Assembly (NCBI GenBank): GCA_963402885.1
Contig: OY727096.1
Location: 29,555,820-29,619,819 of the forward strand
From: Antedon bifida
Lineage: Eukaryota; Echinodermata; Crinoidea; Comatulida; Antedonidae
DNA: 64,000 nucleotides
Reading direction: 5' to 3'
The stretch's first letter is position 1, and the number at the start of each line of letters is the position of its first letter. Positions 1-64,000 of the stretch are shown here, piece after piece. Both the position numbers and the translations under genes were made by a program. The notes under the pieces are model-generated. The model did no database searches and was not told the DNA's origin. It was given only the letters and a program-made list of their open reading frames with translations.

Positions 1-122
1 TCGACCTGGTACTGAAAGAAACTCCAGTCAGTTGAAAGACCTACATAAGCTTACATTTACGCTCCCAAATACTTCATTAACAATAAACTCTTTATTTGAG
101 TTCCATTTCTTTTTTTACTTAG

Positions 123-3100
123 ATGGAAAGAACTTACACACAAAGTCGAGATGTGGGTTGAGATTCAGGAATTAAATGAACAGGGTGATTATGTTTCGGT
201 TGAGTGCACACAACGACCAGATATCCTATCAGGTGGTGTCTTCCAACTTAGACAGGTAATTAGTATATACAATTACCAAGTTATAAAACTATACTTGCAA
301 ACATCATACACACAAACAGTACTGACTCAATCAGCATTGTATCTATGGGCAGTGTTTGTAATCTTCAAACAAATGTAGTTGTTGCCTCAATCTTCTAATC
401 AATCTGTTTTTAGGGTCAGTCTAGGAGAGTGAAAGTGTGGGTACAACCAGTACAGAACTCTGGAACTCTACCCATAATATGCGAGGCTATCACAGCAGTA
501 TCCATAGGTAGTATTACTAACCGATCAAAATTACAAAAAGCGTTGGACAGCTATCAAGATGGTGATTTGAATAAACTTAGAGACAGGTGGTCGGAGGCAC
601 TGATGAAACGACGAGAACACTTAGATGAACAAATACATAAAGTCATAAATAAAAAAGGTACGTATATCCTATACAAGATTTAGTAAAATGTGTTTAGGTT
701 TCTTTTTTCCAATTTTTGCTCTGTGTGTTAATTGTAAAGGTGTACAGCATCTTTCAAACTTACTTTGTGTACTCCATCGCTATGTGTTTATGTTTGTTTT
801 GATGGAAATGAAGTGTTATTGATTGATTGTTTATGAATTGTTGTAGCTTTTATAAATTAACGATTTTTATTGTTTAAATATATTTTGATTTTGAATGTGT
901 ATACTTTATATCTACTTTTAAATGTTTAGTAATACTGGTATTATTTTTGGTGTTTATGACTGAAAATGAAAAAGTGTAACATATGTGCTTGCTTAGAAAC
1001 CAATTGTGCCAAACTATTAGTTATGTGTTTACACATAACAATCTATTGTTCTCAAAATAACCATAGTAAACATAAATTTGCAGAGTTTATTCGAAGACTT
1101 ATACAGGAAAAGAAACGTCGTCGCCGCAAAGTTGGTAAAGTGATACTTGAAACACAACATGCAAATAATATAGATTTATTACAGATTTCATGCCCAAAAT
1201 TAACACATTCTCACGTATGCTATTCATGTTTCCGTGTGTGTAGCATAATACACTAATGTTATGAAGTCGTTTTATTAATGACATATCTATTTTGTGACCT
1301 CTTTATGTTATGACCTCTTAATGCTATGACCTTTATATGTGTTTTGACCTCTTTCTATGTAATGCATTTTATAATTCATTCTGTATTGTGACCTTGTTTT
1401 TGCCAATTTCTGTGTTGTGATCTTTTTTATGTTGTAACTTCTTTCTATGTTGTGACCTCTTTCTATTTTGTAACCTTCTGTGTTCTAACTTATTTCTATG
1501 TTGTGAGTAGTTTTGATGTTGTGACCTCTTTCTCTGTTGTAACTTCAATCTGTGTTGTTACCTCTATGTTGTGACCTCTTTCTCTGTTGTAACTTCAATC
1601 TGTGTTGTTACCTCTATGTTGTGACCTCTTTCTCTGTTGTAACTTCAATCTGTGTTGTTACCTCTATGTTGTGACCTCTTTCTCTGTTGTAACTTCTATC
1701 TATGTTGTTACCTCTATGTTGTGACCTCTTTTTTTTTCTTGATACCGATTTCTATGTTGTTTATATACCTCTTTCTAACCAACATTTCTGGGTAGCCATT
1801 TTGTTTTACTAATTGCATCTGGTATGATCCTGTTTAATGAAAGAATGGGTGTTTAGAACTTGTAAATTCCTTTGCCTCTTATTAAAGAAGCTCTGTGCAT
1901 ATTGCATTATATACTAAAGCAATGTCATAAATGTTTATCACAATCATACTATAGAATATAATATAACTACATATTAAATTACATGTATCATTTATTAAAT
2001 CATCCAACTAATGCAGAAAATATATCTAAAGACACATGATGGTACTGGGCATTAATGTTTGTTTTATGTTTAGTAATTGCTTCATTACAATGTAACTCGC
2101 ATTGCAGTAGGAGTAATGAGCTTAGAAATGTAGTGAAAGTGAGCGATAACAAAGAAAGAGGAGGTCACATTGATATCATAATCATTAGATGAATACACTT
2201 TTTTGTTTTTAATAATATAAATTTTTTGGTTAAATTCATGGTTATTAACAGTTTGAAAAATCAGTTTTTACCTACACTTAGTTTTCTTAAATATCTTTTT
2301 TCTAATAATTTATGATAATAATTGATTTATTGTTTAATTATCATAATAAAGGGATTAAAAATACTAAATGGTGGAGTTGCTAAAGCTAGTAGGGGTTAAC
2401 GTACTACCAAGGTTCTAGGTTCAATCCTTACTCGGTCATTGCTCTACCTATAGCATCATAACAAGAAAATCAATTTTATTCCTGTTTGTTATCCTATATT
2501 GCCGATTAATTTCTGCTATTGGATATGTGTTTTGCATTTAGGTACATGATTTTTCATACAGTTCATTCATATGTGTTTTTTATCAGAAAATAATATTAAT
2601 ATCTATCAATACTCATTATTGCCCATTTAAATCTCAATATTGTAGATGTGTATACTATCATATAACAGCCATATTAATTTCTTTTTGTATGTAAAATGAT
2701 ATATCTTATTTTTAGAAATCCTCCATTCTTTCTTCAAGAAAATATATAAATATAGCCAAAGGCATAATGTGCTAAAATATCATTGTTAAGTTATATCATA
2801 CTGTATATTGTCACAACACAACAGCGATATGAAAAAGAAAGTATATAGTGTCATGCTTCTTTACTGGAAAAAAGAAAAATGTTAAAACAATTTCATCTGG
2901 CTTTTATTATCTATTTTAAAAATGGTGATTATTAAAAAAAAATAGTTTGTTACCATTTATAAAAGACAATGTAAAAAGAAGAATAGGAACGATTATAAAT
3001 CACAGTAGAAAAGTGTAAACAATCTTGAAATGTTCTCATATAATTTCCCTCTCTTTTCAGCTGGGAAAACCGAGCAAGACATGGAAAGGGAAGCAAGTTT

Positions 3101-6100
3101 AATCAACCAATGGGTATCATTAACGGAGGAGCGTAATGCCGTGTTGGTGCCGGCTCATGGTAGTGGCATTCCAGGTGCTGTGGCCAGCTGGCATCCACCA
3201 GCTGGCATGGAAACTCATGTGCCTGTACTCTTCCTTGATTTAAATAGTAAGTCTGAAGCTCAAGTAGTGACCTCACAAGAGGACCTTAATTGTACTCATA
3301 ATAATAATAATGTTCAATTTAATATAGCATAAAATGCAGGGCGTCTCTAAGCGTTGAACAATAAACAGAAAATATTATTAAAAGAGTAAAAGATGAATGA
3401 GGAAAGTGCAAATTAAAAAGGTGGGATTTGACGAGTTGTTTGAATGTAGTAAGCGATTGAGTTTGGAAGGGTGTTCCACAGAACAGGCGCATTGTCCATA
3501 ATATAAGGTCGTGTAGGTATAGGCCTGAGTAAAACCTGTGATGATGACCTCAGTGTCAGTTAATACTTCATTCATAAATCCACCTGCAGTAGCTCTGATG
3601 GAAGTTCATTTTGTCTCCATTTTGCCAAATATTTGGTTCAATTCCTAAAAGCTGAATTTATTAATTTTTCTTTTTGGCTTTTTTTTTAGTGTTGTATTTT
3701 TGTAACCAAAGTGTCAATAACAAGTTTCTCCACGTAGTATAAACACAGTTGTTATTGTATTGTCACATTGACATATTCACAAAAACAAGATTTAATGTCT
3801 AGACAGTTATTACAGAATGTATACTGTATTTATCCAGAAAATGCTTTTTCTATTTTAATGATTATTGAAACAGTATGGAAAGTGATTTATAATAGAAGTT
3901 TGAGGATGCATCTTTAAAGCCTTGTCTACACTATCAAACTGTATGTGACAAAACAAATGTGATATGCCTATATATAGACACATGAACAATACCACTTTTT
4001 TCGTCAAACTAGTTTGATGATTTGGACAGAGTTTTAAGGACAGAGAGAGTCAAACTCAAAATTGAAGCAACATGTTAATGACAGGTCTTAAACTTAATCC
4101 TTCTTTAAAGCATGAGTCTCAATCCTTTGCTCCATCTTACACTTGTTACTGAATTATGTGCATTCGTTATTTTGTGTTTGTTTATCAGCTGACGATATGG
4201 GTGCTTATGACTCGATGGAAACCTTCTGTGCTGCTGCTTTCAACTCAATATTACCAAAGGAACATGGGGCTAAAATGATCAGTCTACCAATAGTTAAATA
4301 CAATGAAAAAGATGTAAGTAGATACATGTATTTATAAACTAAAACTAAATTAATATAATGCTTGTAGAGTAGAATTAAATAATACACCAGAGAGAAAATG
4401 TTGAGTGTTTGGTGCATTTCAGTTTTAGTATTATATAACACCTAAATAAATTCCTACTATTTGATTGGACGATTGTGGGTCACATGGCATGCATTAGTAC
4501 TATTGTATCACAGTATATGTGAAGTGTATCTGATTGCATTTATTATGCATAGTCGTGGTTGTCGATCTGACAAACACTTCAATTACCTAATAATCCTCTC
4601 TAGCATAATGCATCAATTGAACAAGTCAGGTCAGAAGTTACAAGAAGCATAGATCTGTACATATTAAGTCAAAATTAATTTATTATAAAGAAAAGGAGAT
4701 AAAAACCCAAGGTTTTACAGTAGAATCTTATTGAATGTTTCCGGTATTTATGAGTGTTCACTTAATAATTTTGTTGTTGACATGTCATCATGTCATCTCC
4801 TCATTTGTCCATGATATATAGGTATAGGTGTGTTTTATAGTTTTTATATTATATATGAATACTCATAATCTTATTAACATGTGAACAATTAAAATCTATC
4901 AATAAAATATTTAATTATTTTAAAATTTATTAAAAAGGAAAAAGCAGTATGTTCATTCAATTAAAAGCATAACAGTTACTAATACTGTATGTGCAAATCA
5001 TATAAAATAATATACTTTAATACTTTAATATATAACTGGTCTTTTCCATATCCATAAACAGGTGTGTGCTATTGCATCATGGGATTCATCTATACATGAC
5101 TCAGCATATCTGAACAGAGTGACTTCACAAGATGAGCGTATCTATCTGATAATAAAGGTCATAGTTCAACTAAGTCATCCAGCCATGATGGAGCTTGTGC
5201 TACGTAAACGCATATGTGTAAATGTGTACAAGAAACAAAGTCTTGCATCCACCTTGAAACGCAAAATATCTAAAGTGGTAAGAAACGTTTGGGAATCATT
5301 AATAAGATAAGAAATATTGCACCACCAAAATAGTATACATTACAAATAATAAATGTTTATGAGTGATGAGTACAAATAATTTCATGAGGTCCACTTAGTT
5401 CAAGCCAAGCCAACAAATTTATTTATATCAGGACTCTGATCACCAAATTATGTTTATCTTGTATGTTAATGAAGATCTTTCAATTTAATAATGTCTGGAC
5501 AAATGAGCTCAGTTCTCAAGTCCTAATCTTCAAGATTAATTAAAACACTGTTAATAACTGATTTTATATCATATCACGTGGATAATTTTTCATTAATGTA
5601 ATAATTTTGACCTTTGACCTTATTATTATTATTACATATACTTTTGTCCTTTATAACCCACTATATAAAGTTACAAATAAAATTTAAAATATATTTGTTT
5701 TGATAGGAAACGCATCGTTCTTCCGGTGTAACTTATGAAATAGTCGCAAACATTCCAAAGGTAAGTTTCTATTAGGACTAGTGAGATGCTTGGCTACCAA
5801 TCTCATAAGTTTTTTTCTAGACAAACCAATTCCACTTCCACTGGATAGTGACTAAATTTTACTTTGGCAATGAGCTTACAATATTAACAAAATTAAACTA
5901 ACAACAGTTCACCCCCTCCAGGTTAAAAAAAAATCAAATTAAGCTATCAGGTTACCATAAAGCCATGTAATAAAAAAAATTCAATAGTGTAGACCGAGCT
6001 TATGTTTCTTTGTATTTACTAGGCCCTTGAAGATCCAGAAGACAGAGAAACCCTTGCCATGATGGCAGCCACAGGTGCTGAGAACAAAGAAGGGGAATCC

Positions 6101-9100
6101 TACATTGAAAAATATACCAAAGGAGTATCTGCAGTGGAGAGTATACTTGCATTGGATCGACTAAGACAAGAGGTTATCATCAAGGAGAAACTCTCAGCTC
6201 AGGGAAAATTAGTTCGGAAAACTGCTAGCGTACCTAATATACATGTGAGTATTATAGTTATTTTGGCTCTATTTTTCAAGTATGCACGGTACTGTTATTA
6301 TTTTTTTAGCTGCGATCAAAAGGTCGATCATTTTGCAAGAGAAACAAATATATGTAAAAAGTTGGGGATTTTACGATTCTGAATGTCTCATATGCAAGGG
6401 AGCAAGTATCAAGCAAAATATTCTGATTTCAATCTCTAGTTTTATTTTCTATATAATTATTTTTACATTATTATTGGGTGGTTTAAAGTTTCTCTGCTTG
6501 CATTAAAACTTTATTTACACAATCTTTCAATAGTGAAAATAAAACATTACTGAATTACTAATTAATTAATTTTTAACTTTGTGTTTTTGTCAACAGCAAG
6601 CTGCCATGTCTTCAACATATGACATGTCGCGGTCCGAGAGCTTTGACAATGAATTTAGGGTGAGTACTAGGCATTACTTGACTTGATTCTGGTATGTTAT
6701 TGCAGTAGGACCTCAATTATTACCGATTTCATTATTTTAAATACAATCAAATTTCCCAATACCAAGACACATTTGGTAATGGTAAAATAGAATTTGGGAC
6801 CATTTGGACCGGTTCTCGTAGAATTTAGTATTGGGAGATTCAACTGTAGTCAAAACTATCTATTCAAAGGCCTGGATTAAATTTAACCTGTGTTTAATTT
6901 GTGTTTACAAATGACGAAATAATTGAGGAGTTCGGCTGTTTTGGTTTTTTTTTTCATTTTCTTGGGTAGCATGTTGAAGGGAACTTAAATGTCTTTTGTT
7001 CATTGGATACATATTTTATACATTAAGATTTGTTTGAGATTTCACAGTAATTGAATATATCTGAGTGTCATCTTTGGCAAGATCATTACCTTCATTGACT
7101 TGTCTTTAGATAAAAATGTGGATCATGATGTACAAAGAGTTAGGAGTCAATCAGTATGCTAATTCTCTTTTGGTGTGCTCATCATAGTTACCACCTCTCT
7201 GCCATTTTCTCCAGTCTGAGGGCATAGTCCTTTCCTGATTCCTATGATCTTTTGTTGGTAAATGCAAATGCAGAGAAGTAAAATTGCAGACTATTATTAA
7301 TGATCTATTATTGTAACACTGCAAAGTATAGTTTAAGTTTTAAACTCACAATGCTATTTGCTCTTTCCCAAAATGCAAATGGAAAAAAAAATGAAGATAA
7401 AGTCATGCACATTTTTGAATAAATTATCTCCTCTATTTTAGCCAATAATTATGTTCTCTCTATATGAGATGAATACAGACTGTTTTAGTCAATAATTATG
7501 AGAGATTAATGTATGGACTGTTTTAGCCAATAGAAGAGATAAAAACAGACTGTATTTTTAGCGAATATGAGAGATTAATACGAACTGTCACTCTATCCTA
7601 TGCTTCTCCTATATTCCACATGTACAACTACCTAAAAAAGCACTTTTATAGCAATATAGCTTTAATAGCAACATAGAAATATTATTTTTACTAAGTGCTC
7701 CCTATGGATTTTAATATCAATGCAAGACCTTGATTTCTGTTTATGACATTTTAATATTTTCTTAACTTGCTAACTAAACATTGTATTAAGCTGTCAAAAA
7801 CTCACATGGTATAACTACTTGATTATCATAATGTATACTTTGTCATATAGTGATACAGATATTAAATACATTGTATAGAATTTCATACATATATTATTAT
7901 GTATGTAAGATGACTCTATATTGCTGTGTTAATAATAACAAAAGCATGATATATACATATCTTTTATATATAACATTTATCTCGGCAACCATTAATTTAA
8001 TATGATTTACAATTTAAAAAATTGACATATATAGAACAACATATAAAACTTAATTAATTATGGTATCTGGTATCCCAGTGCCCAGACAGAAAGTGATTTG
8101 AGCGTGTGTAATACTGGAATTATTCATGACATTTTAAAACCTTTTTTTTTACTTTGTCAACTTTATAAATGAGCAATTGTGTAAAAGGATACAGTAATAC
8201 ATTCTTTTATGATTATATGTTAGTTCAGTATGTAATATAAATTAAATTCATTGTCAAAAAAAGTAAATTGTCCAAGAAACATCCTCTCATAGGTGTCCGC
8301 TTATGAGAGGAAGTGGCTGAGCAAGGGCCTAAAAAATTGTGAAAAGGAGTGCAGTAGAACTAAACCTAATGTTTTATTTGTTTGCACAGTATAGTTATTA
8401 TGCTGTTCAGTATTCTCAAATATTACAAAATGACTAAGTTAAATTCATCCATACTTTATTTTCATCCAGAATAAAGCTTCCTCTGAGGAGTTGAACTTGT
8501 TGTATTTTCATCAACAATGGATACACATTTACTCCACATTTTATACAGCATTGCATAAACTTGCCTATACATTATTCACACAAGTAAAACATGATTGCAC
8601 AGTGCCATCACATAATTATTAACATTTGGGGGCCGACTGGAAACCCCTATGAAGGAACCATTATGAATTAATTAGAGATGAAAAAGAAAAAGATAACAGA
8701 TTTTGATCACAGTTATTATGGGAAATGTTTTGCTAAGAGCTGTCCCCATAGGAAGGTTCAAGTGTATACACTAGATATTGTAATTTTACAGAGCAAAGTT
8801 GAATGCTTTATTGTTATTGTGACACTTGCTATACCATCTGAATCATTGCTATTAAGAGATTCAGAATAGCATGATCTATAAATAACCATCTCAAAATTTA
8901 TGTTAAGCTATGTATTCTGCCTCTATGATTAAAGTGCCTTTGAAATGATAACAAGATAAAGAGTTAGAAGTTTGGCTAATAGCATTACAGACATAAAATG
9001 TTCCTAATCATTGCTTATGTGTTTATAAGTTTATTTGTTTATAAGTTAATAACCAAAGCCCCCTCAATTACTATCCAGGTATTCAGTTATCTGAATTTGG

Positions 9101-12100
9101 TAACATGGAAAATCATAATACTAGAATTGGGGCTATTACCTGAACGACTAGAGGCTACTAATAAATTGTGTCAGGCTGCCATGTACACAAATAGAATTTT
9201 TCATGAATTGAATATAGGACTTTATTGACAAAATTATGATAATATGATATGCATGTGTATGATTAATTCCTGGTAACACTCTGAATCTTGTGATTGTGTT
9301 GCTGTCAGTGCTGTAATTAAAACGGCATTAACGACTTATGGTATCATGCTTCTCATGCATAATGTACTTGGTTACAAGAAATCGCAATCTACTTAATATT
9401 GCATTGCATTTAAATTGTCCTGCATTTTTAACTTCTTATCTTTACAGTGTACAACCTTTATGAAGGTCACACCTTCGGACCCAACAAATTTTATCTTAGT
9501 AACAGTTGCCCCTTAATAGAGCTGAATAGAGGTTTGTCCTAGTGTAAAAATATATTTTAATAGGTTCGTTTCACAGGAAAGTGTCTTCTAAACTCCAATT
9601 ACATTGCTTATTTTCAACTTCTTATCTTTACAATGTGATTCAATGTAATAATTCTACTTTATGCAGTACCACATTTATTAAGATCACACTTTCAGGACCC
9701 AACAATCTTTCCCTTAATAGAGCTGAATAGAGGTTAGAGTGTTAAAATATATTTCAATAGGTTCGTTTCACAGGAAGGTGTCTTCTAAACTCCAATTTAC
9801 TTTGCTTATTTTCAACTTCTTATCTTTACAATGTGATTCAATGTAATAATTCTACTTTATGCAGTACCACATTTATTAAGATCACACTTTCAGGACCCAA
9901 CAATCTTTCCCTTAATAGAGCTGAATAGAGGTTAGAGTGTTAAAATATATTTCAATAGGTTCGTTTCACAGGAAGGTGTCTTCTAAACTCCAATTTACTT
10001 TGCTTATTTTCAACTTCTTATCTTTACAATGTTATTCCATGCAATAATTCTACTTTATGCAGCACCACATTTATTAAGATCACACCTTACCCAACAAACT
10101 GTCCCTAATAGCTGAATAGAGATTTGCTGTAGTGTTAAAATATATTTTAATAGGTTCATTTCACAGGAAGGTGTCTTCTAAACTCCAATTAACATTCCTT
10201 ATTTTCACTTCTTATCTTTGCAATGTGATTCAATATAATAATCCTATTCTATGCAGCACCCCATTTATTAGGATCACAAGTTCGGCACCAACAAACTGTC
10301 CCTTAGCTGAATAGAGGTTTGTCGTAGTGTTAACATATATTTTCATATGTTCGTTTCACAGGAAAATGTCTTCATAACTCCCATGTCCAAGAGGGTTGAT
10401 TCAAAACTAGCAATTTATTATTTTATTTCATTACAAATTTGGCACAGAGGTGGGAACCTCTTGATAAAAAGTAGTGGATTCTGACCCAGTGCCAAGGTTG
10501 TAACTCACAACTTTTTTAACTCCATTCCCTAAGCCTCAAATAAGACTAAGTTTATAAACACAATAAATTATAAAAATAGTGTATCCATCCTGTAATTGGC
10601 GAGTTTGTACTCGCTGTTGGATGCATATGAAATAATAATTTTTAAAAAAATCTGCATAAACATGCAAGTGACATCTTTTTTGTTGATTCAATATTAAAAT
10701 CCAATCCAAAAAGTACAATAAAATACATACAAACTGTGGAATAAAACAATAAATCATAGTACTGTCGTAGTAAAATGAAAACATTACACAATCATCCCAC
10801 CTCTCTTGACTCATTAAAATAAATGGTTACACATTTTTGGAGATCATGCGAATCCCTCATGAGAATAAATTCAAAATTAATATTACAGCCATATATAAAA
10901 TGTATAATTATATTTTTCTTTGTGAACATTTATCATGGATATGTATTCATTGAAAATTCTAATGTGTTTTTCCAAACTGCTTATTTATACACATTTAGGA
11001 TAATGTAATGACTAAATGATGTAAAAATAGATCTTAATGACATCCATACCTGTACTTTTTCTATACAATTAAAATTATTTTCAAGGTAGATCAAACACAG
11101 AATAATATATAGTATTCAGGACATTTTTTCACAAACGTTTTTCCTAAACCAATTTGGTGAATCGTAACTTGTTGTTTTGGATGATTGCAATCAGTTTAAA
11201 AATAAATGAAAAACTTTTTTTGTTATGACAGTAAAGTATTGCTGACTATGAGTTATCATAGAAATTTGCTTTATATAACTGTTAATATTAATGTTTTAAT
11301 GTTATTAATTTATAAAGGGTATAATAATACATTAGACATTCAACTAGTTTGTTTATTGAAAGCTTAATTATTGTAAATAATTGTCAACTAAAAGAAAATT
11401 AACCCCCTCCTTTTAGACACTCCTATTCAGGTACCACCACAACAAACAATGGATTAAATATTTGTTTTAACACTATAGTCAACCTCTAATCAAGGGACAC
11501 CCCAAATTGTCTCCTCTTTATATGTTTCTACTGCATTACTAAATTGTATCTTTTGTATTAATTAAAAAATATTATTTTCATTTTCAATTACTACCTTTAT
11601 GAGGCAATATAAATATATCATCTATATATTCTAAAAATAGAATATGCAAAGTAGTGTACTAAACCGCATTTTGAAGGACAAGTAATATTTGAATTTTTCT
11701 ATTCATAATTTTATCCAATATCAACAAACATTGATGTTGGTTTCAAAAGGCAATATAATACAGTCAGTAAGATTTGGTTATGTAATCGTCAAACAGACTG
11801 TATTATTGATGACAATCAACAATTTTTACAATGTTTTTGACCTTGCAATAAACATGATCTAATAATAATAGTCAGGTATATTGCAAATTGAGTTTAGCAA
11901 AAACAAAAATGTTTCTGAGTTGAGCTTGGATCAGTACTGACAATATTCCAGTAACTCTATTTGTAATTTTAAATCCCAATATTTATTTTGTTTATATTTC
12001 TGACCTTGTGGAGCAAATAAAAATTATAGTCAGCCCAATGTCCCAACCGTCTCCAAATTTTGGAGGTGGATGACTTTTTTTTACTATTTTTATTTAAAAA

Positions 12101-15100
12101 TAAGAAAAAAATGATAAGCAAAAAATTAAACAAAAAACTTATTCAATAAAAAAAATTACATTATCGCAATAATTATATTATAGGCTTCTTCCTCCACCCC
12201 ACCCGCAGTATTTAAATTGAGATATCAATGAATAATGGTTGAATATGCACATATACTCTAAATATTTGCTGAAATTGATTTGCAAATTGACTGCACTTTT
12301 TAGTAGGTTTTTGCATGTAAATATTGAAGTTGTATTGTGGGAATTGTTGATATTCATATTCATTCAATTTTTAGTGTGGAAATTATTTACCAGTACATAA
12401 CAGATAACAAAGTTGACAAACATAGACAATGAACTAGACAAATATTAAAATGTATACTGTATTCAGTGAATAAAATGCAACTTATTTAACCTATGAGTAA
12501 TTTGTTTCAAATATAACACATGTAACACATATTTTAGTTAAGAAAACGTATCATTTAGGATTGGGTTGATTTGAGTTTCTAACGGAGTTGTTTGTTCTTT
12601 TCCTGTTGCATTCGTTAAACCATTCTCTGCCTGGATACTCATTGCCGTATGCTATTGATGTCCTCTGGTCTGTTGACGATGTGTGGTATCGTTGCTTAAT
12701 GTCTCCTATTTGTCTGTTACATATAACGTTATATCCTTCTCTTTTATACCTTATTTGGATTGATCTGATCCTTATTTGGATTGATCTGATCCTTATTTGG
12801 ATTGATCTCCTTATATGGCATGATTGACATTTGATGTATACACCTACTTTTGCATGATATGACCATGATACAATTGTTGTTAATCATTTTAAATTGTTTA
12901 ATCTAATTTGTATATAATTGGGAAAATGCATATTTTTTGTTGTAATGTTAAAATACATTGTTTTTCATTGAATTTGTGGCATGTTATTTTGTTGGTTGGT
13001 TTTCGTTTTGTTGGTTTGTTATTGTTTTATTTTTCAAATATATTGGTGGATTTGTCTGTAATTGTATTTACTGTGATGTTGTATTCGGTTTTTCCTGTTT
13101 CATCTTGTTTTGATATTGAAAACTGTTATTATCACCTTCAATCTCTTCATAACAAATTTCATCTTTCTATCTGCTCTTCTTTCATATTTCTTTAATTTTC
13201 TTTTTTCCATCATTTGTTGTTGTCTATTGCATAACTATGTAAAACTATACTCATTCATCATGCATTATCTCTTCTTTATCATAAATTGATATGATATTTT
13301 CTACCTACTCTTTTTCTTTTTTGTTCATCTTCCTTTTATTCACTTCTACATTTTCCTCCCAATCTGTACCTGTCAATCTTAAATTATAAACAACATTATT
13401 CCACAATTATCAACAAATATTTTAAATTTACTCAGTTGCCTTTATATGGATTTTTGTACTAATCATTTCACAGATGCCTATTCGCTCCGAGAGTTTGCGT
13501 AATTTGAGCTTCCAGCATCTATCAAACCAGAATTTATTTGCACCTCACTTTCCACGTCCTCGCAGTTTGTGCCTTTCCGAAAGTAGTTTTCCATCTTCGC
13601 GCCCCGAAGTGTTTGAACCGTACGGAGCGAACCCATCCAACGTTCAGTTCGGCAATCTTAGCAGTCTTAGTTATCAACACTTAATGATGTCTGGCAGCAA
13701 CAAAGGCCTTAATGGTAGTAATAGAAGAGTTGGCGCCCTCAAACCAGTACGAGAAGAACTAAGAATGGTAAGTGGCACATTTTCCTTGAGTGCAGTAGTG
13801 TTTATCAATACTGTTTGATATTTTAATTATAGATTAATTTATTTTATAATGATAATATTTATGTTCATCTTTGCCAATTATACAGACATATTAGGATGAG
13901 ATGTCAACTTTTTCAGAGTTACAATATTCTTTATTTGTATTTGCAATTAATCAATGGATACTGATTATCTTATTATCTAACATTATCTAACATTATTTGA
14001 CTGTTTATAAAATGAAGTTGTATTACATAATTGGTGATTACTGAAGCGATTCCTACAGAAATATTGAAAATTGTTGATTAAATATCCTTTTATTTTAATA
14101 TTACTAACATAGAAGTTACTCTATTTGTAATTTGGTTAGACCAATTGTGTATGTGTTTAGACACATTGATTAACTTTCTCAATTCCTACATCAAATTTGA
14201 GAGTTTCGTTACACTTGGCAGCCATGTCTGTGAAGTAGCATTTGTTAATCCATAGTCTAGCCTCTAATTTTATGAACTCTGGATGTCAGGTGTTATTAAC
14301 AACTGTCTGACTCTAATCCATGGTGTAAAAAAAATAAAAAATAAAAGTTTGTTTATAATACGCATGATAAAAACTAACAATACATTTCTAAATATACATT
14401 TTTTCTACAGAAAACAAAAGAAATTAGAAAAGTTTTCATCCTAGAAATATAGAATAATCATTCTTTACTCTCTTTTATGAAATTAATGTTTATGTTGTTC
14501 GTTATCGTCCTAGTGTAAACAGGCCCTAACTCTCCTGTTAAGAGTCTGAACATACCCATTGTTGATATTAAAAATTGTTGATGAATTTATGATATTGTAG
14601 GAAACATTAAAGTTAACAAGGTCAACAGCCATAAGTCGCGTGCTCTCAGAAAAAAATGAACTTTCAAAAAGTAATGTACTTTGAAACTTGTCTGTACATC
14701 AAAACAGTTCAAAAAGTACAGAAAAGCGATAAAACGCATAGTGATACCGGACCGACAGACAGACCGACATAGTGAACTATTGAATCGCGTCCACGCGACT
14801 ATAAACTGATGAGCGATTACCATAAGCCTAAATTGAGTACTGTACTTGATGTCAGAAAAGAAATAAATAATTCAAATAGTACTCTATGGCAATAATTTAA
14901 CAAAAATGATTAGTCGTTAAGCTTGATCTTCTTAAAAGTGTATAAACAGATTGTCATAAGTGGGTTTACATGGAAGTCAATGGCCAAGGGCAATCAAACT
15001 ACTGCTTTCTGTTTACTGCGAGTTGATACGAGAAACTGACATAAAAACAAGTTGACAGTATTGTTTGCATGGCGAATAAACTCCAGCAAGTAAAGTGTTT

Positions 15101-18100
15101 CTAGGAAATCACTGTAGTTTTGAGAATATTTTGGTAATTGCATTCCCATTACACCAGGAGACAGTGGAATCAACTGAAATATTAAGACACGTTTACTTTA
15201 TACTAAAGACATAATGAAATTATACTGTACTGTAAGTATATAACAAGACATGGTGTCCATACTAGATCTGTCGCAGGATTAACCAGACATTTTTGGATTT
15301 TGCACTGATATGCTGGGGAATTGTTTATTTTAGTATTATTCATTTCAATTTTTTTGGTTCAATCTATTACACTTTTTGATTGAAATCATAGCTCTCTAAT
15401 ATGCAACTAATGTCCTATAAACTGATTAACAAAACATGCCAGGCATAGATGAGCAGCTGTCTGACTTACCAAGTGTCCTGGATGTGTTGCTAAGTACCTG
15501 TGGTTATCTATCATTAATCTCAATTTTATATTCTTTTTAATTTAACCTGTTGCATTTTAAAATAGTGAACTAGATATATTCTTATAGCATGGTAAGCAAA
15601 CCATCAAATCCCTAATGTCTCATAAACAGATACCTTTGGATATTTAATTTAAAAGATACATGCTAGGCCCTGGTTCTCCAAGTAGCCTGGATGATTAGCT
15701 TAGCTACCTGTGGCTTGTTTCTAAATTATCTATTATTAATCTCATGATTATAAGTGACAGAACCACTGCAGTTTTTCATGATCATAAATTTGTTTAAGTG
15801 TTTGTCCTGAAGAATTGCCAGTAGCATAAATATGGCTTTGTTGTACAGAATATCAGCAATATCTTAGAGTAAACAATACTTTTTTTTTAGGTATTTGTAT
15901 GCAGATAAAGTAGTATTAGTTTTCATGGAATGTTATAGAATCATAGTATGCATACATAAAGCGTATAATCTATCCGTCTGAATCTTTTAAAGTTTTTTTA
16001 ACATTTCTCGCAAAGGTTTGTCTCCTCCTGGTTACATCTACCACTAACAAACATATGTCTTATAAAATAAATACTGATGCAGATACAGTATACTCAATAC
16101 ATACAGTTATACTATATGCTGGTTCAACATACCTACCATCATTCTCATAATCCACACAATTGTTTTTAGTTAAGTCAAGTGGCGAAGCGGTACGGGGGCA
16201 CTGCAAACCAAGTTCAAGATTCAATGTTCTCCCAATCATTGTTCTGTTGGTAGAACAAGTCTCCCGAGTAAGGATTCTGACTTGTGTGCACTTTAAAGAA
16301 CCCAGTTAATCTTTCTGAAAGAATAGGTGTCCATTTAAGCCCCTGTCGTTGGACAGATAAATAAGCACTGTTTGGTGGCAGCTCAACACAAGGGCCCTTA
16401 GCGGAATCCTCATGTGCGACTATACTAAAAACAAGGTTCTGCACAGTACCTACTACATACAGGAAGATGATATGAAACCTGACAGATATGAAATGTGCAA
16501 CATCGGACTCCACCATTTGGACGAATTTTGCACTTTTAGGCTTTTTTACAGTAGAACCTTAATTGTAGATATCAAATCTCCTACTATTAAACTATTATCA
16601 ACATTAAGCCATTTTTCTCAATCGTTCCATACTATCAATATAAATATTTTAATATCTAATTGTATTGATCCATAATATCTGTATTTTGTACATACAGTAG
16701 GCCTTGAAATAAATAGCAATGCCATCTCTCAAACTAAACAAAACATACTGTTTAATATAATAAGTTTGTTGCACTCTGTATTTCATAACGTTTATGGTAT
16801 TTTCTTTTGTTATAAATACAAAATAATTTTATTATTTTTATTATACTGTAATTGTTATTAACAGTAACGTTATTCAATAACTCAATTGACTTGAATGGTT
16901 CATTTTTTTGATGTGCTTTTTTTTCCACAATAGTCAAACGGACAACTATGATTAAAATTGGTAGGTACAGTTGCACAGCATGCCTTTAATATTTCTTTTT
17001 TGCATGTTAATATTATAGTGTAGAATATGGAATCTGTTTATTTTTGTCGTTATCACAATAAACAAGTTTCTTATTTAATTAGTTTATGTGTAGTCTATTG
17101 TAATTTGTGATGATTTTTTTTATTATAGTTCAAATCTATTTTGGTGACTGAATTAAATTTTAAATCAGAAATGTGATCGATTCAATTTTTAAAAATTATT
17201 ATTTCTTGATCTCTATTTCTTAAATTCTATATCACCATCTATTTTATTTAAGATTTTTTTCCAGTAGGTTTATTCAAGAATTCATATTTATGTCATTCAC
17301 ACAAAATATCAAACTTAATAACCTTGTTTTTTAATTGGTCCTTTGTCTTGGCAACATAACAATCTTTAAAAGAGTATTTGTAAAGCATACCTATACATGT
17401 ATGCTATGAAAAAAAGTCATTATCCTCAAAAGCTCAATTATTTACCATGGAGAAGAAATAAATAAAAGATATATATATATATATATTCTATGCACCATTG
17501 TTATTATAATATATGTTGTTTAAAAGATATTAAAATTAGAATTATATTTGCAGTAAGTACAGATACTTAATATTTTAACAATTTAAATAGATTATTGATT
17601 TATAAATAATAATATAAAAATAATTGGTATTCACACTCATAATTATTGAGTGAAATTAAATTTGTTTTTCTACTGTTTACTCAATTTACTTTTGGCATTT
17701 GAAGTTTTAAATTAACATTCACTTTTTCTGTTTTAACTGTTCAATTTATAACACATACATAGTATTATAACTGATCCATATCTATAACCTTATTTAAAAA
17801 TAAAAATGCTATCACATTACATGTAATTTAATATTTCCTTAAAATTGGATTTATCACTTGTATTTAAAAATAACCGTTTAGACTTGTCAAATAGATATTG
17901 TTTCACCAGCAAATGGCAAAACTCAATTAATCGTCGGTCAGTAAATAAGGAAATATTAATATTTTGTCTTAAGATTCGATCATATTACATACAGTGTATA
18001 CTATTGCAAAATTCCTTATTAAAATATTATGTTGGGTGTTCTTTTTCATCCTTTTTACCAATTTATATTTTTTTAGTTTTGTTATACTCATTATTTAATA

Positions 18101-21100
18101 AACTATACATTTTTTGTTATATTGTAGTTGCACAGTCCTTTAGATTCAACTATTGATTGCATGTTTTTGTACTATTTAGTGGTGTCAGTATTTAAAAATT
18201 ACCACAAGTTCAGATATACAGTATAAAGAACAATTACATAACAATTACAGTTTTTATATGCATGCTTATCTTTTTTAGTCTTTTAGCTTCTTGGCTTCTT
18301 TTTAGTTAGTATAGTTTGCGAAGCTTTTTGATACTTTATGGTCAGATCCATTAGATACTTTAACAAAAAGACTGTTGAAATATGATGGGAGAATACACAT
18401 TGTTTTCATTTAATTTCAATTGCGATACATTCAAACATGACCCCATCTCTGCATACCATGGGCAATAGATGGCATGGTTCTCGTCACCTGCCCATGTGGA
18501 ACTTGAAGGCCTACATCAAAAAAGTCCATCTTCAATTTTGTTTTTTAAAGAAATTTCTTTTTTTTAAAAAATAATTTCTTTTGTTTTTCTCTATTCTTAA
18601 TTATTTTAACAACAAAATGTCTAGCCATAATGTAACTCTAAAAGTATAGGTTGCAACATGCCAACCATGAGTTTATGTTATATGCCTAGAATCTAGTGAA
18701 ACGAAACTTTACCAAAATCTTGCACCAACATTTTGATTTTAATTAAACTATTTTCCTCAACTGAAAACAATATACCTATAATCAGTGTGTGAGAAGTTAT
18801 CTAATGTTTAAATATATATCAAAATATGTAGAAAGTGCAACTAACAGCTATTGCTGTAGGATATTAAATATTGATTTCAATGCAAACATATGTTATAGTG
18901 ATTATAAGTATGATTTCTACCGTAATTGAAATAGACTTCCATGTATTGAAGACACTATGTAGGCTTGCACCAATTTTATATTGTAGTAATTAATCTTATT
19001 TGTATTCGATCCACAGAATGATACATATCTGGAGCCATCAATGTTAGAAAACAAGACTTCATCTTATGAACTTTACATAGAAAAGATAATTTTGGACAAA
19101 AGTTTGAATGTTTCTCCTGATGGGACGCCAAGCACTTCAACATTCCTTAGTAGTTTAGCAATAACTAAAGACTTGGGACCAAGTACCTTAGAACCCATCC
19201 CTATATACAATGTTTCCTCTGCTCCTTGTACAACTTATAGTAGTGATAAATGTTCTGATTTTGTAAGTGAAAGTTGTACCTTGAACAATGGATCATCACT
19301 ATGTAAAAACGATGTTGTGAACAGCTCGGCTAGTATCTTGAAGCATCCACTTGAACAAGAACGAATCAGTAAAGATGTATCAACTGAATCTTTGAGCTCT
19401 CCACCTCAAAAGGAAACGGTTAAAGAGGTAGCTGAGGTCTTTACTAATACTTCTCAAAATAATAAAAGAGAACCATTTGCCAAAGAAGTTACTGGAAGAC
19501 ATTCTAGCCCCCTGCTTAAAAAAGAAAGTTCTGAGTTAGTAGGTGGCAGATCAAGTCCTGTCTCTTCAGTGTCAAGTGGTTATGGGTCACGAAACTTTTC
19601 AGATTTTCTTAGTCTTACATGTATAGGGTTTGACGACGATGACACTGATAACAATTTAGAAGATTCCCCTTCTTCTTACATTCAAGAAATTAGCCAAAAT
19701 CGAAAGTCATGGATAGAGGATTTCGATAAAAGTACTAACCATGATTTTGCAGCAGTACATAGAAAACATCTGCAGGAGGAACCCAAACCATTATCACACC
19801 AATTCCTGCAGAAGGAACCAAAACCACTGTTAAACGTAACAGAAACCTCACCCATAAAGAAAGAAGATTATAAGTGTCATCAAACTGTCACTTCTGTATT
19901 ACCTACTCAAGACAGTGAGAAAACATTCCAAAAAGGTGGAAATCAATATTTTAAGTTTGATAAATTAACTTGTGATGAATCTAATAATTGCGCATCTCAA
20001 CAAGAATGTATAAATGAACATTCAGATGATTGTGATATAAGTAATGTAAACTCTTCAACAAATGTACTAGATGATTTTAATACTGTTATGAATATTATGG
20101 ATGAAACTGAAGACAATGCAAATGTTAGAACAAATATGCACATTCCTGATATTCTCTTTGAGCATGACACAGATAACTTGTTAGATATGATTAATGATTC
20201 TACAGAAACAACTCATATTGATAAAGAATGTATCAGCAATAGCAATAGCAACAATAATAATAATAACATGTGCACAGATTTTCAACCAGAGTTCTTTGAA
20301 GGAATATCTAAGCAAATTTCAATAGTTCACCGCAATGAGAGCAATGAAAGTCCAGCAGCTACACTGGACGTCAAAACTTTGAACTGTTACTTCAACAAAG
20401 GAAATAGCATCGACAAGAACCAGCAAAGGAAAGCTAGTAAGATGCATACCGACTTCAACAGCATTGAAACAAGTAGTGTCAGTAGCTTCTACGCTGATAG
20501 TAACAGCAGCTCTGACACTGGTATTGTTAGCTTAGGAAGTCTTCTCTCAGTGGATAGTTGGAACACATCCAGTAGCAGCGTGTATGATAAAAGCATGGAA
20601 GAGCCTAGTGTGTGCATCCCCTCTTGGGTGCAACTGGGAGTAAGAGCAAGATTTGGCAAATCTCGGATCGGTGAAGTCGCATTCCTTGGTAAGACGTCTT
20701 TTAAAGAAGGAATGTGGGCTGGGCTGAGACTAGATAAAGCCAATGGTGAGTAATCAATCAATCAATCAATCAGCTTTTAATATACATTTTACAATTCTGA
20801 ATAATGAAATAGATTCATATTAACACACGCATACATTTATTGTCTCATGCATTGTTGAAGAGATGTATAAATATTGTAAGGAAACAAATTGCTAATTTAT
20901 ATACAAGCACTATCCTAATAAAGTGCATCCATTTTAAATGTGCATTGGAGACGATGAGCTTATACAAGTTATTATATAATTTATGTTCTTTAAAATCCTT
21001 TAATACATATGCGTTTTGCGTTCATACTATTCAACTCGTGTGATATAGTAATTATACACTTTGTAATAGCTGCTGCTAATTAAAAAAATGGTAACGTAAT

Positions 21101-24100
21101 TTATTCGAAATCAAATAATTATACTGTATCTTCAGATGCAAATACGAAACCGGCAATGGTAATTCCAAACTGTCAAATAATTGAAATTATCGCGTTTCGA
21201 GTATTTGTTAATGACTTCGTCGACAATTTGTTTCATTTCCTGTTGTATATAGTACATCATAACCCAATTTGTAACTAAGTAAGTGTAAATAAAGCAGGCA
21301 TATACATAGCCACTAATATAATACATTTTATAATACATTTTATAATACATAACACAGACCGATATAAATAATAGGACAACGAAAATAAACCTGCTGAATA
21401 CGCCAAATAGTCTGTAATTGCTCTGCTCTGCGCCTATTTTGAGTGTCAGTCGTGTTGTTTTATGACGTTTTGAGCTAGGGCTATTACAATATAGATACAT
21501 GTTAAACCTTACACATTTAAAATCAGGAATTACCCTTTAAGGCGTTACCACTGTGTACTGAATACAAATTCTTTAGTGTTTGATTAAAAAATATATATAG
21601 TTATAACTTACTGTTAACCGTACTCGGTTAATATATATATATTGTATTATTTAGACATTTGAATTATTTATTTTAGGTATAGCATGCAAAACCTATTTTA
21701 TAAAGCTTGATTTCCACACATTAGGACGTAGTGCAACGCAAGTAATTTGACAAATCACTGCGCGATGCAAGTAATTTTTAACTAATCATGTAAATAATAA
21801 TAAATTGTGATATAATGATTAAACAATATTTTAGTGTCCGGTACGTCTCTTTTTAGAGACACACGTATGTTTTAAATAGCTGTTACTGTTATCCGCGAAA
21901 GTATTATTAACTCACTTTTGATATACGTTACGGTTGAACGATTTTCTAAGATGAAAGAACGTTCTCTTGCGTTGCACTATAAATTATATTAATTATTAAA
22001 ATCCACTCAATACCATTAACAATTACACTGCATTCTCTAGCCCGCGGCCGCTTTGAATATAATCCCTTAGACAAGGTAGTAATAAAATAAAAGCGGTTTG
22101 AATATTAAACTGAGAAGATGAAGCGCTAGAATGCCTTCCAGAGACATAACAAGATAGATAGTGATTGATTAAGTAAAAATTGTATTTTAAAGGCTTTCAA
22201 AATGAAATAGGTTGGTTTAAAGGTAATTTTCTGTCTGCAAATTAAAAGGCGTCACAGGTACCTTACACGTGTTAGATGTATGAAGAACACGTCTTCATTG
22301 ATAGTATCAATATAATCTTTATTTCCATTATCGTCATTATAGTATTTAACGTTCAATTCAATTATTTTATTTCTTCAAGCACTCTGGCTCGAAAATTGTC
22401 TTAATCATTAATCACTTATATATTCATAAATTTGAAACAAACATATTGTTTAATGTAACTCTTAGGCTATATAATATGCTTCAAATCTATATAGGTATCC
22501 TAGCATTTCCGCGCACATACACGGTGTTTATTTCGTACTTATCGTTTTCGCGGATAACGTATATAACTCGCCATTGTGGCAAGTTCAGATCTACAGTAGT
22601 TTACTGCTTGAAATTATCATTATCATTTTTCTTTTTTTGTCATCAGTATAATCTTCTATTTTGTCGTCACTATTAATATTTTATACACAAACCCATGTAA
22701 TTACATTATAAGATGAGTCACGTGAGTACTGTACATCCTCCATATAAAACCTATTAACCGCAAGTTCATTTAAACAAGAACGATTAAAAACCAACTAGCA
22801 GGTGTACTGGGTGTGCATTCAAAGATATTAGTTTCAGAAACGTATTCATTATATCGATTACTTTATTCTTATTAACGTTAAGGAAGCTGTAAAACTCCTC
22901 ACAAATTGCATTTCAAACTTCTTAACCAACGAAATGATTATAACTATCAAGCTGAGAATTCGATGATGGATAACGATCTTATGAGTCGGTTCTAATTTGT
23001 ATTTGAATACACTACGTTGATTGCTATCAATAATACGATCGCTTCACGTATTATTTGCGAACGTTCTTTTCTCGGTTTGTTAATAGTCGGGCGAATCTCA
23101 GTTCTAATATTCTCGATTCGTAAGGTATACTATAAAAATTATAAGTCTAAAAAGAAAGTTTTTCCGGACGCGTCACCTATCGGTACAATGGAGTTGCATA
23201 TTAAAATAACTGGAAATATGAGTGATGGTGATACTATCAATATACTGTATTATGCCAGACAAGGATATGTATGAGAAATCGATATACTGTACAATTCACC
23301 TGCTCAGTAGGCCTAGGCAAAGTAACATTTTATAATAAAAATATAATTATTTGGGAATATTAAATTATAGTTGGGATCACGAAGTAATGACGCGTATGTA
23401 CAGACAATACTTGTAAATCATTTCCTGTATTTCTCTAAGTGCTCGTTACGAATTGTCTTGTTGTGTGAGCCTTGAATTAAGTAGATCTTCTGGTATATTG
23501 CCAGTATTGCAATTATTGTGTTTTCCCATTTAAAATGATTATTGTTAAATACTAGTATGCATTCATCCTTAACATCGTCGTCATCACCACCACCACTATC
23601 ATTATCATAATCATCATTTCTCTCTTTTATTGCCCATACTCTTCATATCTTTCCTATAGCATTCTTTTTCTCGTTCTTTCTTTAACGATGGTTTTCGTAT
23701 CTTTCTTCCTCCGGCTGTCTTTCTTATTTCTCTTTGCAATAGTCTTCGTATCCTTCTTCTACCAACTGTCTTTCTTTTTTTCTCTTTTCGATAGTCTTCG
23801 TATCCTTCTTCTACCAACTGTCTTTCTTTTTACTCTTTGTGATAGTCTTCGTATCCTTCTTCTACCGGCTGTCTTTCTTTTTTCTCTTTGCGATAGTCTT
23901 CGTATCCTTCTTCTACCAACTGTCGTTATTTTTTTTTCTTTGCGATGATAGTCTTCGTATCCTTCTTTTACCGGCTGTCTTTCTTTTTTCTCTTTGTGAT
24001 AGTCTTCGTATCCTTCTTCTACCAACTGTCTTTCTTTTTACTCTTTGTGATAGTCTTCGTATCCTTCTTCTACCAACTGTCTTTCTTATTTCAATTTGCG

Positions 24101-24687
24101 ATGTTATTCTTCGTATCCTTCTTCTACCAACTGTCTTTATTTTTTTTTCTTTGCGATGATAGTCTTCGTATCCTTCTTCTACCTGCTGTCTTTCTTTTTT
24201 CTCTTTGCGATAGTCTTCGTATCCTTCTTCTACCGGCTGTCTTTCCGGTGGTTTTCGTCTCCTTCAGTCTTCCGTCCGTCCGTCCGTCCTCTGCCTAATT
24301 TATTTATGTCGCCCTACTTGTTTTAATTGTTCTTCAGTCCATCTCCCTCCTTTTAAACAGTTCAAACTTGTTTTCTCGTCTTTCCTATACTACAAAATCA
24401 ATCATTATCATCGTCATGATCATGTCATTGCCATGTCATTAACATTATAATTAAATAGCTAACGCAAAGTCTTAACTATATCATTAGATTTTGATGTTGG
24501 ATTAATTTATTTATGTATTATTTTATTCATAGGAAAGAATGACGGATGCATAAACGGTGTTAGATACTTCATGTGTGAGCCGGAGCATGGTGTTTTTGTA
24601 CGTCCCTATCGGTTGCGTCGGATCCACCGGGAGTCTGATATTATTCAACCTTCAATGATAATTTTACGCAATGATCATCAAGTTTAA
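123..24687 (+). CDS. KIF13B: KIF13B/Khc-73-like kinesin, 3' part (11 exons, N-terminal half outside window)
   Basis: Plus-end-directed kinesin-3 that carries membrane and MAGUK-linked cargo on microtubules. Only the region after the motor and FHA domains is present. Exons: 123-255, 414-657, 3061-3246, 4189-4313, 5062-5277, 5707-5760, 6023-6244, 6597-6659, 13474-13767, 19017-20745, 24533-24687. All junctions are GT-AG and the phases agree, giving about 1139 residues to the TAA. Exons 1-7 match the conserved KIF13 stalk (DUF3694 and after): [88 protein letters not shown] and [10 protein letters not shown]. The 1.7-kb exon is Ser/Asn-rich and probably disordered, with a conserved-looking SSVSSGYGS block. 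A CAP-Gly domain ends the protein, which separates KIF13B from KIF13[13 protein letters not shown] and two RSES motifs resemble the basophilic-kinase/14-3-3 region of KIF13B (inference). Family assignment is firm; orthology is very likely. Confidence 0.93.
1290..1760. repeat. Minisatellite, 50-bp unit with degenerate flank
   Basis: From 1518 to about 1733 a 50-base unit beginning GTTGTGACCTCTTTCTCTG recurs about 4.3 times, nearly exactly. From about 1290 to 1517 looser copies of the core GTTNTGACCTCTTTCTATG appear at shorter, irregular spacing, as if the 50-mer arose from a shorter ancestral unit. It lies in the kinesin intron 658-3060. Confidence 0.9.
2371..2450 (+). mobile_element. tRNA-derived SINE head (truncated)
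   Basis: A segment starting GTGGAGTTGCTAAAGCTAG holds a B-box-like GGTTCAATCC about 55 bases in and a loose A box. It aligns by eye with the head of the longer SINE at 16165, including the following TCATTGCTCT / TCATTGTTCT. It cannot fold as a proper tRNA, so a truncated SINE is the best reading. Confidence 0.45.
3915..4036. mobile_element. MITE, GTCTACACTATCAAACT family (degraded copy 1)
   Basis: Begins TAAAGCCTTGTCTACACTAT and ends GACAGAGTTTTA, imperfect terminal inverted repeats of the family seen intact at 28793-28922. The inside also matches (AAATGTGATATGCC, CAAACTAGTTTGATGA). It has no coding capacity and lies in the kinesin intron 3247-4188. Confidence 0.7.
7437..7587. repeat. Degenerate ~40-bp tandem repeat, about 4 copies
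   Basis: The core TTTTAGCCAATAATTATGAG, followed by a purine stretch and CAGACTG, recurs near 7437, 7482, 7521 and 7555. Units are roughly 35-48 bases long and diverged. Confidence 0.6.
9430..10385. repeat. Tandem array of a ~198-bp unit, about 4.8 copies
   Basis: Copies begin at AACTTCTTATCTTTACAATG near 9430, 9616, 9814 and 10012, with a diverged start near 10205. The copies at 9616-9813 and 9814-10011 are almost identical and exactly 198 bases apart; the outer copies have drifted. Each unit contains a CCTTAATAGAG...AATAGAGGTT stretch and AGGTTCGTTTCACAGGAAGG. No coding frame is shared. Confidence 0.92.
12749..12809. repeat. 21-bp tandem repeat, about 3 copies
   Basis: The unit CTTATTTGGATTGATCTGATC is repeated almost perfectly three times. 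The frame LIWIDLI it spells on the plus strand is a by-product. Confidence 0.9.
14732..14815 (-). repeat. Dispersed repeat with TCGCGTGGACGCGA hairpin (copy 1)
   Basis: Read on the minus strand this carries TCGCGTGGACGCGA, then an AATAGTTCACTATGTCGGTC stretch and a (TCGG/TCTG)n run. The same order occurs on the plus strand at 54221-54268. The self-complementary TCGCGT/ACGCGA stem is intact in both copies. The family is unclassified. Confidence 0.6.
16165..16430 (+). mobile_element. tRNA-derived SINE
   Basis: The head GTGGCGAAGCGGTACGGGGG fits a pol III A box, and a diverged B box follows (AAGTTCAAGATTCAATG). A body of about 200 bases is unrelated to tRNA: GAGTAAGGATTCTGACTTGT, CACTTTAAAGAACCC and CAACACAAGGGCCC. 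It lies in a kinesin intron. The 3' end is uncertain because no clear tail or target-site duplication was seen. Confidence 0.6.
17469..17488. repeat. (AT)n microsatellite
   Basis: An uninterrupted run of about ten AT dinucleotides in a kinesin intron. Confidence 0.95.
20749..20771. repeat. (AATC)n run directly after a splice donor
   Basis: About five AATC units start within five bases of the GT of the last kinesin intron. Such (ATTG)n or (AATC)n runs are often LINE tails. Here it could be the tail of a minus-strand insertion whose body has decayed, or a plain microsatellite. Confidence 0.7.
21711..21985. mobile_element. MITE, GGTTCCCACTAGGA family (degraded)
   Basis: The left end reads TAAAGCTTGATTTCCACACA and is followed by TTAGGACG and GCAACGCAAG. 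It aligns with the left ends at 28921 and 36989. An inverted CTTGCGTTGC lies near 21968, as in the intact copy, but the right terminal repeat is not recognisable, so the right boundary is approximate. Confidence 0.4.
23660..24250. repeat. Pyrimidine-rich minisatellite, 51-54-bp unit, about 11 copies
   Basis: The unit runs AGTCTTCGTATCCTTCTTCT, then ACC(AA/GG)CTGTC, then a T/C tract ending GCGATAG. About eleven copies lie in the last kinesin intron. Copies differ mainly at AA versus GG and in T-run length. Both strands stay open for 80-120 codons only because the unit length keeps frames open; the predicted peptides ([21 protein letters not shown]) are low-complexity shadows. Confidence 0.93.
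24268..24288. repeat. (CCGT)n microsatellite
   Basis: About four CCGT units follow directly after the minisatellite. Confidence 0.85.
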
Positions 24688-26290
24688 TTCATATCCATTA
24701 GGATCACATTAACAATTGTTTGCACTTCCAATGTGTGACAATAATATTTAATTGAATTATATTGGATCCCGCAGAACCACATTTACCCTGGGGTTATACG
24801 CTCTGGATACCACGTGGATACAAATTATGATGTTCACCTCGGGGCACTTTCCATATTGATGTAATATACTAGATAAAATCTAAAAGGCGATAAAGAAGAA
24901 CAGTTAATACATCTCAATTACATTATCGGTTTTAAGTGCAATTTCGGAGATTATAAATCCGATATAAGTCCGTAAATTTGTCACGGTTGAGTGGGTCCTC
25001 ATTTTACATGTTTGTCAAAACACTAAATATTGTAAAACATAAAGAATAGTTTTATTTCTACACCATCCTCTTCCTACTATTTAAGTTGTTTGCTACATTT
25101 GGCGAAGTATATCGCAGAATCGTTCTACATCAAAGAATTTGTGGTTAAAATGTTGAGTTATACTGAATTGTGGTCAGCTGTTAGAAGTAGCTGAAGGAAA
25201 GTTGGAGCTGCACGTGCAGTTGAACGCAGCTGCTGGTGGTACCAAAACTCCACACATAGGCCTACAAATCATGATTTAAACATGCGGTGATTGGTTGTTG
25301 CAGTGTATCTAGTTCAGAGTGTTGTTCTTGTATCTTGTACGTACAATTGTAATTAATGCATAGTGAATTAAAAATAATATTTAATAAATTAAGCGCTCAA
25401 AAAGTGTGCGAGATACTTGGCAAAATGCACATACCGATAGAGGGCGCGCTATTTAATATTTTGGCCTATATTGAAGATACAGATAACTCGAGATTTTAAA
25501 TTAGTTTGTTGATATACCCAACAATATATAAAGCAAACAAATATAAAGCAAGAAACGAACTGTATACAAACAAGTTTGTTAATCTTAAATTTGTTGTAAT
25601 TTTGAATGGTCTTAATCTGTACAAAATTTATCCTGAATTAAAAACGATACGATTTTGTTTATGATAACAAAAATATATATTTTTAATTGTATTATCCAAT
25701 AGTTTGGATAGTTTTAAAATAAAAAAAACATAATATATTATATAATTTACATGCTATATTTACATAGATTTATTATTGAAATGAAATAGAAAATAAATTA
25801 GGCCTTCTGTAATTTACATAAAAGGAATTTGTACAGGACATGAAATGTTATTTTTGTGATATAACGAATACTTTTAAATTCCTATATGATCTTTAACCCG
25901 TATGCTAATAAACTGTGTCAACTAGGAATTAGTCTGATGTATATTACACGTTAATTATTTTCCATAACTCTAAAGTCGCAACTTGTAATACATTGATTAT
26001 TGATGGCCTTTGGCTAAATTTACCTTTGTAATATTATACATGTTGAATAGCGATTGTGTTTAATACTAAACTAAATGCAAATAATTGTGGCTTAAAGGCA
26101 CTCTAGGCCCAACATATATTGTGGTACAATTGCAAGCTACATTATTTTTGCAACAGTTCGTCGTTATATATTCTACACATCAGTACATGTTTTATTTAGT
26201 ATTACCCAATAAAAAGAAGATACCGTATCTGTAAAATATCTCGAAAAGTAGGCCGATGGCTGATTCCCGTGTTTTAAAAAGTAGCCTTTT

Positions 26291-26365
26291 TTATAATGAT
26301 ACAACATTATACTCGACAAGAGCATAATGTTGTCGTACAACATTGTCGTGTATAATGTATCATAA
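26291..26365. repeat. Nested palindrome
   Basis: The outer arms pair ATGATACAACATTATACTCG with its near-complement ending GTATAATGTATCAT. The loop holds a second perfect stem, AATGTTGT/ACAACATT. A third copy of the arm (AATGATACATTATACTAG) lies at about 26411-26430. It looks like a foldback element remnant. Confidence 0.6.
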
Positions 26366-28792
26366 CTAGAAATTAACACGACAAGGATGCCCATCATTGG
26401 AAGGTATTTAATAATGATACATTATACTAGAAAAGAGGCCCGTATTTGGATATAATTTATATACAATGTTTCTAATATTCTTAATACTGTAAATTTATGT
26501 TAAAATATGCCGTATATTATATCAAAAGATAAACTCCACATAATGAGAAGAAAGTCATGGTTCAACGTTTCCTAACACTATTTGGTTATCAGCGGGAAGT
26601 ATGTTCGATCTTTATTGTCTGTTGCTTTTATGGTTACAAAATGATGTATAGAAATTAGCACAATTCGATAATGAATCATGTTTCCTACTTATCTATATTC
26701 TATGACTAATAATAAAAATACAGTAACATTTTATTTGCACAATAACCATAACAATAACAGGACTGCCTGTAGTTTTTCATATTACAATTCCTTATTGTCT
26801 GTTGTATAAAGTATATTATATATATTTTACGAGGAGATTTGTACAAACTATTTTCTAGATATATTGTTAGGGGTTGCCAGTTTTTTATATAATACTCAAA
26901 TTCAACAAAAGATAAAAATTTTATGTGAATTACCTTCTGTGCAATTGTTTGATTAGATTCGATTTTTTTGTTGTGATTCTAGAAAGAGACAAGTTGACGC
27001 GTGCGTACAAATAACACAAAACTGACGCGTGCTTATGAAAGGCAGAAAATATATGCGCGCGTACAAAAGCTGTATTGTTTTGATGTTTTTCACGCGCGAT
27101 TCATGTGTCTTTTTTGTATCACTCTCTCACAGGTTTTATATAGGGTTTTTAATGTTCACTTTTATTTAAAAATTATCGATATTATTATATTATATTATAC
27201 TGTATTTTATTTAATCAAAACAAGGGTTTCAGCTGCGTCATACAATCATGGCCGATATTTTAAGTAGAATAACAATATTTGTATTTTTAATGGTTACTAG
27301 AATTTTGCATCTCATTGTCTGTCTAATGATTATGATTTAATAAGTTACATTTTATTGTATATAGCTATGGACAATACAATTCAGTTAATGCTAATGAGAT
27401 TGTTGGTTAATATTTAATATACGTGCCAATGACAATTATTCTGTCTTAGTGGAATAATGGCACATATGAATAAGACGGTGTTAACATAATAACGTGTCAC
27501 TATCTGGATGAATATTTGTGAACGGTATTAGGCGTTAAATCCATGTATTCTATTACATATAATACCACGTATCTTTTACGGCATCATTGTTTATAAAGAA
27601 GATTAAATTATTTGACATGTTTGTAACTCATACCATGATTGAGGTTGCAAAAACCTTTTTTTTTTAATTCCGTAAAATGCATTCATATTTAATACTTTAT
27701 TTTCTGATCCCATTTTTAAGCAACTAATGTTCTTTCTTGTTCAACATTTTCAAGATTCCAATTTTGGTCACATCCAAGCTGGTTGCCATGTCAGATTTGT
27801 TTTGAGAAAACGATAGTATAAAAATGTTCACAAAGGTTAAAATGATGCAAGGAAAGCCCCTGTAAATTGACTTAGAAACTAGGCCTAACATGTATTTCCA
27901 ATGGGATCCTAAACTATGTAAACTTTACGTGATGTTATCTATACCTATTAGAAAGGTAGAATGACAGTACTAATATTAGACATGTGAACGACGCCTAATG
28001 AAATAAATACATTTCCGTGAAATTCTAGCTGATTTCTTCTTATTACTTTGTGTAATTTCGTTATAATGTAATCAAATCGGATTAACTTCAATTTCACGAC
28101 GAAGAGAATAATTATTCGTATTTAAAGAATGAAGAAGGAAAGTTTGGAATAAGACGAAGGGACAAAGTGCATTCGTGGTGACGGTACGCCTCACTCTTCC
28201 CCTGGTTTCTCCAGCAGGACGACAACGAAGCATCGAAAATAGTAGGCCTACGGTCAACTAGTGGCGTAATGGTCATAACTTGGCTTATATGTGCACACAA
28301 GCGACAAATCTTTATACTCACGTTTACGAATGAGTTGGGGAAATGGAATAAGTTAACTCAATTGGCTAACTTTTTATCACTCAACTCAACTCAATATCAA
28401 AACTTATAGAATTATCTTTGATGTCCGTGATTGAACTTCGAAAACGATACGCACTGATTAATCTTAGAATATATACATTTTAAGTTGTATTAAGGAAAAC
28501 CATTAGCAAAGCCGGTGTCGATTAGTGGTGCACCGATACCTCGAACATAATGTGCTGCGCGGCATGTTTGGTCATTTAACGACTCCCCACAATCCCACAT
28601 AGTAAAGTAATAACTAGTTGGATAGAATGATAGATACCCTACATTCAGTTTATATTACTTGTACTTGTAAGACGTGGGCAATTTACCAACTTATTAACAC
28701 ATAGGCTCAGCAATACGTTATACTATAATTATACGCGATCTGCATGTACAAGTAGTAAAACCGTATACAACATGCGGACTTCCTTTTTTCCC

Positions 28793-28922
28793 TAAAGCTC
28801 TGTCTACACTATCAAACTAGTTTGACAAAAGTGTGATTTGCCTAAATATGGTAGTTATATAACATTATCATGTCCATATATGGGCACATCACATAAAGTT
28901 TGATAGTGTAGACAGAGCTTTA
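28793..28922. mobile_element. MITE, GTCTACACTATCAAACT family (intact copy 2)
   Basis: Terminal inverted repeats of about 25 bases: AAAGCTCTGTCTACACTATC at the left and GATAGTGTAGACAGAGCTTT at the right, flanked by TA on both sides. The TA fits a Tc1/mariner-type target duplication. Total length is 130 bases with no coding capacity. Confidence 0.88.
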
Positions 28923-29029
28923 AACTTGGTTCCCACTAGAACACAAGCGATTCATTATTCCAACTGTCTCTTGTGATTGGCCAATTCGCTTGCGTTGCAG
29001 CTTACATTCCTAGTGGGAATCAAGCTTTA
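28921..29029. mobile_element. MITE, GGTTCCCACTAGGA family (intact copy)
   Basis: Inverted ends TAAACTTGGTTCCCACTAG and CTAGTGGGAATCAAGCTTTA enclose about 70 bases including an inner TGCGTTGC. It abuts the preceding MITE and shares its TA. Related copies are at 36989 and, degraded, at 21711. Confidence 0.85.
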
Positions 29030-30593
29030 GGGTGGTGACTGTTAAAAATTTAAAAGCAGGTTGAGCCCAGTTGTAGCCACTGCAACATGTATGTATAATT
29101 TCTATCATAATCAGTTTCTCCGAAACACGTTCCGTATTTTGCCGTATATCTTCGTATAATATCTCGAAAGAAATGTGTATACCTGACATATAGGTGCGCG
29201 CAAGATTACTAATACTTAAGATCACGAGAGAATTGTAATGTACGTGAGATACGAATTATAAGGCTTAGTCCTACGTTTTATTAATTTTCTTTTTATAATG
29301 TGTCCTGGTTCCTCTTGTTGAAAATGTTACCGCTTTAAATCCTACTATGTATAACTGTATTCATCATCATATTAAGAGCTGGTCCAGAAACGTTCCGATT
29401 GTACGTTATGTACACAGAAGCGAACCTGTGGAATTACCTATTTTTCGTAAGGTTTTTTGTGAGTACGTCCCACTTTTATTCCATCAGCCGTATAAGAACA
29501 TTATGCAACAAGCTAAGCTTATGACGATGGTTTAATTTAATTTGAATAAGTTAAGTATGGATTATGATTACATTGGTTCCAATCGAATGCGAAGAAGACT
29601 TTGTTAGAAACATAACAACGTTTTTATAATATTCATTGCAGAAAGACAAACCCATTAAACTCAATACTAAATACCATTAGGTTAAAAACGATATTACACG
29701 ATAAAATGTCGCCAAAATTATGAACTATTATAAATATAATTGCAGTGACAATCTATATATAGATCCGATTATGAATAACAAGAATCTTTACATAATTTGA
29801 TGTATAACAAAAGTTAGCATAAGCAGAATATTATATTATCTCTGCAGCATTGATGCAAACGGTGAATACAATTACACTACAAACGGAGTGAATAACAATA
29901 CAAGTCCGTTTTATCATTGGACGCCGTACAATATATAACGTACAAATCGAGCGAATAACAAAGTTGGGTTTTATTGAACGTCTTGGAATATAACGTCCAA
30001 ACGCATTTTAAATTAAAAAAATTAAATAAGGCAATCAATGAATCAATGAATATTTAATTACCTGATTAATTTTATTATTGCCTCCTCTCGTCTCTGGTAT
30101 TATGACCGATAAGCTGTCGTATCATTTTAATGAGCTTGTTTTATTTCTAAAATATTCCTGGTTTAATTTAATACAGCCTGCTTTAACACGTAACATTTTC
30201 TATTCTTTATTGTCATTATACTGTCACATTATTCGATACGTTATATTTATATGTATATTTGTTCGTCTAAAGTTTGAATTTAACCGTCGGTTTCCATAAA
30301 CATGTTTCTATTTTTTATAATTCCATTTTTCACTCGCTGTATTGTGTGTGGAAAAGTACCGTACATGTCGCTGCCTTTAATTTATCATACATCATAAGGT
30401 ATGGAGCGAGTACTAATCCACTAAGTTTATTCCTGTAACCCTTGGTCAGACATTGTACATTCTATAAAGTAATTTCTTCATGATCAAACCATCCGCATAT
30501 TTACCCTAGTCTTCTTACTGGCTGGCATAAATTCCATGATACAGTGTACTGTAGCTTATACATTGTGCGGTACATGCGGTTTCGAACATTATT

Positions 30594-30945
30594 TTAAAGA
30601 TATATTGTCCCCCTAAAAAAATATTTTTTTAAATTATTTTGTTGAATATGTTATTTTAATGTCACATAATATTTATTCACTCTCACAAAAAATTGGATCT
30701 GAAAAAAATTTATTTACCTGAGAAAAATGTAATTTAAAGCAAAAAATGGTCAAATTGTCTGGAAGACAATGAGTTTTTGGGTAATTTAACTGTTTATTTT
30801 GTCTTTTTATAGGTGAAATAATTTTTTTCCCCGTTTTTTTTCTTATGGAAGTGAACAACTTCATTAAAACTGCAAAATGGCCTATTCAAAGTCCGATTTT
30901 AAAAATCGTTATTTTTCATGATTTTGGGGGACAATACATCTTTAA
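30594..30945. mobile_element. MITE, TTAAAGATGTATTGTCCC family (copy 1)
   Basis: Inverted ends TTAAAGATATATTGTCCCCC (30594-30613) and GGGGGACAATACATCTTTAA (30926-30945) flank an AT-rich body of about 310 bases. A 558-base relative with the same ends lies at 44568-45125. Confidence 0.85.
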
Positions 30946-31358
30946 GGTAGGTTTGTCAATTACATAAATACAGTTTATATGATGCTGTTTAGTGATGTGG
31001 CACAGTATTGTAGAAGTTTACTAGATACTTCGAGATACAGAAGGAAGAATTTATGGTTATTAATTGAAACTGCTATACTGCAATAGGCCTACGGTAAATT
31101 TGAATTTAATTGTTTGTGTATTATTGATATTATATTGTCTACCTCTTCGATTATCACGTTTATAGTTTTAATTTATTTTAGTATCTTGTATTTGAAATGT
31201 TGTTCTCAGTATTAATTTGAACACTTCAGCGACTTCATCCACAGTTCGACCAATCAGCAGGGAATGCTACGGCTTGTTGTATTGGATATTATTGATAGAT
31301 GTCGTGTTTGTAAAGCATTCGTTCAATAGCTGGAGTGGATACGGCTATACCTTGGAAT

Positions 31359-34300
31359 ATGGCAGACAAATCACCAAGATTAGGAGAAAGGAAACGGTAG
31401 GTAATGGGTTTTACCAATTCCTGTTATTATGTCTTGTTCGATTTTTTTATATTTGTTTTGTAATCTGTAACCTTATGTTAAAAACAAGCGAGTATTGATG
31501 TTGTTTGCAACTATTAAAAGCGATATCACCAGCAGTAATGCCCTGGTTAATATTTAAAATGTACTTGATTGTTGTATGCAAAACATGAATAACAAGCAAG
31601 TTTACACCACCAACACCACTCGTAACATCACATTAATTGTCTATTTTAATCGTTTGATTATCAATTAATTTTGCTCTAGGCCCTACGCTATAGTTTTTAA
31701 TAAACCAGTAGCCTAAGCATGAGAGACGACTTTATGTTTAAAATTCCTCTTTCTGGTTGCATGTTATTAAGGCATAGTAATATTTAAGAAATAAGCGTAT
31801 ATATATCAACATTTGATTACTCTGGTCTATCCTGAGGCAACACCATGGCTGTAGCAATTTTCTGCCAATGTTTAGGATACGCGTATCATACGAAATTCGA
31901 TCTGGAAAACCTATTTTTTGTATTAAAATCGGCCCACAGTTAGATATTAGAATTAGACTCCGGGTTTCGTCAAGATAATGTTTAGGGGCCATGACTTTAA
32001 TATGAAGTTATACCACAGAAGAGTGAAATTACTCTTCCCTGGTTATACTGTACCAGTTTGTAGTTTTATTTTATTCATCTATATTTACATTTTAATCAAC
32101 AAGAAAATTACTGATCAAATAATAACGTTATGTCCAATTACTTTCTTTAATCCGGCTCTCTTTTGTTCGCGTCTGTGATAATGCATTGGGAGGTCGAACG
32201 TAATTACCGTTTTACGCAGTCTAATGTATAATTTTTACTTAATTATTAGCAATGTATGAATAATCCATGTAATTAATATCGGAAAAGGTCCCTTGTGAAT
32301 TTATATTTAGTAATAGCTGTTGCTCATGATGTAAAATGTAATTACCGAACTAACATCAAGTTACCAGGCAATTTAATTAGTAGCATAGGTTTGCCTTCAT
32401 TTTTTATCAATGGATTCTAATATCTGAGTATCCAGAATATCAGAAAATAGTAAAAGAGTAAACCATACATATTTTTCAGTAGAGATTATCCGGATCGGAG
32501 CCCATGAATGTTAATGTAAGACAAATTATTGCCTTTAAAAGAAACTTGACATGAGTCTATTACACGCGCATGCGCATTAGTCATTTGTAAGGATAATGTA
32601 TTGTGATTTGTGCAACCAGTAGTTTAAAACAGATACGTCTGTTACCTATTGCTGGAATTCGTAATTGTGGGTGGCGTAATAAAGTTCGATTATCTGCTAT
32701 CGTTTATAAAACGTGATTAGGTGTGGGTCAAATACATTTCAAGTTTTTCTTTGAAAAAATACAAAGCATGACTAAATTATAATAATAATAGGTAAAGAAG
32801 AGGACAAACGCCCCAAAAAAGTACAAAAACCCAGATGGGTTACAAAAAAAACCAACGGAAATTTTTAAATGTTTTCATGTAAGTTTCACAGTTTTGGTAT
32901 GGTATTTGTAATTATTACGTTGGAAGTTGTGTGTGGAGAGGAATATGTACATTTATCACGTTCTTTGATGGTAATGGTAGAATGAGTTCTGATGAGAAAA
33001 TCGAGTAGGATTAAGGAAATTGATTGAGTTAGATTGCTGTTGTTTGTCTATCTCATTTAAGTTAAATAGGTTGAAGATTTAATATACATAATTTTGGGTA
33101 AGCTAGTTCACTTTCATGATGCTTACTACTGTAATTGTGTTTGGAGCGTAGTTAAAGTAGTCCGACTTTCATACGGTTTTGCCTTTTGGTTGTGAGTGGA
33201 CGTAATTACCTTCATTCATGGTTATGGTTTTAAAAGACGTAACTGTGTATGAAGTAATATACATTTATTTTACGGTTTGGATCGATATTGGTTGATAGCA
33301 GAGCTGAGGTTTTACAAAATTACCTGTTGATATTGTGAGTAGGCGTAGTATGACGATTTGTCGATATTTCAGCACTTAGGTTGTTTAGCAGACGTGTATG
33401 CAATATTTGCATACCCAGGAGTATCTTACTATTTGACATGTTGAAGCATCCTTTTCACAGCTAAAATGAAACGTGACGTGAGTAGATGTAGTGCAGTAGG
33501 TCGTACATTAACTCACGGCGTGGATCGAGATTGGTTGGTCGATTGAGCCGCACGTTTTTGACAGAGAGGTGATTGCGTAAAGAAATATTAATGAATCACA
33601 TGTAGCGATAATTTAACTGTAGGCTACCCGTTATGTAAAGATGAAAATGAATCATAACATAGGCCTACATAACTGATGTACTGCAGCTAATTTAGGTTCA
33701 GGTCGGCTTTATATTTGTAAATGCATACTGTATACATTTTGGAAAGATAAAGTGACACTAATGGGCCTTATCGTGCAAACAAACAAACTATAGTACAGTA
33801 CATGTCTTTATTATATTATTTTTTTATTTTAAAGAATCCCTCCATCAAGTCCAAGACAAGGAGCAAGAAGGAAAGGTGGAAAGAGTGATGATGGAATCTC
33901 TCTCATGCCTCCCGGCCACATGGACTACGGAGCGTTCGACGACTTCAACGCTGACATCGAAAGGAGGTTGTATGTTCGGCGTGGTGATGTTAGAGTCGCT
34001 CGACAAAAGTTGATATTAGCAGCTATCGTGTGCTTCATTTTTACAGCTGGCGAAATTATAGGTAATTATTGTAGAAGTAGACTTTTTTCCCTTAAAGTTC
34101 AAAGTTTTTAAGCAATATGCTTTCTACATCTCCCAACTACAACCTTCTTCTAATTAGCCATATTGAAGATATGTACGTTCAACTTTACTCTTCAAGGAAA
34201 AGTACTCTACAATCGTTTGTTTATACTATTTGACGTTAGGCGACAGTCATTTTGATTTGTTTTAAACATTCACGTTGATTAGCCTACTACGTGAACGTTA

Positions 34301-37300
34301 AATCACCGTAAGGGTAGGCCTACATTTAAATATTCAGATGTAATTAATAAAGTAACGTTTATAATTTCCTTTGTCGTTTCGGAGACTCTTTGGTTTTTAC
34401 TAATAATGACATTTACTTCAAATGAATGTCCAACTTTCAACGTCCATCTTAAACTGTTGTTTACGTACATTTTATTTTAGGAGGGTATATGTCGAATAGT
34501 CTTGCTATTTTCACGGACGCTGCACACATGCTAACGGATCTAATAACTATTCTTATCAGTCTATTTGCACTTTGGATGTCGGAGCGTTCTCCTTCAAAAT
34601 CGATGACATTTGGTTGGTATCGATTAGGTATGTATGACGCTTACTACGGTATTTTGATAAAGGTGTTAACATGTGCTTGTTACGTATTTTTACGTCTGAG
34701 ACGAAAATGTAAGCAAAGGTGAGAAAAACTACCTCAACAGTGCAACGTAGGCCTACGTATCAATTTCTCACGATAAATGGTATTCACAGGCAATGTTATG
34801 ATTTCATCCACATTCACTTTTGTTCCTTTCTGGTTTCTATGTTATATTTTATTTACTTTCTGTACAACTAGCTGCTTGGTGTCATTAACATTTTGTAGTT
34901 TGTCCATGCCGTCATACGTTAATTTATACAATTTAAAAAATAATAATGTTCATGTATTATTCATTGTTTCTCTGCCTTAACACGTTGCCAAAACAATAAT
35001 GAGACGAATCTGCGTCTAAGCCCAACCCAAACTGGTGACGCCATCCTTGTCTAATGTGATTAAGTTTTCATCTCACAATGTTTTATGAATGTTAAATATT
35101 TGATTTTGTTTGCTTTCTTCTTTTTCTAGAGGTAATTTTTACATTATTATCTATATTATGTATTTGGATTTTGACTGGAATACTTGTTTACTTTGGAATC
35201 GAGAGAGTACGTCTACAAAAGTATGATGTACAATCGGATATTATGCTGATTACTGCCGCATGCGGCGTAGCTGTTAATTTTCTGTAAGTTTAAAGACAAA
35301 TTTCATACTGACAAGTTACGCATGAAGCAAAACACTTAAGGCCATTTTACACAGACGAGCGGTAACGGTGAGCGGTAACGGTAAGCGAAAAACCGCGATG
35401 AGTGTCCCACATGAATTTGTATCCTAACCGCCCGTCCTCTTCGCGTTAAATGGTCATAAGAAATAGCATAGGCCTAGATTCTATATTGTTTTTTCCGCTT
35501 ACCGTTACCGCTCGTCTGTGTAAATTGAGAAATAAGGAATGAATATTTTTGGCATTTGTATGCCGGCTAGGTAGAGTACACGTGTGTCATGCATTAATAA
35601 TAATTCTTTGGTTTTGATTCTATTGGTAGTCAAATTAAGAGGAGATAATACAGTTTGAAATTAGCGACACCTCTTTGTGGTAAAATCGAAACTTTTAACT
35701 AAAATAGAGGGCGCACCATAGCAATACCCGAGATCACCACGCACTCTGCTAATACATTTTACGTTTGTTAAACATAATGTATAATATTTCTAACAAATTA
35801 ATCTACAATACATTGGTCTCTCCTTATGTAGGATATCGTTGCTTCTTCATACATACTGCCCTGCCCATGCACAGATGTGCCTAACTTCAACTCGTGATCG
35901 TGCGCAGTTGAATGCTGTAGCTGATATTTACAGTGGTTTCTACGACGAAGATGGCGGCAACCGGCGCACAGCAATGGTTCACGTGATCGGTGACATGATC
36001 CAAAGTTCTGTAGTACTAGTAGCCGCTATCATTATTTATATAAACGTAAGTAAAATGATAAAAACCAATGTTGGTTACCAAAAACTATAATAATAAGCTA
36101 TGTCACTACACGACATCTCACAAACCACCTTTCTAGGTCCTAGGCGGCGATTCAGCTTAATATTCGTAAAAAGAAAATCTGTAGCTGGTGGTGCTTTGAA
36201 TAAAGAAATACCTTGAGAATTTGAAAGTCTACCTTATTTAATAAAACAGTTGAATTGGAAAGAACTGTTGTGAACAGTCATACTTTAATAACTTGTAAAT
36301 TCAACACTTTTGCCATACACTAAGAAAGAACATGTCACTTGTATTTTGTCTTTTGTTTTGATTTATAGCCTGATCTTGGTATTCTCGATCCGATTTGTAC
36401 TTTCCTCTTCGCAATCTTGGTTCTTATAACTACAGTTGGAATTTCTATCGATATTATGAAAGTTTTAGTTGCAGGTATGTACACACATTTTTTGTCAAAG
36501 ATGTTCGTGTTCACATTATGTGTGTATTCTATATGATAATACAACCATGGATAAACGAGAAAGGATTCGTACCGGCGGTAACAATGCCGATGTGAACACC
36601 ATGAATCTCCAACGACTCTCTATAGAAAGTTACGGAACAATTTGTAATATCGTAAATGAATATTATCAACAACCAAGATTACCACCTATGACAAAAAATG
36701 TAGGCATCCATATCTTATGGTGATCTTCGGCAAAAAATCTAATTACAAATCAAAGGCGGGTACAGGAAGCTTTATTTGAAATTGTCATCATTTAATCTCA
36801 TAAGTCTTGTATAACTTAAATATATTTTCTTCTCAACATAGCTTCGCCAAGCAATTTAGATTACACAAACATAAGGCGTACATTAGTTGAGATAGACGGA
36901 GTTGAGAGTATTCATTCGTTACATATATGGTCACTGACGATCGGGGTGAATGCAATAGCTGTACATCTAACATTAGGTGAGTAACCATTAAGCTTGGTTC
37001 CCACTAGGATGCAACGCGAAGGACCTAGACGCAATGTGTAAACGCAATGTAGTCCTATCAACGCAAAGAATAAGTGGGAAAAAGTGGGAACCGACGACGT
37101 ATATTCAATACCGATTTGCGTACGTCGCCACGATGATTATTCAACTTCTCGTAACAGGGGAATGCGATGTTGATACAAGAGTAATCTGTTTACCTTTGTG
37201 GGAACGTTAGTAGTTACGTGGTTTCAACCACTCTGACGGGAAGAAATTAAAATCGTTTCCCGTGAGAGACAGTTCTGGATTTCACATTGGAACCACATAT

Positions 37301-37594
37301 TCTCAAACTGAGTATTCTTTTCTTCATGATAGTTAAAAATAACAAGACGTTAATTTTGTAGTGGCACGACAGCGTGTTACCCTGCTTGTGTTTTTCTAAT
37401 AGAGTATATTTCCTTATTATCTTGTAGCTAACCTATATGAAGGGAAGCCAGTAGATGGACAAGATATTCTAAGCAGAGCACAAAAGCTTCTGAAAGCACG
37501 GTTCAACCTCCACGTGGCAACAATTCAGGTTGAAACCTACGAAGCACGTGATTGGTGTTCTTACCGCTCTGACGTGTGTGACGTTGATAGTTAA
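31359..37594 (+). CDS. Zinc transporter, SLC30A (ZnT2/3/4/8 clade), 8 exons, 395 aa
   Basis: Cation-diffusion facilitator that exchanges Zn2+ for protons to load vesicles. Exons: 31359-31396, 33835-34061, 34481-34627, 35130-35283, 35832-36045, 36369-36474, 36842-36976, 37428-37594. All are GT-AG and the spliced frame is 1188 bases. The start ATG gives MADKSPRLGERKR, whose split Arg codon joins exon 2. Six membrane spans are visible. The zinc site is complete: HMLTD in TM2 (His104, Asp108) and HVIGD in TM5 (His239, Asp243). The cytosolic C-terminal domain has the family signature SIHSLHIWSLTIG and ends ATIQVETY...CSYRSDVC, as in ZnT2/3/4/8. The TM4-TM5 loop (about residues 196-233) is Cys/Asp-bearing but lacks the usual long His cluster. 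The exact paralogue group is unresolved. Introns contain two MITEs. Confidence 0.94.
32576..32585. promoter_or_regulatory. NRF1-type palindrome in zinc transporter intron 1
   Basis: CGCGCATGCGCA is a perfect match to the known NRF1 consensus (YGCGCAYGCGCR), in an intron that is otherwise AT-rich. It may mark an internal promoter or enhancer; function is inferred from the motif alone. Confidence 0.4.
35346..35524. mobile_element. MITE with ACAGACGAGCGGTAACGG ends
   Basis: The left end TTTACACAGACGAGCGGTAA is mirrored at the right by TTACCGCTCGTCTGTGTAAA, and the inner GGTAACGGTAAGCG has its inverse CGCTTACCGTTACC. Total 179 bases, in zinc transporter intron 4. It is clearly GC-richer than its surroundings. 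Confidence 0.85.
36989..37092. mobile_element. MITE, GGTTCCCACTAGGA family (partly degraded)
   Basis: The left end TAAGCTTGGTTCCCACTAGG matches the intact copy at 28921, followed by GCAACGCGAAGGA. The right end is scrambled (AAGTGGGAAAAAGTGGGAAC). It begins 12 bases after the exon-7 donor of the zinc transporter. Confidence 0.65.
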
Positions 37595-37660
37595 ACCATA
37601 AGAGATTCACGAGTCGGTAGCGTAATAAATATATGTACCGTTACCGCAACCACTATGTAT

Positions 37661-37666
37661 AATAAA
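37661..37666 (+). terminator. Candidate poly(A) signal of the zinc transporter
   Basis: AATAAA lies 67 bases past the stop codon, and another AATAAA at 37624 is even closer. Which one is used, or whether a distal site is preferred, cannot be told from sequence. Confidence 0.4.
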
Positions 37667-38369
37667 ACGTTTTCGGTATTTTATCAGAGAATATGGTAAG
37701 AGGGAAGTGTATCAGCTACGCTAAACAAAATTGCGCATAGTTCACCAGTCTCAGAAAAGAGACAGAGATCTGACGTGTGTGTAGACGACTTGTTATCCGT
37801 ATTCAGCATTGTTGGTCTTTTTGACGTTGCTAATAGAAAGACTTTAAAATGTATTAATGAAAGTGTCTGTCAACTGAATTTGTATTTTGTTTCGGCTGTA
37901 CCAACTAAAAGCGGAATAATATTAACAATATCTTCATTTAATATTGGAAACGACGTTCTGATCCAATCTGGTGGTGATTTTTGTAACTGGTCACGTACTG
38001 GTAGAACGGAAGATATGTAGCTCTCAGCTTTGCAAATATGAATTATGCATTAGGTTTAAATGCTTGTTTCATTGAATGATAGAGAAATTATTATATAATT
38101 TGATTTAATCAGTTGATTTGATTTATGACAACATTGTAAATGATAATATTGAAATTATTTAATTTGTAAATATCGCAACAGAAAAATTCATTCAGTCATT
38201 GTATTTAGCAATTAAAATATTTTGTAGCATGTGTACAATAACATACCGTATACAAAGTATAACATCTGGAAGTATCTGAAGTCCCAATATTAATATAAAA
38301 CGCACAATTTTAATGTAGTTTTAATTATAATAGATTCTCGAACGAAGGTACGTACAATATCTGTATAGT

Positions 38370-38850
38370 CAGAATACTGATGCAAAGCGTCTCAACAATA
38401 ATGACCGGATATAGACTGCCCCCTATTGACCAATACAAACGTATACAACAATATTGGAATATCAAAGGGAAAAAAACAATACCAGTAGGCTTAGGCCTAC
38501 AATTATCTGCATTATCCCGCTTGACTATCTAACTTGTCAGAATATTGACACAAAGTGTCTGAACACTAACAACCGGATATAGGCTGCCCCCTATTGACCA
38601 AAATTAGACATTAGAATACCAAACCAACTCAACTTACAATCTCTGCTTTATTCCTCCTTAACTGATCGTAATAATTGATGCAAACATCAATATTGATCAA
38701 TAAATGATGCATTTGTATATCGAACCAAAGCCACTCTACAATCGTATTATACGGTTTGATTATGTAACTGTTTAAAATATTGAAGCAAAGCTAAATGTTT
38801 TATTCATAGAGGTATACACTTAGTTGTGTTCATCCAAGACCGGATATAGG
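38370..38850. repeat. Diverged block repeat (CCGGATATAGGCTGCCCCCTA)
   Basis: A block of about 65 bases (GATGCAAAGCGTCTC ... ACCGGATATAGACTGCCCCC ... TATTGACCAA) occurs at 38370-38434 and 38537-38602, about 80% alike by eye. A third, weaker copy ends near 38850 (CCAAGACCGGATATAGGCG). Confidence 0.7.
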
Positions 38851-39393
38851 CGCGGCTACTCCATAAAGTCACTGCCGGTACTACAAGCTTCAGTTGTAGT
38901 TATTCATTATCCTACACAACTACAGTCGAGACGCAGAGTTGCGTGACCTCGAAATTATCACAATCTCGAAATTTGAATCGCCGCCATTGCTATCGGCGGT
39001 CGAGAGAAAAAAGTTCTGAATTTCCGTGTAAAATTATGAGATTTTAATTACGATTTACAGGGTATTTTGTATTTATAAATAATATTTAAGGGATTTTACC
39101 TGTTTAGAATTCAAAAATTCGATCATATTTTGCCTAGCCAAGTGAAAGTTTGTGGCGACCTTAGCGTAGGCTAGCGGCGACTGGCGTAGTGCTGAGTAAC
39201 TTTAGTCGAAAAAAATTAAATAACTCACTGAAAATCGTATGAACAGTCACAGATTTTAGGTATATGACGTAAATATATATTCCAAACATTTCTACCAAAG
39301 GAAATTGTTAAACTCTCTTGAAGAAAAAAATGGCTGGATTCGTTTGAGAAAAGCGAATGAATTCTAAAATAGCAGCCATTTTCCGACGAGAGA

Positions 39394-39520
39394 AATGACG
39401 TAATGGCAATAGCCTTACAGCACCAGACGGCTTAAAATGACGTAATGGCAATAGCCTTACAGCACCAGACGGCTTAAAATGACGTCATGGCAATAGTCGT
39501 AGGGGAACCAGACTGCTTTT
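39394..39520. repeat. 42-bp tandem repeat carrying CRE-like motifs, 3 copies
   Basis: Each unit holds AAATGACGTAATGGCAATAG then a CTTACAGCACCAGACGGCTT stretch. Units 1 and 2 are virtually identical and unit 3 is diverged. TGACGTAA occurs at 39396 and 39438, and TGACGTCA at 39480, exactly 42 bases apart. Confidence 0.9.
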
Positions 39521-40910
39521 AATAAAACTTTCAAGGTCCGACTGCATTACAGTATTTATGTGGTTTAATTTCAAATTCCATTTATTATTGTTATTAATTA
39601 ATCAATATTAATTTACAATGCACAATCTATCACTGCAATCATCACACCACAAATTTTTCAAAAACTACATAATAAATCACAAAGAAGAATTTTTAAAATT
39701 TAAACTTTATTTTATTTCAACTCATAACTGTTGTAAAATACAAATTATCAATAACAAACTATCTTAAAATATACAAAAATTATTTTGGTAGAGTTATAAA
39801 ACATTAAAAGTGTAAGTGTAATTTTAACTAATATCTTTGGTATTTTTGAAGAACTGAGAAACATGTAACCGAATACAATTATGCAGCACGAATTTAAACA
39901 TAAATACGATAACATTTAAAAAGACTAGATAGATGCTGATAAAATAAATATATATATAATATGCACTATACAATATTTACACTACCATGATGAAAGCTAT
40001 ACGGCAATATAACTGGAACAAATACTGGTTTATAAACTTATTTAAATTAGTTTGGATTAAGTAATTTCCAAGTAAACTATTCTAAGGCAAACAAATCTAA
40101 TTATTATAATAATTATTAATAACTTTCAAGGTTTTCAAATATATCATAAGTCTATAACTTATTTAAATAGCACACTTATTAAACTTGGATATAAATTGGT
40201 GTAGTAAATGCACATGAAAGTTGGTTAATACAGTATGCAGACATTTTGGCTTGGTACGGTATGCTGGCTAATTGAGGTAACTTGGTTAAAATCCTGAGAT
40301 GATCAAACGCTGGCATCCAAACACCTGCAAAATAAAAACAAAAATATTACAGTATCATTGTATACTTCCTTTATAGGTTTATTTCAGTACATCTGGTGAG
40401 CTTGGTACCATCATCTTCTGGCCGAGTGTTGAACACGTCTCCTAGCCTGGCCTAGCACCAGCATAATAGCCTGGGCGGGAGCTGGCTGACTGGCTCTTCT
40501 TTGACTAGCTAGGCCTAGGCTAATAGTATGCTCTACAGCTAGAGAGGGGCATGGGGCTAGGCCTAGATGCATCTAATAAAAAAATTACAAATTTAGTTCC
40601 AATAGCATAGGGTAATTACTAATAGTTCAATCCGTACGAAATAACTATATAGGAGACTTCAAAACAGATCGGCCTAGCTAGCCCTAGTTACAGTAGGCCT
40701 AGTTCTATACAGACCGAAATCTCAATGTATTTTATTCCTTTCATAATTACAAATTTCCACAAAATATAACTTCAAATAACATTATAATTGCGTGATAATC
40801 AATAAATAGTCGATCAAAACCTAATATGTCAAACCAAAGCCCCATGATTGGTAAAGATTGATCTGCTAAAACACAGACGCTATCTACGATATAGTTAAGG
40901 AATACATACA

Positions 40911-41549
40911 AAGATGGCGGCGGCCCGAAAAAAGTGACTGCTCAATTTGCACTAAATTTTAATAGTTCTCATGAATGAACAGAGCCAAATCTTTCTCAGA
41001 ATATGTATTATATGTGTATTGAGCACATACTAGAATGTTATTAATTTTGGCTGGTGAAGAAAAAATCGGCTGGTTTGTTTCAAACCAAAACAAACCAGAA
41101 TCAAAACTTACCTCACGTGAGCCCTCGACAGCTACGATTTCGAAAAATGGACGCCGATTTAAATGTCCGTCCTTTTATACGAAAAAATGTCGGCGGGAAG
41201 ATTCTTTCTATATTTGGTAAGCCTTTACCATATTTGGCAAGTTAATAAGGTTCCTGATTGGTGAAATTTTACTGGATTTCTGAAGGCTCTTCCATGCAAA
41301 AATTCATCGCGGTTCGTCGCTAGGTGTAAACAATTTCTACTTCCTGGTATAAAAATGGCGCATGCGCAGGGGAAAATTAGCGATTTAACGGTCATTTGAG
41401 CACTCTGCGTGACTATGGGTGCATAATGTTTACCTAAATAAACAGCTGAGCGCACACAATCCGTTTCAAATACGGTGTATGCATTGTGGAAGATGATTGG
41501 TCATTCATTTGAAGTGATCATTCAATACGTAACGTGGGCTATGACGTCA
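40911..41549. promoter_or_regulatory. Promoter-like island with YY1, NRF1 and CRE motifs
   Basis: Perfect AAGATGGCGGC (YY1) at 40911-40921, GCGCATGCGC in an NRF1 context at 41358-41367 and TGACGTCA (CRE) at 41542-41549. A minus-strand TATAAAAGG lies at 41179-41171, with an acceptable GTAAGT donor 60-70 bases downstream of it. These motifs are typical of animal housekeeping promoters, but no coding gene could be attached, so the role is inference. Confidence 0.4.
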
Positions 41550-41949
41550 TATAGCTTGACTGGCGGAAATTTGAAAACAATACAAACCATATTATGTGAT
41601 CCATCAACAGCTATCGTTTGGGTTGAATCATTTGGTTGGAATACTCATTACCTAACAAAGTAGGTAGGTTATATACAGTAATGTTTACTTATTATTACTA
41701 TTAACGTTAGTGCTCAGTAGATTTGATTTGTGCTTACAGTAGTGAGTACCGGTAGCGAGTAGTGGTGAAGCCTAGGTAGGCTGAGCGATAAATACATACA
41801 TTCCTTACATACCTTCTTCTTGCGAGCGTAGTGATTATCCGTCAGGAAATGTTTTATTGTTCCATTTTTAAACCAAATTTGGTACATATAAAACAAACTA
41901 ACTAAAAAGTTAGTCATTTCATTTCTGTTTTTGTCCTGTTTTCTTTTTC

Positions 41950-42078
41950 AGTTTTTATGGGCTGCCTTATACAAGCTTCGCTTTTTTGGAATGTTGCCCC
42001 TCTTATTTTAATCATATTTATTGTCAATTTTTATTTACTATGAAATTATAAGAGAAATAAATGTTACTTTGATTGATT
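41950..42078 (+). mobile_element. Probable LINE 3' tail ending in (TGATT)n
   Basis: A stretch ending AGAGAAATAAATGTTACTTTGATTGATTGATT looks like the short-repeat tail of a CR1/L2-type non-LTR retrotransposon. No reverse-transcriptase coding sequence is left. Confidence 0.4.
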
Positions 42079-43223
42079 GATTTCACACTTCCAAGTTTGT
42101 CTCATCTTCAGGTGAAATCCATTATGGAGTTGTATTTTATTAAAGCAGTTGAACGTAATCTTATTTTCTAAAAATATGCCTATAGGATGAATGAAATCTG
42201 GATACATTTCCTACGTTACTGAGTAAATGATAGCAATGTCACATAATTATTAGATAGCGTGGTGAAGAAGAAAGTGAGCTTCTAATAACTACTGCTGTGC
42301 CGGGTCAGTTGTATTCATCGGCCTGTTATTCTAGAAGATAAAAACATAATAATAGTACAGTATTAGTAATATGTGTCATATGCCTGCTCATGGTAGCTTG
42401 GTGGCCCTAGTTCTGTGGTGGTGAAATATGGAATTCTATTAAATAACCATAAAGTATTTGTATCATCGCATTCATAAACAGTAGTCATTATTTGTTTTAT
42501 AACACATCCTACCCTATTATCTCAACAACCGAAACACATTATTATGCCTATAGCTAGGTTAGGCAACTATTAAACTGATTTAGGATAATGATGTTTTTTT
42601 TTCTTGTTGAATTGTTCCTATTAATAAAAAAATCATAAAATGAGCAAAAGCTAATCTAAGTGAGTTTTTGGTCTAATTTAATACATCACATTCCGGCATT
42701 GTTTATAATATATGCAAAAGTCAAGCAAGGCAACGGGTAGGCGGTGCTACTCGATTTCATGCGGAGATGTTCACAGTTGGCCTTTAGAATTTTTTTGTAG
42801 GTGAGAAGATTTTTTTTTCGTACAACAAAGCTAAACAAGTACTATCACACGATCTTTTGATTGTCAAATGCCATGTGACCCACAATTTGCCAATCAAATG
42901 ACAAGAGTAATATAATATTTATGCGTGTCATAATGGCTGTAATAGTACAGTGGACGTGACAGCAAGCCAAACATAACTGTAGCATAATCACTTTAAATTA
43001 TCCGTAAATACTTACCTCTCTCGTCAATATCATCATTCATCTCTTTATTTGTTTGTCTCATTTAAATCAACGTCATCATCAACGTCATCGTAATCGTCTT
43101 CGTTATCTTCGCCATCAGTATCATCATGCATACATCACATCCTAATTGTTTTGGTGATTATTATCTAAATCGTCATCATCATAATTAGTAATTACACATT
43201 TCTTCGGACTGAGTCTACTTACG

Positions 43224-46200
43224 TTAAACAGTCTGGCCCGGAAGCGGTTGGTCCGAGTGCGGCTGGTGCAGATGACCGGGTTGTCGTGACTGACCCGGTT
43301 GAGGTTGGCCCAATTCCGTCTGACCTAGTTGCGACTGACCCGGTTGCGGCAGGCCTGAGTATGGCTGGCCCGGATACGAATGGTATTGTAAGTTTGGCTG
43401 TATGGTATTCACGAACACTTTAACAAAAATGAAAACTAGGCAATTACGAAATTAAACTACTAGCTATAATGTTGTTTTGATTATTTATGTAGAAGCAAAA
43501 ATCTTTAGCTTAAAGACTTGTTATCAATAAATAAATTGCTTACCGCCCGGTGGTTGTTGCTGTTGTTGTTGGTGGTAATGTACAGTTGTAGCGCCAGTAT
43601 TAGTTTGTAAAACTGGTTGTGGAACTACCTATATTGCAAAACAAATCAAAATTGTTGAGGGACATAACAATCTATACTTTACGGACGACAATATATTATT
43701 ATTATTGTTATTGTCTAAACCAATTTCTGCTGTAGGCCTATGTGAATTTATTTACTTTTGCTAGAAATAAAGTATAACATTATTATTGAGAATATAGGCC
43801 TACTACTAGTTACATAATATCTTTGCACCTAACTCAATTCGATCAGATTTTGGGAATTTGGACGTTGTCAACATGTAGTTATTATTGTTATGACGTCTTC
43901 ACTTGTAAGTTTTGATAGTTTAAAACCAGGGGAGATTGAAATTTCACTCTTTTCCCTGTTTAAAGCACACTGTTTCACTCTCTTCAAGTAGGCTTACTAT
44001 ATTAGTTTTTAGTATCCTCTATGCCTATTGATTATAGTATAATGAATACCCGGACTACCTATATAATGGTAGTGGTTAATAGTTAGAGTAGCTGATGAAT
44101 TGATTTGTTACCGTATTAAATAATGGCCTATGTTGTGACGCAAGAACTAAAGCCCATATTACAATGGCAATCTCACAAAAACACCACATGGCCAAATTCG
44201 CATCGATTGAAATTCGAAGAATTTTCGGAGAACTCTATAAAACAAAAGCATATAATAGGCAGACAGCCAATTAAATCATTTTGAAATTAATTAATTCATT
44301 CTGTAAACTTTTTTGTTTATCATTTTGTTGTTATTGGATGTCTAAGATCAAAGAATGCATTCACTTACCGGTAAGTCGTATAACCAATCATAATACTCGT
44401 AATATTCAGGTTCATTAAAAGCAGCAACGCAGGATATGATACCTACACACAATGCATGTAAGCCGACAATGATATTGCTTACATTAAATGTAACCAACTG
44501 TAAAAATAACAAAATCAATCTTAATCGTAAAACTTTTTTTGAATAATGTACCTATATTTAGTTAAACTTAAAGATGTATTGTCCCTTTGTCTAATTCCAA
44601 AAAAATAAAAAATAAAATATTTTGAAAAAAAGTGGGTCATTTTGAAGTATCATAATAGTTATTAACTTTCACCAAAAATTAGTCGAAAAAAAAATCATTT
44701 AACTGAAATACAGACGTTTTTTTGATTAAAAAATAACTTTGACTTCCAGTCAAAGTTTTCGATCAAAACATATCTTATAATGCAACGCCGCTTGTTTGGC
44801 TACTCTGTATGCATAATCATAAAACTTCCTTGCGATCTGTGTGAAAACACCTTCTCAACCATGACGAGTTGTAAACAATCTTAATTAGCATATGCATAAT
44901 GCATACTCGTGGTTTGAAATCTTTGTTTACTTTCACTCGCGATGATTTTCCAGATGAAATAAAATAATCAAATTAATTTACCTGTTAATTACATAAACGT
45001 CTTGTTTTTGGCTCGAATTTTCGACTTAAAGTGAATAACTTTAATAATACTTTGATATGGCCAATTTAAATTTAGAATATTTTGACCTTCATTTTTTTGT
45101 GTTTAAAGGGACAATACATCTTTAAGTATTGACACTAATATTTGCATTTTGCTATAAGTGCCGTATATTAGGCTCTTCAATTGTTAATGACTTCATTATT
45201 TTCTGTACAGAAACTATTATTTGTATTACTATTAACAGTTCACACAAGAATGCAACACAAAAGGGTATGTGCAACGCAAAAATGTTACATCGATTATTTG
45301 TATTGCGTTGTCTCCTCCTAGTGTATTGTATACACTGTTCACTTTGAGTTAGTCTGACAAGTATTTCATGGACTCAGTTCAGTTCTTATATTAGTTATTA
45401 TACTATTATACAGTAGTAGTATTTAATTGTCTTTGTCTTCTCTTATATTTTCTAAAATGTTCTTCGGTATGTCTGTCTCTATATTATTTTCCAGTATTCT
45501 TCTTTCTCTTTACTTGTTGATTGCATTTACATCTTTTATTTGTGGTGTGGTGTAAATTATTATTTATAGAAATCAAGTAATTTAGCTACTATATAAATAT
45601 TACCAAAGTAATGGCAGCTTTTAAAAGATGTTATATGTTTTATAATACCTACTATGCATTTCTTTTGTTCGAAGTCCATCGAGTGCATGCTGGCAATAAA
45701 CCCACAGATAGCGCCGGCTATGATCTGAAATAAACCAAAATATGAGATTTGAAGTTTGGAAGCTTTTGTAGTGTCTTCATTCCATTGGATCCCCTCCTAG
45801 CTACATACTGTATATAATTGTACGATGTCTTAGTTGAGATGATGTACTTTGAACATGAATAGGCCTATGTTCAATACTGGACGTCTAAGGCAGAAATCAT
45901 GAATAATTCATTAGGATATTTATGCCAGTATAAATTAAGTAAATTCTAGGGCCGATATACAATCGTTGTTTTCGTCATCGTCGACATCGTCGTACTGTAG
46001 TAAATGCCACCGCCACCACTGTGATTATTCTTCAGACAATAATTTATAGTTAAGTGTAGATTCATGACAGAAAATAAACTTCTATCAGCCTATTTTATAG
46101 CTAATGAACTTGATAAATCTATATAAATTGTGCTTATCTCACCATGATTCCTAGCCAAATACCTGCTCCAAAATAGATATTGCAATCAAAAGTTACTGCA

Positions 46201-47793
46201 GTAATCCCACAAATCCCAATCAGGATTCCAAATGACATCTAAAAAGTAATAATAATAATATTATTTTAATATAATTATTTATTTTGTTGAAAGGGAAAAA
46301 CGACTCTGTAAAGTTTGCAAATGCGTAGTTGAAATAAATATCACTTTGTTTTGGAATGTCCATACTACAAAGAAATTAGATAGTCTTTTTAAAACATTAT
46401 TATCTTAATCAACCAACAAATAAAAAGTTTATTTTACTAATGAACAAAAAAGAAAAAAGTAATCAATAACCTGGTAAGATTTGGCCTTTTCGCATATAAA
46501 AAGAGAACCAATTATTTTGCTGTTACTACTAATAAAATATAAATATGTATTATTATAAATTATTGTATGTGTCAATGGCCTACATACTATTCCGTTTGAT
46601 AATCGTTATAATTCCTCAATGCTTTACTACTCTAATCGGCATCCTCATTAATAATCTTTTTTTCTCATCAACCACCTATCTACTAAAACCTCTTTATCTA
46701 CATCTTACCTACACTTATCATCCTGCTAATCAACATCCTGCTAATCAACATCCTGCTAATCAACATCATCTGCACTATAGTCATTGTAATCATGGAGGTA
46801 TAAATAAACATCTTTTACTATACAATATTTCATGCATCATTCTTTTCATTCTCTTCATAAACCTCTTCATCATCTATCATCAATTAAAAAAAATTCAAAT
46901 TTAAATTTTCTTCCGCAAATACAAATCAAAATAATGAAAATATAAAAGATTTCAGTTCAGTCGATTTTACTAACTTAAATTGTTCAATAGAACTTTCTAT
47001 CTTAATTCCATCAAGTCATGCAAAGACTCGTTGCCCTCGGGTTAATATCTTCTAGTAAAATAGACTTATTTGATATCTACCGATTCTACCAGTTTTTATT
47101 GTTTTCCTTATGGCATATGACATATCGAGAGCTGCAGGAGTGTTTTCATCATTTCGAAGTACTGTCTTAGCATTGTCCAATGAGTATCACTAAGCTTCAA
47201 TGAAAGTGGCTCAGTTCGACAACATTTTAGATTACGATTTTAGACCATTGACATTAGGATAGCTCTCAGATTTTTTCTATGACACACAGGTTTCCATACT
47301 CTCGATAAACTTCTCTTTACTATCTTCCTCGTAATCAACATCTACACTCTCCTCTTCGACGTCCTTCCTATTACATTCTTCATAAACATAATATATTATC
47401 ATCCTCTTCTTCACTAAATATTACTATCATATTCATCTCCATTTACATTACTTTCGACCCCTTCACCACCATCTATCTTCATATTCATCATCATCCATAT
47501 GGTAATTCTCATGATTATATCTATCGTCAGCTTTAGTAACTTCTTCTTTATCAATATCAACTCTTTATTTATATCGTTATACCTCATAGCAACATCATCT
47601 GTATCATCATCTTTATCTTCAACGTCCCCCTTTAAAACTGCTTGTTTACCTGTGCACTACTGTTACGTCTTATGGATCCTTCATTTCCATTAATTACGAC
47701 TGCCTGTTGTACATGTGTTGTGGGAGTTAGTATTATCCCACTTTGTTGTGGATTCTGGTTTCCATAATGGATCGTCTGTACATGACTTGACAT
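43224..47793 (-). CDS. MS4A/CD20-like four-span membrane protein, copy A (280 aa)
   Basis: Exons in order: 47793-47650, 46238-46143, 45724-45653, 44497-44369, 44234-44112, 43628-43544, 43417-43224. All are GT-AG; the first five introns are phase 0 and the last is phase 1. Four hydrophobic spans: FGILIGICGITAVTF; GAGIWLGIMIIAGAICGFIA; FNVSNIIVGLHALCVGIISC; and ISIDANLAMWCFCEIAIVIW. The GAGIW motif at TM2 and the conserved EQKKCI/LVTF junction before TM3 fit the CD20-like (MS4A) family, whose members modulate receptors and ion flux at the plasma membrane. The N-terminus (MSSHVQTIHYGNQ) and the long tail rich in PGQ, QLGQ and HQQQQQQPP should be cytosolic. The extracellular loop between TM3 and TM4 is Tyr-rich (EPEYYEYYDWLYD) and longer than in copies B and C. 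A poly(A) signal candidate lies near 43049. A 558-base MITE sits in intron 3. MS4A membership is likely; ligand and function are unknown. Confidence 0.82.
44568..45125. mobile_element. MITE, TTAAAGATGTATTGTCCC family (558 bp, copy 2)
   Basis: Inverted ends CTTAAAGATGTATTGTCCCT and AGGGACAATACATCTTTAAG enclose an AT-rich body with no coding frame. It lies in intron 3 of MS4A-like copy A and shares its ends with the 352-base element at 30594. Confidence 0.87.
46550..47640. other. G-poor, CATC-rich tract in intron 1 of MS4A-like copy A
   Basis: Long stretches of the plus strand are almost free of G, with many CATC, TCATC and CTTC runs, so the transcript is C-poor and rich in GAUGA. A perfect 15-base repeat (CATCCTGCTAATCAA, three copies) is at 46719-46768. 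Shorter tracts of the same kind lie in intron 1 of copies B and C. Confidence 0.6.
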
Positions 47794-49100
47794 GGTTATC
47801 TATACAAAAGTTGTATTTGTTATTGTATCTTAGGAACAGGAATAATCAATAGAAAAAGAAAATCAATTCATATGATTTACATGTGTACGTCTTTTATACT
47901 CTAGTGTAAACTTCAGTTCAATAAAACCAGCAATTATTAAACAACCTACTTCATAGCTAAGTATAATAAGGAAGAAAAAACCTATACATTACAGAACATA
48001 AATGCATTAAACAAACCAATCCACCCTCTAATACGGTCATTATTTGTATGGATTTATTGTTTTATAACACGCTCTTGTGTTAGCTTTTAATTTTCTTTGG
48101 TAATGTGCCTGACATTATTACAAGTTATTGCATTGTAACCCATTTATGTATATTTGTTTTATTTGGAATAGCTTTATTATTGCATTTACGTTACGTTTTT
48201 GTCCATACTAGTACTAGGCCTACATACTAGTATATTTCCTTTCCTTTTTAATGTTGTGGAGGTTCGTCTAATTTTATTTCTTCAATAGTTTTTTTTTTCA
48301 ATACGACATATTAGAAAATTATTAGACTAAAAGATAGTAACTTGCGTGAGGAACCCTTATTGCTAGAAATTTTCATTCTGTAATCAGTTCTAAATATAGA
48401 GGACAAAAAGAACCAATGCTATTCTCTCTAGTCTCTGTAAAAACTGCTGTACAATTCTATAGGGATAGTAATTTAGTTCATGAACGATAGCCCTCTACTG
48501 TAGTTATGGGCAAATGGACTAAAATATAAGAATTACCGAGAGAAATGACATCACTTATTTCCTTAAATTCACTGATTTTTACACAATATTTACATAGTAT
48601 CAAAGTAATATTCAGTTAAACGGCATCCTATGTGGTGGTGCCTGTATCATGTATAGGTTATGGTCTATTATGATACTAGGCGATACGTATGAAACACATG
48701 TGATGATGTATTAACGAAGATTCCTAGGATATTGCAGACATCTAGATGCAGTACCGAGAATCGGGTGCGATGGCAGATTCCTGTAGGCCTACTGTACTAC
48801 ATTTTCAACTATCCTCATTCCTATGGTGACACGTATTAATCATACAAATGCTATATTTATTAACTACGCCAACAAAGACTAAAAGTGTCAAGAAATACCC
48901 TTAACATTTTGTATATTATCACATTGTTTTACGCAGGCTTATATAGGCATATTATTGCACTTTGCAAGTTGTGGAACCATATTTTGCGTAAATACGAAAT
49001 AAAAGAATAAGAAGCCATTCTCGTAAAAAAAAACGAGAAAGAATCTAATAGTTTCTTTAAAAAGAGTAAGCCTACCTGTACATGTATTTTGTATTCTTAC

Positions 49101-49180
49101 CGTTAGTCGTTATTTCTCCCGTACTTGTTACTGTAATGTGACTTGTCGATTGTTTTGTGTAGAAGACTAGACTTTGAATA
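49101..49180 (-). promoter_or_regulatory. Untranslated first exon end and upstream motif of copy A
   Basis: On the minus strand TATTCAAAGTC (49180-49170) lies 69 bases before a GTAAGA donor at 49100; another donor (CAG/GTAGGC) is near 49074. The untranslated exon would join an acceptor that starts the coding exon at 47799, six bases before the ATG. The same motif and donor order is found in copies B and C. The transcription start is not determined. Confidence 0.5.
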
Positions 49181-49613
49181 TCATAAAATCACGTATTTGT
49201 TAAACAAACAACACACAAATACAGTCTAATAAATTACTTTAAGAAACCGCATTCATTGGTTCAATGGGATTTTATAGGTGGCTATAAGGATTTTTTATAA
49301 ACACCCTCATCACGTATACCACATTGCTAAAAATATACAAAAATGAATGTGCTCAACGTACTCATTTGCATTTGCTTTTATTGATTTTACAATAATTGTA
49401 TTTAAAAAAATTTTATAGATTACCAATTGATCAATTTTACAAACTAACAACATAAACTATTTATTTATATGTATCAGTATTTTCATCCTTATTGACGAAA
49501 AAAAGTATTTAGTCATCAACTTCCCCAAAGATATGTCACACAAATTATTTTTTACATCTTTACACGTGGCATCATCGTCGATGGACATACTGACTCGGAT
49601 TTTGCTGACCTAA

Positions 49614-52600
49614 TTACTTTCCAGAGTGCGGCTGGGCCGGGTAAAACTGGTCTAGTTGCGACTGACTGGAGTACGACTGGTCCTGAGGCGACTGTGCCGG
49701 GTACTGCTGGTCTGGATGCGGCTGATATTGTGGAGGAGGGTCGATGGTATTCACGAACACTATCAACAAATAAAATAAAATACTAATAATAAGTTTTGAT
49801 AAAAATCATTTCTGAATATTCACTGCCAGATAATTGATCATATTTATTTACACACTTTGGCGAAGCATCTCTAGTTTAGTTATTTTTAAGTGTACATTTA
49901 GATTATTTAGTAAATAATAATGTCTTAGGAGAGCATTGTAGAGTAGAAATATGCAAATTAGATACAATAATAGTGAACCTACCGCCTTGTTGTTGGGGAG
50001 TATGAAGGTAGTACTGTACGGGTGTAAAGTTGGGGTTGTCTCTTCCTGTTTGTGCCACTATCTACAGTAAAACATATGTATATTGTAGTAATATAATGCT
50101 TATTACAATCTGGTGTACGTTTATTAGTATTTCTTCGTTGGTAGCTGGAAATATTATTTATGAATTACTCAATGTTGTTTGAATACGGGTTATCCTAACG
50201 TTACCTAAATTAACGGCGTTTTGTTTAAATTTCATCTGAATAACCGTATGGTCCAGTTTCTTCAGCGACAAAATAACCGTTAGGCCTATTTTAATCGTGA
50301 GAATGAATTAACCAAAATGTCCTGGCAGCAAGAACACTAGGACACATTTTCAGTAAACGGTTAAATAGCAGCCATAAAATAACGGTTAAAATCCCCCACT
50401 CGATTCAACATTTAACCGGTTATTGCTGTGCACACTTTCATGATAACGGTTATTTGATTGACAGCCGCTGGTTTTGAGTCAACTACACTAGTAACAGTAA
50501 CGTTTGAATTGACCGCCAGCGTCCAGTGCATTTTGGGTAATGCTAACGGTTTCGGTCGACGACCACTGATTTAGATGGTTATTTAGGAGCGAAAGTTTAT
50601 CAGAAATGCATTAGATGCAAAACATTAAATTGTTTTAAAGAAATGTCGGTTTATTCTGTGTCATGCATCAGAAACAGACTCTATGGCTTTACACCCAACT
50701 CAATGAAACGGTACGGTAGTTTTAGATGCCTTTTGCCTAGTCTGAACCATTCATAGAATATCGTTTATTAATTACCATTTGACTACTACAGCAGATAGCT
50801 CTTGATGTTAGGGCCACCGCCCACATTCCAACAATCACCTCCATAAAAGACAGAATTGCAAGCGTTATGTCGATTCCAACACGGACAGATCTTGAAATAT
50901 CCTTTAAAAATGTTTAATATTAAAATATATATATATTTACATTAACTAAAGTAAATTAAGAATGTTTTGGCTGATTTTTTGTATTCGTTAGTTATTATTA
51001 TTATTAGCTTCTTTATTGTTTCAAAATTTATATTTCAGTTAATTGTTTTCTTCTGATGATATTAAATTAAATTGTGTAGTAAGTTTTAATTAAACCTTCT
51101 GTAAACTGTTTTTTTTTAAATTAGAACATCGAATCATCAATTACAACTAAAAGATATGCCATAACAAGATATGGCCTACACTGACTTGCCATTCGTTTGC
51201 TTCTTCCATCAAGGCAGCACGGCTAGCTAAAATTCCTGTGATCAATGCAATTATGACAACAACGATACTACATATATTAAATGTAGCCAGCTGAAAATAA
51301 AACCATCAGCAATGTTTCATTTTACATGTAAATAGTTTTTAATAGTTAATTATTTGAATTTGATATTGTATTGTCATTGTATCCTTTGATAATTAAAATG
51401 TATTTGGTAATCACATCATAGAAATAATAGAAAAGAGAACAAATTATACAAATAAACAGCCCTTGATTACAAAGAACGCCAAGAAAAGTTAAGCACTTAT
51501 TTATTCGTATCCTACGTTCTACTTCATTGCGGCAATTCAAAAGCAAACAGTATGACGATACTTTTGAATTTATTTGTTTGAAAATTTAGGCATCATTAGA
51601 CCGTAACAAAATGTTAAAACTATCTACCAGCCCATACTAAATGGAACCACTTATTTCGTTTTTCATTTATGTTATTCAGGCCTAAGTCTAAAATATAAGC
51701 TTTATATTTACTAGACAGTACTTTCGTGAAAAATTCGAAGTTGTGCTGGAAGCCAATCCAACGCTAGCAAAGCCGAAGATCTGGAATAATAGAACAGAAA
51801 CAAATGGACACATTATAATCTCGCTATACATTCGGTTGGTAAACACTAACTCAAATTTTAGCACGCGACTGTAGCCATGTATATGGCCATGTTTATGAAA
51901 AAAAATCTTCACTCTCCTAATGAACGAAATGGATACTACTTAAGTGTGTAATGTCTTACCATAAGACCTTGCCAAATACCAGCTCCGAAAAAGACAGAGC
52001 ATTGTGTATTTACTGCAACAATTCCAAAAGTCAAAGTTAATGCTCCAATGAACAGCTAATAAGAATAATATAATAAAACATAGGGTGTCATTCTCAATGA
52101 CTAAAATACTTATCATAGCTTATCAGAAGTTTTCACTCTTCTTTTCTTCCATTATCCCCATTGTCTGAGTCAAATATAATATAATAACACCTCATCATCA
52201 TCATACTAATCATTCCCATCAATTTAATTTTCTAGTTTATCATGTTAGCATATCTTTTTTCTCGACATCATATACTTTATTTTCATCATAATCATCTGTT
52301 TTGCCGTCATATTCTTTTACATCATCAATATACTATATTTTTACAATCTGCATTATTATCATCAACATCTTCCCTATAATTAACATCTCATTTATCAACA
52401 TTCACTATGTCTTCATCTGCAACACTTTCATTAACTATTATTCATCTCATTAACATTCTCTCTATCATCATCGTCTTTGTCGTTGAAATCATTTTCAGTT
52501 TTTCTCTTTTGGTAGGTGGTGTCCGAAATATACTCTCATTCATACATAAACTTTACATAGTATACGTAACACTATAGTGTAATAGCTAGGCTTACAACAT

Positions 52601-52871
52601 TTTTCCATTCACATTCTACTATTATGTTTACCAAGTTTTCTATAGCCTTTTTGTCTGCATCACAAACGCTTTATTTTTAAAGGATTTCTTTCTAAATAAA
52701 GTTTTTTACCTGTAGAATACTGTTATGTCTAACTGCTAAATCATTTCTTTCATTTCCAATAACGGCTGTATTGATTGGCTGCACACCTGTCACGTGTACT
52801 GGTCCGGTTTGTTGTGGACACTGGTTTCCATAATATTGTGGAGGAGAGACTGTCTGTACATGGCTAGTCAT
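49614..52871 (-). CDS. MS4A/CD20-like four-span membrane protein, copy B (260 aa)
   Basis: Exons in order: 52871-52710, 52055-51960, 51780-51712, 51290-51186, 50901-50776, 50061-49983, 49759-49614, with the same phases as copy A. Spans: LFIGALTLTFGIVAV; GAGIWQGLMIFGFASVGLA; FNICSIVVVIIALITGIL; and VGIDITLAILSFMEVIVGMW. The STTSNFSRKYCL segment before TM3 recalls the NSRKCL stretch of mammalian CD20. The N-terminus is MTSHVQTVSPPQYYGNQ. The tail (QYQPHPDQQYPAQSPQDQS) keeps the Pro/Gln/Tyr composition but has lost the exact PGQ repeat of copy C. The first coding exon uses an acceptor at 52880-52879, and a MITE ends only about 20 bases upstream of it. A poly(A) signal candidate is near 49465. 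Confidence 0.83.
50211..50552. promoter_or_regulatory. Cluster of AACGGTTA (Myb-type) motifs
   Basis: Eight TAACGG/CCGTTA-type words lie in about 340 bases in both orientations: 50211, 50241, 50274, 50355, 50380, 50413 (palindromic TAACCGGTTA), 50444 and 50543. Five extend to AACGGTTA or its complement. The sequence fits the animal Myb consensus YAAC(G/T)G. It lies in intron 5 of MS4A-like copy B. Confidence 0.5.
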
Positions 52872-52900
52872 AGTTTTCCTGAATTATAAAACCATCAATT

Positions 52901-53074
52901 TAAACTCTACACTATCAAACTGTATGTGTGGCAACTAAATTGTGATGTGCCTATAATATGGACATGATGATGTCATTATCACCGTAGCATAGTTTGGCAT
53001 ATCACCACCATATTTGGGCACATCCCAGTTGTTTTTTTCAAACTAGCTAGTTTTATAGTGTAGACAGAGCTTTA
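52901..53074. mobile_element. MITE, GTCTACACTATCAAACT family (copy 3, 174 bp)
   Basis: The left end reads TAAACTCTACACTATCAAACT and the right end TTTTATAGTGTAGACAGAGCTTTA. The inside repeats the family signature (TGTGATGTGCC, ATGGACATGATGATG, TTTGGGCACATC). It is longer than the 130-base copy at 28793 because of extra internal sequence. It lies between the untranslated and first coding exons of copy B. Confidence 0.82.
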
Positions 53075-53806
53075 AGTCTAAACTCCTCTTATTTATTGTA
53101 AATTATTTTATTATACACATCTCCTTAATTGTAAAACCACCAGTTTAAGTCTAAATTTATTTATTGTAAATTATACACATCTTTTAAATTAAACAAAGTC
53201 ACTCAGGTTATTTAAAAGTGGCTTTTGGTAAAGATTACAAAACGTTATTTAGGATGTGTTCTGTGTGTGAGTATTCATTACAAATGGACGTAGAAGCAAC
53301 AATAACAAGCGACAGTTTGAATAACCCATCGCTTATGATTGGCCAAATAACTTACGTAATAATGACAATAATTACCGGTTTTTTTTGCGAAAGTTTTAAT
53401 TTTTTTCTCTTCCACATAGAAATATTTATTTCATTCTTAAAAAAATTGTAATGTAGAAAAGTTGTGTAACAATTTAGTAAATTATTTCGAATAGAATAAA
53501 TTACATGAAGATATTATTATTATTGTTATACTGTGGTGTCTTTTAAAGAAAAACGGTCTACCTTTTTTCAACGACTAAAAGACTAAGTAACCAAGGAATA
53601 ATGTATAGCCTAATAATTCCATGTCTCCATAATAGAAACAGTATCAAAGACAAGTTTTTAAACACGAACACGTGAACAAACAACACAGTAAGAACCTCAA
53701 AGACCGATCAAAGTCCATTGATCTACGTGGTAGTTATTTTATAAAATCATGGTATAGTACAGTAGTATACATATACATTAAGATGTAAACTTCTTAAAAG
53801 TCTTAC

Positions 53807-53881
53807 CTGTATATATTTGCTGGTACCTTTTACCGTCTGACGTGAGTTTATGAATTGTTTTGATTTATTTGACTTTGAATA
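53807..53881 (-). promoter_or_regulatory. Untranslated first exon end and upstream motif of copy B
   Basis: TATTCAAAGTC (minus strand, 53881-53871) lies 64 bases before the donor CAG/GTAAGA (exon end 53807). Between them CTCACGTCAGACGGTAAAAG resembles the matching part of copy C (CTCACAGACAGTAAAAGGTG), so the block is duplicated with the gene. Confidence 0.5.
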
Positions 53882-54220
53882 AAATAAATTAAACAGGAAA
53901 CATCACTATGTTAAACAAATATCAATCAAGTTAATTATTAATTTGAATAGATAAAGTTCAACACTGATTACATTGAATGGACTTACAGTTTTTTGCGAAA
54001 GCAGTATCAATTTGGTAAATGCTACCATACATTTTTAGAAAGCTTAATATGTCTACTTTTCAGAAATCCATGATAGCAATGGCAATTATACAGCTTAATA
54101 GTAATTTTTGAGGATTATATAACACCGCCTACGGAAAATATGCAATTTAATGAACAGATTTGAATTTTCTTGGTATCAGTATGTAGTGTACAGACTGCTT
54201 AAGTGTAATATATTTTTATT

Positions 54221-54268
54221 CGCGTGGACGCGACTCTATAGTTCACTATGTCGGTCGGTCGGTCTATC
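54221..54268 (+). repeat. Dispersed repeat with CGCGTGGACGCG hairpin (copy 2)
   Basis: CGCGTGGACGCGACTCTATA followed by GTTCACTATGTCGG and a (TCGG)n run, the same order as on the opposite strand at 14732-14815. Confidence 0.6.
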
Positions 54269-54439
54269 ACCCCCTGTACCAATTTTATTTTATTTAGAAC
54301 AAATTACTGTACTGTACTGTAAATTCCCAAATTTAATGAAGCAAGCTATAGTTGTACCATTTTGTTTGTTTGTTTTTTTTTTGTTGAAAGAAAGAATTAG
54401 AAAATGACAGAAATCCCTCAATTTTGTCATCTGCTTCAT

Positions 54440-55060
54440 AAAGACTAACAACGGCACTCCAAGAGTGCATACCTTCGCCTACTGTAAAATTCTCCTACAT
54501 AAGATTTCACCGGAAAAAAATATACATTTTGTCTCTTAATGCTGTGTGTGATTAGGCTAATTTCACTACAACCATGAGTGTATGTAACCGGCCTTTTAAC
54601 AATAGTTTCAGTTGAATATCAATAGAACAGCAACGCCAAGAACAAACGGGTGAATTGGAAAAGAAATAGGTTTTTTAAAACTACTCATATCAACAAAACC
54701 TGTACATTAAATCAAGTTATGTTTTAAAATTACAAATCACAAATTATAACCATTACCTCTTGAAGTTTTTTGGACAAGTAGTTCTCGAGAGAATGCAATT
54801 TCAGTTTACTTGTTACTTTGCCGGCTTTTGGAAAATTGTCTCCTATTTTAGCAGGTCTAAAAATAATACTAAAAAGAGGTCCAAAATTGGGGCTCTGATC
54901 CGGATTGCATCCACAATTTAATGGAATGGTCCTTCACCACATATCTATCTGTATTTTCATTTTGGTAAAGATCTTTCAATAACTTTTAAGTAATCCTGCT
55001 AACAATCAAACAGACAAACACACGCGATCGACTATATACCTCCTTGGCGGAAGATGTGTA
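54440..55060. repeat. Dispersed repeat bounded by hairpins
   Basis: The left side has a perfect stem GCACTC/GAGTGC at 54454-54468, followed by ATACCTTCGCC. The right side ends ACGCGATCGACTATATACCT then CCTTGGCGGAAG, an imperfect CCTCC/GGAAG hairpin. The right part (TAACTTTTAAGTAATCCTGC, AAACAGACAAACACACGCGA) resembles a repeat I recall from several marine invertebrate genomes. Recollection only, not searched. Confidence 0.5.
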
Positions 55061-56085
55061 CAATTGCAGCCTAATTCATGTAAGCATAAATACATGCATG
55101 TTTATCATCATTATACAAATGTGTCAATTAAATCAAAGTCATAACCTTTATAGAAAGTCGATGTTAAGAAAGAGACCGTATATATAGATATTTTATTTAT
55201 TCACTGTCAAACATATTAAATACAGTACATGGTTTGAAATTATTTTTGTTTGCTCAAAGGTAAAAAATTAAACTTTCACATAAAAAATGAGGTTAAAATT
55301 TAACAAGAATTGGTAAAATACGGATAAAATACAATATCTGTATATACATTATTAGCAATAATGACAATACAGATCTGTAAAAGTGTTTTTTTACAATACA
55401 TTGTACACAGCTGAATTCAATTTTATATTTATCGATTTATAAAAAAAAGAAATGATAACCATATAGATCTCACAAATTTTCTTAAAATTCAATGCTTTTT
55501 AGATCACATTGTACACAGCTGATTTAAATTTTATATTTATCGATTTACAAAAAATCATTCAAATTTATTAGCATAATCATCACACTTATGTACAAATTGG
55601 CCAATAGAAGGTTCAATATTTCTAAACTGAAAACATATAGTAGCCTATCAAAGGTTATCCCAAAGTAACTTATTTTTTATGTTAATGTATGCCTATGCAT
55701 TCAATATTAATAAGCTGTTCTATAAGTCCCAGCTTCGCAAATAATGACTGTCAAAACAAATTAGTAGGTTACGAGAAAGCAGAAACACACAAACAATAAT
55801 TATATACCTAACAATTGTAAAATGCGTTTAGTGTGTATTATATTTTCCAATTACAATAATGGAATGCACGTAATGTTACAGAATGTTGCCGTAGTACGTC
55901 TTTACTGCACTAAACAAAAAGTAGTGATGAACAAGGGGAATACAATGCCTTCAACTTAATTTTTTCGTTTTGTTGTCGCTGCCAGATACCGTCTGATTAG
56001 GTGTTTAGAAGTAATGTTTATATTATTATTCTGTAAGATAAAAATGTAAAAAACGAATTCATTTTTTGTGACGTATTCATTTTCT

Positions 56086-59000
56086 TTAGCGTGTTCGTAA
56101 AGCTGCAAAACCTCCATACTTACGCTTTACAGGCTGGCCCTGATGCAGCTGGCCCTGATGCGGCGGCTGTCCCGGGTACGGCTGCTGTCCCGGGTACGGC
56201 TGCTGTCCCGGGTACGGCGGCTGTCCCGGGTACGGCTGGTATTGGGGAGGCTGCTGTGCAGTATTCACAAACACTGCAAAATTAAAAGTTTGTAAAAACA
56301 TCATCTTTCTGGTTTGAAATGCAACACAATTAGTTATGCCCACTGTACTTTCCATTATCCTATAATATTTAATGTAATGAAAGTTAATAAATACTACTAT
56401 TCATTTAAAAATGTTATTAAGGTAACCACCTTGTTGCTGTTGTGGAGGTGGGTAGTACTGTATAGTTGCAACACCAGGGTTGTAGTGTACACCAGTGTTG
56501 TATTCCACGCGTGGCTGTGCTACTACCTAAAAGGCAAAAAACAACATTATTTAGGCCCATAAAAATCTAGACTTTACATCCTGTTTAAATTGCTATCTTC
56601 TATGTGATTTAAAAAGGCTCTTGACGAAAATGCTTAATAAAGATTGATTATTTTATTTTAAAAGACGTTGATATACTAATCCTTAAGAATCAATATTGCC
56701 CGTTGCATTCTATATTTTCTCAACATTTTCTTGTACCCTCTTCTTGTTATGATTTTAGTTGTAAATTTATATACATTTATAGAAGTACTGACGAAGAAGT
56801 CAATCTGTGGTGACTATATAATGGACCCGAGACCTGACTTTCTTTGACTTTTAAATGATAGAAGTATTTACTTATTATTTGTGAGGATAGAAATATACGA
56901 TGTACTGTATGATGTATAGGTTTATTTGAAATTGCTGACGTTTTTGAATAACTTTGTACAGTATATACATTTTGATGAGAGAACAGTTTATTTGATCAGT
57001 ATTAGCTTTCACTGAGAGTAAAGATATAAGGAAGAAAAGCAAAGTGGTTCGGCTGTTCCAGAATATACAACAGCAAATAATAATTGTAAAGTGGTACACG
57101 CAGTGTGTACATACATTTCTCGGTACTGCATTTACCCTGTGGGTCAAGTATTATAAGCAAATTCCGTTCTTTCACATGACAACTGTATCATATGCACTAA
57201 GCCTAACATATCTTTATATGTTATGACATACGTCATGTGAGCCTATATTATGAAATTTGCTTATGATACTAAAAACATAATGTCATTTTATGTCACTTGT
57301 AGAACAGTGCATTACTGAGTATCAGTAGGTCTAATTACCATTTGATTACGAGATGAGCAGTAAGTATCTCTTGACGTCATGATCACAGCCCAGATTGCAA
57401 CAAACATTTCAATAAAAGACAAAAACGCCAGAGTTATATCGATTCCAATTCGAGCAGATTGCGAATACTGTAAAAAATATTATAATAATATTAATACATA
57501 ATAAAATGTACATATATTGTATTATCATTTTAATAAAACATATTATATGAAAAAGTAAGTAAAAAAGTAGGTGTGTTATAAAACAGATAATGAATGTTTT
57601 GTGTTCTTTGACTGGAGTCAATTTTTCAACTGAAATATTCTCACCATCTTTGACAGGGCAAAGAATGAGGCTGACCAACCAGATGAGGATATCTACAGAC
57701 TTGTATATTCCAAAAAAAGGATATGTGAAATTGTTGGAACATCTTCCTTGAGGGACTGCATATACAGTCAGTATATCCGATACGTTGGTCATATCTGTAG
57801 AGGACCGAATACATCAATTACAAAAAAGATGCTGTTTGCTGTTCCAACAAGACGGTACTATCGTGATCCTTGGATTAAAATCTCTCGTATTTTAAGTATG
57901 GAAATCAGGCAAGCCAAAGCCATTACACAATCAAAGAAAAATCTTAACGATCAACTTAGTAGGCTATTTGGTGCCGAATAGGTTTTCGACTCCAGTTCTA
58001 CGACGTAGAAGAGGAGGATCCCATATGTATGTATGTATGTATCCAACTCATAAACATTCATTATTTGATTACTTAATAATTTCCGTACTAGGAATAACAA
58101 AAATATGAAAATATAGAGCTAAAACACGTTGCCGTAAATGGACATGTTTAGCCACAAGAATGATGTAAATAAGTCACGCCCTCTGTTGCCCGCTCTGCGA
58201 ATGTATGAATAACGAAAGTTGTCGAAATATTGATATTGCATATAAAGTTCATTTTTTTAGTAATTCATTTTATATATATTGTATCAACATTGGTAATATC
58301 AATAAAATATGGTAAAGCCTTACAATATTTTATTTAGTCAAGTAAAAAATAACTTTTTCAATTTAAAACTTACATAATAATTGTATGGTTGTTCAATAGA
58401 GGCAGCAATGCTGGCTAAAATACCTATGGACAAGGCATTTAGGGCAATGATGATACAGCATACATTAAATGTAACTAGCTGAAATAAGCAATCATAAATA
58501 TTTTATTAAAATTGTTGACAGAATCGGTTTATTTTTTTTGTAGTTGTAATTTTATTTTGATATTTATTTTCCTTGACATTAAACATTTATTCTTTTTTGT
58601 ATTAATTGTAGTAGATTATCTTTCCGGATATTTCCTTCTCACTTCTGTCGAGTACATAGACACAAAATTGTTTTGTGATTAAGCATCTATTATTGTTAAT
58701 GTGATTAAGGAAGAGTAAAATTTCTTGTGTAAAGTGTAATTCTTGATCTTTATGTAGTATTTTTTGTTTACATTATACTTACTAGGCAGTGCTTTTGTGA
58801 GAAGTTTGAAGTTGTGCTGGCAGAAATCCCACACAAAGCCACGATCACAATCTTAAATAGAACAGAATATGACTGTAAGCACTAACTGTCACATGGCTTA
58901 TACCATCAGTGCAGGTGTATAAATGATTTGTGGTTGCAGTCGTGTAGTATTAAGAGACTTTTGGATTTACACGGCCACTTTATTGACTGATACCATAGGA

Positions 59001-60642
59001 TATCACTTTGATGAATTGCACATGCGGCAATTCATCGTCTACTTATTAGGTCTACCGCTTAAGATTTAGCTTTAGGTTCTCAGTTAGTTAAATTTACTAT
59101 GACCATAAACACATTAATATTGGTTCCAGTTGTTTTTCGATACAATGAAGCGTAACAAGTTCAAAGAAGGCCAACATTTGCAAGAAAATTAGTTTAAAGG
59201 ACAATATAAAAACAAGCAACAATGTTGCTCTCCTTGAGTAATTAAAATAAAAAATTCTACTTGAAATGATTGAGAAACAACACTGCATAGGCCTAAGGAA
59301 ATACAGTAGGCTTATAACTAAATTAGGGTTTACAAGTTACAAAGTTATTAATTAATGATTGATATAACAACATTTCCACATTATTCAGAACACCCTTAGG
59401 TTTCACTTTACAATAAAATCATGAAAGTTCTTTACTGTTAGCAGTAGGAGAACTTACAATAACATAAAGGCATACTGTTTAATTAATAGCTGTTCAATTG
59501 CAATAGATACATCTCTCTTGTAGACATTGTGAAATAATTATCTTACCATAGTTCCTTGCCAAATGCCTGCTCCGTCGTAAATATTGCAATCTATACATAC
59601 TGCAACAATCCCAAAAATTCCAATTAATGTTCCAAGGAGTATCTAATAATAGTTTATTATAATTAGGTACGGTTTATTTTGTTTTGTAATTCTTTTAATT
59701 AACATCAATATTGTCATTCATTTACAATGAGCAAAGCGCTTTATCTGGTGAACATTACTTTTTTGGAAAAAGGAATGTTATAAAAATTGAATTACGTATC
59801 GTTTTAGAGAGGTTATTCCAGATAGTCTGGCCAAGATTCGAAATGTATGTTCACAAATCCGAATGTGTCTGCTTATGAGCAGTCTCTGTCTGAATATGCT
59901 ACCCTCCAAACTAAGAAATGCGGTATCAATAAAAAATGTTAAGTCTGATCTAAAAAATATATTTGACACCAAAAGAAAAAACGTTTTGTAAAGTATTGTA
60001 GGCTGTATATTATGTATGTGTATATTATGTATGTGTATTTGTATGTATGTTTAACATAGTTCATGTTCTTTTTTCATTCTGTTTTTTTTCATATAAGTTT
60101 TTAAATGTTCATATGAAGGTTCCTTGATATGCTGTTAAGGGTACCCTCTTTAAATAAGGTTTAATAAATAAATAAAATAAAATCACCAAATTATACCAAC
60201 AATACAATATTCTCCATAAAAAACCATTAACCATTAACAATCATTAAAATATTTATCTTTGTCGTCTACCTTTTGGGGTTGTTTTATATTTCTATCAACA
60301 ACTTAATCATCATGAAATTTCCATCAGCGCCTTTATTATTATTATCATCATCATCATCGGCGTTTTTAACAATTCCTCTTGAACATCTTTAATATAATTG
60401 TCTGTAATCGCCATTCTCCTCATCTTCTTCATCAATATCATATTTATCATCGCAAGATAATCTTCATTATTAAAAACATTTTTGCTTACCTGTGCAATGC
60501 TATTGTTTCTTAATGATGCATCTCTTGTCCCAACCGCAGTAGTGATCGTCTGCACACCTGACGTCATCACTATTCCGGTTTGTTGTGGATACTGATTTCC
60601 ATAATATTGTGGAGGAGGGACAGTCTGCACATGGCTTGCCAT
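56086..60642 (-). CDS. MS4A/CD20-like four-span membrane protein, copy C (278 aa)
   Basis: Exons in order: 60642-60490, 59642-59547, 58851-58783, 58478-58374, 57467-57339, 56526-56430, 56273-56086. Phases are the same as in copies A and B. ATG at 60642 is preferred (MASHVQTVPPPQYYGNQ); it aligns with the starts of the other copies. Spans: ILLGTLIGIFGIVAVCI; GAGIWQGTMIVIVALCGIS; FNVCCIIIALNALSIGILAS; and IGIDITLAFLSFIEMFVAIW. The tail begins VVAQPRVEYNTG and in the last exon becomes four copies of a PYPGQ(P/Q)P unit written by a near-perfect 15-base DNA repeat, then PHQGQLHQGQ and a basic end (KRKYGGFAALRTR). Intron 4 carries a LINE fragment and intron 1 another. The neighbouring copies support recent tandem duplication. 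Confidence 0.85.
56158..56232. repeat. In-frame 15-bp repeat coding PYPGQ units
   Basis: CCGTACCCGGGACAG (minus strand) with small variants is repeated about four times inside the last exon of copy C. It is a GC-rich island in AT-rich surroundings. Copies A and B have only scattered remnants of the unit. Confidence 0.9.
57600..58045 (+). mobile_element. LINE 3' fragment (RTE-like) with (TATG)n tail
   Basis: An open frame from about 57650 to 57981 reads AKNEADQPDEDIYRLVYSKK, then RYVGHICRGPNTSITKKMLF, then RRYYRDPWIKISRILSMEIR, and stops after LSRLFGAE. This fits the region after the reverse transcriptase of RTE/CR1-type non-LTR elements (the GHICR...R.R.W arrangement). It is followed by AGAAGAGGAGGATCCCATA and (TGTA)n, a typical RTE tail. 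The fragment is 5'-truncated and upstream frames have stops. It sits in intron 4 of MS4A-like copy C. Confidence 0.75.
59800..60180 (+). mobile_element. Probable LINE 3' end with AATAAATAAA tail
   Basis: Plus-strand frames contain LPSKLRNAVSIKNVKSDLKN, which resembles the LP..R...S...FK..L end of CR1/L2-like reverse transcriptases. An untranslated stretch follows (AGGGTACCCTCTTTAAATAA) ending GGTTTAATAAATAAATAAAA. It lies in intron 1 of copy C. The 5' part is gone. Confidence 0.5.
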
Positions 60643-61495
60643 GGTTTTCACTGAAAGTAACTGAATGTAATGGTATTTATAAACTCAACAAAATAGAACA
60701 TGCCCGTCCAGTTTGTGTAACGAGGGGCTTCCGGAAGGGTTACAGTACTAATGTATGTAGGCTGTATCAATATCAAAACGACTACTTAATTACAAAAATA
60801 CTACTTTGAAAAAGAAAATTAATATGATCAATAATGTTATGGCTATGATACAATAGGGAATCCACAATGACTGTTCAAAGTTTAGTTTGTTCAACCTGAG
60901 GCCTAGGCCTATAATACACACACGTTATGTATGACTGGTATGCATATTCGTCCACACACGCGCTAATGAATACAATTGTAAAATTTGTTTTGATAAGTTC
61001 CGGGTCATAACGTTTAAAAAAAATAATCGCTGAGGAATGTTTTTGGTTTTACAGACATGACATGATGTATTTGGTACACATGAATTATAGACAAAATTAA
61101 TAAAATATTATGGACAACGGCTATTTCCAGTTTACGAGAAAGTGTTTCTGTAGCAGTAAATCAATAATCTGTCAATTATGTAAAGATATTAATCAGTTTA
61201 GTTGAATTTTCACTTTACTGTGGAAAGCCAAATTTTAACCTAATTAAAGAGGTGTATTGCATAATGAGAAGCACATTTTGTACTTCATTTCTCGGTGGTG
61301 GTATAGACATAATTTATAGGCCTAACGTAACTTAGGACCAGAAAAAATGAACACACTTTCAAGACTTTTATGCGGAAAAGCAACTGAGGAAAGTATACAA
61401 TATGAAAACATAATTGTATAATTATTATAACGATCAACACCCAAACTCGTACTGTTTTAATTTGTACTAAGAAAAAGATGAAACAATATTCTTAC

Positions 61496-61549
61496 CTTTA
61501 ACTATTTTCCTTACACCTTTTACTGTCTGTGAGTTTAGGACTTTGAATA
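61496..61549 (-). promoter_or_regulatory. Untranslated first exon end and upstream motif of copy C
   Basis: TATTCAAAGTC (minus strand, 61549-61539) lies 43 bases before the donor AAAG/GTAAGA (exon end 61496). Upstream, TTAATAATTAAC and a TTTGCTTAATC stretch resemble the flank of copy B. Confidence 0.5.
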
Positions 61550-62000
61550 CTACTAATTTTCTCAACACGGAACATAGATTAAGCAAACATTAAAAAGGTT
61601 AATTATTAATCCATTGAAATAGATACCGAAACCGAAATAATTGATACAAAGGGGCTGTGTTGTATATTATAAATGATATTTTTTATAAAAGCGTTTATTT
61701 TCCTCACACTACAGACTAAGATAAAACAAATTCAATCAAACTCTCACTAATGTGTTCGTGCACTTGCGCACGCGTACCAATTAAGAACTTATGATGTACC
61801 CATGGCTACATTAATAATTTACTACAATGTGTACGCCGAGTACAAAGTATAATAATATTACAGAAGATTAAAGAGATAACGTGTTTGATGAGTAAGTACC
61901 TACTGTAGTATAGAGGGCGTATACACATGTCCTTGCTATGATTAAATCGTACATTTATAATAGTTATTTGTATTTGGCAGAGAACTGTTTATAAGCCGAA

Positions 62001-62144
62001 GGCTAGAGGGCGTACTCCACACTGAAAAGTGATTCCAACAGCAGGCAGGGGGAACCAACAAGATGACGGCCGTAAATGTGTTAAAAAACATTATTTAATA
62101 TAAAAAATAAGACCAGAGGCCAGTCAGGAGTACGCCCTTTAGCC
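62001..62144. mobile_element. Short inverted-repeat element (144 bp)
   Basis: GGCTAGAGGGCGTACTCC (62001-62018) is mirrored by GGAGTACGCCCTTTAGCC (62127-62144). Only one copy is in the window, so it may be a MITE or foldback element. Confidence 0.65.
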
Positions 62145-63452
62145 AAGGGAAGAGATCCCTGGTTACACCATGGTTAAACATGAAAGAAGAGATTTTTGAA
62201 AACAACTGGAAATCTCAAGTGATCTCAAGTGAAAAATATGAATCGATGGGATGATGACTGAGAACCGAAATGAAAGACTTGATTAAATTCAGTTTTGTTT
62301 TATTTGGACCTATTAGAACGGAATAAGTGTGCCTTGTAAATTGTCTCGTAGCGCCACCATCGAACATTTTTATTTTCCTTCCAGCTTGCGCAATTATATT
62401 TCCTTATCTATTATAGATGACGCATGACGTATTCTTTGCATAATAGTTATTGACATCGCTTACATGCCTACATTGTTACCTCATGCATATGCATCGTTAC
62501 GTAGACTTTTTATGCAGACTGTATTGTTATTAGTGTATTTTCATACAAATTCCAGGCACTGCACCGCGGGGAGAATACGTACATAGTACAGTACTGTTGG
62601 TATTTGTCACAGTCAGACATAAGATCAAAGGACTGTTTACGAGTTCCTATCTTGGGAAGGCGAGCTCAGTGTCATGTTGTTAGATTGCCTTGGTTAAACA
62701 GATGAACGAAATATTGTATAGCGACAACAAATATCTATTATCCATTCAATTATTTTAATTTTATTTACAAAATTATACGGTTTAATCGCTATTAGTCTAA
62801 ATATTGATTTTGCACAATTATGGGATTTAAGATTAAAAATAATGCTCAAGATTCTTTTGCCGAATCCTACAAACATTTTTGCCATGGACCAATGAATTTA
62901 AGTGTATCTGAAAACTATTATATTACACTGGTAATCTAATCGAAGTTGGGAGAGAGAAAAAATATATAACCACCTAATCGATATTATTATTTTTTTCATT
63001 TTTATTCAGCGATGGTTTCATATGAATAAAAAATAATGAAAATATACAAAGATAAAAGAGTTATACGATTGCATACTGTATAAAATATTTCAGCTCCCCG
63101 TTGATCTATTATGTTTCAATTTAGTAATGTATGCTACCAGCTACCATTTATTTCTTCTGTGTAATCGAAACATTCTCCATATTCACAGACACTACAATAT
63201 ATAAACATAATATATAATGATAATGGCCGGAGTATAATGATAATACTCATCTTGGCAAGCATCTTATTTTCTTTTTAAACATCTCCAATATCGGTGTTGT
63301 TTCTGATACTGCTGTTTTATTTCAAAATTATTTCATGTCGTTAAAATAAGTCCGAAACTTTTTTTCTCTTAAAAAGAGAAATATTAACATCTTGTGTTTT
63401 GTTCTATGACATAAAAATACATATAAAAAACACACACGCGACTGCACTTAAC

Positions 63453-63853
63453 TTATCCTGATTTGGTTGGCTCTGGTTTGGCTGGCCGCGCCTTGGTACG
63501 ACTGGCGTGGATAGTGGCCCGGGTACGACTAGTATTGTAGGGTTGTTTGTGTGTCTGTGATATTACAAACATACTTTCTTTTAAAATTAAACATAAGCAT
63601 CTGCTACTATTAAACACGGTAACCAAAGAATTGAAATGCTGCTCTTTTCTATGTTTTTCTTATTATAGTGCGCTTGTAAACCAACATAATTGATTAATTA
63701 ATATTATGTGGGCCTATATTAATATACTGAGCTTACCGACTTGTTGTGTTGGTTGTAGTGGGTACTCCCTGGTTAATATAAAACCGTGATTATTTTGCAT
63801 ACCAGATTGTGTGGTTACCTACCAAAATATTCAATTAATGCTCCAAGAACCAT
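63453..63853 (-). pseudogene. Broken MS4A-like copy D
   Basis: Three exon relics lie in order on the minus strand. An exon-2 fragment (63853 to about 63821) reads MVLGALIEYFG after a TTAG acceptor and is similar to LFIGALTLTFG of copy B. It runs straight into an exon-6 relic (63818-63737; VTTQSGMQ...QPTQQV, with a GTAAGC donor). An exon-7 relic follows (63573-63453; frame FVISQTHKQPYNTSRT to TAA). Exons 3-5 and their introns are missing, so three membrane spans are gone. Relative to the other copies exon 7 has two extra bases just after its acceptor, giving an early stop in the expected frame. Exon 1, if present, is beyond the window. The element is a host gene relic. Confidence 0.75.
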
Positions 63854-64000
63854 CTAATAAAAATAGTAGACATATTAGTAGGTAGAGATATTTCCAAAAT
63901 AAATATGCATTTCCAAAACTGTATTTTTATTTATTTTTTCTTATTTAGGGCTATCCTCATCCAGGACTAATCGAATTCTATTTTTCATTCTTGTTATCTT

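Follow-up and report, generated by a model that had tools for sequence, protein, structure and literature searches.

Three genes (A, B and C) lie on the minus strand of the window, i.e. the whole stretch of 64,000 nucleotides that was analysed, together with the remnant of a further copy, D (Table 1). This agrees with the original prediction of three intact minus-strand copies and one broken copy. Each of the three has seven coding exons with identical intron phases (0,0,0,0,0,1), and the proteins share an SHVQT N-terminus and a GAGIW motif, all as predicted. The 18 internal introns have GT...AG borders without exception, the weak donors among them being GTTACC (C exon 6) and GTCAGT (B exon 4), and the exon encoding the second transmembrane span (TM2) measures 69-72 nt. 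The 3' end of gene C as modelled is approximate, because its last exon contains an internal GTAAGT. Upstream of every gene, alignment of the three leaders, from sequence only, reveals a similar leader-like exon with a GTAAGA donor, which is probably the untranslated first exon postulated for each intact copy. The reading frames appear mildly conserved, as pS exceeds pN in all three pairs (pS/pN of 0.52/0.39 for A-B, 0.52/0.29 for A-C and 0.45/0.28 for B-C). An invertebrate host, as predicted, is supported by the mitochondrial COI, whose reading frame follows the echinoderm code.

Table 1. Genes, coding exons, putative leaders and remnant of the array (window positions).
Feature	Position	Strand	Remarks
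Gene A	43224..47793	-	280 aa protein
Gene A coding exons	47793-47650, 46238-46143, 45724-45653, 44497-44369, 44234-44112, 43628-43544, 43417-43224	-	
Putative untranslated first exon, gene A	49101..49180	-	Three-leader alignment; 3' end is the GTAAGA donor; 5' limit approximate
Gene B	49614..52871	-	260 aa protein; PPQY in N- and C-terminal tails
Gene B coding exons	52871-52710, 52055-51960, 51780-51712, 51290-51186, 50901-50776, 50061-49983, 49759-49614	-	
Putative untranslated first exon, gene B	53807..53875	-	Three-leader alignment; 5' limit approximate
Gene C	56086..60642	-	279 aa protein; PPQY in N- and C-terminal tails
Gene C coding exons	60642-60490, 59642-59547, 58851-58783, 58478-58374, 57467-57339, 56526-56427, 56273-56086	-	
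Putative untranslated first exon, gene C	61496..61555	-	Three-leader alignment; 5' limit approximate
Copy D remnant	63515..63850	-	Exon 7 piece clear, exon 2 piece likely

The remnant of copy D comprises a clear piece of exon 7 (63571-63515; matched by 0/300 shuffles with A and 0/300 with C, with no signal from B at 137/300) and a likely piece of exon 2 (63850-63822; 1/300 with C, 6/300 with B and 56/300 with A). A candidate exon 6 piece (63760-63742) is no better than shuffles, and exons 3, 4 and 5 were not found in a scan up to window position 74000, in which no candidate exceeded 30 shuffles. Outside the window, a scrap at 67915-67887 resembles the end of B exon 1 (1/300 shuffles, compared with 93/300 for A and 112/300 for C) and has the order and frame expected for D exon 1, yet stops adjoin it. 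With this scrap, copy D may extend past the window edge that was thought to cut its 5' side, but as a degenerate, dead copy. The expectation that the array itself would go on beyond 64 kb found no support, either in the 140 kb of flanking DNA or genome-wide: tblastn with A, B and C gave no extra copy in the flanks (50 kb on the lower side of the window and 90 kb on the upper), and three whole-genome protein searches matched at the array only, apart from two matches with E > 0.5. The cluster is real yet small, and it ends in a dead fragment.

A Kyte-Doolittle scan with a 19-residue window finds four hydrophobic spans, as predicted, in each of the three proteins. The segments preceding TM1, linking TM2 to TM3 and following TM4 carry basic residues, which suggests that the two tails face the cytosol, like those of CD20. 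These tails are rich in P, Q and Y; gene A has neither of the PPQY motifs found in the other two genes, and a PPxY in the C-terminal tails is unremarkable given their composition, as 11% and 30% of shuffles have it. The loop between TM3 and TM4 is short in all three proteins and lacks the CCG motif, a hallmark of tetraspanins, and the missing large loop largely refutes the idea that A, B and C are divergent tetraspanins. A faint signal of that family is present, in that the Pfam Tetraspanin model (PF00335, cut-off 32.1 bits) scores 17.6 bits on full-length A and 15.7, 8.1 and 10.0 bits on the cores of A, B and C, all below the cut-off, and CD81 aligns with C at a z-score of 2.7 (reached by 31 of 2000 local, hydropathy-keeping shuffles, the number used for every pair). 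Yet CD9 remains below zero for all three proteins, and for core C the CD20 model ranks above Tetraspanin; we consider a tetraspanin origin highly improbable.

The kinship with MS4A/CD20 that was originally proposed should have produced significant matches to the Pfam CD20 family (PF04103), but no copy passes its curated cut-off of 27.9 bits, an outcome close to the total lack of CD20-like profile matches that had been named as a refutation. The closest approach is core C, for which CD20 is the top family (20.5 bits, E 5.5e-4), with residues 4-87 colinear with profile positions 4-88. Core A also aligns colinearly, at 13.9 bits, and full-length A scores 12.9 bits; core B and full-length B and C have no CD20 match. 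The first two exons alone (N-terminus plus exon 2) give no Pfam match for any of the three genes, while the equivalent N-terminal part of two genes elsewhere in the same genome, here called C16 and C15, matches CD20 at 25.5 and 20.8 bits (below the cut-off). Against Pfam and NCBIfam, the full proteins yield nothing above any cut-off.

Such scores could also be expected of an unrelated four-span family that resembles CD20 in membrane-helix composition only, the kind of convergence that PMC2826416 proposed for invertebrate candidates in 2010. Indeed, unrelated models score equally high: DUF308 (22.1 bits, more than CD20 on core C), Bac_rhodopsin and Tetraspanin all rank above CD20 on core A, YVC1_C is the top family for core B (19.4 bits), and shuffled cores can reach 16.5 bits with some other family, although CD20 matches none of ten locally shuffled versions of cores A and C. 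A direct comparison of profiles speaks against convergence. In hhalign, the A/B/C profile aligns with a profile of human CD20, FCER1B and MS4A4A at a score of 27.9, whereas column-local shuffles average 14.3 and the best of 100 reaches 24.1; hhalign's own probability for the match is just 20%.

The pairwise comparisons point in the same direction for B and C. Human MS4A4A aligns with C at z 5.0 (1/2000 shuffles reach it) and with B at z 4.7 (2/2000), and the best pairwise match of both is the C15 gene of their own genome (z 6.4 for B and 5.9 for C, 0/2000 each); nine tetraspanin and claudin controls range from -1.4 to 2.7. Gene A shows weak similarity to every comparator (highest z 2.8), which favours convergence. 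With FCER1B, the three proteins reach z 1.8 to 2.2, and with human CD20 they are indistinguishable from chance (z 0.0 to 0.2). Similarity beyond membrane composition is thus seen with the joint profile and, among the single proteins, with B and C (against MS4A4A and C15), but neither with A nor against human CD20.

Further evidence comes from CD20-like genes elsewhere in the genome. A genome scan for CD20 gave seven matches, two of them in one gene (C1) and the others at C15:2020768, C16, C8, C15:1630552 and C9:24369701; the C8 match, which has stops inside, was dropped on reading. Human MS4A4A found two weak matches in the whole genome, on C7 and C11 (E 0.5 and 6.8), of which that on C7 was rejected as being, by eye, unlike a CD20-type exon. 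The spliced C1 gene, presumably ENTREP/FAM189-like, matches the Pfam CD20 family over its full length (84.8 bits) and was accepted as a member; its TM3-TM4 exon has no significant match in the PDB. The C15 gene (C15:2020768 onward) and the C16 gene are treated as sub-threshold candidates. The former has no Pfam CD20 match once spliced, and the latter is represented by a single exon, further ones not being found in the 4 kb fetched.

These genes share phase-0 introns with the array, C1 and C15 two each and C16 one. The junction after W-x-G-x-x in TM2 falls on alignment column 84 in all six genes, and the junction before TM3 on column 109 or 110 in the five modelled there (A, B, C, C1 and C15). 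The TM3 junctions of C1 and C15 are not blind, since a filter favouring such peptides was used to pick the microexon of C1, the C15 microexon was the best of eight candidates in a loosened scan after stricter scans had missed it, and the TM3 and TM4 exons of C15 were chosen by eye from a list. C15 resembles the array also in having its own TM4 exon, but it differs in its 57-nt TM2 exon, a cysteine-rich loop, the lack of a visible intron before TM1 and a shifted TM4 junction (column 198 compared with 163-180). With these introns and the shuffle tests combined, we regard convergence as unlikely.

The shared introns also fit an expansion of the ENTREP/FAM189 or sarcospan type, with MS4A more distant than the C1 or C16 gene, as the W-x-G-x-x junction is the same there. 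Moreover, the first exon of C16, sarcospan-like by eye, shares the wording QILLG/FGIV with gene C (z 3.4), and both it and sarcospan have a PYWAG-type TM2 start as in the array. When the array profile was run against the PDB, sarcospan (9c3c) ranked second, with TM1-TM3 aligned, though at E 1.7 in a search without significant matches, and PPxY tails are a feature of ENTREP proteins. On the other hand, one exon of C1 spans everything from TM3 through the loop to TM4, the gene has a large cysteine-rich loop absent from the array, its pairwise similarity to the array is weak (z 0.9 to 2.7), and C1 and C16 read through TM1 without the array's intron between Q and TM1. An origin of this type appears somewhat unlikely.

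The vertebrate MS4A genes (CD20, FCER1B, MS4A4A), like the array, encode four spans with a W in TM2 and lie in tandem, and their junctions (VQ/I, WGGIM/Y and CL/V) would agree with those of the array. Their TM2 exon has 57 nt, shorter than that of the array, which is further set apart by its sub-threshold Pfam scores, its short TM3-TM4 loop, its P/Q/Y-rich tails with PPxY and the lack of detectable similarity to CD20 itself. According to a review (PMC8776166), skipping of exon 3 in MS4A2 can remove the first two spans while the C-terminal ITAM is retained, and this fits the in-frame exon 2 of the array. An MS4A annotation is already present in a coral transcript list (PMC9357087).

CD20-like kinship is our best reading, because the alignments exceed hydropathy-preserving shuffles and two introns are shared with CD20-like genes of the same genome: A, B and C probably arose by tandem duplication of a single divergent gene belonging to the CD20-like superfamily, which includes MS4A, ENTREP/FAM189 and sarcospan. 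Membership of their proteins in that superfamily we consider quite likely. The original assignment stands in this broader sense, while a strict MS4A identity goes beyond what the results show; that the array stands nearer to MS4A than to either ENTREP or sarcospan is plausible, if not quite to be expected. The array is a small local expansion of divergent members of a known superfamily and not a new kind of system.

The proteins would probably form small oligomers, located in the plasma membrane or in the membrane of endosomes. There, the cytosolic PPQY motifs of B and C would bind WW-domain proteins, above all NEDD4-type ubiquitin ligases, and thereby steer the trafficking of partner membrane proteins, whereas the product of gene A would act differently, having no PPQY. 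We put this PPxY mechanism forward as a speculative and rather doubtful proposal.

PMC2826416 (2010) placed the origin of MS4A genes in jawed vertebrates and concluded that similar invertebrate genes may owe their resemblance to convergence. Tentatively, and with almost as much to be said for it as against it, MS4A-type genes may instead predate vertebrates: the TM1/TM2/TM3/TM4 exon layout would have been present in the deuterostome ancestor and survived as the C15 gene and the array on C9, and the vertebrate MS4A cluster and the array would be independent tandem expansions. If so, the absence of MS4A-like genes from invertebrates, as stated in 2010, would be mistaken. The intron positions reopen that claim. 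Being found within one echinoderm genome, they offer a handle on the origin of MS4A that is independent of weak similarity between membrane helices, and the array provides a second tandem expansion for comparison with the vertebrate MS4A cluster.

Genes A, B and C, three probable CD20-like tandem genes, are all on the minus strand in head-to-tail order, with seven coding exons apiece, and the junction phases (0,0,0,0,0,1) are common to all three, which bears out the shared architecture of the original prediction. Identity to C is 55% for B and 52% for A, pS exceeds pN in all three pairs, and putative leader exons, mutually similar and each running up to a GTAAGA donor at its 3' end, lie 5' of each gene. 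We consider it likely that the array consists of tandem duplicates of one divergent CD20-like superfamily gene, here in an echinoderm; that A, B and C belong to this superfamily appears, from their sequences, quite probable.

Copy D, the broken copy proposed beside the intact genes, survives as a remnant in which the exon 7 piece stands out clearly (score reached by 0/300 shuffles for A and for C, and by 137/300 for B), and its exon 2 piece is likely (1/300 for C, 6/300 for B, 56/300 for A), with B and C placing it identically. Exon 6 was at chance in the shuffle test, and exons 3–5, searched up to window position 74000, did not rise above 30 shuffles. A scrap beyond the window is similar to the last part of B exon 1 (1/300 shuffles, a value that 12 queries would by chance yield in a few cases per hundred) and matches exon 1 of neither A nor C above chance; with the order and frame expected for copy D, and with stops adjoining, it may be its exon 1. 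The array had been thought to continue past 64 kb, but tblastn with A, B and C (E up to 1) across 140 kb of flank yielded no intact copy and a single extra match (E 0.94, stops inside). Genome-wide, where counts are lower bounds as the best candidates alone were scored, C gave at least 14 matches and B at least 12, all of those listed (14 and 12) falling in the array locus, while A gave at least 13, of which 11 of the 13 listed fall there and the other two have E > 0.5.

In the proposed check against the Pfam CD20 model (cut-off 27.9 bits), no copy passed: at full length A scored 12.9 bits and B and C gave no match, and of the cores C reached 20.5 bits, A 13.9 bits and B no match. The N-terminus plus exon 2 alone had no Pfam match in any of the three genes. 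As controls, human MS4A4A scored 118.5 bits and a spliced gene on contig C1 of the same genome 84.8 bits; locally shuffled A and C cores matched CD20 in 0 of 10 cases, and some of the shuffles drew matches from different families, 16.5 bits being the highest. Non-CD20 models equal or beat CD20 for core A (DUF308, 22.1 bits) and core B (YVC1_C, 19.4 bits), both below cut-off, as might be seen if an unrelated four-span family had come to resemble CD20-like proteins by convergence. With these rival scores counted, superfamily membership and the reading of the array as duplicates of one CD20-like gene become a little less firm, and convergence less remote, if still unlikely. The consulted part of one study holds that neither MS4A nor MS4A-like genes occur in invertebrates and proposes convergence (PMC2826416), and, by titles and abstract openings, none of the papers listed on MS4A in invertebrates, sea urchin, amphioxus and echinoderms reports an echinoderm MS4A-like gene (among them PMC7776563, PMC7067487, PMC9357087).

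Aligned with human CD20, FCER1B and MS4A4A, the A/B/C profile scored 27.9 (E 0.0011, probability only 20%), which 0 of 100 column-local shuffles reached (best 24.1). Among 27 pairs, each with 2000 local shuffles, z was highest against the C15 gene (6.4 for B, 5.9 for C) and MS4A4A (5.0 for C, 4.7 for B), followed by C16 (0.7 to 3.4), C1 (0.9 to 2.7), FCER1B (1.8 to 2.2) and CD20 itself (0.0 to 0.2, no signal); A peaked at 2.8 over all comparators. Nine tetraspanin/claudin control pairs ranged from -1.4 to 2.7 (CD81 against C), and a 200-shuffle run lacking them gave a similar picture.

Intron positions were compared with C1, C15 and C16, drawn from seven genome-wide CD20 matches (two in the C1 gene); of the three, only C1 exceeds the family cut-off, C15 and C16 lying below it, and a match on C8 was set aside on reading. 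In all three, a GTAAG donor directly after W-x-G-x-x closes the TM1/TM2 exon, and in an alignment built without intron data this junction occupies column 84, phase 0, in all six genes. The pre-TM3 junction, also phase 0, lies at column 109 in the three array genes and C15 and at column 110 in C1, the intervening exon measuring 57 nt in C1 and C15 and 69–72 nt in the array; it weighs less than the first junction, because the choice of these microexons, and of the later exons in C15, was made by filters or by eye. Unlike the array, C1 and C16 have no Q/TM1 junction, and the array's pre-TM4 junction differs in place from that of C15. Vertebrate MS4A junctions read VQ/I, WGGIM/Y and CL/V. Skipping of MS4A2 exon 3, which, in the consulted part of the source, removes the first two spans and retains the C-terminal ITAM (PMC8776166), fits this exon layout.

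Locations and exon features (window positions unless a contig is named; slash, exon junction)
Feature	Position	Strand	Details
Gene A		minus	exon lengths 144, 96, 72, 129, 123, 85, 194
Gene B		minus	exon lengths 162, 96, 69, 105, 126, 79, 146
Gene C		minus	exon lengths 153, 96, 69, 105, 129, 100, 188
Gene C exon 7 repeats	56130-56256		18-base unit; encode PYPGQ-rich tail, also hold an antisense frame open
Possible copy D exon 1 scrap, beyond the window	67915-67887		29 bases
C1, TM1/TM2 exon end			...CPYWAGFS/, donor GTAAG
C15, TM1/TM2 exon end			...MPIWTGIL/, donor GTAAG
C16, TM1/TM2 exon end			...APYWAGVL/, donor GTAAG
Second MS4A-like gene	C15:2020768-2023209		TM1, TM2, TM3, TM4 on separate exons, all phase 0 as modelled; spliced, missed by Pfam CD20
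Open frame	18990-20753	plus	587 aa, partial CAP-Gly domain at end
Tandem repeat	9510-10381		198-base unit, 4.4 copies, 89% matches
Tandem repeat	23686-24245		51-base unit, about 11 copies, long open stretches in more than one frame
Dispersed repeat	52893-53075		5' of gene B; more copies in window and flanks

Elsewhere in the window, the CAP-Gly match of the long open frame is just under cut-off (24.0 against 26.5 bits), and the frame, by its sequence, probably forms one large exon in a gene for a microtubule-binding protein. The 51-base repeat is likely non-coding; the dispersed repeat, to which wording near the C1 gene bears a resemblance by eye, is probably a small mobile-element remnant. 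The window occupies C9:29555820-29619819 in a genome of 315.6 Mb and 27 contigs, one of which (C27, 15.8 kb) is the mitochondrion, with a gene order we take to be crinoid-like; in the aligned COI stretch its codon use is that of the echinoderm code (AAA as Asn 2/2, ATA as Ile 4/4, TGA as Trp 1/1).

In B and C, PPQY occurs twice, at residue 10 and in the C tail; A has it in neither tail. Since PPxY is rare in shuffled N tails (1.4–1.6%) and common in C tails (11–30%), the N-terminal motif is more telling. Both tails would be cytosolic, and our best guess, a doubtful one, is that B and C might act as WW-domain-binding trafficking adaptors. Sequence databases carry MS4A-like labels on other invertebrate proteins, so the kind is already known, and our analysis suggests that A, B and C are apparently new members of it.
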